Shown: positions 1-48,024 of the stretch, one piece after another
How the letters are laid out: every line of letters begins with the position of its first letter
How positions within the stretch are numbered: the first letter of the stretch is position 1
Origin: a virus
Length of the DNA stretch: 48,024 nt
IMG/VR virus record: IMGVR_UViG_3300006162_000020
Coordinates: 1 to 48,024 of that record
Reading direction: 5' to 3' (one strand)
The notes under the pieces: model-generated
The model's input: only the letters and a program-made list of their open reading frames with translations
Databases searched by the model: none
Told to the model about the DNA's origin: nothing
Program-made: the position numbers and the translations under genes

Positions 1-174
1 GTGAAAACCCGCCCAACCCCCTCCCGGACGAAGAAGACGGCTGCTAAAACACCAGTACGCCCCCTCCATCAACGGGGAAGCACCAAGAAGGTGTCCGTCA
101 AGAACGGACTCGAGCGAGTAGCCAAGCGAGACCGTCCCAAAATGGACTCTTTAGGTCCCTGGCACATAATGTAG
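1..174 (+). CDS. small basic protein upstream of terminase, unknown function
   Basis: A frame opens with GTG at the first base and ends with TAG directly before the ATG of the terminase gene, giving 57 residues. The product is very rich in Lys, Arg, Thr and Pro, with no hydrophobic segment, and looks like a small nucleic-acid-binding or disordered protein. If the contig closes through its 7-base terminal overlap, this GTG lies inside the reading frame that ends the window, so the two genes would overlap in different frames. No ribosome-binding site is visible. It sits where a small terminase often lies but is too short to be called one. The true start could be upstream, across the junction. 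Confidence 0.45.
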   Translation: MKTRPTPSRTKKTAAKTPVRPLHQRGSTKKVSVKNGLERVAKRDRPKMDSLGPWHIM

Positions 175-1659
175 ATGGCAGACGGGCAATGGAGCCCGTG
201 TAGTCGGCCCCAGCAGTTGTTCCTTGCCGCACCTGAGTTCGAGGTTTTTTACGGCGGTGCCAAGGGCGGCGGTAAAAGCGAAGTAGCGGTAGTTCTCCCC
301 CTCCAGCAGATCACGCATCCGGAGTTCCGGTGCCTGTTGCTACGCGAACGGTGGGATGAGCTCAAGTACCTACAGCAACGCTGTAAGAACCTCTACCCCG
401 CTTTGGGGGCCACCTACCACGGCGGCAACAACCAGTGGACGTTCCCCTCGGGCGCGTTCGTCGAAATCGGGTACTATGCCGGCGAGCAGGACATCAACCG
501 GTATCAGGGTAGGGGCTGGTCGGCAATCATCTACGACGAGCTCGGGAACCTCTCGGAAGAGCGGGCCTGGGAGCTCCTGATCGCCGAAATCAGAACGCCG
601 CACAAGGATCTGGTCCTGATGGCTAGGGGGACCGGTAACCCGGGCGGTAAGGGCCACGGCTGGCTCAAGCGTCGGTTCATCGTCCCCACGAACAACGGGG
701 AGACCGTCTACGAGACGCCCTCGGGCACCCTAAGACGGTTCATACCGGCCCGGCTCTCGGACAATATCTACCTCATGCGGGACAGGCGATATGTCTCGCA
801 GTTGGAGACGTTGCCCGAGGTGAGAAGGGAGATGCTTCTCCACGGCAACTGGGACGCGGCCGATGGGCTGGCTCTCACGGAGCTCTCGAGAGACAAGCAC
901 TTCTGCCCTCCGTTTCCGCACGATGAGACCGGAAAGTACGCGATTCCCGATCATTGGCTCAAATTCGGCGGTTTCGACTGGGGTTTCATCCATCCGTGGT
1001 GTTTTACGTGGTTAGCGGTGTCTCCGACCGGTGTTACGTATGTCGTGAACACAATCCACGGGCACAAGCAAAACCCCAAGGAAATCGCTGACAGAATACG
1101 CGAAAGCGTACCAATTCACACACTTAGCTACATACACGCGGGCCGCGACACGTTCGACGAGCTAAGGGCCCGTGGAGAGAGCACGCCGAGCATAGCCGAG
1201 CACTTCATGACGGCCGGTATACGCTGCGACCGGGCGAATATCTCACGGAAGTTCGGGCTTAACAACATGCGGGAGTACTTGAAGTGGCGGGGTCTTGAGA
1301 ACAAGGACCCAATGACGCCCGAGTTCCCGCGATTACGGATTTGCAAGACTCCAGGCAACGCCAAGCTCTTCGATTGCCTTGAGACCATGGTCATAGATCC
1401 AGATGACGTTGAGGACGCCCTCAAATTAGACGCCGTTGATTCGGAAGGTGGCGACGATCCTTACGACGCACTTCGCTATGCCCTGGCCTCTCGGCCTATA
1501 ACACCAGCAGACAAGAAGCACAGGATGCCCGAGAACCGCGACCGAGACGAGGTGGAGTTGGATGACCTCCTCGCCGACGCGATGGAAAGCGGTTCGAGAC
1601 CCAAGACAGCCCCTTACGTCGGCCGGCTACGCGGCTGGCAAGACCAGATTCCGGAATAA
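175..1659 (+). CDS. terL: terminase large subunit (TerL)
   Basis: DNA-packaging motor ATPase and headful/cos nuclease that docks on the portal. The 494-residue product has a Walker A loop GGAKGGGKS at about residues 27-35, a Walker B strand SAIIYDE at about 116-122, and a coupling motif RGTGNP near 151. The C-terminal RNase H-like nuclease begins with GGFDWGF near 265, where Asp268 is the likely first metal ligand, and has a late DPYDALRYA near 438 that supplies further acidic residues. Length and order match the terminase family. The start ATG follows the preceding TAG with no gap and has no Shine-Dalgarno sequence, which suggests translational coupling. It heads the virion operon. Confidence 0.95.
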   Translation: MADGQWSPCSRPQQLFLAAPEFEVFYGGAKGGGKSEVAVVLPLQQITHPEFRCLLLRERWDELKYLQQRCKNLYPALGATYHGGNNQWTFPSGAFVEIGYYAGEQDINRYQGRGWSAIIYDELGNLSEERAWELLIAEIRTPHKDLVLMARGTGNPGGKGHGWLKRRFIVPTNNGETVYETPSGTLRRFIPARLSDNIYLMRDRRYVSQLETLPEVRREMLLHGNWDAADGLALTELSRDKHFCPPFPHDETGKYAIPDHWLKFGGFDWGFIHPWCFTWLAVSPTGVTYVVNTIHGHKQNPKEIADRIRESVPIHTLSYIHAGRDTFDELRARGESTPSIAEHFMTAGIRCDRANISRKFGLNNMREYLKWRGLENKDPMTPEFPRLRICKTPGNAKLFDCLETMVIDPDDVEDALKLDAVDSEGGDDPYDALRYALASRPITPADKKHRMPENRDRDEVELDDLLADAMESGSRPKTAPYVGRLRGWQDQIPE

Positions 1660-1662
1660 CGA

Positions 1663-2160
1663 ATGGCCCTTCCCTACGATCCGAATAATAGAGAACAGCA
1701 GTTCAACCAGGCCGCTCTAGGGGGCCAGGACTTCTTGAGAATCTGCTCCGCTGCCTCTCCCGGCCACCCGTACCTGCAAGCGGCCTATGTCTCACCGGTA
1801 CCAGCGGGTCAGGAGAACCTGATCGGCCAGCCACTGCTCGGGGCATCGCTCACGGCGAACGGCACCTACCTCTGCTCGTTCCCGCTTAACGGGATGTCGA
1901 GCGTCGAGACGCATATCAAGGCGACATTCGGTGGTGGTACGACCGTAACGACAAGCGGCTACACGACTTACGCCGACTCTCAGACCTCTAAGCAGGCGTT
2001 TACCGGTATGGGTGCCCTGACGACAGTCACCCAGCAGGACGCTACCCCAGCACTCGCTTCACCGAAGGGCGAAGGTGTTGGGGTTGTTTCGATTGTGGTG
2101 GGTTCGATCAGCGGCTCTGTCACGTTCTCGGTCGCAGAATACAATGGCCAAAGGGGTTAA
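1663..2160 (+). CDS. putative virion protein, unknown
   Basis: A 165-residue protein that starts 3 bases after the terminase stop. It is rich in Gly, Ser, Thr, Ala and Val with alternating hydrophobic residues, which predicts mostly beta structure. The C-terminal stretch is a short Val/Ser-rich strand pattern typical of phage surface or decoration proteins. There is no signal peptide, membrane segment or recognisable catalytic motif. Its place between terminase and the tail-protein genes makes a structural role likely. I do not recognise the family. Confidence 0.75.
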   Translation: MALPYDPNNREQQFNQAALGGQDFLRICSAASPGHPYLQAAYVSPVPAGQENLIGQPLLGASLTANGTYLCSFPLNGMSSVETHIKATFGGGTTVTTSGYTTYADSQTSKQAFTGMGALTTVTQQDATPALASPKGEGVGVVSIVVGSISGSVTFSVAEYNGQRG

Positions 2161-2164
2161 GTAG

Positions 2165-2953
2165 TTGTCGGCCCACAATTTAAGCTTGAGGCAGGCACTA
2201 CCTGCGGTTTTCTGGGTACCGGGCGGTAACTACAGCACCCTCTCCGATGTCAACACCCTCATTTCCAACTTGGGTGGGAACGGTGGAGTAGCGGCCTTCT
2301 ACGACCGAAGGGTAAACGTCACTGGTAACCCAAACGTTACCGCGTGGGCTGATTGCCGGACGGTTGGTGCTGGTCCGACGCTTGTTCCTGGGTCCGCCGG
2401 CTCGACCAGTCCCACGGTATCGGGCGCTGGCAGCGTCATCACTTGGGCGACAACGAGCCATCCGCTCTGGTTCTCCACATTCTCGACAGTCACGGGCGTT
2501 AATGCGGCCGGTCCCTGCACGATTATCGGCGTTCTTTCGGATTCGGGTGTCGCTCTGTCGTCTACACTCATGTCCTTGGACGGCCCAAGCCCAAGCTGTG
2601 ATCTCTTTAACACGGCTGGTGGGGTCTACGGCGTCCGGTTCGCCAATAGCGGCGTAATCACCTCGAGCGGTGTCGCCAGTGCCGCGACCGTCCGGTGTGT
2701 GGCGGTCTCGGTCAACGGTGCGGGTACCGGTGCCTTTGTCCAGGCATACAACCAGTCCCAGGTAGCAACCGGCGCGGGCGTGAGCACTGCGGGCCTAACC
2801 AGTTTCGCGATCGCCGCTCAGACCGGCACAAGCTCACCCTCCTCGGCGATCGTTGTCTCGGCTGCGATAGTACTCAACTTCCTCGCGACAACCGCCCAAG
2901 TCCAGACGATCGGCGCGTGGGCTGTAACCAATCACTCGGCGGTAGCTGCGTAA
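2165..2953 (+). CDS. putative beta-sandwich virion protein (concanavalin/LamG-like)
   Basis: A 262-residue protein with a TTG start 4 bases after the upstream stop; no ATG fits better. The sequence alternates short Ser/Thr/Gly-rich strands. It contains an early FYDRR segment followed by AWADCRT, then a series of beta strands with a pattern like jelly-roll LamG or concanavalin-like domains that occur in phage appendages. No catalytic residues can be assigned. Context (next to an Ig-like protein and a giant tail protein) supports an exposed virion component, possibly carbohydrate-binding. The fold call is inference from strand pattern only. Confidence 0.7.
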   Translation: MSAHNLSLRQALPAVFWVPGGNYSTLSDVNTLISNLGGNGGVAAFYDRRVNVTGNPNVTAWADCRTVGAGPTLVPGSAGSTSPTVSGAGSVITWATTSHPLWFSTFSTVTGVNAAGPCTIIGVLSDSGVALSSTLMSLDGPSPSCDLFNTAGGVYGVRFANSGVITSSGVASAATVRCVAVSVNGAGTGAFVQAYNQSQVATGAGVSTAGLTSFAIAAQTGTSSPSSAIVVSAAIVLNFLATTAQVQTIGAWAVTNHSAVAA

Positions 2954-2963
2954 TGGTACTTTA

Positions 2964-3320
2964 ATGGCTGACCTTAGTTCACCTGCATGGCCAGCAACGG
3001 TCAACGAGACCTATAACTGGCAGATCCAGATCAACCCTACAAACCCGCCTAACCTCACCGGTTACACGGGCGATATGCAGGTCCGGTCAACCGCTGGGTC
3101 AACGATCATACTCGAGGCCACGACCTCGAACACGAATCCGGCTAGCCAGGGTGTGATGACCCTGGGGGGCACCCTTGGTACCGTAAATGTTACCATCCCC
3201 GCGGTCCTCATCACGACTCCCGGCAACTACCTCTATGAGCTCAAGTTGGTTGATCCGAGCGGGGTCATAAGCAAGCCGTTGGGTGGGCAGTTCGTGATCC
3301 AGTCCTCGGTAACGCCGTAG
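2964..3320 (+). CDS. small Ig-like/baseplate-type virion protein
   Basis: A 118-residue all-beta protein, starting with ATGG 10 bases after the previous stop. It begins with a NETYNWQIQI segment and has a central GDMQVRST strand and a C-terminal YLYELKLVDPSG strand pair ending in GGQFVI. This layout (input range, material strand, PGNYLYEL strand, final Phe-Val-Ile strand) resembles the N-terminal BppU-like or Ig-like domains found on phage tail and baseplate proteins. No signal or membrane segment is seen. It directly precedes the giant tail gene and may be its partner or attachment domain. Confidence 0.65.
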   Translation: MADLSSPAWPATVNETYNWQIQINPTNPPNLTGYTGDMQVRSTAGSTIILEATTSNTNPASQGVMTLGGTLGTVNVTIPAVLITTPGNYLYELKLVDPSGVISKPLGGQFVIQSSVTP

Positions 3321-3334
3321 GATGAGACTCTAGG

Positions 3335-6300
3335 GTGGCCCTTCTTATAGGGTCGTCTGTCCAGCAGGGCACGCTACCGTCCGCCTACACGATAGGCGGC
3401 CAGACCACCCTCACGGTAGCGCTGGGCAAGAAGCCGACAACGACGCTCATCTGTAACGTCGTCGCACTGACGCTTCCGCTCCCCTCCCAGCCGACAACGC
3501 TCACGCTTAGTCCGGCGAGCGTCAATATAACGACGCAGAACGGGACCCAGCAGTTCGTGGCGACCGTGCTGGACCAGTACAACGTCCCATACTCGGGTGC
3601 GACGATCAACTGGTCCTCGAGCAACCCGAACGCGGTCTCGATTAGCGGGACAGGATTAGCGACCGCGCTCCAGTTGGGCGCGAACGTCACGATCACGGCC
3701 AGTGTGCCGAGTTCGTCCGCCTCTGGCACTGCGACCGTAACAACGCCTGCCAGCGGCCCGGCCACCATCACGATAAGTGCTGGGTATCCGAACCTTGGGG
3801 CAGCTGCAGCCGCTGCCGGATGGACAATCGGGCTCGCTAATTCCGAGTTGCTTGGTTACGAGCAGCACCCCGGATACCAGCAGCTATACCAACAGTTGAT
3901 GAACGGCGGGAGCATTCTTGGCGATACGACCTATCGCGAGGGGTGGATCAGTGCCGTCACGAGCGCGACGACCGTCACCACGAACTTCAAGGGTGCGCTC
4001 GACTACGACCTCGCTCACGCGCAGGCGATCGGCGCCCAGTTCAAGGCGTACATCCTGGACGGGTCAGCCGCCAACCAGTGGACCGGCCTTACCACCTACT
4101 GCACGTCCTCGGGCACCGCCACCAGCCTCCTATCGGCGATCAGTACCGCGATCACGAGCCACTACAACACGCCAGGTACCCCAGCGGCTTATAATGCGGG
4201 CACGACCTATACCTACGGCAACACCGTAACGTTCAACGGGTTTAAGTGGACGTATATCGCGCAGTCGAACTTCTCGGGGATAACCCCGGCACTTGGCGCG
4301 ACGACGGCAAGCGGTGAGTACGCATGGATCAGAACCTCGGCCGGTGCGATCCATAGCTATGTCATCCTCTCGCAGGGGATAGCGTTCGGCTCGGCGGTCG
4401 CCAACCCGTTCACGAACCAGTTGGGCTCGCCCAATACATGGCTCCCCACATTCGCCCAGCAGATATACGCGGGCGATCCGGGCGCCAAGATCGAAGTGAG
4501 TGGTGGGACCTTCGGCTACGACGGTACCGGTTACGGTACTCCGGCCCAGGCAACCGCGGTACTCTCGCTAATGAGTGCGATAGCGACTGCGGGCTCGGTT
4601 GGCGGCGCATCCAACCTGACGGTCGGTATCGAGGGGCACGTCAAGTGCTCGCTCTTGCAGAACACTACCGGTACGGTCGCCCAGTTCAATCTGGCGCAGA
4701 TGACGGCGCTCTTTAACTCGATCACGAGCGCGGGCTACAAATACGCGATCACCGAGTTCGATGTGCAGGACGACATGTACATCGGGACGGGTCCGGCCGG
4801 TATAGCGCTCCGCGATACAGCAGTGGCCCAGGCCTACACGAACTACCTCTTGGCCTGCGACGCGGCCTCGGCCAAGCCCGACCACTTCATGATCTGGGGC
4901 CTGAGGGACCCCGAGAGTGGGATCGTCGTCAACAGCGTGAACCCACGTAGTGACGGGCTCGCACAGCGACCCCTGCTCTTCGCGGACTACTTTGGCTCGA
5001 CTGCTGCGAACGGAACGCCGATCCCGACGCTAAAGCCGAGTTACTACGCGGTCATCAACTATCTGGCTGGTAAGCCCGCCCCTCCGTCGTCGATCACGCT
5101 CAACGACGCCTACCAGCACCAGTTCGTGGCGTATGTCAAGGATGCGTGGGGGAACCAGAACGCGGCCCCGATAACCACCACGAGCAACAACGCCAATATC
5201 GTGGTTGTGCCGAGCATCTATATGTCGGCACTTGCGGGTGGAGTCTCGAACACCACCGTCACGGTCTCAACGACGAGCGCGCCGATCATTAGCGCGTCGA
5301 TCACGGTGAGCTCGAGCCCTGCGGTCCTCACGTATCTGACACTCAGTCCAGCGGTCGCGACACTTACGACCGGCACCATCCAGCTAACAACCTCCGGGCT
5401 TGACCAGTACGGGCTTCCGAACGCGACCAGCCCGGGCGCGCTTAGTTGGATCTCGGCCAATACTGGTGTTGTAACCGTGAGTGGGACGGGGCTCGTGAGC
5501 TATGCGGGCAACGGCACCACGTATGTTGAGGCGTACAACCAGGCTGCTACGGGTGTCTCGACGATCACGGCTCAGGCAACGCTGGTGCCGACGATCAGCG
5601 GGATCAGCCCCTCGAGCACAAGCCTCACGGCGCAGGGCTCGACGGTAACGCTCGTGGCGACGGTGGTTGACCAGTTCGGCCACCCATTCGCACTCACGAC
5701 ACCGCTTGTGTGGACGAGTTCTGACTCCGGCCATATCTCAGTGGTTAGCACTGGGACCTACACGGCTGCAGCGAGCGCGCTGGGTACTGGCGGTAACGCC
5801 ATCATTACGGCCACGATTGCCGGGTCAAGCCCTCTCCAGACAGCAACTGCCACCGTATCGACTCCGCTCGCGGCGGTCACGTCGATCACCCTCGCCCTCG
5901 CGTCCGGCACGTCAATCAATGACGCCCTGAACCACGTCATAACACCGACGGTGCTAGATCAGTTCGGGGGTGTGGTAAGTCCGGGAATACTTACGTGGGC
6001 GTCAGACAACGCGCAGGTCACGGTCGATCAGACGGGCACGATCCAGGCACTTTCGGGCTCGCAGACGGCGCACATAACGGCGACCGCGCAGGGCGTCACT
6101 GGCAGTCTCACCGTAACAACGACCACCCCCGCGCTCACGGCAGTAACACTCTCACCTGCCAGTACCGTATTGGCGCCTGGTGGCACCGTTACCGAGGTAC
6201 CAACCCCGGTCGATCAGTTCGGGAACGCCTTCAACTTCGCGGGCTTTACCGCTGGCGGCGCGATCAGCCTCACGGCCGGCAATACCGCCTACTGCGCCAA

Positions 6301-8194
6301 TGTCGCGAGCATCCAGGCACTCACCACATGTATTGACACCGTGTGGCGGGTAAGGGTCGATAACTGGGCCGCGCTCGGCGGATTCAATGTTCTCCCGGTC
6401 GGTACGATCGACGACGGTACGGGCGGTGGTGCCAACCGCAAGATTTCGGTCACGCTCGAGAACAACGGTGCCGGTCTCTTCCGGGCCGGGATGTCGAACG
6501 CGAACGTAAGTCTCAAGACCGGCAACATTCCCGCAGCCTCAATGCCGGTCAACGGGCAGGACATCATCGTCCGTGCCTGGTACCGTTCTGCTGGCGGCGG
6601 TGGTGACAACCACGGCGTCAGCGTCTATAAGGGCGACGGTTCGAACGCCCTGATTGACCCGAACGCGACCGTGCTTGATACGGCGGGCCGTGGCGCGCTG
6701 CCGGGCACAGGCGCGAATGGTCAGGTTGGGCTAAACGTTGCCGCAGGTACAACGGTAACCCGGTCGGAAATCTGTCAGGGTGTTGGGGTGTTCAACACAC
6801 TTAGGGCCGCCGGCTCTGAGAGCGCCAAACCCTCGGTGTCGGACGCAACCTGTCTCTACTACTGCGCGTTTAGCGATGCGACGAGTGGTACTACCCCGAC
6901 AAGCGCGACCGCGCAGGTCGGATCGAACGCAATGGCTCTCCCGGTTGGCCAATACGCATGGACCACCGACACGTCGCCCGGCGCGTGGAACGGCGCGCCG
7001 AACGCCTACACCTGGACATCAAGCCTTTCCGGTATCGGCATAACGGTAGACGGGTCGGGGCATGTCGCAGCGAGTTCTACGGCGTCCGGCACCTCGACCA
7101 TCACGGCGGCACTACAGGGTACGGCGGTCGCCGGTACGGCTCTCGTAACATGCCAGGCCGCGTCAATACCGTCGTCGTTGACTCTTAATCCGACAACGGT
7201 CACGATCAACGGGATTGGTTCGACCACGACGATCACGGCGACGGTCAAGGACCAGTACCTGAACGTGATGACATCGGGGTTCACGCTCAACCCCTTTTCC
7301 CAAACCCCGTCGATTTGTACTGTCACGGGTTCGCCACCACTGGTAGTGACGGCGGTCGCGGGTGGCGTTGGGACCGTTTTTGTGGGTGTCATTGGTACGG
7401 CGCTCAGTCAAATCTGCACAGTTACGGTGAACATCAGCACGCTGTTCAACCAGCCCGGTGGCATGACAACCCAGATCGCCACCGGCAAGATGACGGCCAT
7501 CCCGTCGAACTTCTCAATCTTTTCCCCCTCTAGCCCGACCGCGCAGGGCGAGACAAGCGCCAACCTCACAGTTACTCCGGCCCCGGACACGGGTCTTAGG
7601 ATCAACTACCCCACCAACCTTAGTGGCGGGTGGTCGCCAGTCAGGTTCGCCCCTCCGAACTTCGCGTCAGGGGGCACGCCCCAGGGTACCGGGTATCTCT
7701 ATGCTCGGATGCGGATTCGGTACTCGGCCAACTGGACCTGCTCTACAAACGCTTCAGTCAAGATATACGAGCCCCGTTCCGAAAATCAGGGAAGCGGCGC
7801 GGGGGCAACCAGCAACCCGGTGGTCTTCGGCTATGTGGGCGCTGGCACGCCAACGCGATTCCCGGTCGGCTGGGCCAAGCAGGGGCCGAACGGATTGTTT
7901 GCCAACTACGCACCAGCCTCGCCGAACGCTGGATTTATTATCAGCGATGGCAATTGGCACTATGTCGAAGTGTCAACCACGCCCGAGACTTCGATCGGGG
8001 CCGGTGACGGAGTCATCGACATTTGGGTTGATCAGGTCAACCATTTCCAGCAGACGGGTGTGCAGTTCCTCACTGCCGGCATGACTGTTGGCTGGCCCTC
8101 GATCATCTTCGATCCCACATACGGCGGTGGCACGGCAAGTCCACCTGTCAATATGTACTGGGATTTCGACGACATCTTCATAGCAACCAAGTAA
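3335..8194 (+). CDS. giant multi-domain tail/adhesion protein: Ig-like (BIG2) repeats with a degenerate GH10-like domain
   Basis: A 1619-residue protein with a GTG start. Residues about 50-145 form a BIG2-like Ig domain. Residues about 148-590 follow the glycoside hydrolase 10 (xylanase) fold: GIEGH with His435, ITEFDV with nucleophile-position Glu474, IWGLRD with Trp521, then RPLLFADYF and KPSYYAV. At the acid/base position the usual VNEA-type motif reads LSQGI, so Gln347 replaces Glu. The usual GHxLxWH segment is also lost. An AYNAGTTYTYG...W module of about 50 residues just before it looks like an inserted CBM5/12 domain. Five or six more BIG2-like repeats follow; one appears split by a concanavalin-like insert (about 970-1220). 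The C-terminal 220 residues look like a polysaccharide-lyase or concanavalin-like sandwich. It is probably a receptor- or polysaccharide-binding appendage. Confidence 0.85.
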   Translation: MALLIGSSVQQGTLPSAYTIGGQTTLTVALGKKPTTTLICNVVALTLPLPSQPTTLTLSPASVNITTQNGTQQFVATVLDQYNVPYSGATINWSSSNPNAVSISGTGLATALQLGANVTITASVPSSSASGTATVTTPASGPATITISAGYPNLGAAAAAAGWTIGLANSELLGYEQHPGYQQLYQQLMNGGSILGDTTYREGWISAVTSATTVTTNFKGALDYDLAHAQAIGAQFKAYILDGSAANQWTGLTTYCTSSGTATSLLSAISTAITSHYNTPGTPAAYNAGTTYTYGNTVTFNGFKWTYIAQSNFSGITPALGATTASGEYAWIRTSAGAIHSYVILSQGIAFGSAVANPFTNQLGSPNTWLPTFAQQIYAGDPGAKIEVSGGTFGYDGTGYGTPAQATAVLSLMSAIATAGSVGGASNLTVGIEGHVKCSLLQNTTGTVAQFNLAQMTALFNSITSAGYKYAITEFDVQDDMYIGTGPAGIALRDTAVAQAYTNYLLACDAASAKPDHFMIWGLRDPESGIVVNSVNPRSDGLAQRPLLFADYFGSTAANGTPIPTLKPSYYAVINYLAGKPAPPSSITLNDAYQHQFVAYVKDAWGNQNAAPITTTSNNANIVVVPSIYMSALAGGVSNTTVTVSTTSAPIISASITVSSSPAVLTYLTLSPAVATLTTGTIQLTTSGLDQYGLPNATSPGALSWISANTGVVTVSGTGLVSYAGNGTTYVEAYNQAATGVSTITAQATLVPTISGISPSSTSLTAQGSTVTLVATVVDQFGHPFALTTPLVWTSSDSGHISVVSTGTYTAAASALGTGGNAIITATIAGSSPLQTATATVSTPLAAVTSITLALASGTSINDALNHVITPTVLDQFGGVVSPGILTWASDNAQVTVDQTGTIQALSGSQTAHITATAQGVTGSLTVTTTTPALTAVTLSPASTVLAPGGTVTEVPTPVDQFGNAFNFAGFTAGGAISLTAGNTAYCANVASIQALTTCIDTVWRVRVDNWAALGGFNVLPVGTIDDGTGGGANRKISVTLENNGAGLFRAGMSNANVSLKTGNIPAASMPVNGQDIIVRAWYRSAGGGGDNHGVSVYKGDGSNALIDPNATVLDTAGRGALPGTGANGQVGLNVAAGTTVTRSEICQGVGVFNTLRAAGSESAKPSVSDATCLYYCAFSDATSGTTPTSATAQVGSNAMALPVGQYAWTTDTSPGAWNGAPNAYTWTSSLSGIGITVDGSGHVAASSTASGTSTITAALQGTAVAGTALVTCQAASIPSSLTLNPTTVTINGIGSTTTITATVKDQYLNVMTSGFTLNPFSQTPSICTVTGSPPLVVTAVAGGVGTVFVGVIGTALSQICTVTVNISTLFNQPGGMTTQIATGKMTAIPSNFSIFSPSSPTAQGETSANLTVTPAPDTGLRINYPTNLSGGWSPVRFAPPNFASGGTPQGTGYLYARMRIRYSANWTCSTNASVKIYEPRSENQGSGAGATSNPVVFGYVGAGTPTRFPVGWAKQGPNGLFANYAPASPNAGFIISDGNWHYVEVSTTPETSIGAGDGVIDIWVDQVNHFQQTGVQFLTAGMTVGWPSIIFDPTYGGGTASPPVNMYWDFDDIFIATK

Positions 8195-8195
8195 G

Positions 8196-8603
8196 ATGAG
8201 TCTCATTATCAAGGAGCCGTGGGAGCGGATGGCTGAGGACGACGCCAGAAAACCCTCTCAGGGTGCCGACCGCGATCTCGTGATCCAAGCCAAGACCCCG
8301 AACGGCGACACCATCTGGATACGTCACGACCGAAACGAAATAGGGGTGTCAGTCTGGCGAGGTAACCCTCGCGACCACATGTACTCCTGCTATCAGGCAG
8401 ACAAGTCGGGCTTGACACCCGACGAAGCAAAGGCACTTGCAGAGATGTGCAGATACATCCTGGACGCTGTACCCAAGGGCTGGGAGTTCACCTACTGCAA
8501 GGTGGACAAGGCCATGCAGGCAGTTAAGCAAACCGTAGCCCCGTTCGCCCCCGTCTCTTCCCTCATCTCCTCTCTCTCTCCAAATGGCATACGTACAGAC
8601 TAG
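8196..8603 (+). CDS. hypothetical protein, 135 aa
   Basis: Starts 1 base after the giant tail gene and overlaps the next gene by 20 bases. The product has a charged N-terminus, a central beta segment (DTIWIRHDRNEIGVSVW) and a helical LTPDEAKALAEMCRYIL segment near residue 80. The first half resembles small phage proteins of one beta sheet plus a helix. There is no signal peptide or membrane helix. I do not recognise the family and cannot assign a function. The tight spacing and codon pattern support that it is translated. Confidence 0.7.
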   Translation: MSLIIKEPWERMAEDDARKPSQGADRDLVIQAKTPNGDTIWIRHDRNEIGVSVWRGNPRDHMYSCYQADKSGLTPDEAKALAEMCRYILDAVPKGWEFTYCKVDKAMQAVKQTVAPFAPVSSLISSLSPNGIRTD

Positions 8604-9003
8604 CCCGCCGACCGAAGTCAACGCACACACCGCACTCGTCAACGCCCTCTCGGGCAACGGGTACGTCCTCCAGTCGGGTGGTGACCCGTCGGCCAACTTC
8701 TGGCTGATCGAAGCGATCCAGAACATTGCGACCTTCATCCCGGCATCGGTTACCGGCTCGATCACGCCGGCCGCACTCGCAACCGGCCCGTCGGTCGGTG
8801 AGCAGACCTTCGCCGCGTTCTCGAGCAAGCTCCTGACCACGGACAAGCTCCTGACCACTATCACAGGTGCTCAGACGGCTGCGGTTGCGCTCGTGTACTC
8901 GAGATGTTCGGTCGCCGGTACGCTGGCGCTCACGTTCATCGCGACTGCCGGTACGCCGACCCCGGCCTCCGGTAACCACAACGTAGCGATCATCCGGTCG
9001 TAA
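8584..9003 (+). CDS. putative virion protein, 139 aa
   Basis: The ATG lies inside the end of the preceding gene, in another frame. The 139-residue product has an N-terminal helix-rich part (NAHTALVNALSGNG, then FWLIEAIQNIATF) and a Thr/Ala/Gly-rich C-terminal beta part that ends in NHNVAIIRS. This resembles small trimerisation or tail-associated proteins but no family is certain. Placement immediately before a membrane-anchored coiled-coil gene and the portal supports a virion or assembly role. No Shine-Dalgarno is visible; the leader is CT-rich. Confidence 0.7.
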   Translation: MAYVQTSPPTEVNAHTALVNALSGNGYVLQSGGDPSANFWLIEAIQNIATFIPASVTGSITPAALATGPSVGEQTFAAFSSKLLTTDKLLTTITGAQTAAVALVYSRCSVAGTLALTFIATAGTPTPASGNHNVAIIRS

Positions 9004-9342
9004 GTGGTTCTAATCGCAGTACTTGCCCTCGGTGCGCTAATCGTCTGGCGTACCGAGGCGGTGCTCCGAACAGCCATACCGGTAGTGAGATCGGTTGTCG
9101 AACGGAAACTCGCAGTCGAGGAACGTCTGGCAGCGGTCGAGGAGGCCAAGATCCGTCCCCGGGAGAAGCAGGCCCGGGAGCCGGGGATGCCACCACAACT
9201 ACTACGGATGGCGATGCAGGAGTCTGAACCGTGGGCTAGGCAGGACGCGGTACGGGCTATGTCGGAGCTCGCCGAACTCACGGGTGGTGACTGGGACAAG
9301 GTCCAGCAAAACGCCATTCTCGGAATAACGGACCCAAACTAA
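9004..9342 (+). CDS. small membrane-anchored coiled-coil protein
   Basis: A 112-residue protein with a GTG start directly after the upstream TAA. The first 16 or so residues (VLIAVLALGALIVW) form a single hydrophobic helix with a short N-terminus. An amphipathic, charge-rich helix follows (residues about 25-60, many Glu, Arg, Lys, Ala), then a helical region containing AMQESEPWARQDAVRAMSEL. It ends 1 base before the portal gene. A role in head assembly or host-membrane interaction is possible, but there is no family match that I recognise. Confidence 0.65.
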   Translation: MVLIAVLALGALIVWRTEAVLRTAIPVVRSVVERKLAVEERLAAVEEAKIRPREKQAREPGMPPQLLRMAMQESEPWARQDAVRAMSELAELTGGDWDKVQQNAILGITDPN

Positions 9343-9343
9343 A

Positions 9344-11902
9344 ATGGCGGCTGTACCGTTCAACCCCGACCCACTCGCGCAGGTAGACCCCAAGAAGATA
9401 GGACCTCTTCGGGACGGGGTTATGGGCGACCATTCGGTAAGTCTGGATGGTCTTGACCAGTTGATGGCGGAGGGCCAGAACCCGAGTTCTGAGGATCTGG
9501 CTGTCAGACAGTTGGGGGTACAACCCCAGCCTCCCGCTACCGGGTTCGAGCAACTGACCGGTGCTACACCGAGTGGTCAGGTGACTAGTATGGGTAGTGC
9601 TGGGATGGGTAACGAGCCCGGTACGAGTGCCACTACCGGGATCGGACAGGGACAGGGGCACGGATCGGCTGCGGGCGGGGATTCCGTCACCGGCCATTCC
9701 ATGTACGGGTTGGGCGACGACTCGGGATCGGTACTATCGGGCGGTAGTCTTAGCGACCCCGCTGACCGGAGTGCTATCGCGGCCCTCTACGGCGATGACT
9801 TCCCACTCCTCAAGGACCACCCCACAGAGGTCGATTGGGTATCGTGGGCGCAGCACGCTTGGACTAATTACGGTGCCGGTACCTATGCGATCATCCACAT
9901 GGTCGAGCGGAACCGGTTGTTCAGGAAGGGGCAGCAGTGGATAAGTAGTGTTGGGTTCGGGCCCTGGAGAGAGCCCATGAAGCCGAGGGACGCGGCCCGG
10001 ATCGTGGACAACATGATCTCGCCGGCCCTTGACCAGCGTATCCAACTCATCATGGAGCAGCGCCCGGGCTTTAACTGTGAGCCCGAGTCGCAGGACCATG
10101 ACAAGGTGAAACGGGCCGAGGCGGCACAGGCGGCCTTAGAGTACTCGTGGAAAGAGCAGAAGATGCCCCTCATTGTTCAGGAAGGGGCGTACTGGACTGG
10201 CACGGACGGTGTTTGTTTCCTGGAGCTCTACTGGGACCCGGATGCAGGTCCGTGGGTTGACCCTAAGACGTATGTAGATCCCGAATCAGGCAAGGCGTTA
10301 CTGCCGTGGACACGTCAGTTCCCGGCGGGTGATGTCAGAACCCGTGTGAGACGCATCGAGCAGGTGCGAGTCTCGCCAGAGGCAACCGCCACCAGGCGGC
10401 CCTGGCTTTGGTTGATCCGGGAGGTCATTAGCAAGAACGAAGCGGTCAGGACGTATGGCAAGGATGTGGCCGACGAGGTTGGCACGTTCAATTACGACGA
10501 CAACCTCCAACACATCCCGATCTCGAGGATGGGGTTTATCTACCCCGAAATCGACGAGCTCACGCGGACCCAACAGACGGTCTCGAGGGTCACGGTCTAC
10601 GCAGAGAAGTCGGAGTACATCCCGACCGGGTTCCAAATGACCCTTGTCGCGAACAAGCTCGTGGTCCCGCCGATGCCCCTCTTGATTGGCGAGGTTCCAA
10701 TCGTTCGCTGGACGGATGGTAGTACCGATCCCTCGTTCTTCCCCATAGCGGAAATGAACAAGTGGGTCGATAGCCAGATCCGCCAGAACACGCTCTGGAG
10801 CAAGTGGGTCGAGGGGATCAGAAAGCACTCGGGTATCAATGTGCTCGCGAGAGAGGGGACGATCAGCACCGAGTCCTTCTCGGCCGGCAGCATGAATATC
10901 TGGGGGGTGAAGGGTACGATGCCCCTCCAGGATGTTCTAAAGGAGGTCGGTGGCCACCCGATCAGTCCCGACGTTGTTCAAGCCCTACAGGCGAACCAGA
11001 AACGGTTTGAGGATCTGACCGGCTGGAACGACACGAGCCGTGGGTCGATGACGGCGGGCGACTCTGGCCGAGCGATCCTGGCGATTCGTGAGCAGCTGGA
11101 GAGGGTCTTCGCCCCCATGATCCAGGCGGCATCAATCTCCTTCACGGACTGGGCGAAACTCGTCCTCAAGTTCATGCGCTGGGGATACGACATCCCGAGG
11201 CAGATCGCGCTCGAGGGCCGGAGCCGCCCGGATCTTGGAATGGTCCTAAGCAATCAGGACTTGGACCAGACCTCTCATGTCTGGATCGAGCCTGAGACCC
11301 TGATGCCGATGCCACGGTCCCTAAGGCTCTCGATGCTGGACGACATGTTCCAGAAGCAGTTGGTCTCCCCGCAGGAGTACCGCTCACGGATGCCGTTTGC
11401 ATGGGTCCGGAACATGGACTCGCCCGACGTGCATCACAAGGCACGGGCCGAACGCATAGCTCAGATGATCATCCAGACCGGCAACCCAATGCCCGAGCCC
11501 ATCCTCTGGATGGACGACGAGCACACGCACCAGACGGTCCTGGAAGAAGAGATCCTGCTCCAGCCCGACCAGCCACAGATGGTGCTAGCGGCGGCCTACG
11601 AGCGGTGGATCTTGCTCGCCCAGCAGGGCGCAGCGAAGCAGCAGGCGATGGCTATGGGGATGATGGGTCCGATGCCTGGTACCCCGCCCCCAATGTGGCC
11701 ACCCGACGGTAGCCAGGGCGAGGTACCGGCCCCGAACCAACAGCAGCAACCACTACAGGGCCCAGGCCAGCAGTTGGGTGCCCAGCAGGCCCCGCTAGCA
11801 CTCAACAATCCGCCAGTAGCAGCAGCCCCAATGCAGCAGATCGGGCTCACCTCCGGCGATCAAAACACCCGGCTGTTCGAGCAGGGTCAGCCGATCAAGT
11901 AG
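9344..11902 (+). CDS. portal protein (P22-like)
   Basis: Dodecameric portal through which DNA is packaged and ejected. The 852-residue product has a Gly/Ser-rich disordered N-terminus (about 1-145). The conserved core then begins around HTEV/HAWTNY and includes ERNRLFRKGQQW near 190 and ARIVDNMISP near 220, a hallmark of P22-type portals. It also has a WTGTDGVCFLELYWD segment. The C-terminal 100 residues are Gln/Pro/Met-rich, like the barrel tail of podovirus portals. Length fits the longer portal class of short-tailed phages. Position between terminase and scaffold is canonical. Confidence 0.92.
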   Translation: MAAVPFNPDPLAQVDPKKIGPLRDGVMGDHSVSLDGLDQLMAEGQNPSSEDLAVRQLGVQPQPPATGFEQLTGATPSGQVTSMGSAGMGNEPGTSATTGIGQGQGHGSAAGGDSVTGHSMYGLGDDSGSVLSGGSLSDPADRSAIAALYGDDFPLLKDHPTEVDWVSWAQHAWTNYGAGTYAIIHMVERNRLFRKGQQWISSVGFGPWREPMKPRDAARIVDNMISPALDQRIQLIMEQRPGFNCEPESQDHDKVKRAEAAQAALEYSWKEQKMPLIVQEGAYWTGTDGVCFLELYWDPDAGPWVDPKTYVDPESGKALLPWTRQFPAGDVRTRVRRIEQVRVSPEATATRRPWLWLIREVISKNEAVRTYGKDVADEVGTFNYDDNLQHIPISRMGFIYPEIDELTRTQQTVSRVTVYAEKSEYIPTGFQMTLVANKLVVPPMPLLIGEVPIVRWTDGSTDPSFFPIAEMNKWVDSQIRQNTLWSKWVEGIRKHSGINVLAREGTISTESFSAGSMNIWGVKGTMPLQDVLKEVGGHPISPDVVQALQANQKRFEDLTGWNDTSRGSMTAGDSGRAILAIREQLERVFAPMIQAASISFTDWAKLVLKFMRWGYDIPRQIALEGRSRPDLGMVLSNQDLDQTSHVWIEPETLMPMPRSLRLSMLDDMFQKQLVSPQEYRSRMPFAWVRNMDSPDVHHKARAERIAQMIIQTGNPMPEPILWMDDEHTHQTVLEEEILLQPDQPQMVLAAAYERWILLAQQGAAKQQAMAMGMMGPMPGTPPPMWPPDGSQGEVPAPNQQQQPLQGPGQQLGAQQAPLALNNPPVAAAPMQQIGLTSGDQNTRLFEQGQPIK

Positions 11903-11993
11903 TACAACCCCCCTAAAACCCAGCAACAACCCAAGCACCACCCAGACAGGAGCGCGCCCTTAATTGGTCCGCCCCTCCTAGAGGATTTTACGT

Positions 11994-13193
11994 ATGGCTG
12001 ATGTACCTGTAGCAACCCCAATGGTCAACGCCACCAACCCCACGGCGAACGACCTGATCAACATGCCGACCGAGAACCTGATCAAGGTTCTTGATGAGAC
12101 ACCAGCAGAAATAGGCGGAACTGGTGAGAAGATTAAAGCAGATAGTCCGCCAGTACCTCCGGCTGATGGCGAGAAAGTTCCTGAAGCCAAGGCTAAACCA
12201 GAGGAAAAGCCCAAAGAAGAGGAAGCGCCTACTGGCTACTGGCAGGACGATCAAGGGAAGTGGCACCGCCCGAACGGTGAGTTCGCGGACGCCACCGAGC
12301 ACGAAGCGATCAAGGCCGCTATCACCCCCGAAGGGGAAACCTCGAAGGAAGAGGTCCCCGACAAGCCCGCGATCAAGCGTGACTACGAAGCCCTTGGGCC
12401 CGACGGAGCCCCGGTAGAAGAGGTCCCTGACCTCAAGATCAAGTTCACCGCCGACGGCAAGGAGCGTGAGGCGAACGTCGATCAACTGGTCAGGCTGGCC
12501 AAGATGGGCTACTACAACGAGCGCCGTGAGAACGAGGTTGCGCTCACGAAGCAGACCATGGGCCAGGCCCAGCAGGAGATTCGCGGGTACCAGGAAGCGC
12601 TTCAGGAGCGGGACACGCTGATCGAGCGGTACCTCGCGGACCCCAATTTCAGAGAAGTAGCAACCCAGGAATACCAAAGGCTCAACTCGCCCCAAGCCCG
12701 CCTCGAGCGCCTTGAACAAGAGCGAGTTGAACAGCAGCAAGCCCAAGTGGCCCAGCAGAGGACCGCTCTCGCCACGGGTTACATAGAGCAAACCATCACT
12801 CCGAAGGTGGAGTCGGTGGCCAAGCAGTTCCCCAGCGTGACCAACGAAGAGATAATCGGTCGTATCACACTCCTGACCTCAGACCTGACCGTCGGGGGAG
12901 TAGTACCGCCAGAATATCTACCGGAGGTCGAACGGCGTATTGACACCGATCTTCGCCCTTGGGCGGAGCAGCGTCATACAGACCGAGTTGGGAGCCAGAC
13001 TGTTGCTGAACGCCGGGCCCGCGTGCAGGTAGACGCCGCCAAGGTCGAGGCAGCGATGGCCAAACGACAACTAGCTCGAGCAGTCTCACCGACCAAAGTC
13101 GGCGCGGTCGCTCCGAGCGGCCCTGGCACACCACCTAAGCCAAAATCGGCTGAGGACTGGATGCAGCAGACCTTCGGGAAAGATCCCGAGTAG
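11994..13193 (+). CDS. capsid scaffolding protein
   Basis: A 399-residue, acidic, Lys/Glu/Pro-rich protein between the portal and major capsid genes, the usual scaffold position. A GYWQDDQGKWHRPNGEF segment near residue 80 is followed by a helical, coiled-coil-rich middle (about 190-260, many Gln, Glu, Arg). The C-terminus is basic (KPKSAEDWMQQTFGKD), as expected for the capsid-binding end of scaffolds. An AGAGGA sequence 8 bases before the ATG acts as a ribosome-binding site, one of few clear ones in this operon. The 91 bases before it hold nothing else except a CCCTTAAT octamer shared with the capsid leader. Confidence 0.8.
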   Translation: MADVPVATPMVNATNPTANDLINMPTENLIKVLDETPAEIGGTGEKIKADSPPVPPADGEKVPEAKAKPEEKPKEEEAPTGYWQDDQGKWHRPNGEFADATEHEAIKAAITPEGETSKEEVPDKPAIKRDYEALGPDGAPVEEVPDLKIKFTADGKEREANVDQLVRLAKMGYYNERRENEVALTKQTMGQAQQEIRGYQEALQERDTLIERYLADPNFREVATQEYQRLNSPQARLERLEQERVEQQQAQVAQQRTALATGYIEQTITPKVESVAKQFPSVTNEEIIGRITLLTSDLTVGGVVPPEYLPEVERRIDTDLRPWAEQRHTDRVGSQTVAERRARVQVDAAKVEAAMAKRQLARAVSPTKVGAVAPSGPGTPPKPKSAEDWMQQTFGKDPE

Positions 13194-13231
13194 GGTCTTT
13201 AGCCGGGCAGTACCCTTAATCGAACCGATCA

Positions 13232-14542
13232 ATGGCAGCCAATCCGCTGCTTATCACGGACACCAATGTGGCTGGTGTCTTGAAGAACGTCTACGCCCAG
13301 TATCGCGTAAACGCATTCCCGCTCTTGACGCCACTGCTGGCCAATATCAAGAAAGGCCAGGCGGGCGGACCCCAGAACCTTCGCTTTGGTGGTAACGGTG
13401 TGTATTGGGATGTGGTGCTTACCCGACCGGTCGGCGCTACGGCGTCCCAGCTTGGTAACCTCCCGCCCCAGCAGACCGCGATCGAAGTCCAGGCGAACCT
13501 GGGTATCAAGCGCACCTATGTGCGTAGGCAGGTAGACGCGCTCGCCATTCAGGCGACCGAGTCCCGCGAGGCGGCATTCATTCCGCTCGCACGCAAGATC
13601 ATGCAGGAAGCGGTCGATGCTGGCCGTCTCATGCAGCAGGAAGTCCTCCACGGCGATGGTCTTGGCCGTAGAGCCCTCGTGTCTAGTGTGACCAACTCGA
13701 CGACCATCGTGGTCAATGCCCCATACGGGCTTGCCTCGTCTGGCCAGGGTGGGTTGCTCTTGGATGCGAACATGTTCATCGCGGTCAAGGACACGACCGG
13801 AGCGACCCTCCGTGGCAAGTCCTTCATCACGAGTGCCACGAACTCCGGTGACAACTGCACCCTGGTTCTCGCTACGGCGATCACCGGTATGGTTGCGACC
13901 GACATCGTAGTGGCTGCGACGAACGCCGATGACGCCTATAACCAGTACCCGAACGGGCTCATCAACACCACGAATCGCGGTAACAGCTACGCCTCGTTCC
14001 AGAACATCACGAACGCGACGTATGCCCGCTGGGATACGACCCGCATGACCGCTGGTACGGACACGAACGATGCGACCCAGCCGTCCGAAATGGATGTGTG
14101 GGAACTCGCGACCCGTATCATGGGCAAGTCGGGCAAGAACGCGAAGGTTAACCCCTCCGAGTTCCTGCTTTTGACGACCCCGGGTATCGAGCGCAAGCTC
14201 GCGGAGTCCTTCCTTGGACAGCGCCGGTTCGATGCGGCCTCGTTCATGGAGATCAAGGGTGGGTTCAAGGCCGTGAATATCTGCGGTATCCCGTTGGTCG
14301 CCGATTTCTGGTGCCCGGCCGGTACCGTGTACTTGGTTCACCTGCCGACCCTTACCTGGGTTGACCTCCTCGACTGGACCAAGCTCCAGTATGAGGGCAG
14401 TGGTCCGTGGCGCTTTGTGGCCGACCAGGACGCATACGAAATCAACTTCGGTGCGTATTGGAACTTCGGTTGCCTCCAGCGCAACACCCACGGCAGCATC
14501 GTCAGCTACACCGACACGAACCGCTACTCGTTCGTAATGTAG
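13232..14542 (+). CDS. major capsid protein
   Basis: A 436-residue protein, with the position (after scaffold), length and even composition of a phage coat protein. It starts with a helical ITDTNVAGVLKNVY segment, has a GDGLGRRA loop, a long beta-rich insertion around 150-210, and a conserved-looking late block MDVWELATRIM... KSGKNAKVNPSEFLLLTTPG, followed by GIPLVADFW and a C-terminal strand series. The pattern is that of HK97-fold coat proteins of podoviruses. The leader lacks a Shine-Dalgarno sequence although the product must be abundant. A hairpin follows the stop. Confidence 0.9.
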   Translation: MAANPLLITDTNVAGVLKNVYAQYRVNAFPLLTPLLANIKKGQAGGPQNLRFGGNGVYWDVVLTRPVGATASQLGNLPPQQTAIEVQANLGIKRTYVRRQVDALAIQATESREAAFIPLARKIMQEAVDAGRLMQQEVLHGDGLGRRALVSSVTNSTTIVVNAPYGLASSGQGGLLLDANMFIAVKDTTGATLRGKSFITSATNSGDNCTLVLATAITGMVATDIVVAATNADDAYNQYPNGLINTTNRGNSYASFQNITNATYARWDTTRMTAGTDTNDATQPSEMDVWELATRIMGKSGKNAKVNPSEFLLLTTPGIERKLAESFLGQRRFDAASFMEIKGGFKAVNICGIPLVADFWCPAGTVYLVHLPTLTWVDLLDWTKLQYEGSGPWRFVADQDAYEINFGAYWNFGCLQRNTHGSIVSYTDTNRYSFVM

Positions 14543-14556
14543 TCTCCTCTGGCTCT

Positions 14557-14583
14557 GATAGGGGCCCTAACCCGGCCCCCATC
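14557..14583 (+). terminator. hairpin after major capsid gene
   Basis: GGGGCC (14561-14566) pairs with GGCCCC (14574-14579) across a 7-base loop. The stem extends with GAT/ATC beyond one A-C mismatch. No U-run follows, so it may attenuate transcription or protect the 3' end of the abundant capsid message rather than stop transcription completely. Confidence 0.5.
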
Positions 14584-14625
14584 GGACTTCTCCTCCTTGC
14601 AGTTTTCTCCCTACCAATCTGAAAC

Positions 14626-15066
14626 ATGAATCGCAACAGACTGGAGCAGCCCGGCGAGTTCGGCACACAGATCAACACCGAGATTACGTCGTTCCCGGCA
14701 ACGATCTCGAACTCCACGACCACCACCGTGGCTATCGGCTCGGCCTCCCGGAAGCAGTATTTCAATGCCGGTGCCGTTAGCCAGACCGTGCTCGCAACAA
14801 GCGGCTCGGCCTTGACGGTAACGATCGGGAAGTACGACTCCCTTAACTCCTTTGCGAAGGTCCCGCTGACCGCAGCTCAGGACATCACCGTCACATCACA
14901 GACGGCCAAACAGACCTTCCCGATCCCGGCCCTCGCGTCCAACTCCGACGCCCAGCGCACTATCCAGCCGGCCGATTCGCTCTATGCCGACTTCATCGCT
15001 GCCGGTACCGTGACTGGTCAGGCGACCGGCGGGATCATTGGTGCCGAGCTCTTCATTCTCCGATAG
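14626..15066 (+). CDS. putative head decoration protein
   Basis: A 146-residue Ser/Thr/Ala-rich protein encoded directly after the major capsid gene. The predicted structure is a beta sandwich, with alternating strands such as TTTTVAIGSA, SALTVTIGKYD and QDITVTSQT, and a C-terminal GGIIGAELFIL strand. There is no charge-rich or membrane region. Position and composition match capsid decoration or head-fibre proteins. The leader CTCCC...CTGAAAC before the ATG resembles the leader of the next gene. Confidence 0.7.
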   Translation: MNRNRLEQPGEFGTQINTEITSFPATISNSTTTTVAIGSASRKQYFNAGAVSQTVLATSGSALTVTIGKYDSLNSFAKVPLTAAQDITVTSQTAKQTFPIPALASNSDAQRTIQPADSLYADFIAAGTVTGQATGGIIGAELFILR

Positions 15067-15104
15067 ACAGTAAGTCTCAGTAGTCTCCCCCCAACAACTG
15101 AACT

Positions 15105-15626
15105 ATGGACAATCACATCCTGACGGCCGAAGGTCTGCCCGCCAGGCCCGAACTCGAGCAGCAGCTAAAGCGACTCGACGACTCTCTGGGGCTTCGCTGG
15201 ATAGGCCCCATGAACGCATGGGCCGTGACGTTTAGATGGCCAGAGGCCGACAAGCGCAGGGACTGGGTACGGAAGGGTGAGTACGACGCCGACCAGGCGT
15301 TTGACGTTCTAGCGTACCTGCCTAAGGACTGTCCGGTCGATCAGGCCGCGAACTACGTGCAGCATCACTGCCAGCGCTGGGCGAGGGATATGGGTCGAGA
15401 GGACGTTGCGAGACTCCTGGACCATATCCACGAACACAACGCGAAGCAGGGCATCGAGAACGCCAAGAGCACGACCGAGTACGCCGAGGAAATGTTCGAG
15501 ATGAACAAGAAGGGCATCGGCGAGGACTTGGGCATAAAGATCGTCAAGCCCGTCTACCAAAACGAAGGTTCGATCCTGGGTAAGCGTTCCAAGAAGGTAC
15601 CCAAGAGTGAGCCCCTAAACAAATAA
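15105..15626 (+). CDS. hypothetical protein, 173 aa, head-completion region
   Basis: A charged 173-residue protein. The N-terminal half is mixed alpha/beta (LGLRWIGPMNAWAVTFRWPEADKRR) with an adjacent helical AFDVLAYLPKDC segment. The C-terminal half has long helices (MGREDVARLLDHIHEHNA) and a basic tail. It lies between the decoration candidate and the adaptor with a stop abutting the next ATG (TAAATGG). An assembly or completion function is possible from position only; no family is recognised. Confidence 0.7.
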   Translation: MDNHILTAEGLPARPELEQQLKRLDDSLGLRWIGPMNAWAVTFRWPEADKRRDWVRKGEYDADQAFDVLAYLPKDCPVDQAANYVQHHCQRWARDMGREDVARLLDHIHEHNAKQGIENAKSTTEYAEEMFEMNKKGIGEDLGIKIVKPVYQNEGSILGKRSKKVPKSEPLNK

Positions 15627-16343
15627 ATGGCCACAAGAGTCCAGATCCGGAACGACGTTCTTAACATCGCGGACGCTGTAGCAAGTCCACGGTGGGACAC
15701 TTCCCCGGGCGGCGAGGTTGATCGCCGCTTGGGCGCTGTTCACATGCGGCTCTGGAAGCGGGTCTTGAACGCCAACCCGTTCATTAACGTCAACGTCTTC
15801 ACGACCCTGACGGGCGAGATCGGTGACCAGATTCCACTCACGGCCGATAGTAATGGCGCTATCCCCATGGCGTCACTATCGACTGGTACGGGTGACAACC
15901 AGAACAACCTCTACCGCATCCTAGGGGTCTCTTTCAACAACCTCCCCTACCAGCAGCAGTGGACCAAGGACTACCTGTTGGCGAGCCTCAACGGGTTCAC
16001 CTATCAGGCTTGGTTCAGGCAGGGCACGAACATCATCATGCCGGACGCAGCGGGCCAGCAAGCCACCGGTATCTGGGTCAACTGGACACCAACCCAGTTC
16101 GACCAGTTAGTGGCCGATACCAGTACCGTGGTACTGCCAACCACCACCTTTAGCGATGTCCTGGCCCACTTCGGGGCGGCAGCCATCCTGAGGAAGGGTG
16201 GCGCTGAAACCCAGGCAGCAGCCGAGATCGAAGCCTACGGCCAGCAGCTTCTAGACGAAGAACTTCAGGACCTCTCGAGAGAGGGGATCACCCCGATCAG
16301 TGAGAGGTACGACGACTCTCCGTTTGATTGGGCGACACAGTAG
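15627..16343 (+). CDS. head-tail adaptor (connector) protein
   Basis: A 238-residue protein that starts immediately after the previous stop. It opens with TRVQIRNDVLNIADAVAS and GEVDRRLGAVHMRLWKRVL, a helical start typical of podovirus adaptor proteins (P22 gp4 or T7 gp11 role). A beta-rich centre follows (QWTKDYLLASLNGFTYQAWF), then a C-terminal helix (AAAEIEAYGQQLLDEELQDL). Between capsid and the beta-propeller tail gene, this is where the ring that joins portal to tail is expected. Function is from position and topology, not from catalytic motifs. Confidence 0.7.
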   Translation: MATRVQIRNDVLNIADAVASPRWDTSPGGEVDRRLGAVHMRLWKRVLNANPFINVNVFTTLTGEIGDQIPLTADSNGAIPMASLSTGTGDNQNNLYRILGVSFNNLPYQQQWTKDYLLASLNGFTYQAWFRQGTNIIMPDAAGQQATGIWVNWTPTQFDQLVADTSTVVLPTTTFSDVLAHFGAAAILRKGGAETQAAAEIEAYGQQLLDEELQDLSREGITPISERYDDSPFDWATQ

Positions 16344-16373
16344 TCGGTTTAGGCTTGCGATAAAAGGACTTAC

Positions 16374-16451
16374 ATGCTGATCAGCGGAAGAAAGCGGTGG
16401 AGCGGGTTAGGCGATGGAGGAAAGAAAACCCCTAACCGGGGTGGGCCGTAA
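16374..16451 (+). CDS. 25-aa small ORF coupled to the tail propeller gene
   Basis: ATG at 16374 preceded by AAAGGA at a 6-base spacing. The stop TAA overlaps the next gene's ATG (TAATG). The product is basic and Gly-rich with no hydrophobic segment. It may be a leader whose translation delivers ribosomes to the propeller gene rather than a functional protein. Confidence 0.35.
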   Translation: MLISGRKRWSGLGDGGKKTPNRGGP

Positions 16452-18067
16452 TGCCTCGCCCGCTCATCAAGGACGGGCAGGATGGGTTTGGGACTCTTAA
16501 CCTCACTTCTGATCCTGCTCACCTGGGGCCGAGAGAGGTCCAGCTAGCGGTAAACGCCAAGCCCACCCTGTTCGGCGGGATGCAGCCTCGGGACGGGAGC
16601 CAACTGGTCCAGTCCTTTACGAGCGGCGTCCAGAACGGGATGATTTGGCAGAACTCCCCGAATGGGGTCCCGCAGATGCTAGTCGTCTCGGGCGGCCAGC
16701 TATGGACGACGGCCATGCCAGGTGCTCCTCCCTGGAAGACAAGCCCAACACTCATCGGTCCCTGTAGCACGTTCGCCTACCCGCCGATGGTGGCGTTCGT
16801 GGATGGCTCCGGCACCGAGTGCGTCTATATCGGTGACCCAGCCGGTCTCTGGAAGTGGAACGGGACAGCACTCACGAAGATCGTTCAGGCCCCGAGCTTT
16901 TCGTTCCAGGCACTAGCGGTCCAGAACCAGAGACTCTTCGGGATCGCCAACAACACGAGTGCGACCCCCTCGTTCAACCAGACCCTATTCTGGTCGAGCC
17001 TTAATAACGGTGACGACTGCGGGCTCCCGACCGCAGGCCAGCCGCAGAAGGGTAGTAGCGCGATCATCCGGACGTTCGGCGAGAGCTTCCTGACCGACCT
17101 CGTGGCCTTTGGCCCGGGACTCGTGATCGGGCACTTCGCCGGCCTCTCGATGTGGACCGGCTGGTCCCAGGACGACATCTCCATCCAATCCGGCACTCAC
17201 GGCATCTCGGCCGAGACCGGGGTCTTTGGACCACACTCGATGTGCACGGTCGAGAGCTACGGGTTCCTGGCCTCAGATCACGGGGCCTACACGGTCAACC
17301 CGTGGGGGATGCTCTCTCAGGTGAGTAAGCCCCTGGAGAAGATATGGCCCTCGATCATCGGCCAGCCCCAGTACGGCTCGAGTGTGGGTTTCCTAAACCC
17401 GACGGTCACGGTACTACACAACCAACAGGCGAGGTCGGTCTACTTCCTGACCCCCGCGAACTCGAGCGGATTGGTCCCGAACTCGATCTACGGCTACAAC
17501 TACCGCACCGAGTCCTGGTTCGGGCCGTGGACGTATGGGTTCGGGGTGGTCACTAGCCTCTGGGACGGCTACGACCAGAAGGGCAACTACTACGTGATGG
17601 CTGGTGGTTTAAACGGCGGCGTTAGGCAGATCGAAGTCCCGGGGTTGGGGATCGACAACTACGACGCTACCGGTCTCTCGATCGCGAACAACCAGACCTA
17701 CTCCTACACAGCCCAGATCATGTCCAGGCCCTTCTTCGGGCGTGACATGCAGGGCCAGCCCCTAATCGACACCGAGAAAGCGTGGCGGTACGTGGATGTG
17801 GCGGCGCAGCTGCCCAACCCGGCCTCCTCGACGATCAACGTCATCTCGTACCCGACGCAGAGCGTGACGACGATCAACCCGCTGAGGAATCTCTCGCAGT
17901 CGCCAGTCGGTGATACGAGCCCCAGGAACTACCGGCTCCAGGCGGGCGTGAGGGGACAGGCTTGCGTGATCCTCATTCAGGACACCCCGCCCGCCAACAC
18001 GGCCAACGGCCAGAACACCTATACCTCCGCGAAGGCCGTCGGATGGGACTATGGACGCAGATACTAG
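16451..18067 (+). CDS. beta-propeller tail protein (P22 gp10-like hub/stabilisation role)
   Basis: A 538-residue protein opening with PLIKDGQDGFGTLNL and a PREVQLAVNAKPTLFGGMQPRDGSQ segment, the usual start of podovirus propeller/tail stabilisation proteins. Repeated Trp/Gly-rich strands (GGQLWTTAMP, GLWKWNGTALTKI, GLSMWTGWSQDDIS, SYGFLASDHGAYTVN, WFGPWTYGFGVVTS) suggest propeller blades. The C-terminal 120 residues are a separate beta domain. The family forms the short tail below the adaptor. The start is fixed by TAATG coupling to a small upstream frame. GGGGTGGG about 10 bases upstream can act as ribosome-binding site. Confidence 0.75.
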   Translation: MPRPLIKDGQDGFGTLNLTSDPAHLGPREVQLAVNAKPTLFGGMQPRDGSQLVQSFTSGVQNGMIWQNSPNGVPQMLVVSGGQLWTTAMPGAPPWKTSPTLIGPCSTFAYPPMVAFVDGSGTECVYIGDPAGLWKWNGTALTKIVQAPSFSFQALAVQNQRLFGIANNTSATPSFNQTLFWSSLNNGDDCGLPTAGQPQKGSSAIIRTFGESFLTDLVAFGPGLVIGHFAGLSMWTGWSQDDISIQSGTHGISAETGVFGPHSMCTVESYGFLASDHGAYTVNPWGMLSQVSKPLEKIWPSIIGQPQYGSSVGFLNPTVTVLHNQQARSVYFLTPANSSGLVPNSIYGYNYRTESWFGPWTYGFGVVTSLWDGYDQKGNYYVMAGGLNGGVRQIEVPGLGIDNYDATGLSIANNQTYSYTAQIMSRPFFGRDMQGQPLIDTEKAWRYVDVAAQLPNPASSTINVISYPTQSVTTINPLRNLSQSPVGDTSPRNYRLQAGVRGQACVILIQDTPPANTANGQNTYTSAKAVGWDYGRRY

Positions 18068-18073
18068 GACCTC

Positions 18074-20641
18074 ATGCCCAAGAAGAAAGGTGATGCACTT
18101 CCGGCGTCCATGCCGACGGAGGACACAACTGGTGCGACCAGAGGTCTAAACCCCGAGCAGTGGACCCATCTAAACATACTTCGTCGTAGGCATCTGACGA
18201 AGGGCGGGAACCAGATCAACATGGCGGTTCCCGCAACGACCACAGCAGTCGTTGTGAATTTCCTGAGACCCGAGCCCGACTTAGTCTACGGCGTCTCAAT
18301 CGTACCCAACTGGCTCACGGTAGTCTGGTCGGGTGCCAAGACGGTCAACGGCGTCACGATCTACTTCGGGACAGCTGCACCAGCCAACGCCACGATAGAT
18401 GTCCTGACCTTTAGGGACGAGAGCAGCATCCCCTTGAGCGGGACTGCGACTACTGGCGGTGGTGGTGGAGGGGGCGGTGGTGGCCCCGGCCCACAGGGCC
18501 CACAAGGACCTCCGGGTCCGTTCGCCGATACCGACGACCCCTACGAACCGCCGATGGTACCGGGCGGCCAGGGCCCGCAAGGTAACCCCGGCTCGGCCGG
18601 AGCTCCCGGAACCCAGGGCCCTCCGGGTCCGATGTTCTGGACCGACTCGGATGTTCCGGACGACCCTCCGGTCATCCCCGGCAACCCGGGCCCGAGTGGC
18701 AATCCAGGCGCCCCAGGAACGGCCGGCGCTCCAGGCGTCACGTACTTCTTTGAGCCTGAACAGCCCGACGACCCATACCACGTCCCGGGTCAACAGGGCC
18801 CTCAAGGCAACCAGGGCGCACCCGGCTTGCCCGGAAACACGCTCATACTGGATACCGATGTCCCTGATGACGCCATGCCTGTACCGGGCGGCCAGGGGGC
18901 ACAGGGTAACCCAGGGATACAGGGCGCGCCTGGTGTTATAACATTAGTAGACACGGACCCACCCGACGACCCCATGATGGTTCCGGGTGGGCAGGGACCG
19001 CAAGGAAACCCAGGTACTCCAGGTCAGGCTGGCGCGACGTTCCTGTTCGAGCCCGATGCGCCAGACGATCCCTACCATGTTCCGGGGAGCCCGGGAGCTC
19101 AGGGTAATCCCGGGGCCCAAGGGCCACAGGGCCCCATGTACTGGCAGGACGCGGACGTTCCGGACGACCCTGCGGTTATCCCCGGTTCGCCTGGCTCGCA
19201 GGGCAACCCCGGTAGCACAGGAGCCGCTGGCGCACCCGGCGCGATTCTCTATGCCGAGCCCGATGTCCCTGAGGAACCGTTCCATGTCCCCGGCGTTCAG
19301 GGGCCGACAGGGAACCCCGGCGCGGCAGGCACCCCAGCCGCCCTAATCTGGCAAGAGCCGGATGTCCCTGAAGAGCCCTTCCATGTTCCGGGATCTCAGG
19401 GACCGCAGGGAAATCCGGGGACTAGCGGCACCAGCGGTACCTCTGGTATCACGGTCTACGCCGAGCCTGACGTACCGGAAGAGCCCTTCCATGTGCCGGG
19501 TGTCCAGGGGCCCCAGGGTAATCCCGGCAGCACAGGTGGGACGGGTCTGCAGGGACCGATGGGCGCACTCGTGTTCGCGGAACCCGAACAGCCGGATGAC
19601 CCGTATCACGTCCCCGGGGTGCAGGGGCCGCAGGGAAACCCGGGCACCAATGGCACCAACGGTACTGGCGGTGGCATAAGCGGCTACATGATCGGCGAGG
19701 ATGTCACATATGACGAGCCTCAGTACATGTACGCCGACCCGAATTTCAAGCCCGTCACGATTGTCTTTCCGGCGAGCGCATCTACTTACACGCTCAACAG
19801 CGCACCGATTGGCTCGACGTTCGTCAAGGCGCAGGGATTCGCGAGCGGTGCCGGTGGTGGCTCGGGTGCCTGCCAGACCTCGGGTTCGGCGGCAAGCGGT
19901 GGCGCAGGCGGCGCTGGTGGCATGTACAACGAGGCGTGGTTCCCGGTTGCCTCGCTAGTAATGCCTCTCACGATCACGAGTCCGCGGGGCGGTGCTGGTG
20001 GCGCAGGCAAGGGCACAACGGCTCAGGCCGGTGCGAACGGCGCGAACGGCGCGGACGCCAAGATTGTTGACGGCAACAGCAAAACGATCTGGCAAGCTGA
20101 CGGTGGCACGGTAAGCGGTTCGGGCGGTGGCCAAGGCAAACTCGCCGCCAATTCAAGCGGGGGCGTAGCCAAGACTGGAACCAACTCGGGCGGCGGGAAC
20201 CCATCGCAGGGCTCTAACGGCCAAGCGGGCACGAGCGGCGCTGCGGGTACCGTGAACGGTAACGGCTACGGCAGTGCGACAGCCACCTACTCGATGGGCG
20301 GTTCTGGCGGCTCGAGCGCAGGCGGCGTGTCGGTAACCCCTGCCGCATTCGCGGGCGGTGCTGGGATAGCGGGGCCGTATACCCAAGGCGCGCAGACGGG
20401 CGGTACTGCTGGCGCGATCAACGGTGCTGGTGGCGCTAGCCCTACGAACTTCGACGGCTGGTTTGGGCCGGGCGCGGGTGGCGCTGGCGGTGGTTCCTCA
20501 ATCACCGGCAACGGTGGCCAAGGTGCAGCGGGTGCCAAGTACGGCGCAGGCGGAGGTGGCGGTGGCGCGTGTCTTACCGGGTTCACCTCCGGCGCGGGTG
20601 GTAACGGCGGCGATGGCGTTGTTGTAATGCAGTTCACCTAA
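18074..20641 (+). CDS. collagen-like tail fibre with repeated acidic Pro-rich units and Gly-rich tip
   Basis: An 855-residue fibre. Residues 1-125 form a beta-rich attachment domain, followed by ten consecutive Gly. About eleven units of 33-38 residues run to about residue 530. Each has a hydrophobic strand, an acidic element of type EPDVPEEPFHVPG or DVPDDPxxIPG, and four to seven collagen Gly-X-Y triplets such as GPQGNPG. The last 310 residues are extremely Gly/Ala/Ser-rich and end in GDGVVVMQFT, the style of polyglycine receptor-binding tips. Collagen triplets imply a trimer. It follows the propeller, so it is a likely host-binding fibre. Confidence 0.85.
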   Translation: MPKKKGDALPASMPTEDTTGATRGLNPEQWTHLNILRRRHLTKGGNQINMAVPATTTAVVVNFLRPEPDLVYGVSIVPNWLTVVWSGAKTVNGVTIYFGTAAPANATIDVLTFRDESSIPLSGTATTGGGGGGGGGGPGPQGPQGPPGPFADTDDPYEPPMVPGGQGPQGNPGSAGAPGTQGPPGPMFWTDSDVPDDPPVIPGNPGPSGNPGAPGTAGAPGVTYFFEPEQPDDPYHVPGQQGPQGNQGAPGLPGNTLILDTDVPDDAMPVPGGQGAQGNPGIQGAPGVITLVDTDPPDDPMMVPGGQGPQGNPGTPGQAGATFLFEPDAPDDPYHVPGSPGAQGNPGAQGPQGPMYWQDADVPDDPAVIPGSPGSQGNPGSTGAAGAPGAILYAEPDVPEEPFHVPGVQGPTGNPGAAGTPAALIWQEPDVPEEPFHVPGSQGPQGNPGTSGTSGTSGITVYAEPDVPEEPFHVPGVQGPQGNPGSTGGTGLQGPMGALVFAEPEQPDDPYHVPGVQGPQGNPGTNGTNGTGGGISGYMIGEDVTYDEPQYMYADPNFKPVTIVFPASASTYTLNSAPIGSTFVKAQGFASGAGGGSGACQTSGSAASGGAGGAGGMYNEAWFPVASLVMPLTITSPRGGAGGAGKGTTAQAGANGANGADAKIVDGNSKTIWQADGGTVSGSGGGQGKLAANSSGGVAKTGTNSGGGNPSQGSNGQAGTSGAAGTVNGNGYGSATATYSMGGSGGSSAGGVSVTPAAFAGGAGIAGPYTQGAQTGGTAGAINGAGGASPTNFDGWFGPGAGGAGGGSSITGNGGQGAAGAKYGAGGGGGGACLTGFTSGAGGNGGDGVVVMQFT

Positions 20642-20653
20642 CACCCGCTACCC

Positions 20654-21061
20654 ATGGCAAGCACACCAACGGCCGGGATTTTCTCGGCCACCGGTACCAT
20701 AACGCTCGGCACCGACGCGAACGGGATTGCAACCGAGACACTACCCGTCATCGTCGCGGCCAGTCCAACAGCCGGGCAGGCGCTCGTGGGTGACGACGCG
20801 ATAGTCAAAGCCCACGACCAGATCTACTGCTACGTCTACGACTCGAACCTCCCGGTCGGGAACCAGGTCATCGACGAGCTCCAACCACTCCAGATCGGCG
20901 TCTATCAGGCCGGACCCGATCTCCAGTGGCACAAGACACAGGGCCGGATAGTCGTCGGCCACAACGCCACAGCCCCCACAAACACAGCGACCCCGGTCGG
21001 GTGGCTGGAGGCATGTACCACGAACGGTCAGACCATTGGCCGAGTCCCGATTTACCAATAA
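20654..21061 (+). CDS. putative virion protein, 135 aa
   Basis: Encoded 12 bases after the fibre gene. The 135-residue product is rich in Ala, Thr, Gly, Val and Gln and is predicted to be nearly all beta strand. A short QIYCYVYDSNLPVG strand-turn and a C-terminal GWLEACTTNGQTIGRV pair are visible. It resembles the small decoration-type proteins found elsewhere in this operon. No specific family is recognised; a virion surface or fibre-accessory role is inferred from context. Confidence 0.7.
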   Translation: MASTPTAGIFSATGTITLGTDANGIATETLPVIVAASPTAGQALVGDDAIVKAHDQIYCYVYDSNLPVGNQVIDELQPLQIGVYQAGPDLQWHKTQGRIVVGHNATAPTNTATPVGWLEACTTNGQTIGRVPIYQ

Positions 21062-21073
21062 ACAGAGGATAGC

Positions 21074-21448
21074 ATGGCTAGTAACAAGGCGATTACGCTG
21101 GGCCCGGTCGCACTCACGGCCACACTCACGACCAACGTCGTCAACGCTCCAACGCTCACTGGCGGAACGACTGTTCCCCCGAACTCGACTAACAGCTACT
21201 ACATCCTGAGACATATCAGGATCGTGAACAAGACGGCCGGCGCAGTCACCGTGTCGCTCTGGAAGGGTGCGACGGGTGCCAACACAGCCGGTACCGAATT
21301 CGGGTTCCAAGGCACGTCGATCGCAGCGAACAGCTATATCGACTGGTACGGCGCGCTCCGGCTCGACACAACCGACTTCATCGTCGGTGGCTCCAACACA
21401 GCGACCGCATTGTCGTTCGAGGCAGAAGGCGAGATCGGGGTAGCCTAA
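21074..21448 (+). CDS. putative beta-sandwich virion protein, 124 aa
   Basis: A 124-residue protein. The strand pattern YYILRHIRIVNKTAGAVTVSLWKGA, then SYIDWYGALRLDTTDFIVGG, is a clear small beta sandwich like those of phage head or tail surface proteins. An AGAGGATAGC purine stretch lies before its ATG. It lies between another small beta protein and the internal virion genes and ends 1 base before the next start. No enzymatic residues are seen. Confidence 0.7.
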   Translation: MASNKAITLGPVALTATLTTNVVNAPTLTGGTTVPPNSTNSYYILRHIRIVNKTAGAVTVSLWKGATGANTAGTEFGFQGTSIAANSYIDWYGALRLDTTDFIVGGSNTATALSFEAEGEIGVA

Positions 21449-21449
21449 C

Positions 21450-22214
21450 ATGGCCGCAGGCGATCCCACGGGTGGCCTTTCGTCACTCTCCCCAGCTACG
21501 GCCGGGATCATGGCCGGTGGGTCGCTCTTAGGTACCACACTAGGCGCGATTGGAGGCACCCAGCAGCAGAACAAGAGTCTGGGTGAGCAGAAGCGGGAGT
21601 TCAACCTCTCGAATCAGTTACAGCAGCAGTCGCAGGCGAATAGCCTCGGCCGACAGCAGCAGATGGCCCCGCTCCGGGATCAGGTCATAGCGCAGCTTAT
21701 GAACCGATCCGGTATGAGCCCGACCCAGTTTAATCCTCTTAACTACGGGTCCGGTCAGAACCAGGGCGCACCCTCGCAGGGCGGGATTGACCTGAATGCC
21801 CTCGCGCAGAAGAACAACGCCAGCATGCCAAACGCGGGTCAGAACGGTGCCCAGATGAGCGCAATGAACAACGCCATGCTCGCTCAGTTGGGTTACGGCT
21901 CACCGCAGCAACTCCAGCATCAGGCCAACTCCGGCGATCTAGGGGCGGGCTATAACGTGAACCTTGGGTTACAGGGCTCGGGTGGTGGTTCCCAGAACAT
22001 GGGTCAGCAATGGACCCCGCAGCAAGGCTACCAACAGGCCCCGCAACAGCCACCGATGCAGACCGGATCGCTCGGAGCGGCCCAACTCTACAAGCAGGGC
22101 TTCCAGTCTCCTAATGGGATGCAGTCCGTGAGTGGGATGGGTCAGGGAGCGTACGGCAACCAGCCTATGACCGGTCAGTCGCCCTACTACAACAACTCTC
22201 TCCAGTCTTTTTAA
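21450..22214 (+). CDS. internal virion/ejection protein candidate, Gln/Asn-rich
   Basis: A 254-residue protein with an N-terminal glycine-rich hydrophobic helix (TAGIMAGGSLLGTTLGAIGG) followed by a Gln-rich amphipathic helix (QKREFNLSNQLQQQSQANSLG). The rest is Gln/Gly/Asn/Met-rich and disordered. This plan is like the small ejection proteins of podoviruses (the P22 gp7 or T7 gp14 role), which leave the capsid and enter the cell envelope. It is the first of four consecutive genes of this type. Assignment is by composition and order. Confidence 0.6.
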   Translation: MAAGDPTGGLSSLSPATAGIMAGGSLLGTTLGAIGGTQQQNKSLGEQKREFNLSNQLQQQSQANSLGRQQQMAPLRDQVIAQLMNRSGMSPTQFNPLNYGSGQNQGAPSQGGIDLNALAQKNNASMPNAGQNGAQMSAMNNAMLAQLGYGSPQQLQHQANSGDLGAGYNVNLGLQGSGGGSQNMGQQWTPQQGYQQAPQQPPMQTGSLGAAQLYKQGFQSPNGMQSVSGMGQGAYGNQPMTGQSPYYNNSLQSF

Positions 22215-22215
22215 C

Positions 22216-23169
22216 ATGGCGATGATTCCCTCGGGCACCTCACCACAGCCCGGGATGCCGCCCCGGCAGCCAGCCTACCCAGGCGCGCCAGTTAACCAGC
22301 AGAAACTACAGAGCCCGCTCTCCTTCCCCGCACAGGGTCAGGGAGGAGCGGGCGGTAATGGCGTTCAGGCCAAGCAGGCGAGTCCGGGTCCCCAAGCACC
22401 GAAGGCACCGCAAGCGCCCCAGGTGCCGCAGACCTTCCTGCAACAGCAGCAACAGGGGGTTCCGAGGCCCGCTCCGTCCTACACATTCGGCGGTAGCATG
22501 GGGACGGGATTGGGTGGGATGTCGGGAACGAACCCGTATTTAGGTGGGCCTAAAACAGGATCGGGCGCTCCACAGCCCCCGCAGATGCCGGGGGTCGGAA
22601 CGCAGATGCCCCAGCAGCCCTACAACCCCTACTCGGCACAGCCACAGCCCGGCATGCCAGGACAGGGCCAGGCGCAGCCCCAGCAACAGTCACAGCAGCA
22701 GTCGCAGGGCGGCCAGCAGCAACAGGCCCCCGGCACAGCCCAAGCGAACCAGATGGGTGGAGCTCTTCAATCCCTCTTGACGGGGCAGTTGCAGAACCCG
22801 AACCCCTACAACTCGTCTAACATCCAGACGATGATGCAAACCCTGAATACCCCGATTCAGGAGCAGCAACAGCAGCAGCTGGCGGCCAATGAATCAAACA
22901 TGGCCTCGAGGGGGTTGGCGAACAGCAACATCAACACCGGGTTCATTAACGACATCAACACACAGGCCGGCCGGCAGCAGATGAACTCGGCCGACATGCT
23001 CCTACAAAACGCGGCACAGGCACAGATGCAGGGCACTAACTCAGCAGTTAGTAACGCCTTGGGTTACGGCAACCAGCAGTTCGGACAGAGCCTGGCAACC
23101 GCCCAGCAGAACCAGAGCATGGACCAGCAACAGCAGCAGTACATGATGCAACTCTTGGGACTCAGCTAA
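22216..23169 (+). CDS. internal virion protein candidate, Gln/Pro-rich
   Basis: A 317-residue protein starting 1 base after the previous stop. The first two thirds are very rich in Pro, Gln and Gly. The last third is helical and better ordered: SLLTGQLQNPNPYN, ANESNMASRGLANSNINTGFIND and a Gln-rich helix to the end. That C-terminal pattern (short Gly-turns, ASRG, Gln heptads) is common in podovirus internal proteins. The stop overlaps the next ATG (TAATGG). A structural role in the capsid interior is inferred. Confidence 0.6.
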   Translation: MAMIPSGTSPQPGMPPRQPAYPGAPVNQQKLQSPLSFPAQGQGGAGGNGVQAKQASPGPQAPKAPQAPQVPQTFLQQQQQGVPRPAPSYTFGGSMGTGLGGMSGTNPYLGGPKTGSGAPQPPQMPGVGTQMPQQPYNPYSAQPQPGMPGQGQAQPQQQSQQQSQGGQQQQAPGTAQANQMGGALQSLLTGQLQNPNPYNSSNIQTMMQTLNTPIQEQQQQQLAANESNMASRGLANSNINTGFINDINTQAGRQQMNSADMLLQNAAQAQMQGTNSAVSNALGYGNQQFGQSLATAQQNQSMDQQQQQYMMQLLGLS

Positions 23170-24611
23170 TGGCCCCCTTCCAGAACTACGGCATTAGGCC
23201 CTCGAGCCTGGCCTACCAGAACATGTCCCACCCAGCGACTACCCGGGTCGGAGCGATTGGCGAGGGTATCAATAGCGGACTACAGGCCCTGATGAACGCC
23301 CTCCAGTTTAACTCGGAGCAGGCGTATAGACGGGGGCAGTTGGGTAACGAGGGTCGAAGGCTTGATATTGAAGCGGGTGATGCGGCCACGAGGGCCGCTG
23401 TCGCGGCCACCGGTAAGACCCACGACTATTTCGAGGCGATCTCTCAGGGCATGGACCCCGAGCAGGCCAGGCGGGCATACGGCATTGGGAGCTCGATTGG
23501 TGCTCAACCCCAGCAGGCGGGTGGGGCGCAGCCCTCGTCTCCGGGCGGGTTCAATGCGGGGGCATCGGTCAACACCGATACTGGCACAGCCATGGAGGCG
23601 CTCGCAAACGCCAACGCCATGCCCCAGTCCGGGATAGACAGTCGCACGTCTGATGGCGGCGATGTCGGTAAGACCCAAGCCCAACTCTTCGACCCCACAC
23701 GAACAGCACAGTACCAGACCGAGAACCTTCGCGAAACCGGGGAGAACACCAGAGCGGCCGACGACCTCGGCGAACGCAAGACGTATCACGCCGGGGAATT
23801 GGCCAACGAAAAAGAACGGAATCGACTTACCGCCGAAAACACCTCGGCCCTGCGAGAGCAGAACTTTGACTTTCGCCGTGAGTCGGCCACCGACGCAGCA
23901 CAACGGGGGGCAAACACCGCAGCCCCAGTCGCAGCGGCAACCAAATCCGCAAACGCGGTCACGCGATTCGATCAGGCGTATGCTGGTGCCAAGCGGGGTG
24001 ACACAGGCGATCTGGCCCCCGCAATCATGAGCGCCATGCAAGACGTGGATAACGTCGGTGCGATCCGGAGTTTCATGCTAAAGCATGGAGGCCAAGACCC
24101 ATCCGTCAAAGAGAACGTCAGTCAGTGGGTGAACACGATGGCGGGCCATCCACAGAACGTTCATTTCCTGGACGAGATGCACGACCTTGTCCACAGTATT
24201 CACGGCGCGTCACAGGAGAACGCCAACAGGTTCTTGGCGCAAGATAGTGCCAGCCACCCGATAGTGAATCCCGGTATGTGGGGTGCCGTGAGGTCCCAGT
24301 ACCAGCTTCCGGGGTCGCAGGACACGCAGGGCCCGTTGCAGGTTTCGCAGCAGGAGATGGATGCCATCAAGCGCAACAATCCCCAGATGACGGACACCGA
24401 TCTGTCACAGCACTATAGGGTGCAGGGAGCGGGCAGCCCGGGTGGTAACACCAGTACGCCATCCCAACCCCAGGCCCCGCAAACCCCTACGGCAGCCACC
24501 GTCCCAGGTAGCCGCTACCCAATCCCGTTCAAGCCCGTGCAGTCAAGCGTGAGTCCGACGGTTCTTCCCATTCCGCAGTTACAGCCGCAGTTACAGCAGG
24601 GCCCACAATAA
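23169..24611 (+). CDS. internal virion protein candidate, 480 aa
   Basis: A 480-residue protein whose ATG overlaps the preceding TAA. The N-terminus (RVGAIGEGINSGLQALMNALQF) is an amphipathic helix. A long charged coiled coil follows (about 60-90 and 165-250), with a helical domain at about 270-400 and a Pro/Gln-rich tail. Composition and helix content match the larger ejection proteins that line the capsid above the portal. No lytic transglycosylase motif is visible, so peptidoglycan cutting at entry is not evident here. Confidence 0.6.
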   Translation: MAPFQNYGIRPSSLAYQNMSHPATTRVGAIGEGINSGLQALMNALQFNSEQAYRRGQLGNEGRRLDIEAGDAATRAAVAATGKTHDYFEAISQGMDPEQARRAYGIGSSIGAQPQQAGGAQPSSPGGFNAGASVNTDTGTAMEALANANAMPQSGIDSRTSDGGDVGKTQAQLFDPTRTAQYQTENLRETGENTRAADDLGERKTYHAGELANEKERNRLTAENTSALREQNFDFRRESATDAAQRGANTAAPVAAATKSANAVTRFDQAYAGAKRGDTGDLAPAIMSAMQDVDNVGAIRSFMLKHGGQDPSVKENVSQWVNTMAGHPQNVHFLDEMHDLVHSIHGASQENANRFLAQDSASHPIVNPGMWGAVRSQYQLPGSQDTQGPLQVSQQEMDAIKRNNPQMTDTDLSQHYRVQGAGSPGGNTSTPSQPQAPQTPTAATVPGSRYPIPFKPVQSSVSPTVLPIPQLQPQLQQGPQ

Positions 24612-24612
24612 A

Positions 24613-26868
24613 ATGGGCGAGGACGGCCTTCCACTGTCGCAGGGCCAAGTATCGGGCCAGGTCCCGGGCCAACCCCCTGGCGGCCAGTACGCCAACACCC
24701 CCCAGCAGGGATTTGATCCCCATGCCGAGCTCGCGAAGGCGCGCCAGCAGTTGGGCGGGGGCTCGGGCATGGGTGGAGGCTTCGACCCCCACGCAGAACT
24801 AGCCAAAGCCCGGGCGCAGTTAGGTCAGTCGGGCCAGTCATCCATGGGTCCAGATGTGGGTAAGGGGACGACCGCCCTCTATGGCTACGGTGATATGGTC
24901 ACCGGGGGGCTCTCGAGTGTTGCAGTACCGGCCATGGAGTACGGGGTCGGGCGACTAGCCAAGGCCATTGATCCTATCGGTGCGGCCGAAACGTTCCCTC
25001 ATTGGTCCCAGGACAGCTACGGCGACATCCGAAACCAGATGCTCGACCGCCAGAACGAGAGTTATCGAGCGAACCCCAACACGGCAACCATAGCCCAGAC
25101 GGTGGGCGCATTTGACAGCCCCGTGTTCTCGGCTATCGGTAATGGCGTCAAGGCCGGCACCTCCATCCTTAGGACCCTTGCCGGTGCCGGTGCAATGGGT
25201 GCCGAGCACGGCGCGACACAGGTCAAGGGAAACCCGATAGACAACCCCGGAGACTACGCCACGAGCATGGGCTCGGAGGCGGCCGGCAGCATGCTCTTCG
25301 GCGGCCTCGCCCACGGCCTCACCGCAGGCGCGGGAACTACGGTCGATCGGTTTCCCAAGCTCCGGGAGGTATTTAACCGGGGCATGGAGCCGGACCAGGC
25401 CAAAGTCCTCAATGCGACCGTTGACGGGGCGGATGTCGCCAATCTCCCGGACCACAAGATGCTAGCCGATGTTAACCCGGCCCAGGCACAGGCGGTTCGC
25501 AGTCAAGCCGGACGCGAGGGTCAGGTCATGGATCAGGCCCTCACTGAACGAAATAAGAGCACCCCGGACCGCCTATACCGGTCTGTGGAAAAAACGCTCG
25601 GCCTAACCCCGGGATCGCTGAGTGCGGACCTGGGGGGCGAAGAAGCTGCCCAACAGGCCGACGCCACACCAGCCTACGCAAAGGCCAGAGCCTCCGCACC
25701 TCTCACGGAAAGCGAGGCCCCCGAGATATTCAAGCCGCTAAGGCAGGGCCGGCCGGCATGGGTCGATGCATACAACCGGGCCTCGACTTCGAGTCTCAAT
25801 GAGACCGGGGATGTTCTGCCCAAGATCATGGAACCTGACCCCCTACAGGACCAAGCCCGGGCCGCTTATGCCAAACTCCAGGCTCAGGCCAGGCCAGACG
25901 CAACCCAGACAAATCCCAATTTCGGGCCCAGCGATTTGGCGGCCCGAGCGGCCAAGCTCAAGGCAGAGGGTTCGCTCAGGGACCCGGGTCAACAGGGTAC
26001 CCTCTCCCGCACTACTGACCAGATAAGGACCGGCGGGGAGCCCGGGCTTTCGTTCGACACGTTCAAGAACATCAAGAACGAGATTTACAGCCCCGACAAC
26101 TCCTACCGTTCGCGGAAAGCCCTGCAGGACTGGGTCGGACAGGTGTACGATGCCAGGCCGGAATGGAAGGCGGCCAACGACCAGTACGCAGGCCATGAAC
26201 GCGTCAAGGAAATGATGCAACTTGGTGCCGAACATTTCGGTAGCGTCAAGAGCGCCGAACCCTACGACATAACAGAAGCCGTTAAGGATGTCGGCGGCAG
26301 CGAAAAGACCGCCTATGTCAAGGGCGCGATAGATGCTCTGAGGCTCAACGTGGACGCCCAGGCCGGGAGTGCCACGGGGGACGCCAACACTCCCCGGCAG
26401 GCGCAGTTCTCTTCCCGTGAGGGTCGGGCCAAGATCAAGGCGCTCGCCGATGCAGTCGGAGCAGATCCCGCAAAAATTCTCGACGCTATAGACCAATATG
26501 GCGGCGAAGAGGCGACCCGACAAGCGATTATGAAAGGGTCTGCAACGGCACAGAGAATCACCTCTCAGGGCGCTCTCGAAGACAACTTCAGGAAGCCATC
26601 CCTTGTGCAACTGGCAAGGCTGCCATTTGTCGAACACAGGGCCGCCGCCGAAATGGCCGCCCATGCTGTCCGGGGTGGCGAGACCGCCCGACTAAGAGCC
26701 GCATCGGCTAAAGCGGCCCCAGACCTTGTCAAAACCGGCAGCGACAGGAAGATGGTACAGACGAGCCTCGCCGAGCGAAACAGAACTACAGCCGCAGGCC
26801 AAGCCATGCGGAACGCGCTAACCCGCGTCAGTCCCGTAGCAGGAGCAGGACTCAATGCCACCCGTTAA
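24613..26868 (+). CDS. large internal virion/ejection protein candidate
   Basis: A 751-residue, Ala-rich, mainly helical protein. The N-terminal 75 residues carry a tandem duplication of the motif FDPHAELAKARxQLG (about residues 36-50 and 59-73) inside a Gly/Gln-rich linker. A GYGDMVTGGLSSVAVPAMEYG hydrophobic segment near 100 and further glycine-zipper helices (SILRTLAGAGAMGAEHG, MGSEAAGSMLFGGLAHG) follow, then long helical domains to the end. This resembles the largest ejection proteins of podoviruses, which span membranes during DNA entry. Its last 14 bases overlap the next gene. Confidence 0.65.
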   Translation: MGEDGLPLSQGQVSGQVPGQPPGGQYANTPQQGFDPHAELAKARQQLGGGSGMGGGFDPHAELAKARAQLGQSGQSSMGPDVGKGTTALYGYGDMVTGGLSSVAVPAMEYGVGRLAKAIDPIGAAETFPHWSQDSYGDIRNQMLDRQNESYRANPNTATIAQTVGAFDSPVFSAIGNGVKAGTSILRTLAGAGAMGAEHGATQVKGNPIDNPGDYATSMGSEAAGSMLFGGLAHGLTAGAGTTVDRFPKLREVFNRGMEPDQAKVLNATVDGADVANLPDHKMLADVNPAQAQAVRSQAGREGQVMDQALTERNKSTPDRLYRSVEKTLGLTPGSLSADLGGEEAAQQADATPAYAKARASAPLTESEAPEIFKPLRQGRPAWVDAYNRASTSSLNETGDVLPKIMEPDPLQDQARAAYAKLQAQARPDATQTNPNFGPSDLAARAAKLKAEGSLRDPGQQGTLSRTTDQIRTGGEPGLSFDTFKNIKNEIYSPDNSYRSRKALQDWVGQVYDARPEWKAANDQYAGHERVKEMMQLGAEHFGSVKSAEPYDITEAVKDVGGSEKTAYVKGAIDALRLNVDAQAGSATGDANTPRQAQFSSREGRAKIKALADAVGADPAKILDAIDQYGGEEATRQAIMKGSATAQRITSQGALEDNFRKPSLVQLARLPFVEHRAAAEMAAHAVRGGETARLRAASAKAAPDLVKTGSDRKMVQTSLAERNRTTAAGQAMRNALTRVSPVAGAGLNATR

Positions 26869-27154
26869 CGACCTTTCTGGCCGAGTAGGGAGCGGGGGGC
26901 TCCTGAAAGGCCACCCACTTCTTGCCCCCTTGATACCCATACACCCAGACTGGTCGGAGATAGCGACCGTGGCAGCGTTGTTTGTGCTGCGGTACGCCTG
27001 GAAGTTGATAGTGTGGGCGATCGCACCGGGCTTGGGCCGGATCATAGCCGGTCAGATCAGGAAGACCATGCAGCCCGAGTTTGACTCCATCCGTGAACGA
27101 CTAACCGCCCTCGAGCGCCGAGCTCTACTCTCCCCCGATGTCACCGAAACTTAA
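26855..27154 (+). CDS. small membrane protein, holin candidate
   Basis: A 99-residue protein with one or two hydrophobic segments: WSEIATVAALFVLRYAWKLI and VWAIAPGLGRIIAG (about 33-65). A charged helical C-terminus follows (FDSIRERLTALERRALL). It overlaps the preceding internal-protein gene by 14 bases and the next membrane protein gene by 17. Its size, charged tail and position at the end of the late operon fit a holin or antiholin. A coiled-coil tail could instead mean an accessory of the neighbouring protein. Confidence 0.5.
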   Translation: MPPVNDLSGRVGSGGLLKGHPLLAPLIPIHPDWSEIATVAALFVLRYAWKLIVWAIAPGLGRIIAGQIRKTMQPEFDSIRERLTALERRALLSPDVTET

Positions 27155-27392
27155 AACCGCCCTCCAGTGGGTAGGGGGCTTGGGCCTTGTCGCCTTTGGC
27201 CTCTACCTCCTCTACCTGGACGCCGAGACCACCGAGGCCGGCAAGGTATCCCTCCACACGATCAATGTCGCCGTGTCGCTAGGGCTAGCCTTCGCCGGGG
27301 GCTTCATCATTGACCCCAGCTGGGCCGTCAACCTCGCAACCACCCTGGGTGGTCTGGCCGGCAAGTTTATTAAGGGTGAGCACGAGGGGTAG
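27138..27392 (+). CDS. probable holin, two transmembrane helices
   Basis: An 84-residue protein with two clear membrane helices (about 11-27, VGGLGLVAFGLYLLYL; and about 43-58, INVAVSLGLAFAGGFII), a short polar loop between them and a Lys/Glu tail. The length and topology are those of class II holins, which form membrane holes to time lysis. Being the last gene before the late terminator, and paired with another small membrane protein, it is the best holin candidate. The endolysin lies elsewhere, on the minus strand. Confidence 0.6.
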   Translation: MSPKLKTALQWVGGLGLVAFGLYLLYLDAETTEAGKVSLHTINVAVSLGLAFAGGFIIDPSWAVNLATTLGGLAGKFIKGEHEG

Positions 27393-27545
27393 TCCGCTGT
27401 AGGGGGAATAGATAGCTGGTGTGTGGGCAGGGCCGCTTCCTTCGGGAGGCGGCTTTTGTCGTTCCCCGAATATCCGGTCCCAGTTCTCAGCGAACGACGC
27501 CAGCGAAACGAGCGTCGGACGACGGGCGGAGCCTTTACCGTTCAT
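27285..27545 (-). CDS. small NGKG-family phage protein, last gene of the minus operon
   Basis: An 86-residue frame read leftward. Its N-terminus, MNGKGSARRPT followed by FAENWDRIFG at residues 18-27, matches a widespread family of short phage proteins that begin (M)NGKGxxxRP and contain NWDxIFG. Their function is unknown to me. TAAGGACTG just before the ATG is a good ribosome-binding site. Beyond residue 30 the frame runs through the terminator stem and 108 bases into the holin gene on the opposite strand, so the second half may be less constrained. Confidence 0.65.
   Translation of the reverse strand: MNGKGSARRPTLVSLASFAENWDRIFGERQKPPPEGSGPAHTPAIYSPYSGLPLVLTLNKLAGQTTQGGCEVDGPAGVNDEAPGEG
27432..27457 (+). 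terminator. rho-independent terminator of the virion operon
   Basis: GCCGCTTCC (27432-27440) pairs with GGAGGCGGC (27445-27453) around a TTCG tetraloop, with one G-U pair, followed by TTTT. It closes the rightward operon 40 bases after the last gene and lies within the antisense gene on the other strand. Confidence 0.85.
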
Positions 27546-27569
27546 CAGTCCTTATAACGCCGTCATAGC

Positions 27570-27953
27570 TCATGCGCCCACCGCCTTGAGAGCGGCGCGG
27601 CACACGGCCAAGGGAGCCGTGTCGGCGTATTCGACTAGCGGATGGAGAAGAAAGTCCGCGAACCACCCGTTGTGTGGATTCCTATTGTGCCCAAACAGAA
27701 ATGGACACCCGTCTTTCCGTAGTTTCTCCACAACCAGCCACGCGTCGGCGATGTCGGTGCTGTAGTGGGGCGGTTCGGAGTAGGTATCCGTAACGCCCGG
27801 CGGGAACCCGAATGTCTTCATTGTCGCATTGGGACCTTCGCGATCGACCCACCAATCAGTCCAGCCCATGACCTTCTCAGCGACGAGCGCGTCGAGCGAT
27901 CGACCAGCGGGCATCGTCTCGTCGGCTTCTGGCGTGTTAGTTTGGCTGTTCAT
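27570..27953 (-). CDS. phage ABA-sandwich domain protein
   Basis: A 127-residue protein. The motif RSLDALVAEKVMGW near the N-terminus, a PPHYSTDIADAWLVVEKL strand-helix in the middle and a final ALAVCRAALKA-type helix match the Phage ABA sandwich family, found in many phages and of unknown function. An upstream in-frame ATG adds 4 residues, but the ATG chosen overlaps the methyltransferase stop (ATGA) and has GGGGA at a good spacing, so it is preferred. It is downstream in the same transcription unit. Confidence 0.75.
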   Translation of the reverse strand: MNSQTNTPEADETMPAGRSLDALVAEKVMGWTDWWVDREGPNATMKTFGFPPGVTDTYSEPPHYSTDIADAWLVVEKLRKDGCPFLFGHNRNPHNGWFADFLLHPLVEYADTAPLAVCRAALKAVGA

Positions 27954-28504
27954 TCCTTTCCCCATTGTTCGGCCATTGCGGCCGCGATATTGGCGTCAGT
28001 CCGGCTCCGGTTCTTCCACCTGTCTGGCCCAGGCGATTCGTGATGCACGCGAGGGCGCCGGCCTTCAACGACGTTCGTCGGCACTAGCTTCGACAGGTTC
28101 TTGAGCCAGAGGCAGGTCGCCTTCGTCTCTGGCGTCCCGAACATCCACGGTTGGATGATCTGGTCCGGCTTCCTGATCTTTGTCGAGATCACACTAATCG
28201 GGTTCTCGATCGCGATGCGAGGTATGGGCGCCTTCATCAGCCTCCACACGAAATCAAGGGCTTGGTGTTGTTCGTCCTTCCGGTCCTTGAACCACCGCGC
28301 CCCGCTTACCGCGAGATACGTACATGGCGGGTGGGCAATCATGAGATCCCAGCCTGTTTCGAGATGCTCAAGAACGTCGCCCCTAAGGTGCCACCCCCTT
28401 TTACGCTCTGACGGAAGTAGATCGCACGACCAAGCCTCGTGACCCTTGGCCGCGAACGCATCGCGGACGATACCGGAGAACTCACAAGCGACAAGGACTC
28501 GCAT
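27950..28504 (-). CDS. DNA cytosine methyltransferase-like phage protein
   Basis: A 184-residue Rossmann-like protein: a first strand MRVLVACEFSGIVRDAF, an acidic second-strand end HEAWSCDLLP, and the HPPCTYLAVSG motif with Cys61 in a Pro-Pro-Cys context like the catalytic loop of C5-cytosine methyltransferases. A later IENP resembles the ENV-type motif. It is half the length of a full methyltransferase and has no visible target-recognition domain, so DNA specificity or even activity is uncertain. Start and stop are coupled to the RNA ligase (TAATG) and ABA genes (ATGA). Confidence 0.75.
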   Translation of the reverse strand: MRVLVACEFSGIVRDAFAAKGHEAWSCDLLPSERKRGWHLRGDVLEHLETGWDLMIAHPPCTYLAVSGARWFKDRKDEQHQALDFVWRLMKAPIPRIAIENPISVISTKIRKPDQIIQPWMFGTPETKATCLWLKNLSKLVPTNVVEGRRPRVHHESPGPDRWKNRSRTDANIAAAMAEQWGKE

Positions 28505-29112
28505 TACTCGCCCGAACCTCCGTTCCCAGCAGTAATATCCGCTCCCTTATGACCGTCATTATTGTCGAGTGTGAACTTGAACAGGCTACCGCTCGGTACA
28601 TGAAACACGACAACGCCCTCCGGCTTCATGAAACCCGGCGCTGCAACGCTACCGCCATCGACCAAAGCATCGACGCACCGCTGAATCGCCGCCGTATCGA
28701 AGACGCCGCGATAGAGCGTCGGCACAACATGACAACAAGCAGGCCGAGCATCTGCCTCGTCGGACCACCGACTGACGTTGAACAGGCTGAACCGCTTCTC
28801 GCCGGATGCACCAAGGCCATAACGCCGCTGGATGCCCGCGCCCCACCACTCTCCAAAGTGTCGGCCGACGCCGAGTGTGCGAAGTTCATCAATATGTTCG
28901 GCCACCCAACCCGGAAACCCGAAATGGTCCTTAGGGTCGAAGACATAACGGTTGCGTGAACCTGCGATCACACGACCGTCTTCCAAGACCGTCACCGACG
29001 CGTTAGTACCGTCGATCTTCTCGGTGATGATGATTTGACGCGACAGACGGGTGATCGAAGCGAACCCCTCAAACGGTGGCAACCCTGCCGTCAGATCAGC
29101 AAATGTCGTCAT
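28504..29112 (-). CDS. RNA ligase, Rnl2-like, copy 1
   Basis: A nucleotidyltransferase that joins RNA ends via an enzyme-AMP intermediate. In the 202-residue product the adenylated Lys is in EKIDGTN (residues 31-37). FGEWWGAG further on matches motif III, PEGVVVF motif IV and LFKFTL motif V. It is short: the catalytic core with little C-terminal domain. The start is set by an excellent ribosome-binding site (GGGAGGGGGAGGA) just before this ATG; a longer frame 102 bases upstream exists but lacks such a site and overlaps another gene. The N-terminus holds FADLTAGLPPFEGFASI. Confidence 0.88.
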   Translation of the reverse strand: MTTFADLTAGLPPFEGFASITRLSRQIIITEKIDGTNASVTVLEDGRVIAGSRNRYVFDPKDHFGFPGWVAEHIDELRTLGVGRHFGEWWGAGIQRRYGLGASGEKRFSLFNVSRWSDEADARPACCHVVPTLYRGVFDTAAIQRCVDALVDGGSVAAPGFMKPEGVVVFHVPSGSLFKFTLDNNDGHKGADITAGNGGSGE

Positions 29113-29224
29113 TCCTCCCCCTCCCGTTGCTCGGCGTCTCGTCAGGCGTCGGCTCGCTCTGGTGGCCTCCGGGACACCCGTCGCCCACGTAGTGCGTTCG
29201 GCCGACATCATCATTCGGCCTCAT
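29096..29224 (-). CDS. 42-aa small protein overlapping the RNA ligase start
   Basis: Begins with ATGA overlapping the stop of the upstream gene and ends 17 bases inside the RNA ligase gene. The product is hydrophilic and contains GRTHYVGDGCPGGH, a Tyr-Val-Gly-Asp...Cys-Pro-Gly-Gly-His signature I associate with small phage proteins of unknown function. The ligase ribosome-binding site lies within its last codons, so its translation could feed the ligase. Too short for a confident call but the couplings on both sides support it. Confidence 0.5.
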   Translation of the reverse strand: MRPNDDVGRTHYVGDGCPGGHQSEPTPDETPSNGRGRNDDIC

Positions 29225-29637
29225 AGCCCACGCTCCAAGAGTTCGATACACATATTCAGCGCCGCGTTCCAGCCCTGCGACCAAAGTTCGTTAGAGCCTA
29301 GTGGAAACGCATCGCCGGGATAGCGATACTTCCGCCACTCATCGCACTGACGCTTGATTGCGTCGCGCATGCGACGTTCAATCTCGTCATAGGTGCCAGA
29401 AGACCTTCTTGTGTCCCGTATCGCCTCCGCCAATATCCCCACTTTCGGCTTCTTCGCTTCGTCCTCTAGCCGCTCGCATTCGGCCATAGCGTCTTGGATA
29501 GCGTCCTGTAACCACTCCCCGATAAGTGTGATCTGACGCCTACCACCAGGACCGTTCCAGTAAATGAGCTTGTCGCGGGTACTAACCCCGACCTCGTGTT
29601 CGTCCATCCACTTGCCACGTGTTGCCCAGTCAGTCAT
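29221..29637 (-). CDS. hypothetical protein, 138 aa
   Basis: A charged helical protein of 138 residues. There is an initial [16 protein letters not shown] segment, a strand pair KLIYWNGPGGRRQITLIG, then long Glu/Arg/Lys-rich helices and a C-terminal LWSQGWNAALNMCIELLE helix. The last motif (helix with GWNAAL after a basic region) occurs in several short phage proteins of unknown role. It starts inside the end of the repeat gene (4-base overlap). No catalytic motif is visible. Confidence 0.7.
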   Translation of the reverse strand: MTDWATRGKWMDEHEVGVSTRDKLIYWNGPGGRRQITLIGEWLQDAIQDAMAECERLEDEAKKPKVGILAEAIRDTRRSSGTYDEIERRMRDAIKRQCDEWRKYRYPGDAFPLGSNELWSQGWNAALNMCIELLERGL

Positions 29638-31043
29638 GTCTGCACCTCCACGATGTATTCGTCGCCCCTTAGGCCAAAGCTCGCCGCGACCGCGTTACGG
29701 GCTCGCATCTCTTGCGGTTCGCCCAGAATCGGCTGGCCGTCGTCCGACATGCCAAGCAGCGGCCTGCACTCGGGGTTCACCCGTAGCCAGTAGTCCTTGA
29801 AGCTCCCGTCCGGCTCGGGTGTCGAGTTGACGAGTTTGACCATCACGAGCGGTTCATCCTCACCCATGGGCGCCCGGTAGAGCGTACCGTAGTCGCTCGC
29901 ATCCAGGACTTCGGCCTTGATGTCGAGCAGGTACCGGCCAGCCCCGTAGCGCTCGAGCATTACACGCCGCACTTCCATGTTCTCTTCCTTCGTGATCTTC
30001 TCGGCCGTGATCTGCTCCGGATTATCGATGATCCAGGGCTCAACCCGAACGCCATGGACCGCGTAGATGCCCCACCCGTCGCGGTAGCGGATGGCGGGAC
30101 CGGCCTCGGAATGCAACCGCCCACGCTCGTCCCGCTCTAGCCGTTCCGGCCGATCCGTCAGGATAACAGCGCCCTTAAATGGCCACCACCATCCAGCCGA
30201 GTGAGCAACCAGCGCCAGTCCTTCGACCCTTTCGAGGTTGGGCACACCCGCACGCCGGAACGTATCGACCCAAGCAAGCCAGCCGCTCTCGTGCTGGCCG
30301 TAGACAGCGCGAGAGGCCTGATCCCTGACCTGACCCCCGACCTGATCCCTGACCTGAGCCCAGACCTGATCCCTGACCTGAGCCCCGACCTGATCCCTGA
30401 CCTGAGCCCTGACCTGAGCCCAGACCTGAGCCCCGACCTGAGCCCCGACCTGATCCCTGACCTGAGCCCTGACCTGAGCCCAGACCTGAGCCCAGACCTG
30501 AGCCCCGACCTGAGCCCCGACCTGATCCCAGACCTGATCCCTGACCTGATCCCAGACCTGAGCCCAGACCTGATCCCTGACCTGAGCCCCGACCTGAGCC
30601 CAGACCTGAGCCCAGACCTGATCCCCGACCTGAGCCCAGACCTGACGCCCGACCTGATCCCTGACCTGAGCCCAGACCTGACGCCCGACCTGAGCCCAGA
30701 CCTGAGCCCAGACCTGATCCCTGACCTGAGCCCCGACCTGAGCCCTGACCTGATCCCCGACCTGAGCCCAGACCTGATCCCTGACCTGAGCCCCGACCTG
30801 AGTTTTGCCGGTCGCAGATAGTAACGCCGCGCCCAAGCAACCGGCGAACGGAGAGTCTAGCCAGATAACAATCTCCGGCCTAGCTAGACCAGCCGCCTCG
30901 TAGGCGAGCATAGCACCGCGTTCCGCCTCAGCCCGGTCGGCTGGCGCCGTAAACAAGCCCACGGCCAACCACTCATCCCGGATAGCCGGTAGCGCCGCCT
31001 CGATCTCAGGCGGCAATTTCTCTATCTTCTTAGTCGGCGACAT
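29634..31043 (-). CDS. DUF6745-like protein with 40 tandem tetrapeptide repeats
   Basis: A 469-residue protein. Residues about 1-80 form a helical domain ([21 protein letters not shown], later [11 protein letters not shown]). Residues about 83-242 are 40 uninterrupted copies of Val-x-x-Gln ([12 protein letters not shown] and variants), which predicts a continuous amphipathic or solenoid structure. The C-terminal half contains [43 protein letters not shown] and late [19 protein letters not shown], features I know from DUF6745 phage proteins. The start shown follows MSPTKK; a longer frame adds 17 residues within the previous gene. Function unknown. Confidence 0.8.
30318..30797 (-). repeat. 12-bp tandem repeat, 40 units
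   Basis: Plus-strand unit CTGAKCCCNGAC repeated 40 times without a frame break (480 bases exactly). Units differ mainly at positions 5-6 and 9. Because the unit is a multiple of three, several frames on both strands stay open. It lies entirely inside the DUF6745-like gene and encodes the Val-x-x-Gln repeats. Confidence 0.95.
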
Positions 31044-31344
31044 TCCGGATCTCGGCCGGCGTGTACTGGCGCTGGATGATGACCCGACCGACACCCGGCG
31101 TCACCGCAATCGACCCATGCTCCTGGTGGGTGAGCATTGAGAGCGCGTCCACTTTGAGGTAAAGCTCGCCGGGTGCTGCCTCGAGCAGCGCAACGTTCCC
31201 GTCGTCCTCGAACGAGTGGTGATGCCCGGTGACTTCGCCGCGTGCCAGAATCACACGTCCGTTCTCTGCCTTTTGTGCGACCGCGTGGGACGGCGCCTTC
31301 TTGACCGGCACAATGAGTACATCGCCCTGCCTGTACATGTCCAT
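31030..31344 (-). CDS. small conserved phage protein (RQGDVL family), unknown
   Basis: A 104-residue protein that starts MDMYRQGDVLIVPVKKAP, has GRVILARGEVTGHHHSFED in the middle and ends with VIIQRQYTPAEI. A short protein with this RQGDVL...LAxGExTGHxH layout commonly accompanies DUF6745-like genes in phages. It looks like a small beta barrel whose clustered His could bind metal, but its role is unknown. AAAGGAG lies 7 bases before the ATG. Its last 14 bases overlap the repeat gene. Confidence 0.75.
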   Translation of the reverse strand: MDMYRQGDVLIVPVKKAPSHAVAQKAENGRVILARGEVTGHHHSFEDDGNVALLEAAPGELYLKVDALSMLTHQEHGSIAVTPGVGRVIIQRQYTPAEIRNVAD

Positions 31345-31395
31345 TTTGCTACTCCTTTAGGATGGTGGTACGGTGGGAGTGCATTCGCTTCGTGA

Positions 31396-31809
31396 TTATT
31401 TTTCGTACTCCGATAGCTCTTCGATGTCGTCAGGTTCGCCCGTTCGATGCAGGTATTCAAGTCCGCCGTCAACCGCAACCGCGCCGCAGTAGCACTCGAC
31501 GTAGTCGTGTACCGCTCGCGACTCAACGGTGTCGTCGCACCTCCGGCAGCGCGCCCGGTTGGCCTTGAGTTTCTGGCTTTTTACCCCCGCTAGCGGAACA
31601 TACGGTTGTGGCTTCGGGTCGTCCGGCTCGAGGCCAGCGAGTACCGCTATCCTGCGCTTCTCGGCATCCAGAAACTCGACCCTTTTCTCAAGCTGGGCCT
31701 TCTGGTGTCTGAGTGTCGTAATCATCTCTTGGCAATCGTACAGCTGGTCCCTCAAACTATCGCACTGCTGGGCGTAGTACATGACCTTGTCTTCTTTCTG
31801 GGTGGGCAT
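31396..31809 (-). CDS. coiled coil plus zinc-ribbon protein (DUF7695-like C-terminus)
   Basis: A 137-residue protein. Residues about 8-60 form a coiled coil (AQQCDSLRDQLYDCQEM, HQKAQLEKRVEFLDAEKRR). The C-terminus has CRRCDDTVESRAVHDYVEC followed by YCGAVAVDGGLEYLHR, a four-Cys zinc-ribbon-like arrangement that closely follows the small phage family with CGDVIES...CGAxxVDGGLDYLRR. GGGGGG six bases before this ATG decides the start over an earlier in-frame ATG that would overlap the AAA gene. The family function is unknown. Confidence 0.7.
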   Translation of the reverse strand: MPTQKEDKVMYYAQQCDSLRDQLYDCQEMITTLRHQKAQLEKRVEFLDAEKRRIAVLAGLEPDDPKPQPYVPLAGVKSQKLKANRARCRRCDDTVESRAVHDYVECYCGAVAVDGGLEYLHRTGEPDDIEELSEYEK

Positions 31810-31811
31810 TT

Positions 31812-32714
31812 TTATCCCCCCATCTGCAAACTCGACCCACCCAACCCACCCCACGTAGCCGTAGCGGGAATCTCCTCCTCTGGCGGGGTTACTTCGGGTG
31901 CTTGCTTGCCACCCATCTCCCGGAGCCTTTTGAGTGTTACTTCCGGGCTCCTCCCGTAGACATAGACCGCGACCGCCAACTCCTTTAGTTGGGCGAACGT
32001 CAGCCCCTGGCTTGCTTCCGCGAGGGCCTGGGGGTCAATCGTCGGATCGTCGGCCGGTAGCGTGGCCGTGAGGTAGGCGAGTCTAGTGTCCCTACCCGGC
32101 GGCCCCACATGCAGCACCTCATCGAACCGTGAGGGCCGATCGGTCAGGCGCTTGTCCATCTTCCCCTTGAAATTCGTGGTCGCGATATGGAAGATGTTTC
32201 CCACCTGCTCCTGTCCGTCCAGGAGCTCGAGGAGGCTTCCCACCCCCTGCTTCTCGATGTCCTCCATGATCGTCACTACCGGGATCTTGGTGTCGATGCT
32301 CCGGATCTCCGACAGGACCGCCTTCAGGTACTCGTTGGGCGTCGTCGGGTCCAGGAACACCGACACACCGCCGTACTCGGTCGCAACCCGCTGTCCCACC
32401 CACCGGCAGATGACCGTCTTGCCCGTGCCGGGCCGCCCCTCGAGCAGCATCCCCCGCTTGTGGACAATCCCCATCTTGGCGTACTTGGGCCTAGCGCCCC
32501 AGAAGGTCTCAACCGTCTCAAACACCCGACCGGTTAGCGATGCCGGTGGCGCGATGATGGCGTCTGAAACCGTCTCCATCTCGGTGAGTCCCATGGTTGT
32601 CCCGAACATCCCCTTATGGACAAACACCTTGTAGGCCCCCGGTCGAATACTACGGACCACTTCACCTTGGGCTGTTGTCCACTGCTTGCCCTCTTTTAGC
32701 CAGAACTTGCTCAT
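31812..32714 (-). CDS. AAA+ ATPase
   Basis: A 300-residue ATPase. It has a Walker A GRPGTGKT at 93-100, a Walker B VVTIMEDIE at 146-154 with Glu-Asp order like BCS1-type AAA proteins, a sensor-1 ATTN at 178-181 and a probable arginine finger in RPSRFD near 196. The C-terminal helical lid contains a LTFAQLKELAVAVYVYG segment. The N-terminal 60 residues are a small beta domain. GGAGGCGGG before the ATG selects this start; the extra 12 codons upstream are ignored. Related phage ATPases remodel proteins or DNA complexes, but the client here is unknown. It is ATGA-coupled to the upstream small gene. Confidence 0.85.
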   Translation of the reverse strand: MSKFWLKEGKQWTTAQGEVVRSIRPGAYKVFVHKGMFGTTMGLTEMETVSDAIIAPPASLTGRVFETVETFWGARPKYAKMGIVHKRGMLLEGRPGTGKTVICRWVGQRVATEYGGVSVFLDPTTPNEYLKAVLSEIRSIDTKIPVVTIMEDIEKQGVGSLLELLDGQEQVGNIFHIATTNFKGKMDKRLTDRPSRFDEVLHVGPPGRDTRLAYLTATLPADDPTIDPQALAEASQGLTFAQLKELAVAVYVYGRSPEVTLKRLREMGGKQAPEVTPPEEEIPATATWGGLGGSSLQMGG

Positions 32715-32947
32715 TTTTCCCGCCTCCCCAGTTTGTGTCGCATGTCCCATTCAGGATTCCAGGGGATTTCCGCCCCCGGTGCTTTCGCGAGTTCGACCAT
32801 CTTGGCAGTCCACGCCCGATGCAAGAACTGACGCTCTTCCATGGGCATGGTCTTCCACTCCCCGTAACTTACCCCAAACTCAGACTCAACTGCCTGTAAC
32901 GCCACCCGCCACCTAAACTCTACCGCCTTTTCCCTTCGTCTAGCCAC
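32711..32947 (-). CDS. small basic helical protein upstream of the AAA ATPase
   Basis: A frame that ends in TGA overlapping the ATPase ATG. The GTG start chosen overlaps the previous stop (GGTGGCTAG) and gives 78 residues; a TTG at 33010 would give 99 but needs a 71-base overlap. The product has an Arg/Lys-rich start and a tidy alpha domain FGVSYGEWKTMPMEERQFLHRAW with a WNPEWDMRH end. This could be a DNA-binding or ATPase-adaptor protein; no family is recognised. Confidence 0.6.
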   Translation of the reverse strand: MARRREKAVEFRWRVALQAVESEFGVSYGEWKTMPMEERQFLHRAWTAKMVELAKAPGAEIPWNPEWDMRHKLGRREK

Positions 32948-33332
32948 CGAATCGCGCGCTTTCGCTCGCGAAGCGGCACGCCTGCGTATCTCTCGTAAAC
33001 CTTTCGTCAAGGCTAGTCATCTCACTCTGAAGTAGGAATAGCTTGGTGCGTTCCGCCTCCGCCCTATCCACCACCTTGGTGAACATCTCGTCCGTCCTCA
33101 CCAAGACATCTACCGCAGCCTCGGTGATCTTGGAACCCTTGGCCTCTAACTCCATCCGCTTCTTTAGGGCAATGGCCGCGTAGAGGTTATCCCGCTGCGC
33201 GCTCCACGTACCACCGTCCCCGTACCGGGCCCACAGGGGCGCTATCTTCTCGGCCAGTTCCTGCCGCTCGGCCTGTAGCGCCTCGAGCGGTTCAGCCCCC
33301 GCCGTTACTTCCAGTGCCGTCTTTGCGCTCAT
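32940..33332 (-). CDS. hypothetical helical protein, 130 aa
   Basis: Helix-rich and charged throughout, with a first coiled segment (EPLEALQAERQELAEKIAPL), a GDGGTWSAQRDNLYAAIALKKR part and a long C-terminal coiled coil (about 80-120). No hydrophobic or catalytic motif can be seen. It overlaps its upstream neighbour by 41 bases and its downstream neighbour by 8. The compact coupling with the ATPase suggests they act together, which is inference. Confidence 0.65.
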   Translation of the reverse strand: MSAKTALEVTAGAEPLEALQAERQELAEKIAPLWARYGDGGTWSAQRDNLYAAIALKKRMELEAKGSKITEAAVDVLVRTDEMFTKVVDRAEAERTKLFLLQSEMTSLDERFTRDTQACRFASESARFGG

Positions 33333-33621
33333 TGATCAACCCCTCGGTTATCCACTTGACCTTTAACGCGTCCACCGCGAACGTCGCACCCACCATCTCC
33401 CCCGGGTCCTTCTCCCGTAACCGCTCGATGACGTAGTTCGAGTCGTCGATACAGGCCCTGACCTCCTCGACGTCCTTGAGCATTTCGTCCCTCCGCCTCA
33501 CCATCCCAGCGATCGCGTCACCCACGGTAATCTCAGGCAGTTCGGCCGCCATCCGGTCAAGGGTATCCCAGATGGTGGGGTCGCCCTGCGGGTCCCACGG
33601 CTTGGGCTCTTTCTTGTCCAT
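33292..33621 (-). CDS. hypothetical protein, 109 aa
   Basis: Acidic 109-residue protein: DPTIWDTLDRMAAELPEITVGDAI, then a coiled-coil MVRRRDEMLKDVEEVRACIDD and a Gly-rich tail. ATG just after an AAGG-type site, 6 bases after the preceding gene's stop. Function unknown. Its 41-base overlap with the next gene is unusual for this operon, but both frames show clear protein-like composition. Confidence 0.65.
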   Translation of the reverse strand: MDKKEPKPWDPQGDPTIWDTLDRMAAELPEITVGDAIAGMVRRRDEMLKDVEEVRACIDDSNYVIERLREKDPGEMVGATFAVDALKVKWITEGLINERKDGTGSNGGG

Positions 33622-33627
33622 GGGGCC

Positions 33628-34227
33628 TTATCTCCGTGAGAGGATTTTGTTGTACTCGATGAAGAGGCTGGTGGCTAGCGTCTGGCAGTCGATCCCATGC
33701 GCCTCCTCCTCTTTCTCGGCAAGGAACGTCTTGACCCTGACCGCCGTCTGGAAACCGGCCACCCAGACATTCCCCAGGTTCTTAAAGACCTCCTTCATGT
33801 CCTCGACATCAGCCTTGGGGTACTTGATCTCCGTGACGCCCGCGAGGTCCTTGGCCTCACCCACCGCCTGCGCCTCTCCCTCCATCTTATCGACCGCATC
33901 CAGCTGGGTGATCTTGAGCTCGGCGTATTTGGCATCGCCCCGCTTCTGCATCTCGATCACCACCTCGTGGTTCCCGGGGATCAGGGGGATCGTGTAGCGC
34001 TTCTGGGGCTCCTCGTCGTACTTCTCGTCCTTGATAACCTGGGCCCGCTTGAGCTCTTTCAGGGCCGCCCACGCCTTCCCCTTGAAGAACCCGGTGACTC
34101 GGACCTTGTTGTTGATGCCCTTGAATGCGACCCCGGGCCCGTAACCACCGTCCGGCGTCACGGCTATTTCCGTGAGTGACACCTGGACCGGTACGTTGGG
34201 ATTAAGGGTCAGCTTTTGCTCTTCCAT
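33628..34227 (-). CDS. hypothetical protein, 199 aa, possible OB-fold
   Basis: A 199-residue protein. Its first 110 residues alternate beta strands (VQVSLTEIAVTPDG, VAFKGINNKVRVTGFFKG, RYTIPLIPGNHEVVIEM, KYAELKITQLDA) with one helix (KAWAALKELKRAQVI), compatible with an OB-like or beta-barrel domain as in single-stranded nucleic-acid-binding proteins. The second half is a helical acidic region ending in FIEYNKILSRR. Placed between ATPase-associated genes and the HExxH gene. The binding role is a guess from topology. Confidence 0.65.
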   Translation of the reverse strand: MEEQKLTLNPNVPVQVSLTEIAVTPDGGYGPGVAFKGINNKVRVTGFFKGKAWAALKELKRAQVIKDEKYDEEPQKRYTIPLIPGNHEVVIEMQKRGDAKYAELKITQLDAVDKMEGEAQAVGEAKDLAGVTEIKYPKADVEDMKEVFKNLGNVWVAGFQTAVRVKTFLAEKEEEAHGIDCQTLATSLFIEYNKILSRR

Positions 34228-34570
34228 TGCTCGCCTTCCGCTTGGGTGCGGGATTGATGGTTAGGATCGTTGGCCCATAGATAGCCTGCGCTATTAGAGC
34301 CCCTGCAATCGCGTTACAAACATCCTCCTCGAGCTTCCCTTCGATGTCAACGGTCGCGTCCGCTAAGACCGAGTGTATCCACTCATGCAGCAACGCCCGC
34401 CAGTCGTCCTCCCGGGGCTGGCCCTTGTCGATCTCGATGGTGCGTTTGTCGTTGTTCCAGATGCCGTAGAGGTCGTGTCCGGCCTCGGACTTTAGATCGT
34501 TGGTCTTTAGGACCTTGATAGGCCCAATGACCGACCAGACCTTCTTGGGGATAGGGGGTAGCTTAGGCAT
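34202..34570 (-). CDS. putative HExxH zinc peptidase-like protein
   Basis: A 122-residue protein. The motif LLHEWIHSVL carries HExxH (residues about 62-66), followed after about 15 residues by KLEEDVCNAIAGAL, where the Glu-Glu-Asp could give the third metal ligand as in minigluzincin or ImmA/IrrE-like phage proteins. The N-terminus is beta-rich (WSVIGPIKVLK...LYGIWNNDKRTIEI). It ends with a basic tail. The start ATG overlaps the stop of the small upstream gene (ATGCCTAA). A role in cleaving a regulator is possible but unproven. Confidence 0.7.
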   Translation of the reverse strand: MPKLPPIPKKVWSVIGPIKVLKTNDLKSEAGHDLYGIWNNDKRTIEIDKGQPREDDWRALLHEWIHSVLADATVDIEGKLEEDVCNAIAGALIAQAIYGPTILTINPAPKRKASNGRAKADP

Positions 34571-34730
34571 CGGGCTCAATCGTTCGGGTGTCCGGGATCT
34601 GCTTCCATGTCCATGTGAGCTTGGGGGTGAACGCCTCAAACGCCACCCATACGTTGCCACCCGCATCAAGGGCATAGACAGCCCCGTCCTCGCCTACCGA
34701 GATTTGGACGATCCTGAGGGGCTTCATCAT
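34563..34730 (-). CDS. 55-aa small beta-rich protein
   Basis: Starts with ATG overlapping the phosphoesterase stop (ATGA) and ends inside the start of the HExxH gene. The sequence is a single blade-like pattern: LRIVQISVGEDGAVYALD, GGNVWVAFEAF, then TWTWKQIPD. Such short proteins with VGEDG...YALD...GNVW occur widely in phages and have no known function to me. Coupled translation on both sides and a coding-like composition support it. Confidence 0.6.
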   Translation of the reverse strand: MMKPLRIVQISVGEDGAVYALDAGGNVWVAFEAFTPKLTWTWKQIPDTRTIEPDA

Positions 34731-35578
34731 GCCCGGTATACCTGATCTCGATAAACAGCAATTCCGCGAGCTATGTTCACGGTCTCCACCTGAGCAGCCC
34801 CCGTATCGGTGTCAAAAGTCAGGACCACGCACCCATTAATCCAGTCCGGGTCTGGCATGTAGTCCGGGTCTAACGTGCAGGAACAGCCCGTCTCTACCCA
34901 GAAGTGGTTGGTTTCGCCGTACTTACGGTGGTAGAACTCACCCAACCTATGAACATGCCCGCTAGCCCCAGAGCGCGAGTACTTCTCCCACTCGCCCTGG
35001 GCACTTCTGGCTGACCACTTTCGCACCACATGCCCATGCTTGACAACCATCTTCGGAAGTAGCTCATGCCGGGTCTGCTCCTGGTATGGTATGAACTCCC
35101 ACTTGCTCTTGTCGAGAGAGAGCAGTCGGGGCCACGTCAGCTCTCGTTTGACAACGTCCAGGGAGAGTAGAGCCTCGGCTCCGCCTTGTGCGGCCCAGAG
35201 ACGTCTTCGCAGACGATCTTCGTGGTTACCCTCCAGATAGATCCGTCTGGCATAAGGTGCCAGGATTGACATGTTTCCGAGATGCGCCGCCGCGAGGTTG
35301 ATCTCCGACTGGAGCGAGCCCCTGCGCGCCGGGTCCTGCTCGTAGCTCGAGAGTGAGTAGCAGTCAAGTAAGTCACCCATATGGATTAGAACGTGAGGTC
35401 GCACGGTGTCTATCACGGCTCCGATTATGGCTAACGTCTTAGGACAGGCAAACGGCCAGTGGGTATCCCCATACAGTACTGCTCTTAGAATCCCATCAGA
35501 TGTTGAGGGGGGCTTGTTGGGCAACCAGCAGACGATCTGTGCCGGGTGCAAGCCCTCGAGTCCCGCGAGTCTCGCCAT
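34727..35578 (-). CDS. calcineurin-like metallophosphoesterase
   Basis: A 283-residue enzyme of the metallophosphatase superfamily: GDTH at 37-40, GDLLD at 68-72, GNHED from 117, a VVKHGH later and GHVHR near 220. These supply the two-metal site. The family cleaves phosphomonoesters or phosphodiesters; some phage members act on RNA 2',3'-cyclic ends or proteins. The substrate here is unknown. In the same operon as two RNA ligases an RNA end-processing role is attractive but only inference. It follows the spanin-like gene without a gap. Confidence 0.88.
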   Translation of the reverse strand: MARLAGLEGLHPAQIVCWLPNKPPSTSDGILRAVLYGDTHWPFACPKTLAIIGAVIDTVRPHVLIHMGDLLDCYSLSSYEQDPARRGSLQSEINLAAAHLGNMSILAPYARRIYLEGNHEDRLRRRLWAAQGGAEALLSLDVVKRELTWPRLLSLDKSKWEFIPYQEQTRHELLPKMVVKHGHVVRKWSARSAQGEWEKYSRSGASGHVHRLGEFYHRKYGETNHFWVETGCSCTLDPDYMPDPDWINGCVVLTFDTDTGAAQVETVNIARGIAVYRDQVYRA

Positions 35579-36316
35579 CTATGGTGAAAGCAAACGGTAT
35601 GTCCCCCCAAACACCGGACTCCACTTGACTTCCGGGCTCTGATAGATCGCCTCGTAGCCCGCAAACACCCCAAGCCTGCCAAACTGGAGTGTACCAGCTG
35701 CGAACGGCGTTATCGTACTATTGGTTCCGATCACCCCAAGCATTATATTGAATAGCCGGGGGTGATAGCCCTGGATCTCTTTCAAGAGGGCTGTGTCCTT
35801 CTTGGCCTCGGCTGTGTAGAGGAGCCGGTAAGTCTCGGCCCTGATCTCACAGTTGGCCCACGCGCCCCGCAAAGCATTCACGTAGCCGTTGCATGCGGTC
35901 GCAACCTCTTGTGCTGTTGGTGCTTGCGTCGAATCCTTGCCCGCGAGTGCTATCGAGTCGTGGACCCAGACGGTATCATGGATGGCCGTTGCCACAGGGA
36001 GGTTGGGCTTTACCGGGACGGCCTGCTCCGCAAGAGCGAGCCGGTGCTGTATATCGGCATACAGCCGTGCGGCGGACTCTAGTTGACTTGCTTTGTCGGT
36101 TGAATCGGCCTCTACGACCTCGAGCGTATGCTGGAGGTTAAGGATCGCCGAGTCTCTGTCAGCCACGGTAGCCTTGGCCTTAGCCAATCGCTCGGCGTCC
36201 AGCTTGCCGGCGTAGGCATACCCACTCCAGAACCCGACAGCCAGGAGAAAGAGAGCCAGGTAGAACTGGGCCGGCAGGGCCTTCAAGAGACCGAGTAGCT
36301 TGGTCAAAATGCTCAC
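35579..36316 (-). CDS. spanin-like membrane coiled-coil protein with beta-rich C-terminus
   Basis: A 245-residue protein with a GTG start that overlaps the endolysin stop (GTGA), the classic endolysin-Rz order. An N-terminal membrane helix (about 14-33, PAQFYLALFLLAVGFWSGYAY) is followed by a coiled coil at about 35-90. A polar region with repeated Asp/Ser/Thr then leads to a C-terminal block of alternating strands (FNIMLGVIGTNSTITPFAAG, FGRLGVFAGYEAIYQ, WSPVFGGTYRLL), unusual for Rz and reminiscent of outer-membrane beta hairpins. It probably links inner and outer membranes in lysis. The longer open frame upstream is not used. Confidence 0.65.
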   Translation of the reverse strand: MSILTKLLGLLKALPAQFYLALFLLAVGFWSGYAYAGKLDAERLAKAKATVADRDSAILNLQHTLEVVEADSTDKASQLESAARLYADIQHRLALAEQAVPVKPNLPVATAIHDTVWVHDSIALAGKDSTQAPTAQEVATACNGYVNALRGAWANCEIRAETYRLLYTAEAKKDTALLKEIQGYHPRLFNIMLGVIGTNSTITPFAAGTLQFGRLGVFAGYEAIYQSPEVKWSPVFGGTYRLLSP

Positions 36317-36837
36317 GATTCCGCCCGCGTTTGGATTGGTGGCACATAACCCAAGATCCCGGGCTGGCCCAACTGGCGGCGCTTGTAATAAACGCCGTCG
36401 CCGGTACGGGTATTGGGCGCTGTGGTAGTATTGCCCTCGGTAGTGTAGAGCCGATTGTCTCCCGGGACCCGACACACGATGCCGCAGTGGTGGGCGTCAG
36501 TACCGCCATCGAAGTTGTAGAGGACAACGTCACCGGCGATCGGGCTAGTGGTCTTGAAGGTCCCCTTGGCCTTAGCCTGCTCAAGCCAAGTCCCACAAGC
36601 CCCGGCATCTGAACCCGGCACCCAAGCCCCGGCCAGCTTGTTCACCCACGACACAAACGCGGCGCACCAGGATTCGCCCAACGGTGACCCTACGGCATTC
36701 ATCATCTGGTCGATCATGGGGGAGCGGTTGGAGCCGCTGGGGGTCTCAACCACCCCAATCAGCGCCATCGCGTTCTGGACCACGGCGATCCTGAGGTCGG
36801 ACGTGTCCTGGGTTGACAACCAGGGAGCTATAATCAT
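36313..36837 (-). CDS. endolysin, CHAP/NlpC-P60-like cysteine hydrolase
   Basis: A 174-residue cell-wall hydrolase. GESWCAAFVSWVNKL places the catalytic Cys at 58, AHHCGIV supplies the His (116 or 117), and YTTEGNT gives the polar third residue: the CHAP-type amidase/endopeptidase triad. It has no signal peptide or separate binding domain, so it relies on a holin. The first 40 residues are a helical lead (RIAVVQNAMALIGVVETPSGSN). The ATG overlaps the stop of a 15-codon leader that has a strong ribosome-binding site. A longer frame upstream is rejected because it overlaps that leader and has low complexity. Confidence 0.85.
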   Translation of the reverse strand: MIIAPWLSTQDTSDLRIAVVQNAMALIGVVETPSGSNRSPMIDQMMNAVGSPLGESWCAAFVSWVNKLAGAWVPGSDAGACGTWLEQAKAKGTFKTTSPIAGDVVLYNFDGGTDAHHCGIVCRVPGDNRLYTTEGNTTTAPNTRTGDGVYYKRRQLGQPGILGYVPPIQTRAES

Positions 36838-36881
36838 CGTCCGACTGGCACCAGTCCGCACTCCATCCGATTCTCGCTCAT
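36834..36881 (-). CDS. 15-aa leader ORF coupled to the endolysin
   Basis: ATG preceded by GGGAGGG at good spacing; 15 codons, then TGA overlapping the endolysin ATG (ATGA). The endolysin itself has no clear ribosome-binding site, so ribosomes finishing this leader may reinitiate there. A short coupling peptide rather than a functional product. Confidence 0.45.
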   Translation of the reverse strand: MSENRMECGLVPVGR

Positions 36882-36902
36882 AACACCCTCCCGGGTTAGT
36901 CC

Positions 36903-37823
36903 TTAGGGTTGTTCGGTTGTTCCTGCGAATTGACGCTCGGCCAACTGCTGCTTGTACCACTCCGCGAGTCCCGCGTTCACGCCTCGTCTGATCTTGGGCC
37001 ATGCGTGCGCCCAGAGCGCGTCCCGAATCATCCCGGCGCACTCCTCCTCGATGTCCCTGACCGTCTCCACCATGAGAGCCCCTATGTCCTTGGGGCTGTC
37101 CGTGATGACGCCGGCCTCCGTCAAGTGCTGCACGGCCTTGGCCCATCTAGCCGGGGTCCTCAGCTGGATGATGAGGGCGTCGTGAATGTCCCGGTTGGTG
37201 GGGTTTGCCTTCCGCCATTCCCCCTTATGAACCTCCTTGAACGCCTCCGAGACAAACTTCCCCATGAGACACTTTTTGTCGCTCCCGAAGCGTTTGTAGT
37301 TCTTGATGACCACCCCTTCCACCTTCTGACCGCCGAGACAGGACTCCCGGTTAAGCAGGTCGTTGAGCATCCCCAAGTTGTCCAGCTTCCCCTCGACCAT
37401 GGTCGGCACCATCTCGAGCCCCAAGACCTCGGACTCTTTAGCGATCCCCCGGGGCCTGGCGTAGTCCTCATAGCCCGCGTCCACGTCGAACAGAATCAGA
37501 TGGCTGGTCGGTATTCGGTCATAGGCCAGGACGTTGTGCTTGGGCTTCTGTAGATACTCACAGCGGTAGGTATAGCCAGGGACCATCCGGTCTTTGAGGG
37601 AGAGGACAACATCCACAGCAGCCTTGAACATCTTTTCCGGCGCATCGGGGACGATCACCGACCCCTTGGACCGTATTTGGATCTCACCATCTGGCGTGAG
37701 CCGGAAAGAGAACTGCGATCCGTCCACCTTCTCCTGCACCACAACGTCATCGTATAGCAGTTCTGCTATGTCTGGGTGCCCAAGAGCGTAGACCTTGGGA
37801 TAGCCCCTGATCTCGTCTGTCAT
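36903..37823 (-). CDS. RNA ligase, copy 2
   Basis: A 306-residue nucleotidyltransferase. Motif I is EKVDGSQ at 31-37 with Lys32 for adenylation, motif III-like RCEYLQKPKH at 87-96, motif IV EGVVIKN at 169-175 and motif V LMGKFVSE at 186-193. A C-terminal helical domain of about 110 residues follows, with many charged residues. It is longer than and clearly distinct from the other ligase in this operon. AGGGA precedes the ATG, which overlaps the upstream stop (ATGA). It likely seals nicked or cleaved RNA; the exact substrate is unknown. Confidence 0.88.
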   Translation of the reverse strand: MTDEIRGYPKVYALGHPDIAELLYDDVVVQEKVDGSQFSFRLTPDGEIQIRSKGSVIVPDAPEKMFKAAVDVVLSLKDRMVPGYTYRCEYLQKPKHNVLAYDRIPTSHLILFDVDAGYEDYARPRGIAKESEVLGLEMVPTMVEGKLDNLGMLNDLLNRESCLGGQKVEGVVIKNYKRFGSDKKCLMGKFVSEAFKEVHKGEWRKANPTNRDIHDALIIQLRTPARWAKAVQHLTEAGVITDSPKDIGALMVETVRDIEEECAGMIRDALWAHAWPKIRRGVNAGLAEWYKQQLAERQFAGTTEQP

Positions 37824-38299
37824 TGGATGTCCCTAAAGAAGAACTGGAAAACGTCTCTCGAGCATTGCACTGCGCCAAATGGCGCTCCGGAAAGCGCCAG
37901 ATTGTTGATGTCCATCTTCGTGGGTGAGCAGTTCGGTACGCCTTGGAACCGTGGGTGGGTATGGATCGGGGGCGATCCGGTCGGGCACTCAAAAGCCACC
38001 CGGTACTTCTCAGCGGTAGTCGTCCTGGGCGACCGTTCTACACCATAGACCATATCTATGGTGTCTACCACCGTGGTGTCGCGGTAGGGGGACGAGGTCC
38101 AGAGCACCGTACAAAACCCATGCTCTAGCCCGGTCGCTGAGTCTTGGTCCCACCAGTTGGCTAGGGACTCGGCCGCAGGGTGACCCATGATCGCGACGTT
38201 AACTACCCGTGAGTGGATAGGGGTTGACCGGGCAGACACGATCATCAGGGTCAGCCCGAACATGGCAAGAGCCAGGGGCAAGCCCAACCCTCTCTTCAT
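37820..38299 (-). CDS. secreted protein with JAB/MPN-like metal motif
   Basis: A 159-residue protein. MKRG and a hydrophobic run (about 5-22) form a signal peptide or anchor. The rest has ANWWDQDS, HGFCTVLWTSS, and a PPIHTHP motif at 111-116 followed by NCSPTKMD, then GAPFGAVQC. His-x-His-Pro with a downstream Ser/Thr...Asp is the JAMM signature of MPN peptidases, but the Ser-to-Asp spacing is wider than usual, so activity is uncertain. As first gene of the minus operon it is exported to the periplasm or membrane, unusual for a JAB protein. Envelope or peptidoglycan action is possible. Confidence 0.55.
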   Translation of the reverse strand: MKRGLGLPLALAMFGLTLMIVSARSTPIHSRVVNVAIMGHPAAESLANWWDQDSATGLEHGFCTVLWTSSPYRDTTVVDTIDMVYGVERSPRTTTAEKYRVAFECPTGSPPIHTHPRFQGVPNCSPTKMDINNLALSGAPFGAVQCSRDVFQFFFRDIQ

Positions 38300-38344
38300 C
38301 GCCTAGACTCGCGTCGAGCTCTCATCCACCCTCCCTGTAATCTG

Positions 38345-38428
38345 ATGGTTGCGTTTGCCGCCGCAGAAGTATACACTGCCGTCACGCAGAACGCCATAGC
38401 GGGTTTTACTCACTCGGTATCTACGTAA
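38345..38428 (+). CDS. 27-aa small ORF, doubtful
   Basis: ATG frame of 27 codons, Ala/Val/Thr-rich, with its TAA directly followed by the GTG of the next small frame. No ribosome-binding site precedes it and it lies upstream of the visible promoter. Reported because of the exact abutment only. Confidence 0.2.
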   Translation: MVAFAAAEVYTAVTQNAIAGFTHSVST

Positions 38429-38524
38429 GTGAAAATCCTCGGCCAAATCCTCGCCTGGGCATTCGTGGGCGGGGGCGTCCTCATACTCCTCGGCTGGCTC
38501 ATCACCTACCTCATCGGCAAATGA
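38429..38524 (+). CDS. 31-aa single-pass membrane peptide candidate
   Basis: GTG frame of 31 codons. Nearly the whole peptide is one membrane helix (ILAWAFVGGGVLILLGWLI) with Lys at both ends, an unlikely pattern by chance. No ribosome-binding site is visible and it sits upstream of the promoter at 38581, so it would need another promoter. A small holin-like or regulatory membrane peptide is conceivable. Confidence 0.35.
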   Translation: MKILGQILAWAFVGGGVLILLGWLITYLIGK

Positions 38525-38580
38525 ACTGTTGCATGAATACTACAGTTTGTAACGGGACTGTAACGAAGCGATTTTGGCAC

Positions 38581-38609
38581 TTGACAAGTTTCTGGCCCGG
38601 GCACATACT
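38581..38609 (+). promoter_or_regulatory. sigma70-type promoter for the replication operon
   Basis: Perfect -35 TTGACA (38581-38586), 17-base spacer, -10 CATACT (38604-38609), about 55 bases before the primase-helicase start. The strongest consensus match I found in the window. It drives the rightward early/replication genes with host RNA polymerase. Confidence 0.75.
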
Positions 38610-38666
38610 ACCCAGCAATTGGAAGTGTGCTGACCGGAGGGGGGTCTTAGGGGGGAGTACTACACC

Positions 38667-40310
38667 TTGATCCTCTCACGTGAAGAAAAAGTAGAAAGCG
38701 TAGACTACTTAAGCGCGCTTTTGGCGCTTTTGGACGACGTTCGGCAGCACTCGGGCTACTGGACCGCCCGCTGCCCCGCGCATGAGGACAAGCGCGCAAG
38801 TCTAAGCGTAGCAAGGGGTTCCAAGGTTCCGGTCCTTCTAAAATGTCACGCCGGATGCAGCTACGATGACGTGATTTTTGCGCTAGAAGGCCAAGGTTTG
38901 GACGGAATAAACATCCGTAGGAGTTCCAGGCCGGCGGATGGTGACGACGGAAAAGCCGAAACAAATTCATCCGTTTACCCCTACACGGACGACAACGGGG
39001 AGGTCTTGTATGAGATCGTTCGGGCTTACCCCAAGGATTTCTTCCGTCGGCGTCCAGACGATATGCCGGTTCAGGGGTTCCCCCACACACTCTACAGAAG
39101 GCCCGCTCTGGCTGAAGCGAGATCGCTTGGCGCAAGGGTCTACATCGTCGAAGGGGAAAAGGATGCCGATGCGCTCCACTACCGGAATCGTTACGCAACT
39201 ACGCTTTCGGGCGGCGCGGCGGCACCGTGGAAGCCTGAATACCTACCACTGCTGGAAGGTACGGAAGTTGTCATCTTGCCGGACAACGATGAGCCCGGCC
39301 AGAAGCACGCTCAAAAGCTCCGCGAGGCAATACCTGGCTCGAGGATTGTCGATCTCCCGGGTCTACCTCCGAAGGGCGATGTATCGGACTGGCTCAAGGC
39401 TGGCCATACTGTGGGAGAGCTCGACGCGCTTGTTGACAAGGGTCGGATAGTACGCATACTATCTAGGGATCTTGGTCGATCCACTGGCTCGGAGAACAAG
39501 CAACCCGTAAAGGCTATACCTACACCATTTGAGGAGTGGAACAACGCATGCCTGGGATTCGGGGGAAGAGAGGGGATAGCTCTCGGCTGGCACGTCGTCA
39601 TAGCCGGCCTGTCCGGGAACGGGAAAAGCAAACTAGCCCGGAACATGGCGAAAGAGGGCTTAACGAATGGGTACTCGGTTGGCTACGTGTGCCTCGAGGG
39701 CTCGATCCGGGACCTCATAACCGATTTGTACTGCATGGGGAAGGAGACGGAGGGCACACTCCACCCTGGACGACGGTTTTCCTCCCTCAAATGGGAAGAG
39801 TGCATGAATGCCTTCCATGGGGAGATCGGTCAGGCGAAGTTCCTGATGAGCGAGAACGCTCGGGAGCTCCCCCAGCTGCTCCGGGCCATGAACGAAATGG
39901 CGGACTCGGGGGTCGGTATGATCATCGTGGACTATCTCCAGCTGGTGAGGGACCCGAGTGCTAGCGACCCCTACCAGGAAGTCAGGTCGGTCTCAAACGC
40001 CATAGTCCAGTTCGCCGTCCTCCGGAACATAGCCACGGTTGCGGTCTCACAGTTCAATCGTAATGCAGCTAGCACGGGTCTAACCATTCACGGACTCTCG
40101 GGCGGGTCCGCCATCGAAAACGACGCTGACCAGGTGGTGATAATTGATAACAGCAAGGCGAATCGCTCCCCCGGACTCACGGAAGGTGGAGCCCTCAAAC
40201 TCGCCAAAAACCGACACGGGCCGATTAAGGAGATACCCGTCACTTGGGATTGGCGAAGACTTACCGTTCGGGAGCCCCCGACTGTCTCCTTCGGTCGCTA
40301 CGAGGTCTAG
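38667..40310 (+). CDS. bifunctional DNA primase-helicase (T7 gp4-like)
   Basis: A 547-residue replication protein. The zinc-binding primase start has ARCPAHED (Cys36, His39) and KCHAGC (Cys60, Cys64). TOPRIM follows: VYIVEGEKDADAL at about 158-170 and VVILPDNDEPG from 201. The RecA/DnaB-type helicase starts near 300 with Walker A GLSGNGKS at 314-321, MIIVDYLQLV as Walker B near 432 and VAVSQFNRNA after it. It unwinds the fork and lays RNA primers. No polymerase gene is visible. The start is TTG with GGGGGGAG 9 bases upstream; no ATG or GTG lies in the frame before it. Confidence 0.92.
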   Translation: MILSREEKVESVDYLSALLALLDDVRQHSGYWTARCPAHEDKRASLSVARGSKVPVLLKCHAGCSYDDVIFALEGQGLDGINIRRSSRPADGDDGKAETNSSVYPYTDDNGEVLYEIVRAYPKDFFRRRPDDMPVQGFPHTLYRRPALAEARSLGARVYIVEGEKDADALHYRNRYATTLSGGAAAPWKPEYLPLLEGTEVVILPDNDEPGQKHAQKLREAIPGSRIVDLPGLPPKGDVSDWLKAGHTVGELDALVDKGRIVRILSRDLGRSTGSENKQPVKAIPTPFEEWNNACLGFGGREGIALGWHVVIAGLSGNGKSKLARNMAKEGLTNGYSVGYVCLEGSIRDLITDLYCMGKETEGTLHPGRRFSSLKWEECMNAFHGEIGQAKFLMSENARELPQLLRAMNEMADSGVGMIIVDYLQLVRDPSASDPYQEVRSVSNAIVQFAVLRNIATVAVSQFNRNAASTGLTIHGLSGGSAIENDADQVVIIDNSKANRSPGLTEGGALKLAKNRHGPIKEIPVTWDWRRLTVREPPTVSFGRYEV

Positions 40311-40467
40311 GCAACTTGCCAAGATAGACGATGCCATCCAATGGTTCGTCCCCTTCGCGGTCGTCATCCTTGTCGTCTTCGTGGCTCGAGCGAGCTACAC
40401 GGCCGGCCTCAGGATGGGGAGATGCCAGGCCCACCACACCAGAATCGCCTCCTGTGAGCAACCCTAG
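40282..40467 (+). CDS. small membrane protein candidate with non-standard start
   Basis: After the helicase stop an open frame encodes a membrane helix (AIQWFVPFAVVILVVFVARASY) and ends with TAG over the start of the RusA gene. No ATG or GTG precedes the helix near its expected start. A CTG at 40282 has GGGAG at a fitting distance; the only TTG is 138 bases further up, deep inside the helicase gene. With CTG the product has 61 residues. A frame that fits the gap this well and encodes one clean helix is likely translated, but the start is uncertain. Confidence 0.35.
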   Translation: MSPSVATRSRQLAKIDDAIQWFVPFAVVILVVFVARASYTAGLRMGRCQAHHTRIASCEQP

Positions 40468-40831
40468 GGAAATCGCTTGGTGGGGGACAGTCATGGGCTC
40501 CCCAGCCACCAAGAAGAACAGCGCCAGGATAGTGATTGCCCACAACAGGCGCATCGTGATTCCGAGCAAGAGGTACATGGACTGGGAGCAGGCCGCACTG
40601 CTCCAGATAAGGGGGGTTGCGCCGAGACTATCTGTCCCCTTATCTTGTCAGGCGAACATATACCGAAGTAGGCTAAGTGGTGATGCTGTGAACTTTTACC
40701 AAGCCATCGGCGATATGCTCGAGAAGGCGCATGTGGTAGATGACGACAAATGGATTGTGGACTGGGACGGTACCCGGTTACTGCACGACAAGGTTAACCC
40801 CAGAGTGGAGATAGTACTGTATGTGGTTTAG
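40454..40831 (+). CDS. RusA-like Holliday junction resolvase
   Basis: A 125-residue endonuclease of the RusA family that cuts four-way DNA junctions formed in replication and recombination. It has the N-terminal strand and GSPATKKNS basic loop, a central helix (KRYMDWEQAALLQIRG) and the acidic cluster GDAVNFYQAIGDMLEKAHVVDDD, where Asp77, Asp87 and Asp96-98 are candidate metal ligands. A longer frame starts 123 bases upstream but that part is low-complexity Ser/Arg and overlaps the small membrane frame, so GTG 40454 is used. The end overlaps the next gene by 11 bases. Confidence 0.8.
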   Translation: MSNPREIAWWGTVMGSPATKKNSARIVIAHNRRIVIPSKRYMDWEQAALLQIRGVAPRLSVPLSCQANIYRSRLSGDAVNFYQAIGDMLEKAHVVDDDKWIVDWDGTRLLHDKVNPRVEIVLYVV

Positions 40832-41291
40832 GCGAAGCACGACCAACGTGGCGATCGAAAGGCTCGAGGAGACGGTGCGGGCGGTGGTAGAGAAGGTCTT
40901 AGTCAACGCCACCACGGACACCAACGCGGCAATTCGGGACTTGGGTACAGCTGTCAAGCTCAAGCAGGAGATTGAGACCCTCAAGATCGAGAAGGGGCGG
41001 AAGGAGGAGGAGTTCGCCCGGAAAGAGCGCGAGGTTGAGCACAAGGTGGGCTTGGAGCGGAAGCGCCAGGAGTTTGAGGTCGCATCGGCCAAGCGAGAGG
41101 CCATTCTCTCGGTAAGGGAAGAGAACCTGAAGGCCGACCGCTCACGGTTTGAGGAGCAGATGAAGTTCCATACCGACCGGATGACTCAGGAGGTTGGGTA
41201 CCTGAAGGAGCTCGTGGCCGATATGTCCAAGCGACTCCCGAGCGCCGAGTTCCTGGTCGAGGCCAGTATCCCTAAGCGCCGGGGTAGGTAG
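40821..41291 (+). CDS. long coiled-coil protein
   Basis: A 156-residue protein that is almost entirely one charged coiled coil from about residue 10 to 135 (RLEETVRAVVEKVL, KQEIETLKIEKGRKEEEFARKE, FEEQMKFHTDRMTQEVGYLKELV). Its C-terminus is basic (PSAEFLVEASIPKRRGR). There is no signal or membrane segment. Similar coiled-coil proteins occur in phage accessory regions; function unknown. ATG overlaps the resolvase gene end. Confidence 0.7.
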   Translation: MWFRRSTTNVAIERLEETVRAVVEKVLVNATTDTNAAIRDLGTAVKLKQEIETLKIEKGRKEEEFARKEREVEHKVGLERKRQEFEVASAKREAILSVREENLKADRSRFEEQMKFHTDRMTQEVGYLKELVADMSKRLPSAEFLVEASIPKRRGR

Positions 41292-41294
41292 GGG

Positions 41295-41573
41295 ATGGGG
41301 AACTTCACCAATTCGATTCTGGGCCCCGGCAACTGGTCTTGGGGTGGTGGTAACTGGGGTGGCGCTGGCGGTGGTGTCGTCACCCTCGGCAGCTACGGTC
41401 CATCTGGAGCGCAGGGGCTACAGGGGGCCAACATGATGAGTAATCCGTTCATGGGTGATCTGTACCACGCGCCAAAGATCCGTATCGACTCCGCGCCCCC
41501 CGAGAGCGACAACATGACCTGGCTGGAAGATCGCATCAACGAAATCAGAGCGAGGGACCTGTTCAAATGCTAA
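41295..41573 (+). CDS. Gly/Trp-rich small protein, 92 aa
   Basis: Residues 1-50 are Gly/Asn/Trp-rich (GPGNWSWGGGNWGGAGGG) and disordered. The C-terminal 40 residues are a charged helix-turn part (SDNMTWLEDRINEIRARDLFKC). Starts 3 bases after the coiled-coil gene and overlaps the lipoprotein gene by 7 bases. The pattern of a Gly-rich head with a short helical tail recalls minor virion or fibre-tip proteins, but position argues for an early accessory protein. Unknown function. Confidence 0.55.
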   Translation: MGNFTNSILGPGNWSWGGGNWGGAGGGVVTLGSYGPSGAQGLQGANMMSNPFMGDLYHAPKIRIDSAPPESDNMTWLEDRINEIRARDLFKC

Positions 41574-41785
41574 AGAAGAGCGATGCGGGGCTGTTCGTGG
41601 GGGCCATTGTGGCCACGGCCCTACTACTCTCGGTATTCGGATGTGAAGACGACCGCACCAAGACGATCGTGGGTCCGGTTCGCTGGGATACGCTTAGGGT
41701 CTCTGTCCCGGATACGATCCCGGGCAAGCCCGATACCGTCTACGTCGATAGGGACTCGGCGAAGGACCATCACCACGATCGGTAG
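41567..41785 (+). CDS. small lipoprotein, outer-membrane spanin (Rz1-like) candidate
   Basis: A 72-residue precursor with a Lys-Lys start, a hydrophobic signal (GLFVGAIVATALLLSVFGC) and a lipobox ending at Cys26 with Glu at +2 and Asp at +3. The mature part is about 47 residues, Pro/Asp/Thr-rich (DTIPGKPDTVYVDRD), like short o-spanins or entry-exclusion lipoproteins. It is not next to the endolysin, so pairing with the spanin-like protein is inference; superinfection exclusion is the alternative. Confidence 0.6.
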   Translation: MLKKSDAGLFVGAIVATALLLSVFGCEDDRTKTIVGPVRWDTLRVSVPDTIPGKPDTVYVDRDSAKDHHHDR

Positions 41786-42099
41786 TGAGGAGACGCTACT
41801 CGAGGAAGTACAGCCTCACGCCAGAGCAGTACCTGCGGATTCGGAAGGCGAGCAATCACCCGGCCATACGGAAGGCGGTTAGTGACCGTCTCCAGGCCCA
41901 GGCGAGGAACCCGGACCAATGTATCTGTATGCGCGATCCCTTGTGGGACCCGGCCGAAGCTATGCCGGCCGAGATAAGGCGCATGTTCGGCGTTCTCACG
42001 ACCAAAGAGGTGCCAGTACACATGTCGAGTTGTCCTCATTCAGAGCTCCGGTTTACTACCCAAAGACCGAAGAGGAAGTGGACAAAGCGCCCGCGTTAA
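41785..42099 (+). CDS. hypothetical basic protein with Cys motif, 104 aa
   Basis: GTG start shares one base with the lipoprotein TAG. Arg/Lys-rich with an N-terminal helical domain (LTPEQYLRIRKASNHPAIRKAVSDRLQAQ), CICMRDPLWDPAEAMPAEIRRMFG in the middle and SSCPHSELRF near the end, giving Cys residues that could bind zinc. The tail is very basic. It may bind nucleic acid; no family is recognised. The next gene overlaps its last bases. Confidence 0.6.
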   Translation: MRRRYSRKYSLTPEQYLRIRKASNHPAIRKAVSDRLQAQARNPDQCICMRDPLWDPAEAMPAEIRRMFGVLTTKEVPVHMSSCPHSELRFTTQRPKRKWTKRPR

Positions 42100-42254
42100 C
42101 CTGGCCTGAGTACGTGGCTAGGCTGGCTCCGTGGGTAAGGGAGCTCTTGGACGACGCTGACGAGAAGTGGTATTACGCCAGCTACCTACCCGCGATCAGG
42201 GAGCGTCTCGAGGCCAAAGAGCGTAGGGCCAAGAGGCTTGAATCTCGTAAGTAA
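42078..42254 (+). CDS. small helical protein, 58 aa
   Basis: GTG start with AGAGGA close upstream; a TTG start at 42030 would add 16 residues and a larger overlap. The product is a compact helical protein: LTWPEYVARLAPWVRELLDD, DEKWYYASYLPAIRERLE and a Lys/Arg/Glu tail. The LTxxEYxxLxPWVxELLD pattern is protein-like and occurs in short phage proteins I cannot name. It ends just inside the promoter region of the next gene. Confidence 0.55.
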   Translation: MDKAPALTWPEYVARLAPWVRELLDDADEKWYYASYLPAIRERLEAKERRAKRLESRK

Positions 42255-42266
42255 TTGTGGTATATT
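42238..42266 (+). promoter_or_regulatory. sigma70-type promoter before the HNH gene
   Basis: -35 TTGAAT (42238-42243), 17-base spacer, -10 TATATT (42261-42266). The sequence ATTGTGGTATATTACA around the -10 closely matches the second promoter at 46083-46111, suggesting shared control of the HNH gene and the tRNA unit. Confidence 0.6.
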
Positions 42267-42331
42267 ACAATGCAGGGAGTAGAGGGGCCATATAGTACCA
42301 CCCCGAGGCCGTTAGGGCAGGGTGGGTCGAA

Positions 42332-42631
42332 GTGAAGCGCGGCCGACCAATGCGTCGGGGTAGCCGTCTCAGGCGATCTAATCCCGCGAGACAGGTCAGG
42401 CGGAAGGCCAGGTACAAGTCTTTCCTATCGTCCGGGGTATGGAAGGAATTGAGACGCCAGGCTATTAGCAGAGCCAATGGCAGGTGTGAGCGATGCGGAC
42501 TCTTGGCCAATCGCTTTGAGGTCCACCATAGGACCTATGCGCGGTTTGGCGGCAGCGAGCTCCCCGAAGATCTAGAAGCCCTCTGCCGCCAGTGCCACCG
42601 TCTACATCACGGACTAACGCGACTCAGCTAG
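42332..42631 (+). CDS. HNH endonuclease
   Basis: A 99-residue HNH protein. Zinc is held by CERC (52, 55) and CRQC (85, 88). The catalytic ββα-metal part has EVHHRTYARFGG (His65, His66) and ends with HRLHHG. The N-terminus is very basic and likely grips DNA. It could be a homing nuclease, a packaging accessory nuclease or a recombination nuclease; there is no terminase neighbour to favour packaging. GTG start; 21 codons of a frame that ends on this GTG (GTGA) precede it. The last 18 bases overlap the convergent minus gene. Confidence 0.85.
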   Translation: MKRGRPMRRGSRLRRSNPARQVRRKARYKSFLSSGVWKELRRQAISRANGRCERCGLLANRFEVHHRTYARFGGSELPEDLEALCRQCHRLHHGLTRLS

Positions 42632-42808
42632 CGCGTACTTGTTGATGCGTTCTATCTCTGCCGCTGCGTGGTTTGCTGCGTGCTCGAGGTAGGCCAGTAG
42701 GGCAAAGAGTTCGTCCTTCTGGCGTTCTGTGTCGCCCCGCCTACCTGCGTGTGCAGCCTGGATATAGGCGTCTCGAGCTTTGCCGATACAGCCCTTGATC
42801 TCGATCAC
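42614..42808 (-). CDS. small helical protein, 64 aa
   Basis: GTG start overlapping the upstream stop (GTGA). The product is an Ala/Glu-rich double helix (CIGKARDAYIQAAHAGRRGDTERQKDELFALLAYLEHAANHAAAEIERI). It could be a small anti-protein or DNA-binding accessory; unknown. It converges with the HNH gene and the two overlap by 18 bases with no terminator between. Confidence 0.6.
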   Translation of the reverse strand: MIEIKGCIGKARDAYIQAAHAGRRGDTERQKDELFALLAYLEHAANHAAAEIERINKYALAESR

Positions 42809-43143
42809 AGCCGATTCCTCACGTATTCGACCGCCTGAGCGTGACCAAGTTCGGCTTCCTCCCATGTCTTATAGCGTTCCTGGTAGGTGTCGAATTGGTT
42901 GGGTGACTTGTCCGACCGAAAGACCATGGTCTCGAAGAGGATGGGCCCAGCCCGGCCAGTGTGATCATGGTCCAGCCCCAGGAACACGGTAGAGACAAGG
43001 AACCCGCCAACCTCAGAACGATCTACCACACGGCCGCCCTTGTGTGTCTCCATCCACTTGGCCCAGTCAACCGGGTCCTCGACGGGGATGGGTGTATGGC
43101 TGTCGTCCAGCTTGTAGAATAGGGCGTGAGTGAGTGTCGGCAT
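42805..43143 (-). CDS. conserved phage protein (STVFLGLDH family)
   Basis: A 112-residue protein that contains VSTVFLGLDHDHTG and ILFETMVF, then a C-terminal YKTWEEAELGHAQAVEYV helix. This combination is a widespread phage protein of unknown function with pattern STVFLGLDH...P.LFETMVF...TWxEAxxGH. The N-terminus has PVEDPVDWAKWME. It starts 5 bases after the upstream stop. Confidence 0.8.
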   Translation of the reverse strand: MPTLTHALFYKLDDSHTPIPVEDPVDWAKWMETHKGGRVVDRSEVGGFLVSTVFLGLDHDHTGRAGPILFETMVFRSDKSPNQFDTYQERYKTWEEAELGHAQAVEYVRNRL

Positions 43144-43148
43144 TGGCT

Positions 43149-43598
43149 TTAGCTCACCGTTTGGGGGTCCATACTAACCGGCTTTAGGGCATTGCCACCA
43201 CCCAGGGACGGCTCGAGCAATGCCCGGCCGGCCGCCATGAGAAGCCCGGCCGCCTCCATATGATTGTCAGGATCAGCGGTTAGACCATTCACGCGAGTCG
43301 AAAAGCCCTTCTCGTTTGCCGTAATGAGGATGGCCAGAAACATGTCAGGCATCTTCCTAGCTTGTTCTCTTGCCATCTCGCCGAGCTCTTGCGACACGAC
43401 ATACTTGTCTTTGACGGGGTCGATATTCCGGATGCTCGAGGAAGTGATGCCCTTGCCGCCGATGAGCATTGAGGGTAGTCCTGGCTCCTTGCGCGCCCGC
43501 CGCTCACGTTTGGCAAGCCATAGGGCAGCAATCGCCGTGACTTTCACAACAGCCCAGAGAAAAGCGAACGATGCGAGGATGGCGAGTAGGCTAAACAT
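43149..43598 (-). CDS. membrane-anchored protein, 149 aa
   Basis: Starts 1 base after the HTH gene stop. Residues about 2-29 form a membrane helix (FSLLAILASFAFLWAVVKVTAIAALWL in pieces) followed by a basic KRERRARKE segment. The cytoplasmic-side part contains KDKYVVSQELGEMAREQARKMPDMFLAILITANE and a LLMAAGRALLE helix. It is unrecognised. A longer frame upstream would overlap the HTH gene entirely and is rejected. A membrane regulator or exclusion protein is possible. Confidence 0.6.
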   Translation of the reverse strand: MFSLLAILASFAFLWAVVKVTAIAALWLAKRERRARKEPGLPSMLIGGKGITSSSIRNIDPVKDKYVVSQELGEMAREQARKMPDMFLAILITANEKGFSTRVNGLTADPDNHMEAAGLLMAAGRALLEPSLGGGNALKPVSMDPQTVS

Positions 43599-43599
43599 G

Positions 43600-43848
43600 T
43601 TAGTCGGCCCTCTTTGGTGGTTGGTAGGTCTTCGTGGTGATTTCGCGGATTGCTCGCTCACGGTCAACATACGCTGTGATACTGGCTGTACTGATCTCCC
43701 ACTCTCCCCCAGTCTCACGTCGTGCCTCAAGATCGCCCTTATAGACACGATGCATGACTGAGGACCAGCCCATGCCTAGGGCCCGTGCAGCTTCCGATAC
43801 CGGCACCCAGGCATATGGGGTTGTGTCCTGCTCTGTAGGGTTTCTCAT
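43600..43848 (-). CDS. helix-turn-helix DNA-binding protein (excisionase/MerR-like)
   Basis: An 82-residue regulator: WVPVSEAARALGMGWSSVMHRVYKGDLEARRETGGEWEIS is the winged-helix pattern of excisionase-type proteins (recognition helix around 27-36, wing with Gly-Gly-Glu-Trp). A basic C-terminus follows. It could bind the divergent control regions of this phage. No integrase is visible, so a transcription role is more likely than excision. Confidence 0.75.
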   Translation of the reverse strand: MRNPTEQDTTPYAWVPVSEAARALGMGWSSVMHRVYKGDLEARRETGGEWEISTASITAYVDRERAIREITTKTYQPPKRAD

Positions 43849-43858
43849 ATGGGTAATT

Positions 43859-44065
43859 CTACTCAGTGTTGTGTGTGACGGTCAAGGGTTCCTGTAACGC
43901 TTTGATCCGTGCCTCTGCTACTCTAGCCTTGTCCAGCCAATAGCGCTCGAGACTGCCGGACTTCTCCCAGCGAGACCTAAACGCCCGTAGCTTGCACTGC
44001 TCGGCAGTCTTTCGTAGTCGGCTGATTGTTCCCTTGCGTCGGTCGTCGTCAGTCAGCTTGTACAC
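43859..44065 (-). CDS. small basic helical protein, 68 aa
   Basis: GTG start with GAGGA 5 bases upstream. Two charged helices (LTDDDRRKGTISRLRKTAEQCKLRAFRSRW and ARVAEARIKALQE) separated by SGSLERYWLDK. Longer in-frame starts lie upstream but need overlap with the next gene and lack a ribosome-binding site. Possible DNA-binding or anti-host protein; unknown. Confidence 0.55.
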   Translation of the reverse strand: MYKLTDDDRRKGTISRLRKTAEQCKLRAFRSRWEKSGSLERYWLDKARVAEARIKALQEPLTVTHNTE

Positions 44066-44105
44066 TAGATCCTCGAGGTTGGGTTTTAGACTTCGGCACG
44101 GTGTG

Positions 44106-44555
44106 TCACTTGTACACCGCGATCCCACGGTTATAGAAACTGCCGATGTCATAGCCGGGCAACATGTCGGTAGGGCGAAGGATGTAGAGGGCGGCGCCTC
44201 TAGGGTCACCCTGAACGTATGCGGTAAGCGTCGGATATTTGGCCATGATTTTGGCCAAACGCCTGCGGGCGCCCGTCTCACGGTCGGCTATCGGGTACCG
44301 TCGATACATGCCGGGCGACGCGTTCAACCAGAACGTTTTGCCGGTGTCGTCGTCGCGCTCAATACAACCCGTACCGTCGCCGCACTCTAATTCGTGCCAG
44401 CGGTGTAGGGTCATGGCAATGCGACGGAGCGCAGTGGCGTCGTCGTAGTCAATGCCCAAACGGGTCAGCATGACGACCGATTCAGGAATGGCGGTAGCGC
44501 GCGTAGATTTCGCGCGTGACTGCGTCGGCGCTCTTTTCATCGCATGATTGCTCAT
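44106..44555 (-). CDS. conserved phage protein (LHRWHELECGDG family)
   Basis: A 149-residue protein. The core contains DATALRRIAMTLHRWHELECGDG, then GTGCIERDDDTGKTFWLNA and RETGARRRLAKIMAKYP. I know this block from many phage genomes as a protein of unknown function. The C-terminus has ALYILRPTDMLPG and a NRGIAVY end. The N-terminal 25 residues are basic and disordered. GGAG lies 9 bases before the ATG. Confidence 0.75.
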   Translation of the reverse strand: MSNHAMKRAPTQSRAKSTRATAIPESVVMLTRLGIDYDDATALRRIAMTLHRWHELECGDGTGCIERDDDTGKTFWLNASPGMYRRYPIADRETGARRRLAKIMAKYPTLTAYVQGDPRGAALYILRPTDMLPGYDIGSFYNRGIAVYK

Positions 44556-44559
44556 GGCG

Positions 44560-44769
44560 CTATTTCTCCGTCTTTGAGTGTGGACGGCAGATGCTGATAC
44601 GGTACCAACCTCGGCTGAACTGCGATTCCTGGTTTACTTCGACGACGGCGTTGTGTTTCGCGCACTCGGCCTCAGCGTAAACCGTCGCGTCATGGTCATC
44701 CTTCGCTTCAATCATGTGGTCCTGTAGTGAGATTGGTCCCGACTTATAGGCTATGAGAAACTTGGCCAT
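44560..44769 (-). CDS. small protein, 69 aa
   Basis: ATG preceded by GAGGATAGGAA. A single alpha/beta domain: MAKFLIAYKSG, then DHDATVYAEAECAKHNAVVEV and WYRISICRP. It looks like a small ferredoxin-like or dsRBD-like fold, common in phage early genes; no function known. A longer frame to 44928 lacks a ribosome-binding site and overlaps another gene, so it is rejected. Confidence 0.65.
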   Translation of the reverse strand: MAKFLIAYKSGPISLQDHMIEAKDDHDATVYAEAECAKHNAVVEVNQESQFSRGWYRISICRPHSKTEK

Positions 44770-44783
44770 TTTCCTATCCTCAG

Positions 44784-44930
44784 TTAGTGGGTTTTGACGG
44801 TCGTGAACATGCCATTGAGCTCGAGCGCCCGCGCCCATTGCTCGGCGTGCCACCTTGTCGCGCAGGTGCGGCCCAATGAGGCTACGCGAATTGTTCTCGC
44901 CTTGTCCCGGTATACTCTCACTATCCACAT
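44784..44930 (-). CDS. 48-aa early small protein
   Basis: First gene of the leftward small-gene block. ATG preceded by GGAG at 9 bases. The peptide begins WIVRVYRDKARTIRV and has a helix HAEQWARALELNGMFTTV, a beta-beta-alpha layout that is protein-like. It ends 14 bases before the next gene's ATG. Unknown function. Confidence 0.6.
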   Translation of the reverse strand: MWIVRVYRDKARTIRVASLGRTCATRWHAEQWARALELNGMFTTVKTH

Positions 44931-44977
44931 GGTGTCAGTCTCCGTGCTAGTGGTTGTTTTAGTGGTGGTCTACACAC

Positions 44978-45007
44978 ACTGTGTAATGCACAGTACATGC
45001 CACTGTG
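44978..45007. promoter_or_regulatory. operator-like inverted repeats in divergent region
   Basis: ACTGTG (44978-44983) and its inverse CACAGT (44989-44994) with a 5-base gap, then a third ACTGTG at 45002-45007. They sit between the divergent small-gene block and the terminase-small-like gene, next to a -35-like TTGACT (45008) and, on the other strand, TTGCCA. Likely a binding site for a dimeric regulator such as the nearby HTH protein. Confidence 0.5.
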
Positions 45008-45104
45008 TTGACTGGCAATAGGACGACCCAACCCCTGCTAGTGTTGCGGCGCTGCCACCACAAAGTGCTGCAATTTGCCAACAATCGTGCAAATCACCGG
45101 AAAA

Positions 45105-45521
45105 ATGTCCGACGACAAGCAAAGCGAAAGGTCTAACCCCGGTAGAAACGGAAACAAGCTGAGGGTAGGCAACCCGGGCAACAAGGGTGGCACTGGTAGA
45201 CCCCGGAACGAGTTTAAGCAATTCTGCGAGGACTTGCTAAGGCAACCCAATGTCCAGTCAACGTTAGAAAGGGTACTGACTGATCCCGACTCACGGAATT
45301 ACGGCCATGCCCTCAAGTACGCCACAGCATACGGCCAAGGACTACCAACAGAACATGTCAGCATTACAAGTACAGCAAGGGTAGTCCATACTATACAGTT
45401 ACCCCCAATAGGTGCAGAGATACCAGAACAGATACCAGAGGCACAGATAGAGGCACTACCAAGCCATGGTGACGCACTAGCCATGACTGATCAGGGTCCG
45501 GATTTTACCGAGGTAGCCTAG
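45105..45521 (+). CDS. small terminase-like DNA-binding protein candidate
   Basis: A 138-residue protein. It opens with a basic Gly/Asn/Arg segment (NKLRVGNPGNKGGTGRPRNEFKQFCEDLL), the RxGNPGNxGGxGRP pattern seen at the start of many phage small terminases and related DNA-binding proteins, followed by helices (VQSTLERVLTDP, YGHALKYATAYGQG) and a Pro/Ile/Glu-rich tail. An upstream TTG would add 10 residues. Across the circular join it lies a few small genes before TerL, supporting the role. No nuclease motif is seen. Confidence 0.6.
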   Translation: MSDDKQSERSNPGRNGNKLRVGNPGNKGGTGRPRNEFKQFCEDLLRQPNVQSTLERVLTDPDSRNYGHALKYATAYGQGLPTEHVSITSTARVVHTIQLPPIGAEIPEQIPEAQIEALPSHGDALAMTDQGPDFTEVA

Positions 45522-45801
45522 ATCAGTACACACGCATATGTTACTGCTAAGCTGTTCAGTGGCAATGACTTAGCACGCATTACTGTTGGGAATGATCGTT
45601 CTCACAAGTAATGCCAGGCCCGAAGCGTACCCGAAGCTGGCGAGCTCGAGTAGGGTTTCGGCAGCCGTATCCCGGTCGTTTCCGGTATCTAAGCATAGTT
45701 CGCGACGGGGATACGTGCGCGGGTTAACTCTAATTCTAGGGGCTTACCCAGTAGGAAGTGTCAAAAAACACGGGAAAACACTTTTTAGGAGAACGGAAGA
45801 A
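45522..45801. other. structured non-coding region
   Basis: 280 bases without a convincing gene. It has inverted repeats that could fold as RNA: CCGAA...TTCGG around 45630-45665 and GTATCCC...GGGATAC around 45670-45715. AAGTGT (45756-45761) pairs with ACACTT (45778-45783), followed by TTTTT and the ribosome-binding site of the next gene; a competing GTGT/ACAC pair also exists. It may control the downstream gene. Confidence 0.4.
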
Positions 45802-46047
45802 ATGGCTGTAGACATCACGGTAACGCGGATCAGGGACGGGATGGCGGTATTGACGGGTGAGCGGGAGCTTGGTGGGCCTCCGTACTACACGACTGTGTCC
45901 TTCCACGGGATTCCGGCAGCTGACCAGGCGGCCCATTTCGCGTATCACGCCCAGGCGAGCCTTGGGATCAGTGGTACGAGGATCAACATCCTGGACGACG
46001 GGGCGACCTCACGGGTAGTGAGTTTCAAGGTCCCTGGCGGGGAGTAG
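45802..46047 (+). CDS. small protein, 81 aa
   Basis: ATG with AGGAG 10 bases upstream. A beta-alpha fold: VDITVTRIRDGMAVLTGERELGG, then YYTTVSFHGIPAADQAAHFAYHAQASLG and SFKVPGG. It is compact and well formed, not recognised. A longer open frame back to 45586 runs through the structured non-coding region and is rejected. Confidence 0.65.
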   Translation: MAVDITVTRIRDGMAVLTGERELGGPPYYTTVSFHGIPAADQAAHFAYHAQASLGISGTRINILDDGATSRVVSFKVPGGE

Positions 46048-46082
46048 GATTCCTTCGGGGTAACTGCTTGGGAATTTGGGTC

Positions 46083-46111
46083 TTGCGTGCGTGGGGATTG
46101 TGGGGTATATT
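46083..46111 (+). promoter_or_regulatory. sigma70-type promoter before the tRNA unit
   Basis: -35 TTGCGT (46083-46088), 17-base spacer, -10 TATATT (46106-46111). Flanking bases match the promoter before the HNH gene. Transcription would cross a 10-bp hairpin, the tRNA and the small genes leading toward TerL. Confidence 0.6.
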
Positions 46112-46233
46112 ACATGAGGAGTGGTATCGATCAGAGAAACCCGCTGCTCTCGGCCCTCCCCACCCGGAAGAGAGCTCCCCGGTTTGCCCCGGCGCCTTCT
46201 CTATCCCGCGACCCGGTCTAACAAAGCGGAAAC
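46112..46233 (+). ncRNA. possible leader RNA or small RNA before the tRNA
   Basis: Bases between a promoter and a strong hairpin, with no credible gene (a 35-codon frame begins within the expected transcription start). The stretch is purine/pyrimidine clustered and could fold. It may only be a 5' leader. Confidence 0.3.
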
Positions 46234-46260
46234 CGAAGGGCCCCGATAAAGGGCCCTTCG
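46234..46260 (+). terminator. 10-bp perfect hairpin before the tRNA
   Basis: CGAAGGGCCC (46234-46243) pairs perfectly with GGGCCCTTCG (46251-46260) around a 7-base loop. There is no U-run, so it could be a terminator, a stability element or a processing signal for the tRNA that starts 15 bases later. Confidence 0.6.
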
Positions 46261-46275
46261 TCACACCCCCCTCCT

Positions 46276-46348
46276 TGGCCTCTGGCCGATTTGGCAAGGC
46301 ACCTCCCTGTTAAGGAGGATCATGGTGGTTCGATCCCACCGGGGCCAG
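46276..46348 (+). tRNA. tRNA-Asn (anticodon GTT)
   Basis: A 73-base cloverleaf: acceptor TGGCCTC/GGGGCCA with one G-U pair, D stem GCC/GGC, anticodon stem CCTCC/GGAGG with loop CTGTTAA giving anticodon GTT, a 5-base variable loop, T stem GGTGG/CCACC with loop TTCGATC, and discriminator G. CCA is not encoded. It reads AAC and AAU; the virion proteins here are rich in Asn. Confidence 0.93.
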
Positions 46349-46370
46349 TTCACCATTACTAGAGATTGCC

Positions 46371-46538
46371 ATGGGCTTCTTCCAGAAGGTGCGGAAGGTA
46401 TTTGCTGTACTTCATGACCTGCCCGAACACTTGCGGGATGTGGAGCTCAGGGCGAACCTCCAGCTATACAGCATCAAGCGCCGGCTCGAGGAGCTAGAGC
46501 GGGCTATCAAACCCAACGACACCACACCGAAGCAATAA
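46371..46538 (+). CDS. 55-aa helical protein
   Basis: ATG 22 bases after the tRNA; the stop TAA overlaps the next ATG (TAATG). The peptide is one amphipathic helix (MGFFQKVRKVFAVLHDLPEH, then LQLYSIKRRLEELERAI). It resembles a small membrane-surface or coiled-coil adaptor protein. Unknown function. Confidence 0.6.
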   Translation: MGFFQKVRKVFAVLHDLPEHLRDVELRANLQLYSIKRRLEELERAIKPNDTTPKQ

Positions 46539-47032
46539 TGGCCAACCTTACACTCAAGCCCAACACCGAGTCTCGGCTCAAGACGACCGCGACTACCTTT
46601 CCGGGCACTACCCCGAACGGGGAGAACAAGACCCCGGGTACCGGTGGGGTCGAGACGGCCTCCAAGGGATCGCTGGGCAAGGCGATCGGTGGGGCCCTTG
46701 GTTACCGGAACGGCAAGCAGAACGAGTCATGGCCAATGCCCAAGCCTGGTGTCCACGACATGACCTCTCACACAAAGGGTGTAACGAGTGCCCATGCCCA
46801 TTCCGCGTTCGCTCCTAGCAAGAGGTTTGGCAAGTACTCGGGGTCGGACGGCCCTACAGCGCCTCGCGGCGGCGTTCCAAGACACAAGGGAGGGCTGGTC
46901 GGAGCCCCCGGAGTCGGGGGCATCAAGGGAGCCGACGGATCAAAAGCGCTTAGTTCCATCGGACGGTCAGTTCCCGGGATTCCTCCCAAGACCGGAACCG
47001 CACTTCCCAAGGGATTTTACCCATTCAAGTAG
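46538..47032 (+). CDS. disordered Gly/Lys/Thr-rich protein, 164 aa
   Basis: A low-complexity 164-residue protein rich in Gly, Lys, Pro, Ser and Thr (GENKTPGTGGVETASKGSLG, GGVPRHKGGLVGAPGVGG) with a hydrophobic-poor sequence and a short aromatic end (GFYPFK). Basic overall. It is probably disordered in solution and may bind DNA or serve as a minor virion component. ATG is fixed by the TAATG junction. Confidence 0.6.
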   Translation: MANLTLKPNTESRLKTTATTFPGTTPNGENKTPGTGGVETASKGSLGKAIGGALGYRNGKQNESWPMPKPGVHDMTSHTKGVTSAHAHSAFAPSKRFGKYSGSDGPTAPRGGVPRHKGGLVGAPGVGGIKGADGSKALSSIGRSVPGIPPKTGTALPKGFYPFK

Positions 47033-47064
47033 TTCGGACAACCAACAGACAGAGACAGACGACA

Positions 47065-47331
47065 ATGGCTAAGAAAGGCGGACGGGACGTGGTTCCTCAT
47101 CAGGGCGGGAAGGATAGCGGCTCCAAGCGGGCACCCGATCTTTCCGAGTTCAAGGGTTCCAAGGGTTACGGCGACAACAACGACGAGTTGGGCGGCGATA
47201 ACGCGGCCTGCCTCCCCCAGGAGCATGAGCTCCCAGAGCTCCACCAGAACTACCACATGGGCCATCACATCGACGGCCACCACGGCGGATCAGCCTTCCC
47301 GGGTCACTTCTCGTCCGGCGAAGAGGACTAG
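47065..47331 (+). CDS. His/Gly-rich small protein, 88 aa
   Basis: Basic N-terminus (AKKGGRDVVPHQGGKDSGSKRAPD), then an acidic centre and the His-rich QNYHMGHHIDGHHGG segment, ending with SGEED. The eight or so clustered His could bind metal. Disordered elsewhere; no hydrophobic core visible. Same block as other low-complexity proteins before TerL. Confidence 0.55.
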   Translation: MAKKGGRDVVPHQGGKDSGSKRAPDLSEFKGSKGYGDNNDELGGDNAACLPQEHELPELHQNYHMGHHIDGHHGGSAFPGHFSSGEED

Positions 47332-47340
47332 GGAATCCCG

Positions 47341-47685
47341 ATGCCCCACGGTAGCCCCCCAGACTACAAGAACCCGAGCCTCACCAAGGACCGCACCTTT
47401 GTAACGAAGGGCGAGCTTCGGGTGCAGCTACAGAAGCACGCCGAGATCCAGACCCGGCTACTCAAGGACTCACTCTCGGAAATGGTCCAGATGCTCCTAA
47501 TGACAGGCGTCTTGACGGAAGCGATGCTCGAGCGGGCGGTTACGACCGCCCAAGCCGCAGCCGAGGCGCAGGCCGAGACGAGGGCCGAGGCGATCGGCAC
47601 CCAGTCTCACGCGATTCAGGTCGATATGGCCCGGCACGACGATGCAGTCAAGGCCGCCAAGCCCAAGATCGAGATAGTTCACTAG
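47341..47685 (+). CDS. helical coiled-coil protein, 114 aa
   Basis: A mainly helical protein: VTKGELRVQLQKHAEIQTRLLKDSL in pieces, then MVQMLLMTGVLTEAMLERAVTTAQAAAEAQAETRAEA (residues about 45-90). The Ala/Gln/Glu-rich helix with MLERAVTTAQ could form a coiled-coil oligomer. Starts 9 bases after the previous stop. Unknown; a small terminase-like oligomer is a possible alternative. Confidence 0.6.
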   Translation: MPHGSPPDYKNPSLTKDRTFVTKGELRVQLQKHAEIQTRLLKDSLSEMVQMLLMTGVLTEAMLERAVTTAQAAAEAQAETRAEAIGTQSHAIQVDMARHDDAVKAAKPKIEIVH

Positions 47686-47688
47686 GAA

Positions 47689-47889
47689 ATGAAGGGGTTG
47701 ACGCTTGAGCCTGTGGGGTCGCCTGCTTGGTATCCGGACCCTTACGAGGTTCCGTGGGGCTTTAAGCAGAGCGATGTTAATCTTCCTCCTCAGAGCGTCA
47801 CATCCAAAGACCCCCAAGAAGCACCTCGGCGCAGTTATCCTAAACATGCGAAGAAGAAAGGTCAGCGCCGGAAGCGAACGCGGGGATAA
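47689..47889 (+). CDS. small Pro/basic protein, 66 aa
   Basis: Starts 3 bases after the preceding stop. The first half has an aromatic/Pro pattern (EPVGSPAWYPDPYEVPWGF), the second half is strongly basic (KHAKKKGQRRKRTRG). Probably nucleic-acid binding or disordered. The end overlaps the next frame by 44 bases in a different frame. Confidence 0.5.
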   Translation: MKGLTLEPVGSPAWYPDPYEVPWGFKQSDVNLPPQSVTSKDPQEAPRRSYPKHAKKKGQRRKRTRG

Positions 47890-48024
47890 CTGGGAGTGCT
47901 GCGACCAGTGCGGCGGCGATCACAGGCCCCACCCGGACGACTGCTGGCTACTCCTCTCGAGAATGCTCTACCACCAGGGCTGGCGGTTCCCGAAGCCCCG
48001 ACCCCCAATGCCACCCCGTGAAAA
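47846..48024 (+). CDS. zinc-finger-like protein, cut by the window end
   Basis: ATG frame open to the last base (59 codons shown). WECCDQCGGDHRPHPDDC provides a Cys-x-x-Cys plus His/Cys arrangement typical of small phage zinc fingers, followed by a WLLLSRMLYHQGWRF helix and a Pro-rich tail. Reading on through the 7-base terminal overlap adds ENPPNPLPDEEDGC and a stop; without the overlap it stops one or two codons after the end. It therefore supports circular closure but does not prove it. Confidence 0.5.
   Translation, partial: MRRRKVSAGSERGDNWECCDQCGGDHRPHPDDCWLLLSRMLYHQGWRFPKPRPPMPPRE

Follow-up and report, generated by a model that had tools for sequence, protein, structure and literature searches.

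How could a phage protein that occupies the place of a spanin reach the outer membrane when neither the protein itself nor a gene beside it provides a lipoprotein? This question is raised by P0001, a protein encoded directly after the endolysin in an IMG/VR virus record (IMGVR_UViG_3300006162_000020; 60% GC), which was analyzed over the whole stretch of 48,024 nucleotides, hereafter the window. In the portions of PMC6139136 drawn on here, the described spanin types reach the outer membrane via a lipoprotein, no spanin was found in 91 of 677 phages, and an outer membrane protein (OMP) is considered as something that could serve as an o-spanin. The original prediction for P0001 was a single-protein spanin of a new type, with a membrane helix, a coiled coil, and an outer-membrane-like beta end.

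The position of the gene is that of an i-spanin, in a lysis cassette and beside an endolysin (Table 1). The start of P0001 and the stop of the endolysin share the sequence GTGA, as originally described, with the GTG of P0001 lying on the TGA of the CHAP endolysin, and GGCGGA stands just upstream of this GTG. The endolysin start at 36837 was selected by us, the reading frame being open to 37146; a 193-residue version (36313-36894) matched Pfam CHAP (E 4.7e-10) and a PHROG endolysin (1.6e-20). Directly upstream of the endolysin, 36903-37823 on the minus strand encodes an RNA ligase (Pfam RNA_ligase, 2e-11). Elsewhere in the window, the product of 29634-31094 (minus strand) has long repeats of a type written with 14 protein letters (not shown), the opposite strand being also open as SPDLIPDL repeats, and 18074-20641 (plus strand) encodes a large protein, perhaps a tail fiber, that has Gly-Pro repeats resembling collagen and is rich in Gly at its end.

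Table 1. Coordinates of P0001, its parts, and the genes discussed with it
Feature	Positions in window	Strand	Basis or remark
P0001, spanin-like protein, 245 aa	36316-35579	minus	GTG start, TAG stop
Endolysin (CHAP), 174 aa from selected ATG	36313..36837	minus	TGA stop overlaps P0001 GTG
Metallophosphoesterase, directly downstream of P0001	34727..35578	minus	Pfam Metallophos 2.9e-6
Membrane helix of P0001, ~residues 16-36	36209..36271	minus	Hydropathy and helix in single-sequence model
Predicted helical periplasmic stalk, residues 37-100	36017..36208	minus	Sequence; low-confidence model
HDTVWVHDSI, D[TS][VIL] motif	35951..35980	minus	Motif repeated in periplasmic part of other phages' spanin-like proteins
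C-terminal beta-like end, residues 187-245	35582..35758	minus	Composition; strands by eye
Lipobox ORF, 72 aa, LSVFGC; possible unlinked o-spanin	41567..41785	plus	Six-frame lipobox scan

The topology of P0001 likewise resembles that of an i-spanin, with a single hydrophobic segment at the N-terminus (19-residue Kyte-Doolittle maximum, 1.82) that is helical in a single-sequence AlphaFold2 model (pLDDT of ~80 for residues 1-20 and 63 for residues 21-30) and the remainder predicted to be periplasmic. The middle of the protein is helical in the same model at low confidence (mean pLDDT 45) and was not singled out by a crude heptad scan; a coiled coil is plausible there. The motif D[TS][VIL] occurs twice in P0001 and one to five times in each of the 26 DUF6808-type proteins described below, against a background of ~0.18 per 200 residues in the six-frame ORFs of the window of at least 100 aa. 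An N-terminal lipobox was not found in P0001, in which the first Cys is residue 142 (the second and last is residue 156). The last 58 residues contain 5 charged residues, 9 aromatic residues, and 8 Gly. Among 59 ORFs of the window (P0001 included), seven tails had at most 5 charges and three had at least 9 aromatics, and P0001 alone combined both, in a comparison that is descriptive, as its cut-offs are P0001's own values. Four strands were placed by eye in this end (188-197, 201-212, 215-226, and 231-243). The single-sequence model contained strands at 231-235 and 239-244 only, at low confidence, and, with its pLDDT of 45, it was dropped as structure evidence. Strand alternation, measured as hydrophobic moment, was not above chance, with ~60% of 1000 shuffles scoring as high. 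Within the last 60 residues, hydrophobicity stays below that of a membrane helix (19-residue maximum, 1.17), and the protein finishes in -RLLSP, with Pro last and no terminal aromatic residue. The original observation was confirmed as a whole, the membrane helix being upheld by hydropathy and model and the unusual tail by its charge-poor, aromatic-rich composition; two of its points, the coiled coil and the alternation of strands, were not borne out.

Sequence searches yielded no direct relatives of P0001 in phages and nothing useful in Pfam or PHROGs; the only matches among PDB sequences were BCL-xL/MCL-1 inhibitor or binder proteins (E ~0.9). A scan that needs near-exact peptides returned 9 pattern stretches in viral contigs and 35 in genome contigs, none of them confirmed. 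The neighboring genes were used as a second route. Through the endolysin, two distant loci were reached, where no P0001-like neighbor was seen, and by tblastn it matched Streptomyces phage Rowa only, in two records. The terminase led only to IMGVR_UViG_3300027911_000046, which is identical to window positions 1-11656 over the compared part and is a second record of the same virus; in ctjLE16, the nearest phage by terminase, CHAP is followed directly by the phosphoesterase with no gene between. The phosphoesterase led to 80 loci, in whose ORFs blastp with P0001, the endolysin, and the lipoprotein of Table 1 found nothing at E 0.1, and the ORFs upstream of the phosphoesterase were inspected in eight. 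Of these eight, only L248 (phosphoesterase 41% over residues 23-137) has an endolysin together with a protein bearing an N-terminal helix, without a beta end; there, Amidase_2 is followed by this protein, which has 165 residues and contains DTV and DTI motifs, and then by the phosphoesterase. Since the position is kept without the beta end, L248 favors a spanin slot and disfavors a beta end conserved in the lineage. The closest locus by phosphoesterase, L240 (51%), carries a different 476-residue ORF upstream and no endolysin-adjacent P0001-like gene in the 1.6 kb upstream of the phosphoesterase. Because P0001 had no sequence relatives, its architecture was sought beside other endolysins.

Two such genes were found in the Croceibacter phages P2559S and P2559Y, both listed as spanin-less in the consulted portions of PMC6139136. 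The gene after the amidase of P2559Y (P2559Y_0023) encodes an N-terminal membrane helix, the motif HDTIYIDR, and a four-strand-like end; a Cys follows the helix in an unusual context (LFKSC), and a scan of the 43,153-base genome detected no lipobox ORF. In P2559S, the ORF at 27508-28065, annotated only in part (gp30) and overlapping the i-spanin-like gp29, starts like a signal peptide, continues with a helical stretch, and finishes in a beta end whose last residue is Trp; it has no lipobox. It is possibly a beta-anchored o-spanin, and P2559S also has a lipoprotein gene, gp34. Through an amidase alignment, 80 IMG/VR loci were reached, many of which end early at contig ends; by inspection, beta-ended proteins adjacent to the endolysin were present in three of them (L059, L076, and L092), and other loci had u-spanins of the ordinary kind, in which a lipobox is combined with a helix at the C-terminus (e.g., L040). 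A protein of B124-14 that was initially taken as beta-ended is DUF6549, with a lipoprotein ~1 kb off, and looks like part of an ordinary pair. A lipobox scan of 11 analogue contigs gave no candidate in G006 and G009, candidates outside longer ORFs in G001 (66 aa), G003 (162 aa, overlapped by a 120-aa ORF), G005 (69 aa), and G022 (87 and 178 aa); the other candidates lie inside longer ORFs (among them one of 40 aa in G004 and one of 444 aa within a 450-aa ORF in G026).

Other lysis-region proteins were observed along the way. Directly upstream of an amidase endolysin, L074 encodes (2388-2951) a 187-residue signal-peptide protein that resembles an entire small outer membrane barrel and may be an OMP employed in lysis. 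Spanin-like proteins whose N-terminus is helical and which lack a usual lipobox lie at or near the endolysin in L036, L041, L042 (153 aa), and L021 (5425-6072); their C-terminus is short, Gly-rich, and hydrophobic (e.g., RRFIAGFGVGFATGLIVPRIR). According to the portions of PMC12596118 that were available, Bacteroidetes phages exclusively use u-spanins, and u-spanin candidates without a lipobox or membrane segment were filtered out; the available portions of PMC8776804 report u-spanins annotated in Cellulophaga phages.

The protein of L092 belongs to a family of 77 loci in IMG/VR viral contigs (its own contig included), of which 74 were recovered as ORFs, 70 at full length, and 57 distinct sequences were used; tblastn with L092 against phages gave no match. 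An endolysin-like gene lies upstream in 34 of the 64 loci that have at least 600 upstream bases, within 110 nt in 33 of these, as judged with a query set that included enzymes from the family's own loci, which are not independent. Thirty of the enzymes are M15 or Amidase_2, and four are DUF5675, an endolysin by position only; the query set recognized no endolysin in the other 30 of 64, and a holin was found in 18 loci. At L158, a DUF5675 protein (2455-2910; Pfam 3.9e-27), with BLAST relatives in L115, L156, and L157, stands between the holin and the beta-ended protein, a slot that suggests DUF5675 to be a lysis enzyme.

In an AlphaFold2 model built from the 57 sequences, residues 2-29 of L092 form a membrane helix, and the C-terminal part contains four strands, each 9 to 13 residues long (143-155, 161-173, 176-184, and 188-196; block pLDDT 73-80), with a pTM of only 0.27. 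Averaged over the family, alternation was matched or surpassed in only 6 of 2000 shuffles. Conservation is higher on the polar, Gly-rich face of the module (entropy 0.77) than on the hydrophobic face (1.10; permutation p 0.049), which fits a hydrophobic face meeting lipid. Fold matches of the model (Foldseek and VIA) include Hia, AtaA, EspP in BAM, CarO, TolC/CusC, and the TamAB hybrid barrel, and 16 of 50 VIA rows, judged by title, describe membrane beta-barrels, including a designed one. The autotransporter anchors Hia and AtaA were matched at Foldseek E values of 0.8-1.6 and VIA Z scores of 3.9-4.7; over the whole search, no Foldseek E was below 0.2, no Z reached 6, and the first VIA row was a methyltransferase. 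The modeled resemblance to solved outer membrane proteins, weak and mixed with unrelated folds, gives no more than a hint. Within 1.5 kb, as far as sequence was available, no lipobox candidate was present in 67 of the 74 loci; four of the seven candidates were antisense and three plausible, namely, those ~1.3 kb upstream of the beta-ended gene in L124 and L125 and a lipoprotein ORF with a DTL motif ~0.9 kb downstream in L142 (4494-4808), which is a possible partner. The lipoprotein-free state near the analogues is a trend, not a rule. Moreover, every family sequence used (57/57) has a Cys directly behind the helix, in a Lys/Arg-small context that is not the usual lipobox, and lipid attachment is possible there and at the corresponding Cys of P2559Y.

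The best viral fold match of L092 was a DUF6808 protein (E 1.2e-5; TM-score 0.27), and hhalign aligned L092 with the DUF6808-type profile at a probability of 96 (E 3e-9) over 35 columns covering the first two strands. DUF6808-type proteins begin with a helix, carry D-T-V repeats, and close with a hairpin. The type was represented by 29 loci, 27 of them as ORFs, and its alignment (A5) has 26 rows, two of the 27 having been omitted (one identical, one with an unclear start) and L176 added; membership in PF20647 was tested for L174, L175, L176, and L178, and the remaining proteins are BLAST relatives. Of the 26 proteins, 25 terminate in Phe or Trp (21 of 22 when identical ends are counted once), and one ends in Pro. 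A terminal aromatic residue is a classical signature of outer membrane barrel proteins. With a small set of queries, blastp recognized an endolysin-like or holin gene at 12 of the 29 loci. In L188, L194, L195, L201, and L202, the endolysin and the first possible start share 4 to 8 nt; at other loci, the endolysin is up to 1.7 kb away. VIAC or AIAC, a lipobox-like sequence, lies inside the N-terminal helix in six of the 26 A5 rows. Lipobox candidates occur within 1.5 kb at 8 of 27 loci and, in seven of these, are the DUF6808-type protein itself (VIAC/AIAC). In L187, two lipoproteins (2279-2791 and 2813-3289) are encoded just upstream of the DUF6808-type gene and are possible partners. A genome scan with a DUF6808 protein gave 91 stretches and no confirmed relative; a literature search on the word DUF6808 had no match, and the titles and abstract beginnings retrieved on spanins described no beta-anchored spanin.

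We then compared P0001 with both families. Against the L092 family (alignment A2), hhalign gave a probability of 1.3; against A5, it gave a probability of 6.2 (E 0.006), and when the tail was compared with A5, 40 of 600 shuffled tails scored as high. The alignment with A5 runs collinearly through 64 columns up to the end, pairing GYHPRL with GYxPxL, RLG..AGY with RWG..AGYG, and GGTYRLL with GVSYNLF. A hairpin HMM scored P0001 no better than shuffles (1019/1945 as high), and PF20647 did not match P0001 at E values up to 10 (HMMER, filters on); a six-frame PF20647 search of the window found no match, and 14 control genomes likewise gave none. The Phe or Trp that terminates DUF6808-type proteins is absent from P0001. 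As the homology tests were not significant and the tail ends in Pro, P0001 is not filed as a member of either family but as a protein that would work like the L092 and DUF6808-type proteins.

Given its position, its topology, and these analogues, P0001 probably has a spanin-type role. That its C-terminal strands directly engage the outer membrane, as suggested by analogy, is a serious possibility to which we give somewhat less than an even chance, and our preferred reading, held to the same degree, is that P0001 may be an outer-membrane-disrupting spanin that reaches that membrane by beta strands instead of a lipoprotein. The outer-membrane beta end of the original prediction thus draws its support from the analogues, namely, the alternation in L092, the terminal Phe or Trp of DUF6808, and the lipobox-free loci of the L092 family, with architecture being the only support from P0001 itself. 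In this mechanism, P0001 would keep its N-terminus in the inner membrane, pass through the peptidoglycan with its helical stalk and D-T-V linker, and insert its C-terminal strands in the outer membrane or have them captured there, either by forming an oligomeric barrel to which each chain contributes four strands or by being held in an Omp85 barrel (BAM, for example); the four-strand end suggests the former, and the two-strand hairpin of DUF6808 suggests capture by a barrel or BAM. Removal of the wall by the endolysin would free the trapped links, and the two membranes would be pulled together, as in the accepted spanin model.

The main competing explanation is a classical two-component spanin with unlinked genes, in which P0001 is the i-spanin and its soluble C-terminal domain docks on the lipoprotein encoded at 41567 as the o-spanin. 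A six-frame lipobox scan detected this ORF alone in the window and no embedded, overlapping, or adjacent o-spanin lipoprotein for P0001 (the scan found three of four positive control loci, missing L031). The separate, distant lipoprotein of the original prediction is thereby confirmed; given its existence, the single-protein spanin of that prediction is a possibility only. The lipoprotein is short, with four prolines after the lipobox, and its PDTVYVDRDS is of the same motif type as HDTVWVHDS in P0001, which keeps a two-component system a live alternative. However, it lies 5.2 kb from P0001 on the opposite strand, in a run of plus-strand ORFs; most analogue loci have no lipobox ORF near the beta-ended gene; and a charge-poor, aromatic-rich end would be unusual in a soluble domain. 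In the consulted portions of PMC6139136, ~1 kb is the extreme for spanin pairs, and pairs beyond it would be unidentifiable by its standards, a point in favor of this explanation; a pair formed with the 41567 lipoprotein would thus be wider than that extreme. We consider the two-component explanation possible, though somewhat less probable than direct engagement of the outer membrane by the strands.

Two further explanations appear improbable to us. P0001 may be secreted as an o-spanin-like coiled-coil protein anchored only by an outer membrane beta end, since its membrane helix ends in AYA-G, where a signal peptide could be cleaved and which presumably fits a signal peptidase I site, and the P2559S ORF at 27508-28065 combines a comparable start and end beside an i-spanin-like gene. 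In contrast to P2559S, no separate i-spanin candidate was seen beside P0001, and the other analogues are as a rule anchored by their N-terminus. Alternatively, P0001 may not be a lysis protein at all, being instead an envelope or superinfection-exclusion protein that follows the endolysin by chance; this would agree with its having no homologue of known function, but it is at odds with the overlap with the endolysin and with the recurrence of the architecture after endolysins of unrelated classes, and we regard it as no likelier than secretion.

Returning to the beta-strand reading, we tentatively suggest, with more doubt than for P0001 itself, that beta-anchored spanins may form a third spanin architecture in several phage lineages. 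Such a protein would run from a helix in the inner membrane through a D-T-V linker or helical stalk to a C-terminal module, either a beta hairpin or four strands, that ends like an OMP; in the outer membrane, this module would insert as an oligomeric barrel or be taken up by an Omp85 machine of the host, for instance BAM. Examples would be P2559Y_0023, P0001, DUF6808, and the L092 family. If true, such spanins would account for some phages now called spanin-less and could fill part of the gap of 91 in 677, and they could give a function to DUF6808 and to the unnamed family of 77 IMG/VR loci. A direct grip on the outer membrane without a lipid-anchored partner would represent a previously undescribed mode of bursting Gram-negative cells and would offer a simple genetic test of the need for a lipid anchor in membrane fusion. 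Should the strands rely on BAM, this grip would also give phages access to a drug-relevant machine.

Among known systems, TamB-type proteins have an inner-membrane helix at one end and C-terminal strands that join an Omp85 barrel at the outer membrane. The L092 model matched VIA row 9xdc_B ("TamAB hybrid barrel state"; the chain was taken as TamB from its residue numbers) weakly, at Z 4.6; unlike P0001, TamB is a host protein about five times longer and not a lysis protein. Trimeric autotransporter anchors of the Hia, AtaA, and YadA type have a stalk followed by four strands per chain, as P0001 and L092 would, and their weak fold matches concern the analogue L092, not P0001, which differs in having no Pfam anchor match and a probable inner-membrane helix at its start. 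DUF6808 (PF20647, no function given) shares with P0001 the N-terminal membrane helix, D-T-V repeats, C-terminal strands rich in hydrophobic, Gly, and aromatic residues, and, in several loci, the place after an endolysin; there is no significant sequence match, and DUF6808 mostly has a two-strand hairpin ending in Phe or Trp, whereas the end of P0001 is longer and finishes in -LLSP. Like i-spanins of the lambda Rz type, P0001 has an N-terminal inner-membrane anchor, a probable helical stalk, and a gene after the endolysin, but no linked or embedded lipoprotein was detected and its beta-like end is longer. With u-spanins of the T1 gp11 type, P0001 shares the proposal that one protein bridges both membranes, in the reverse arrangement: it has neither a lipobox nor a C-terminal helical anchor, and a beta end would face the outer membrane.
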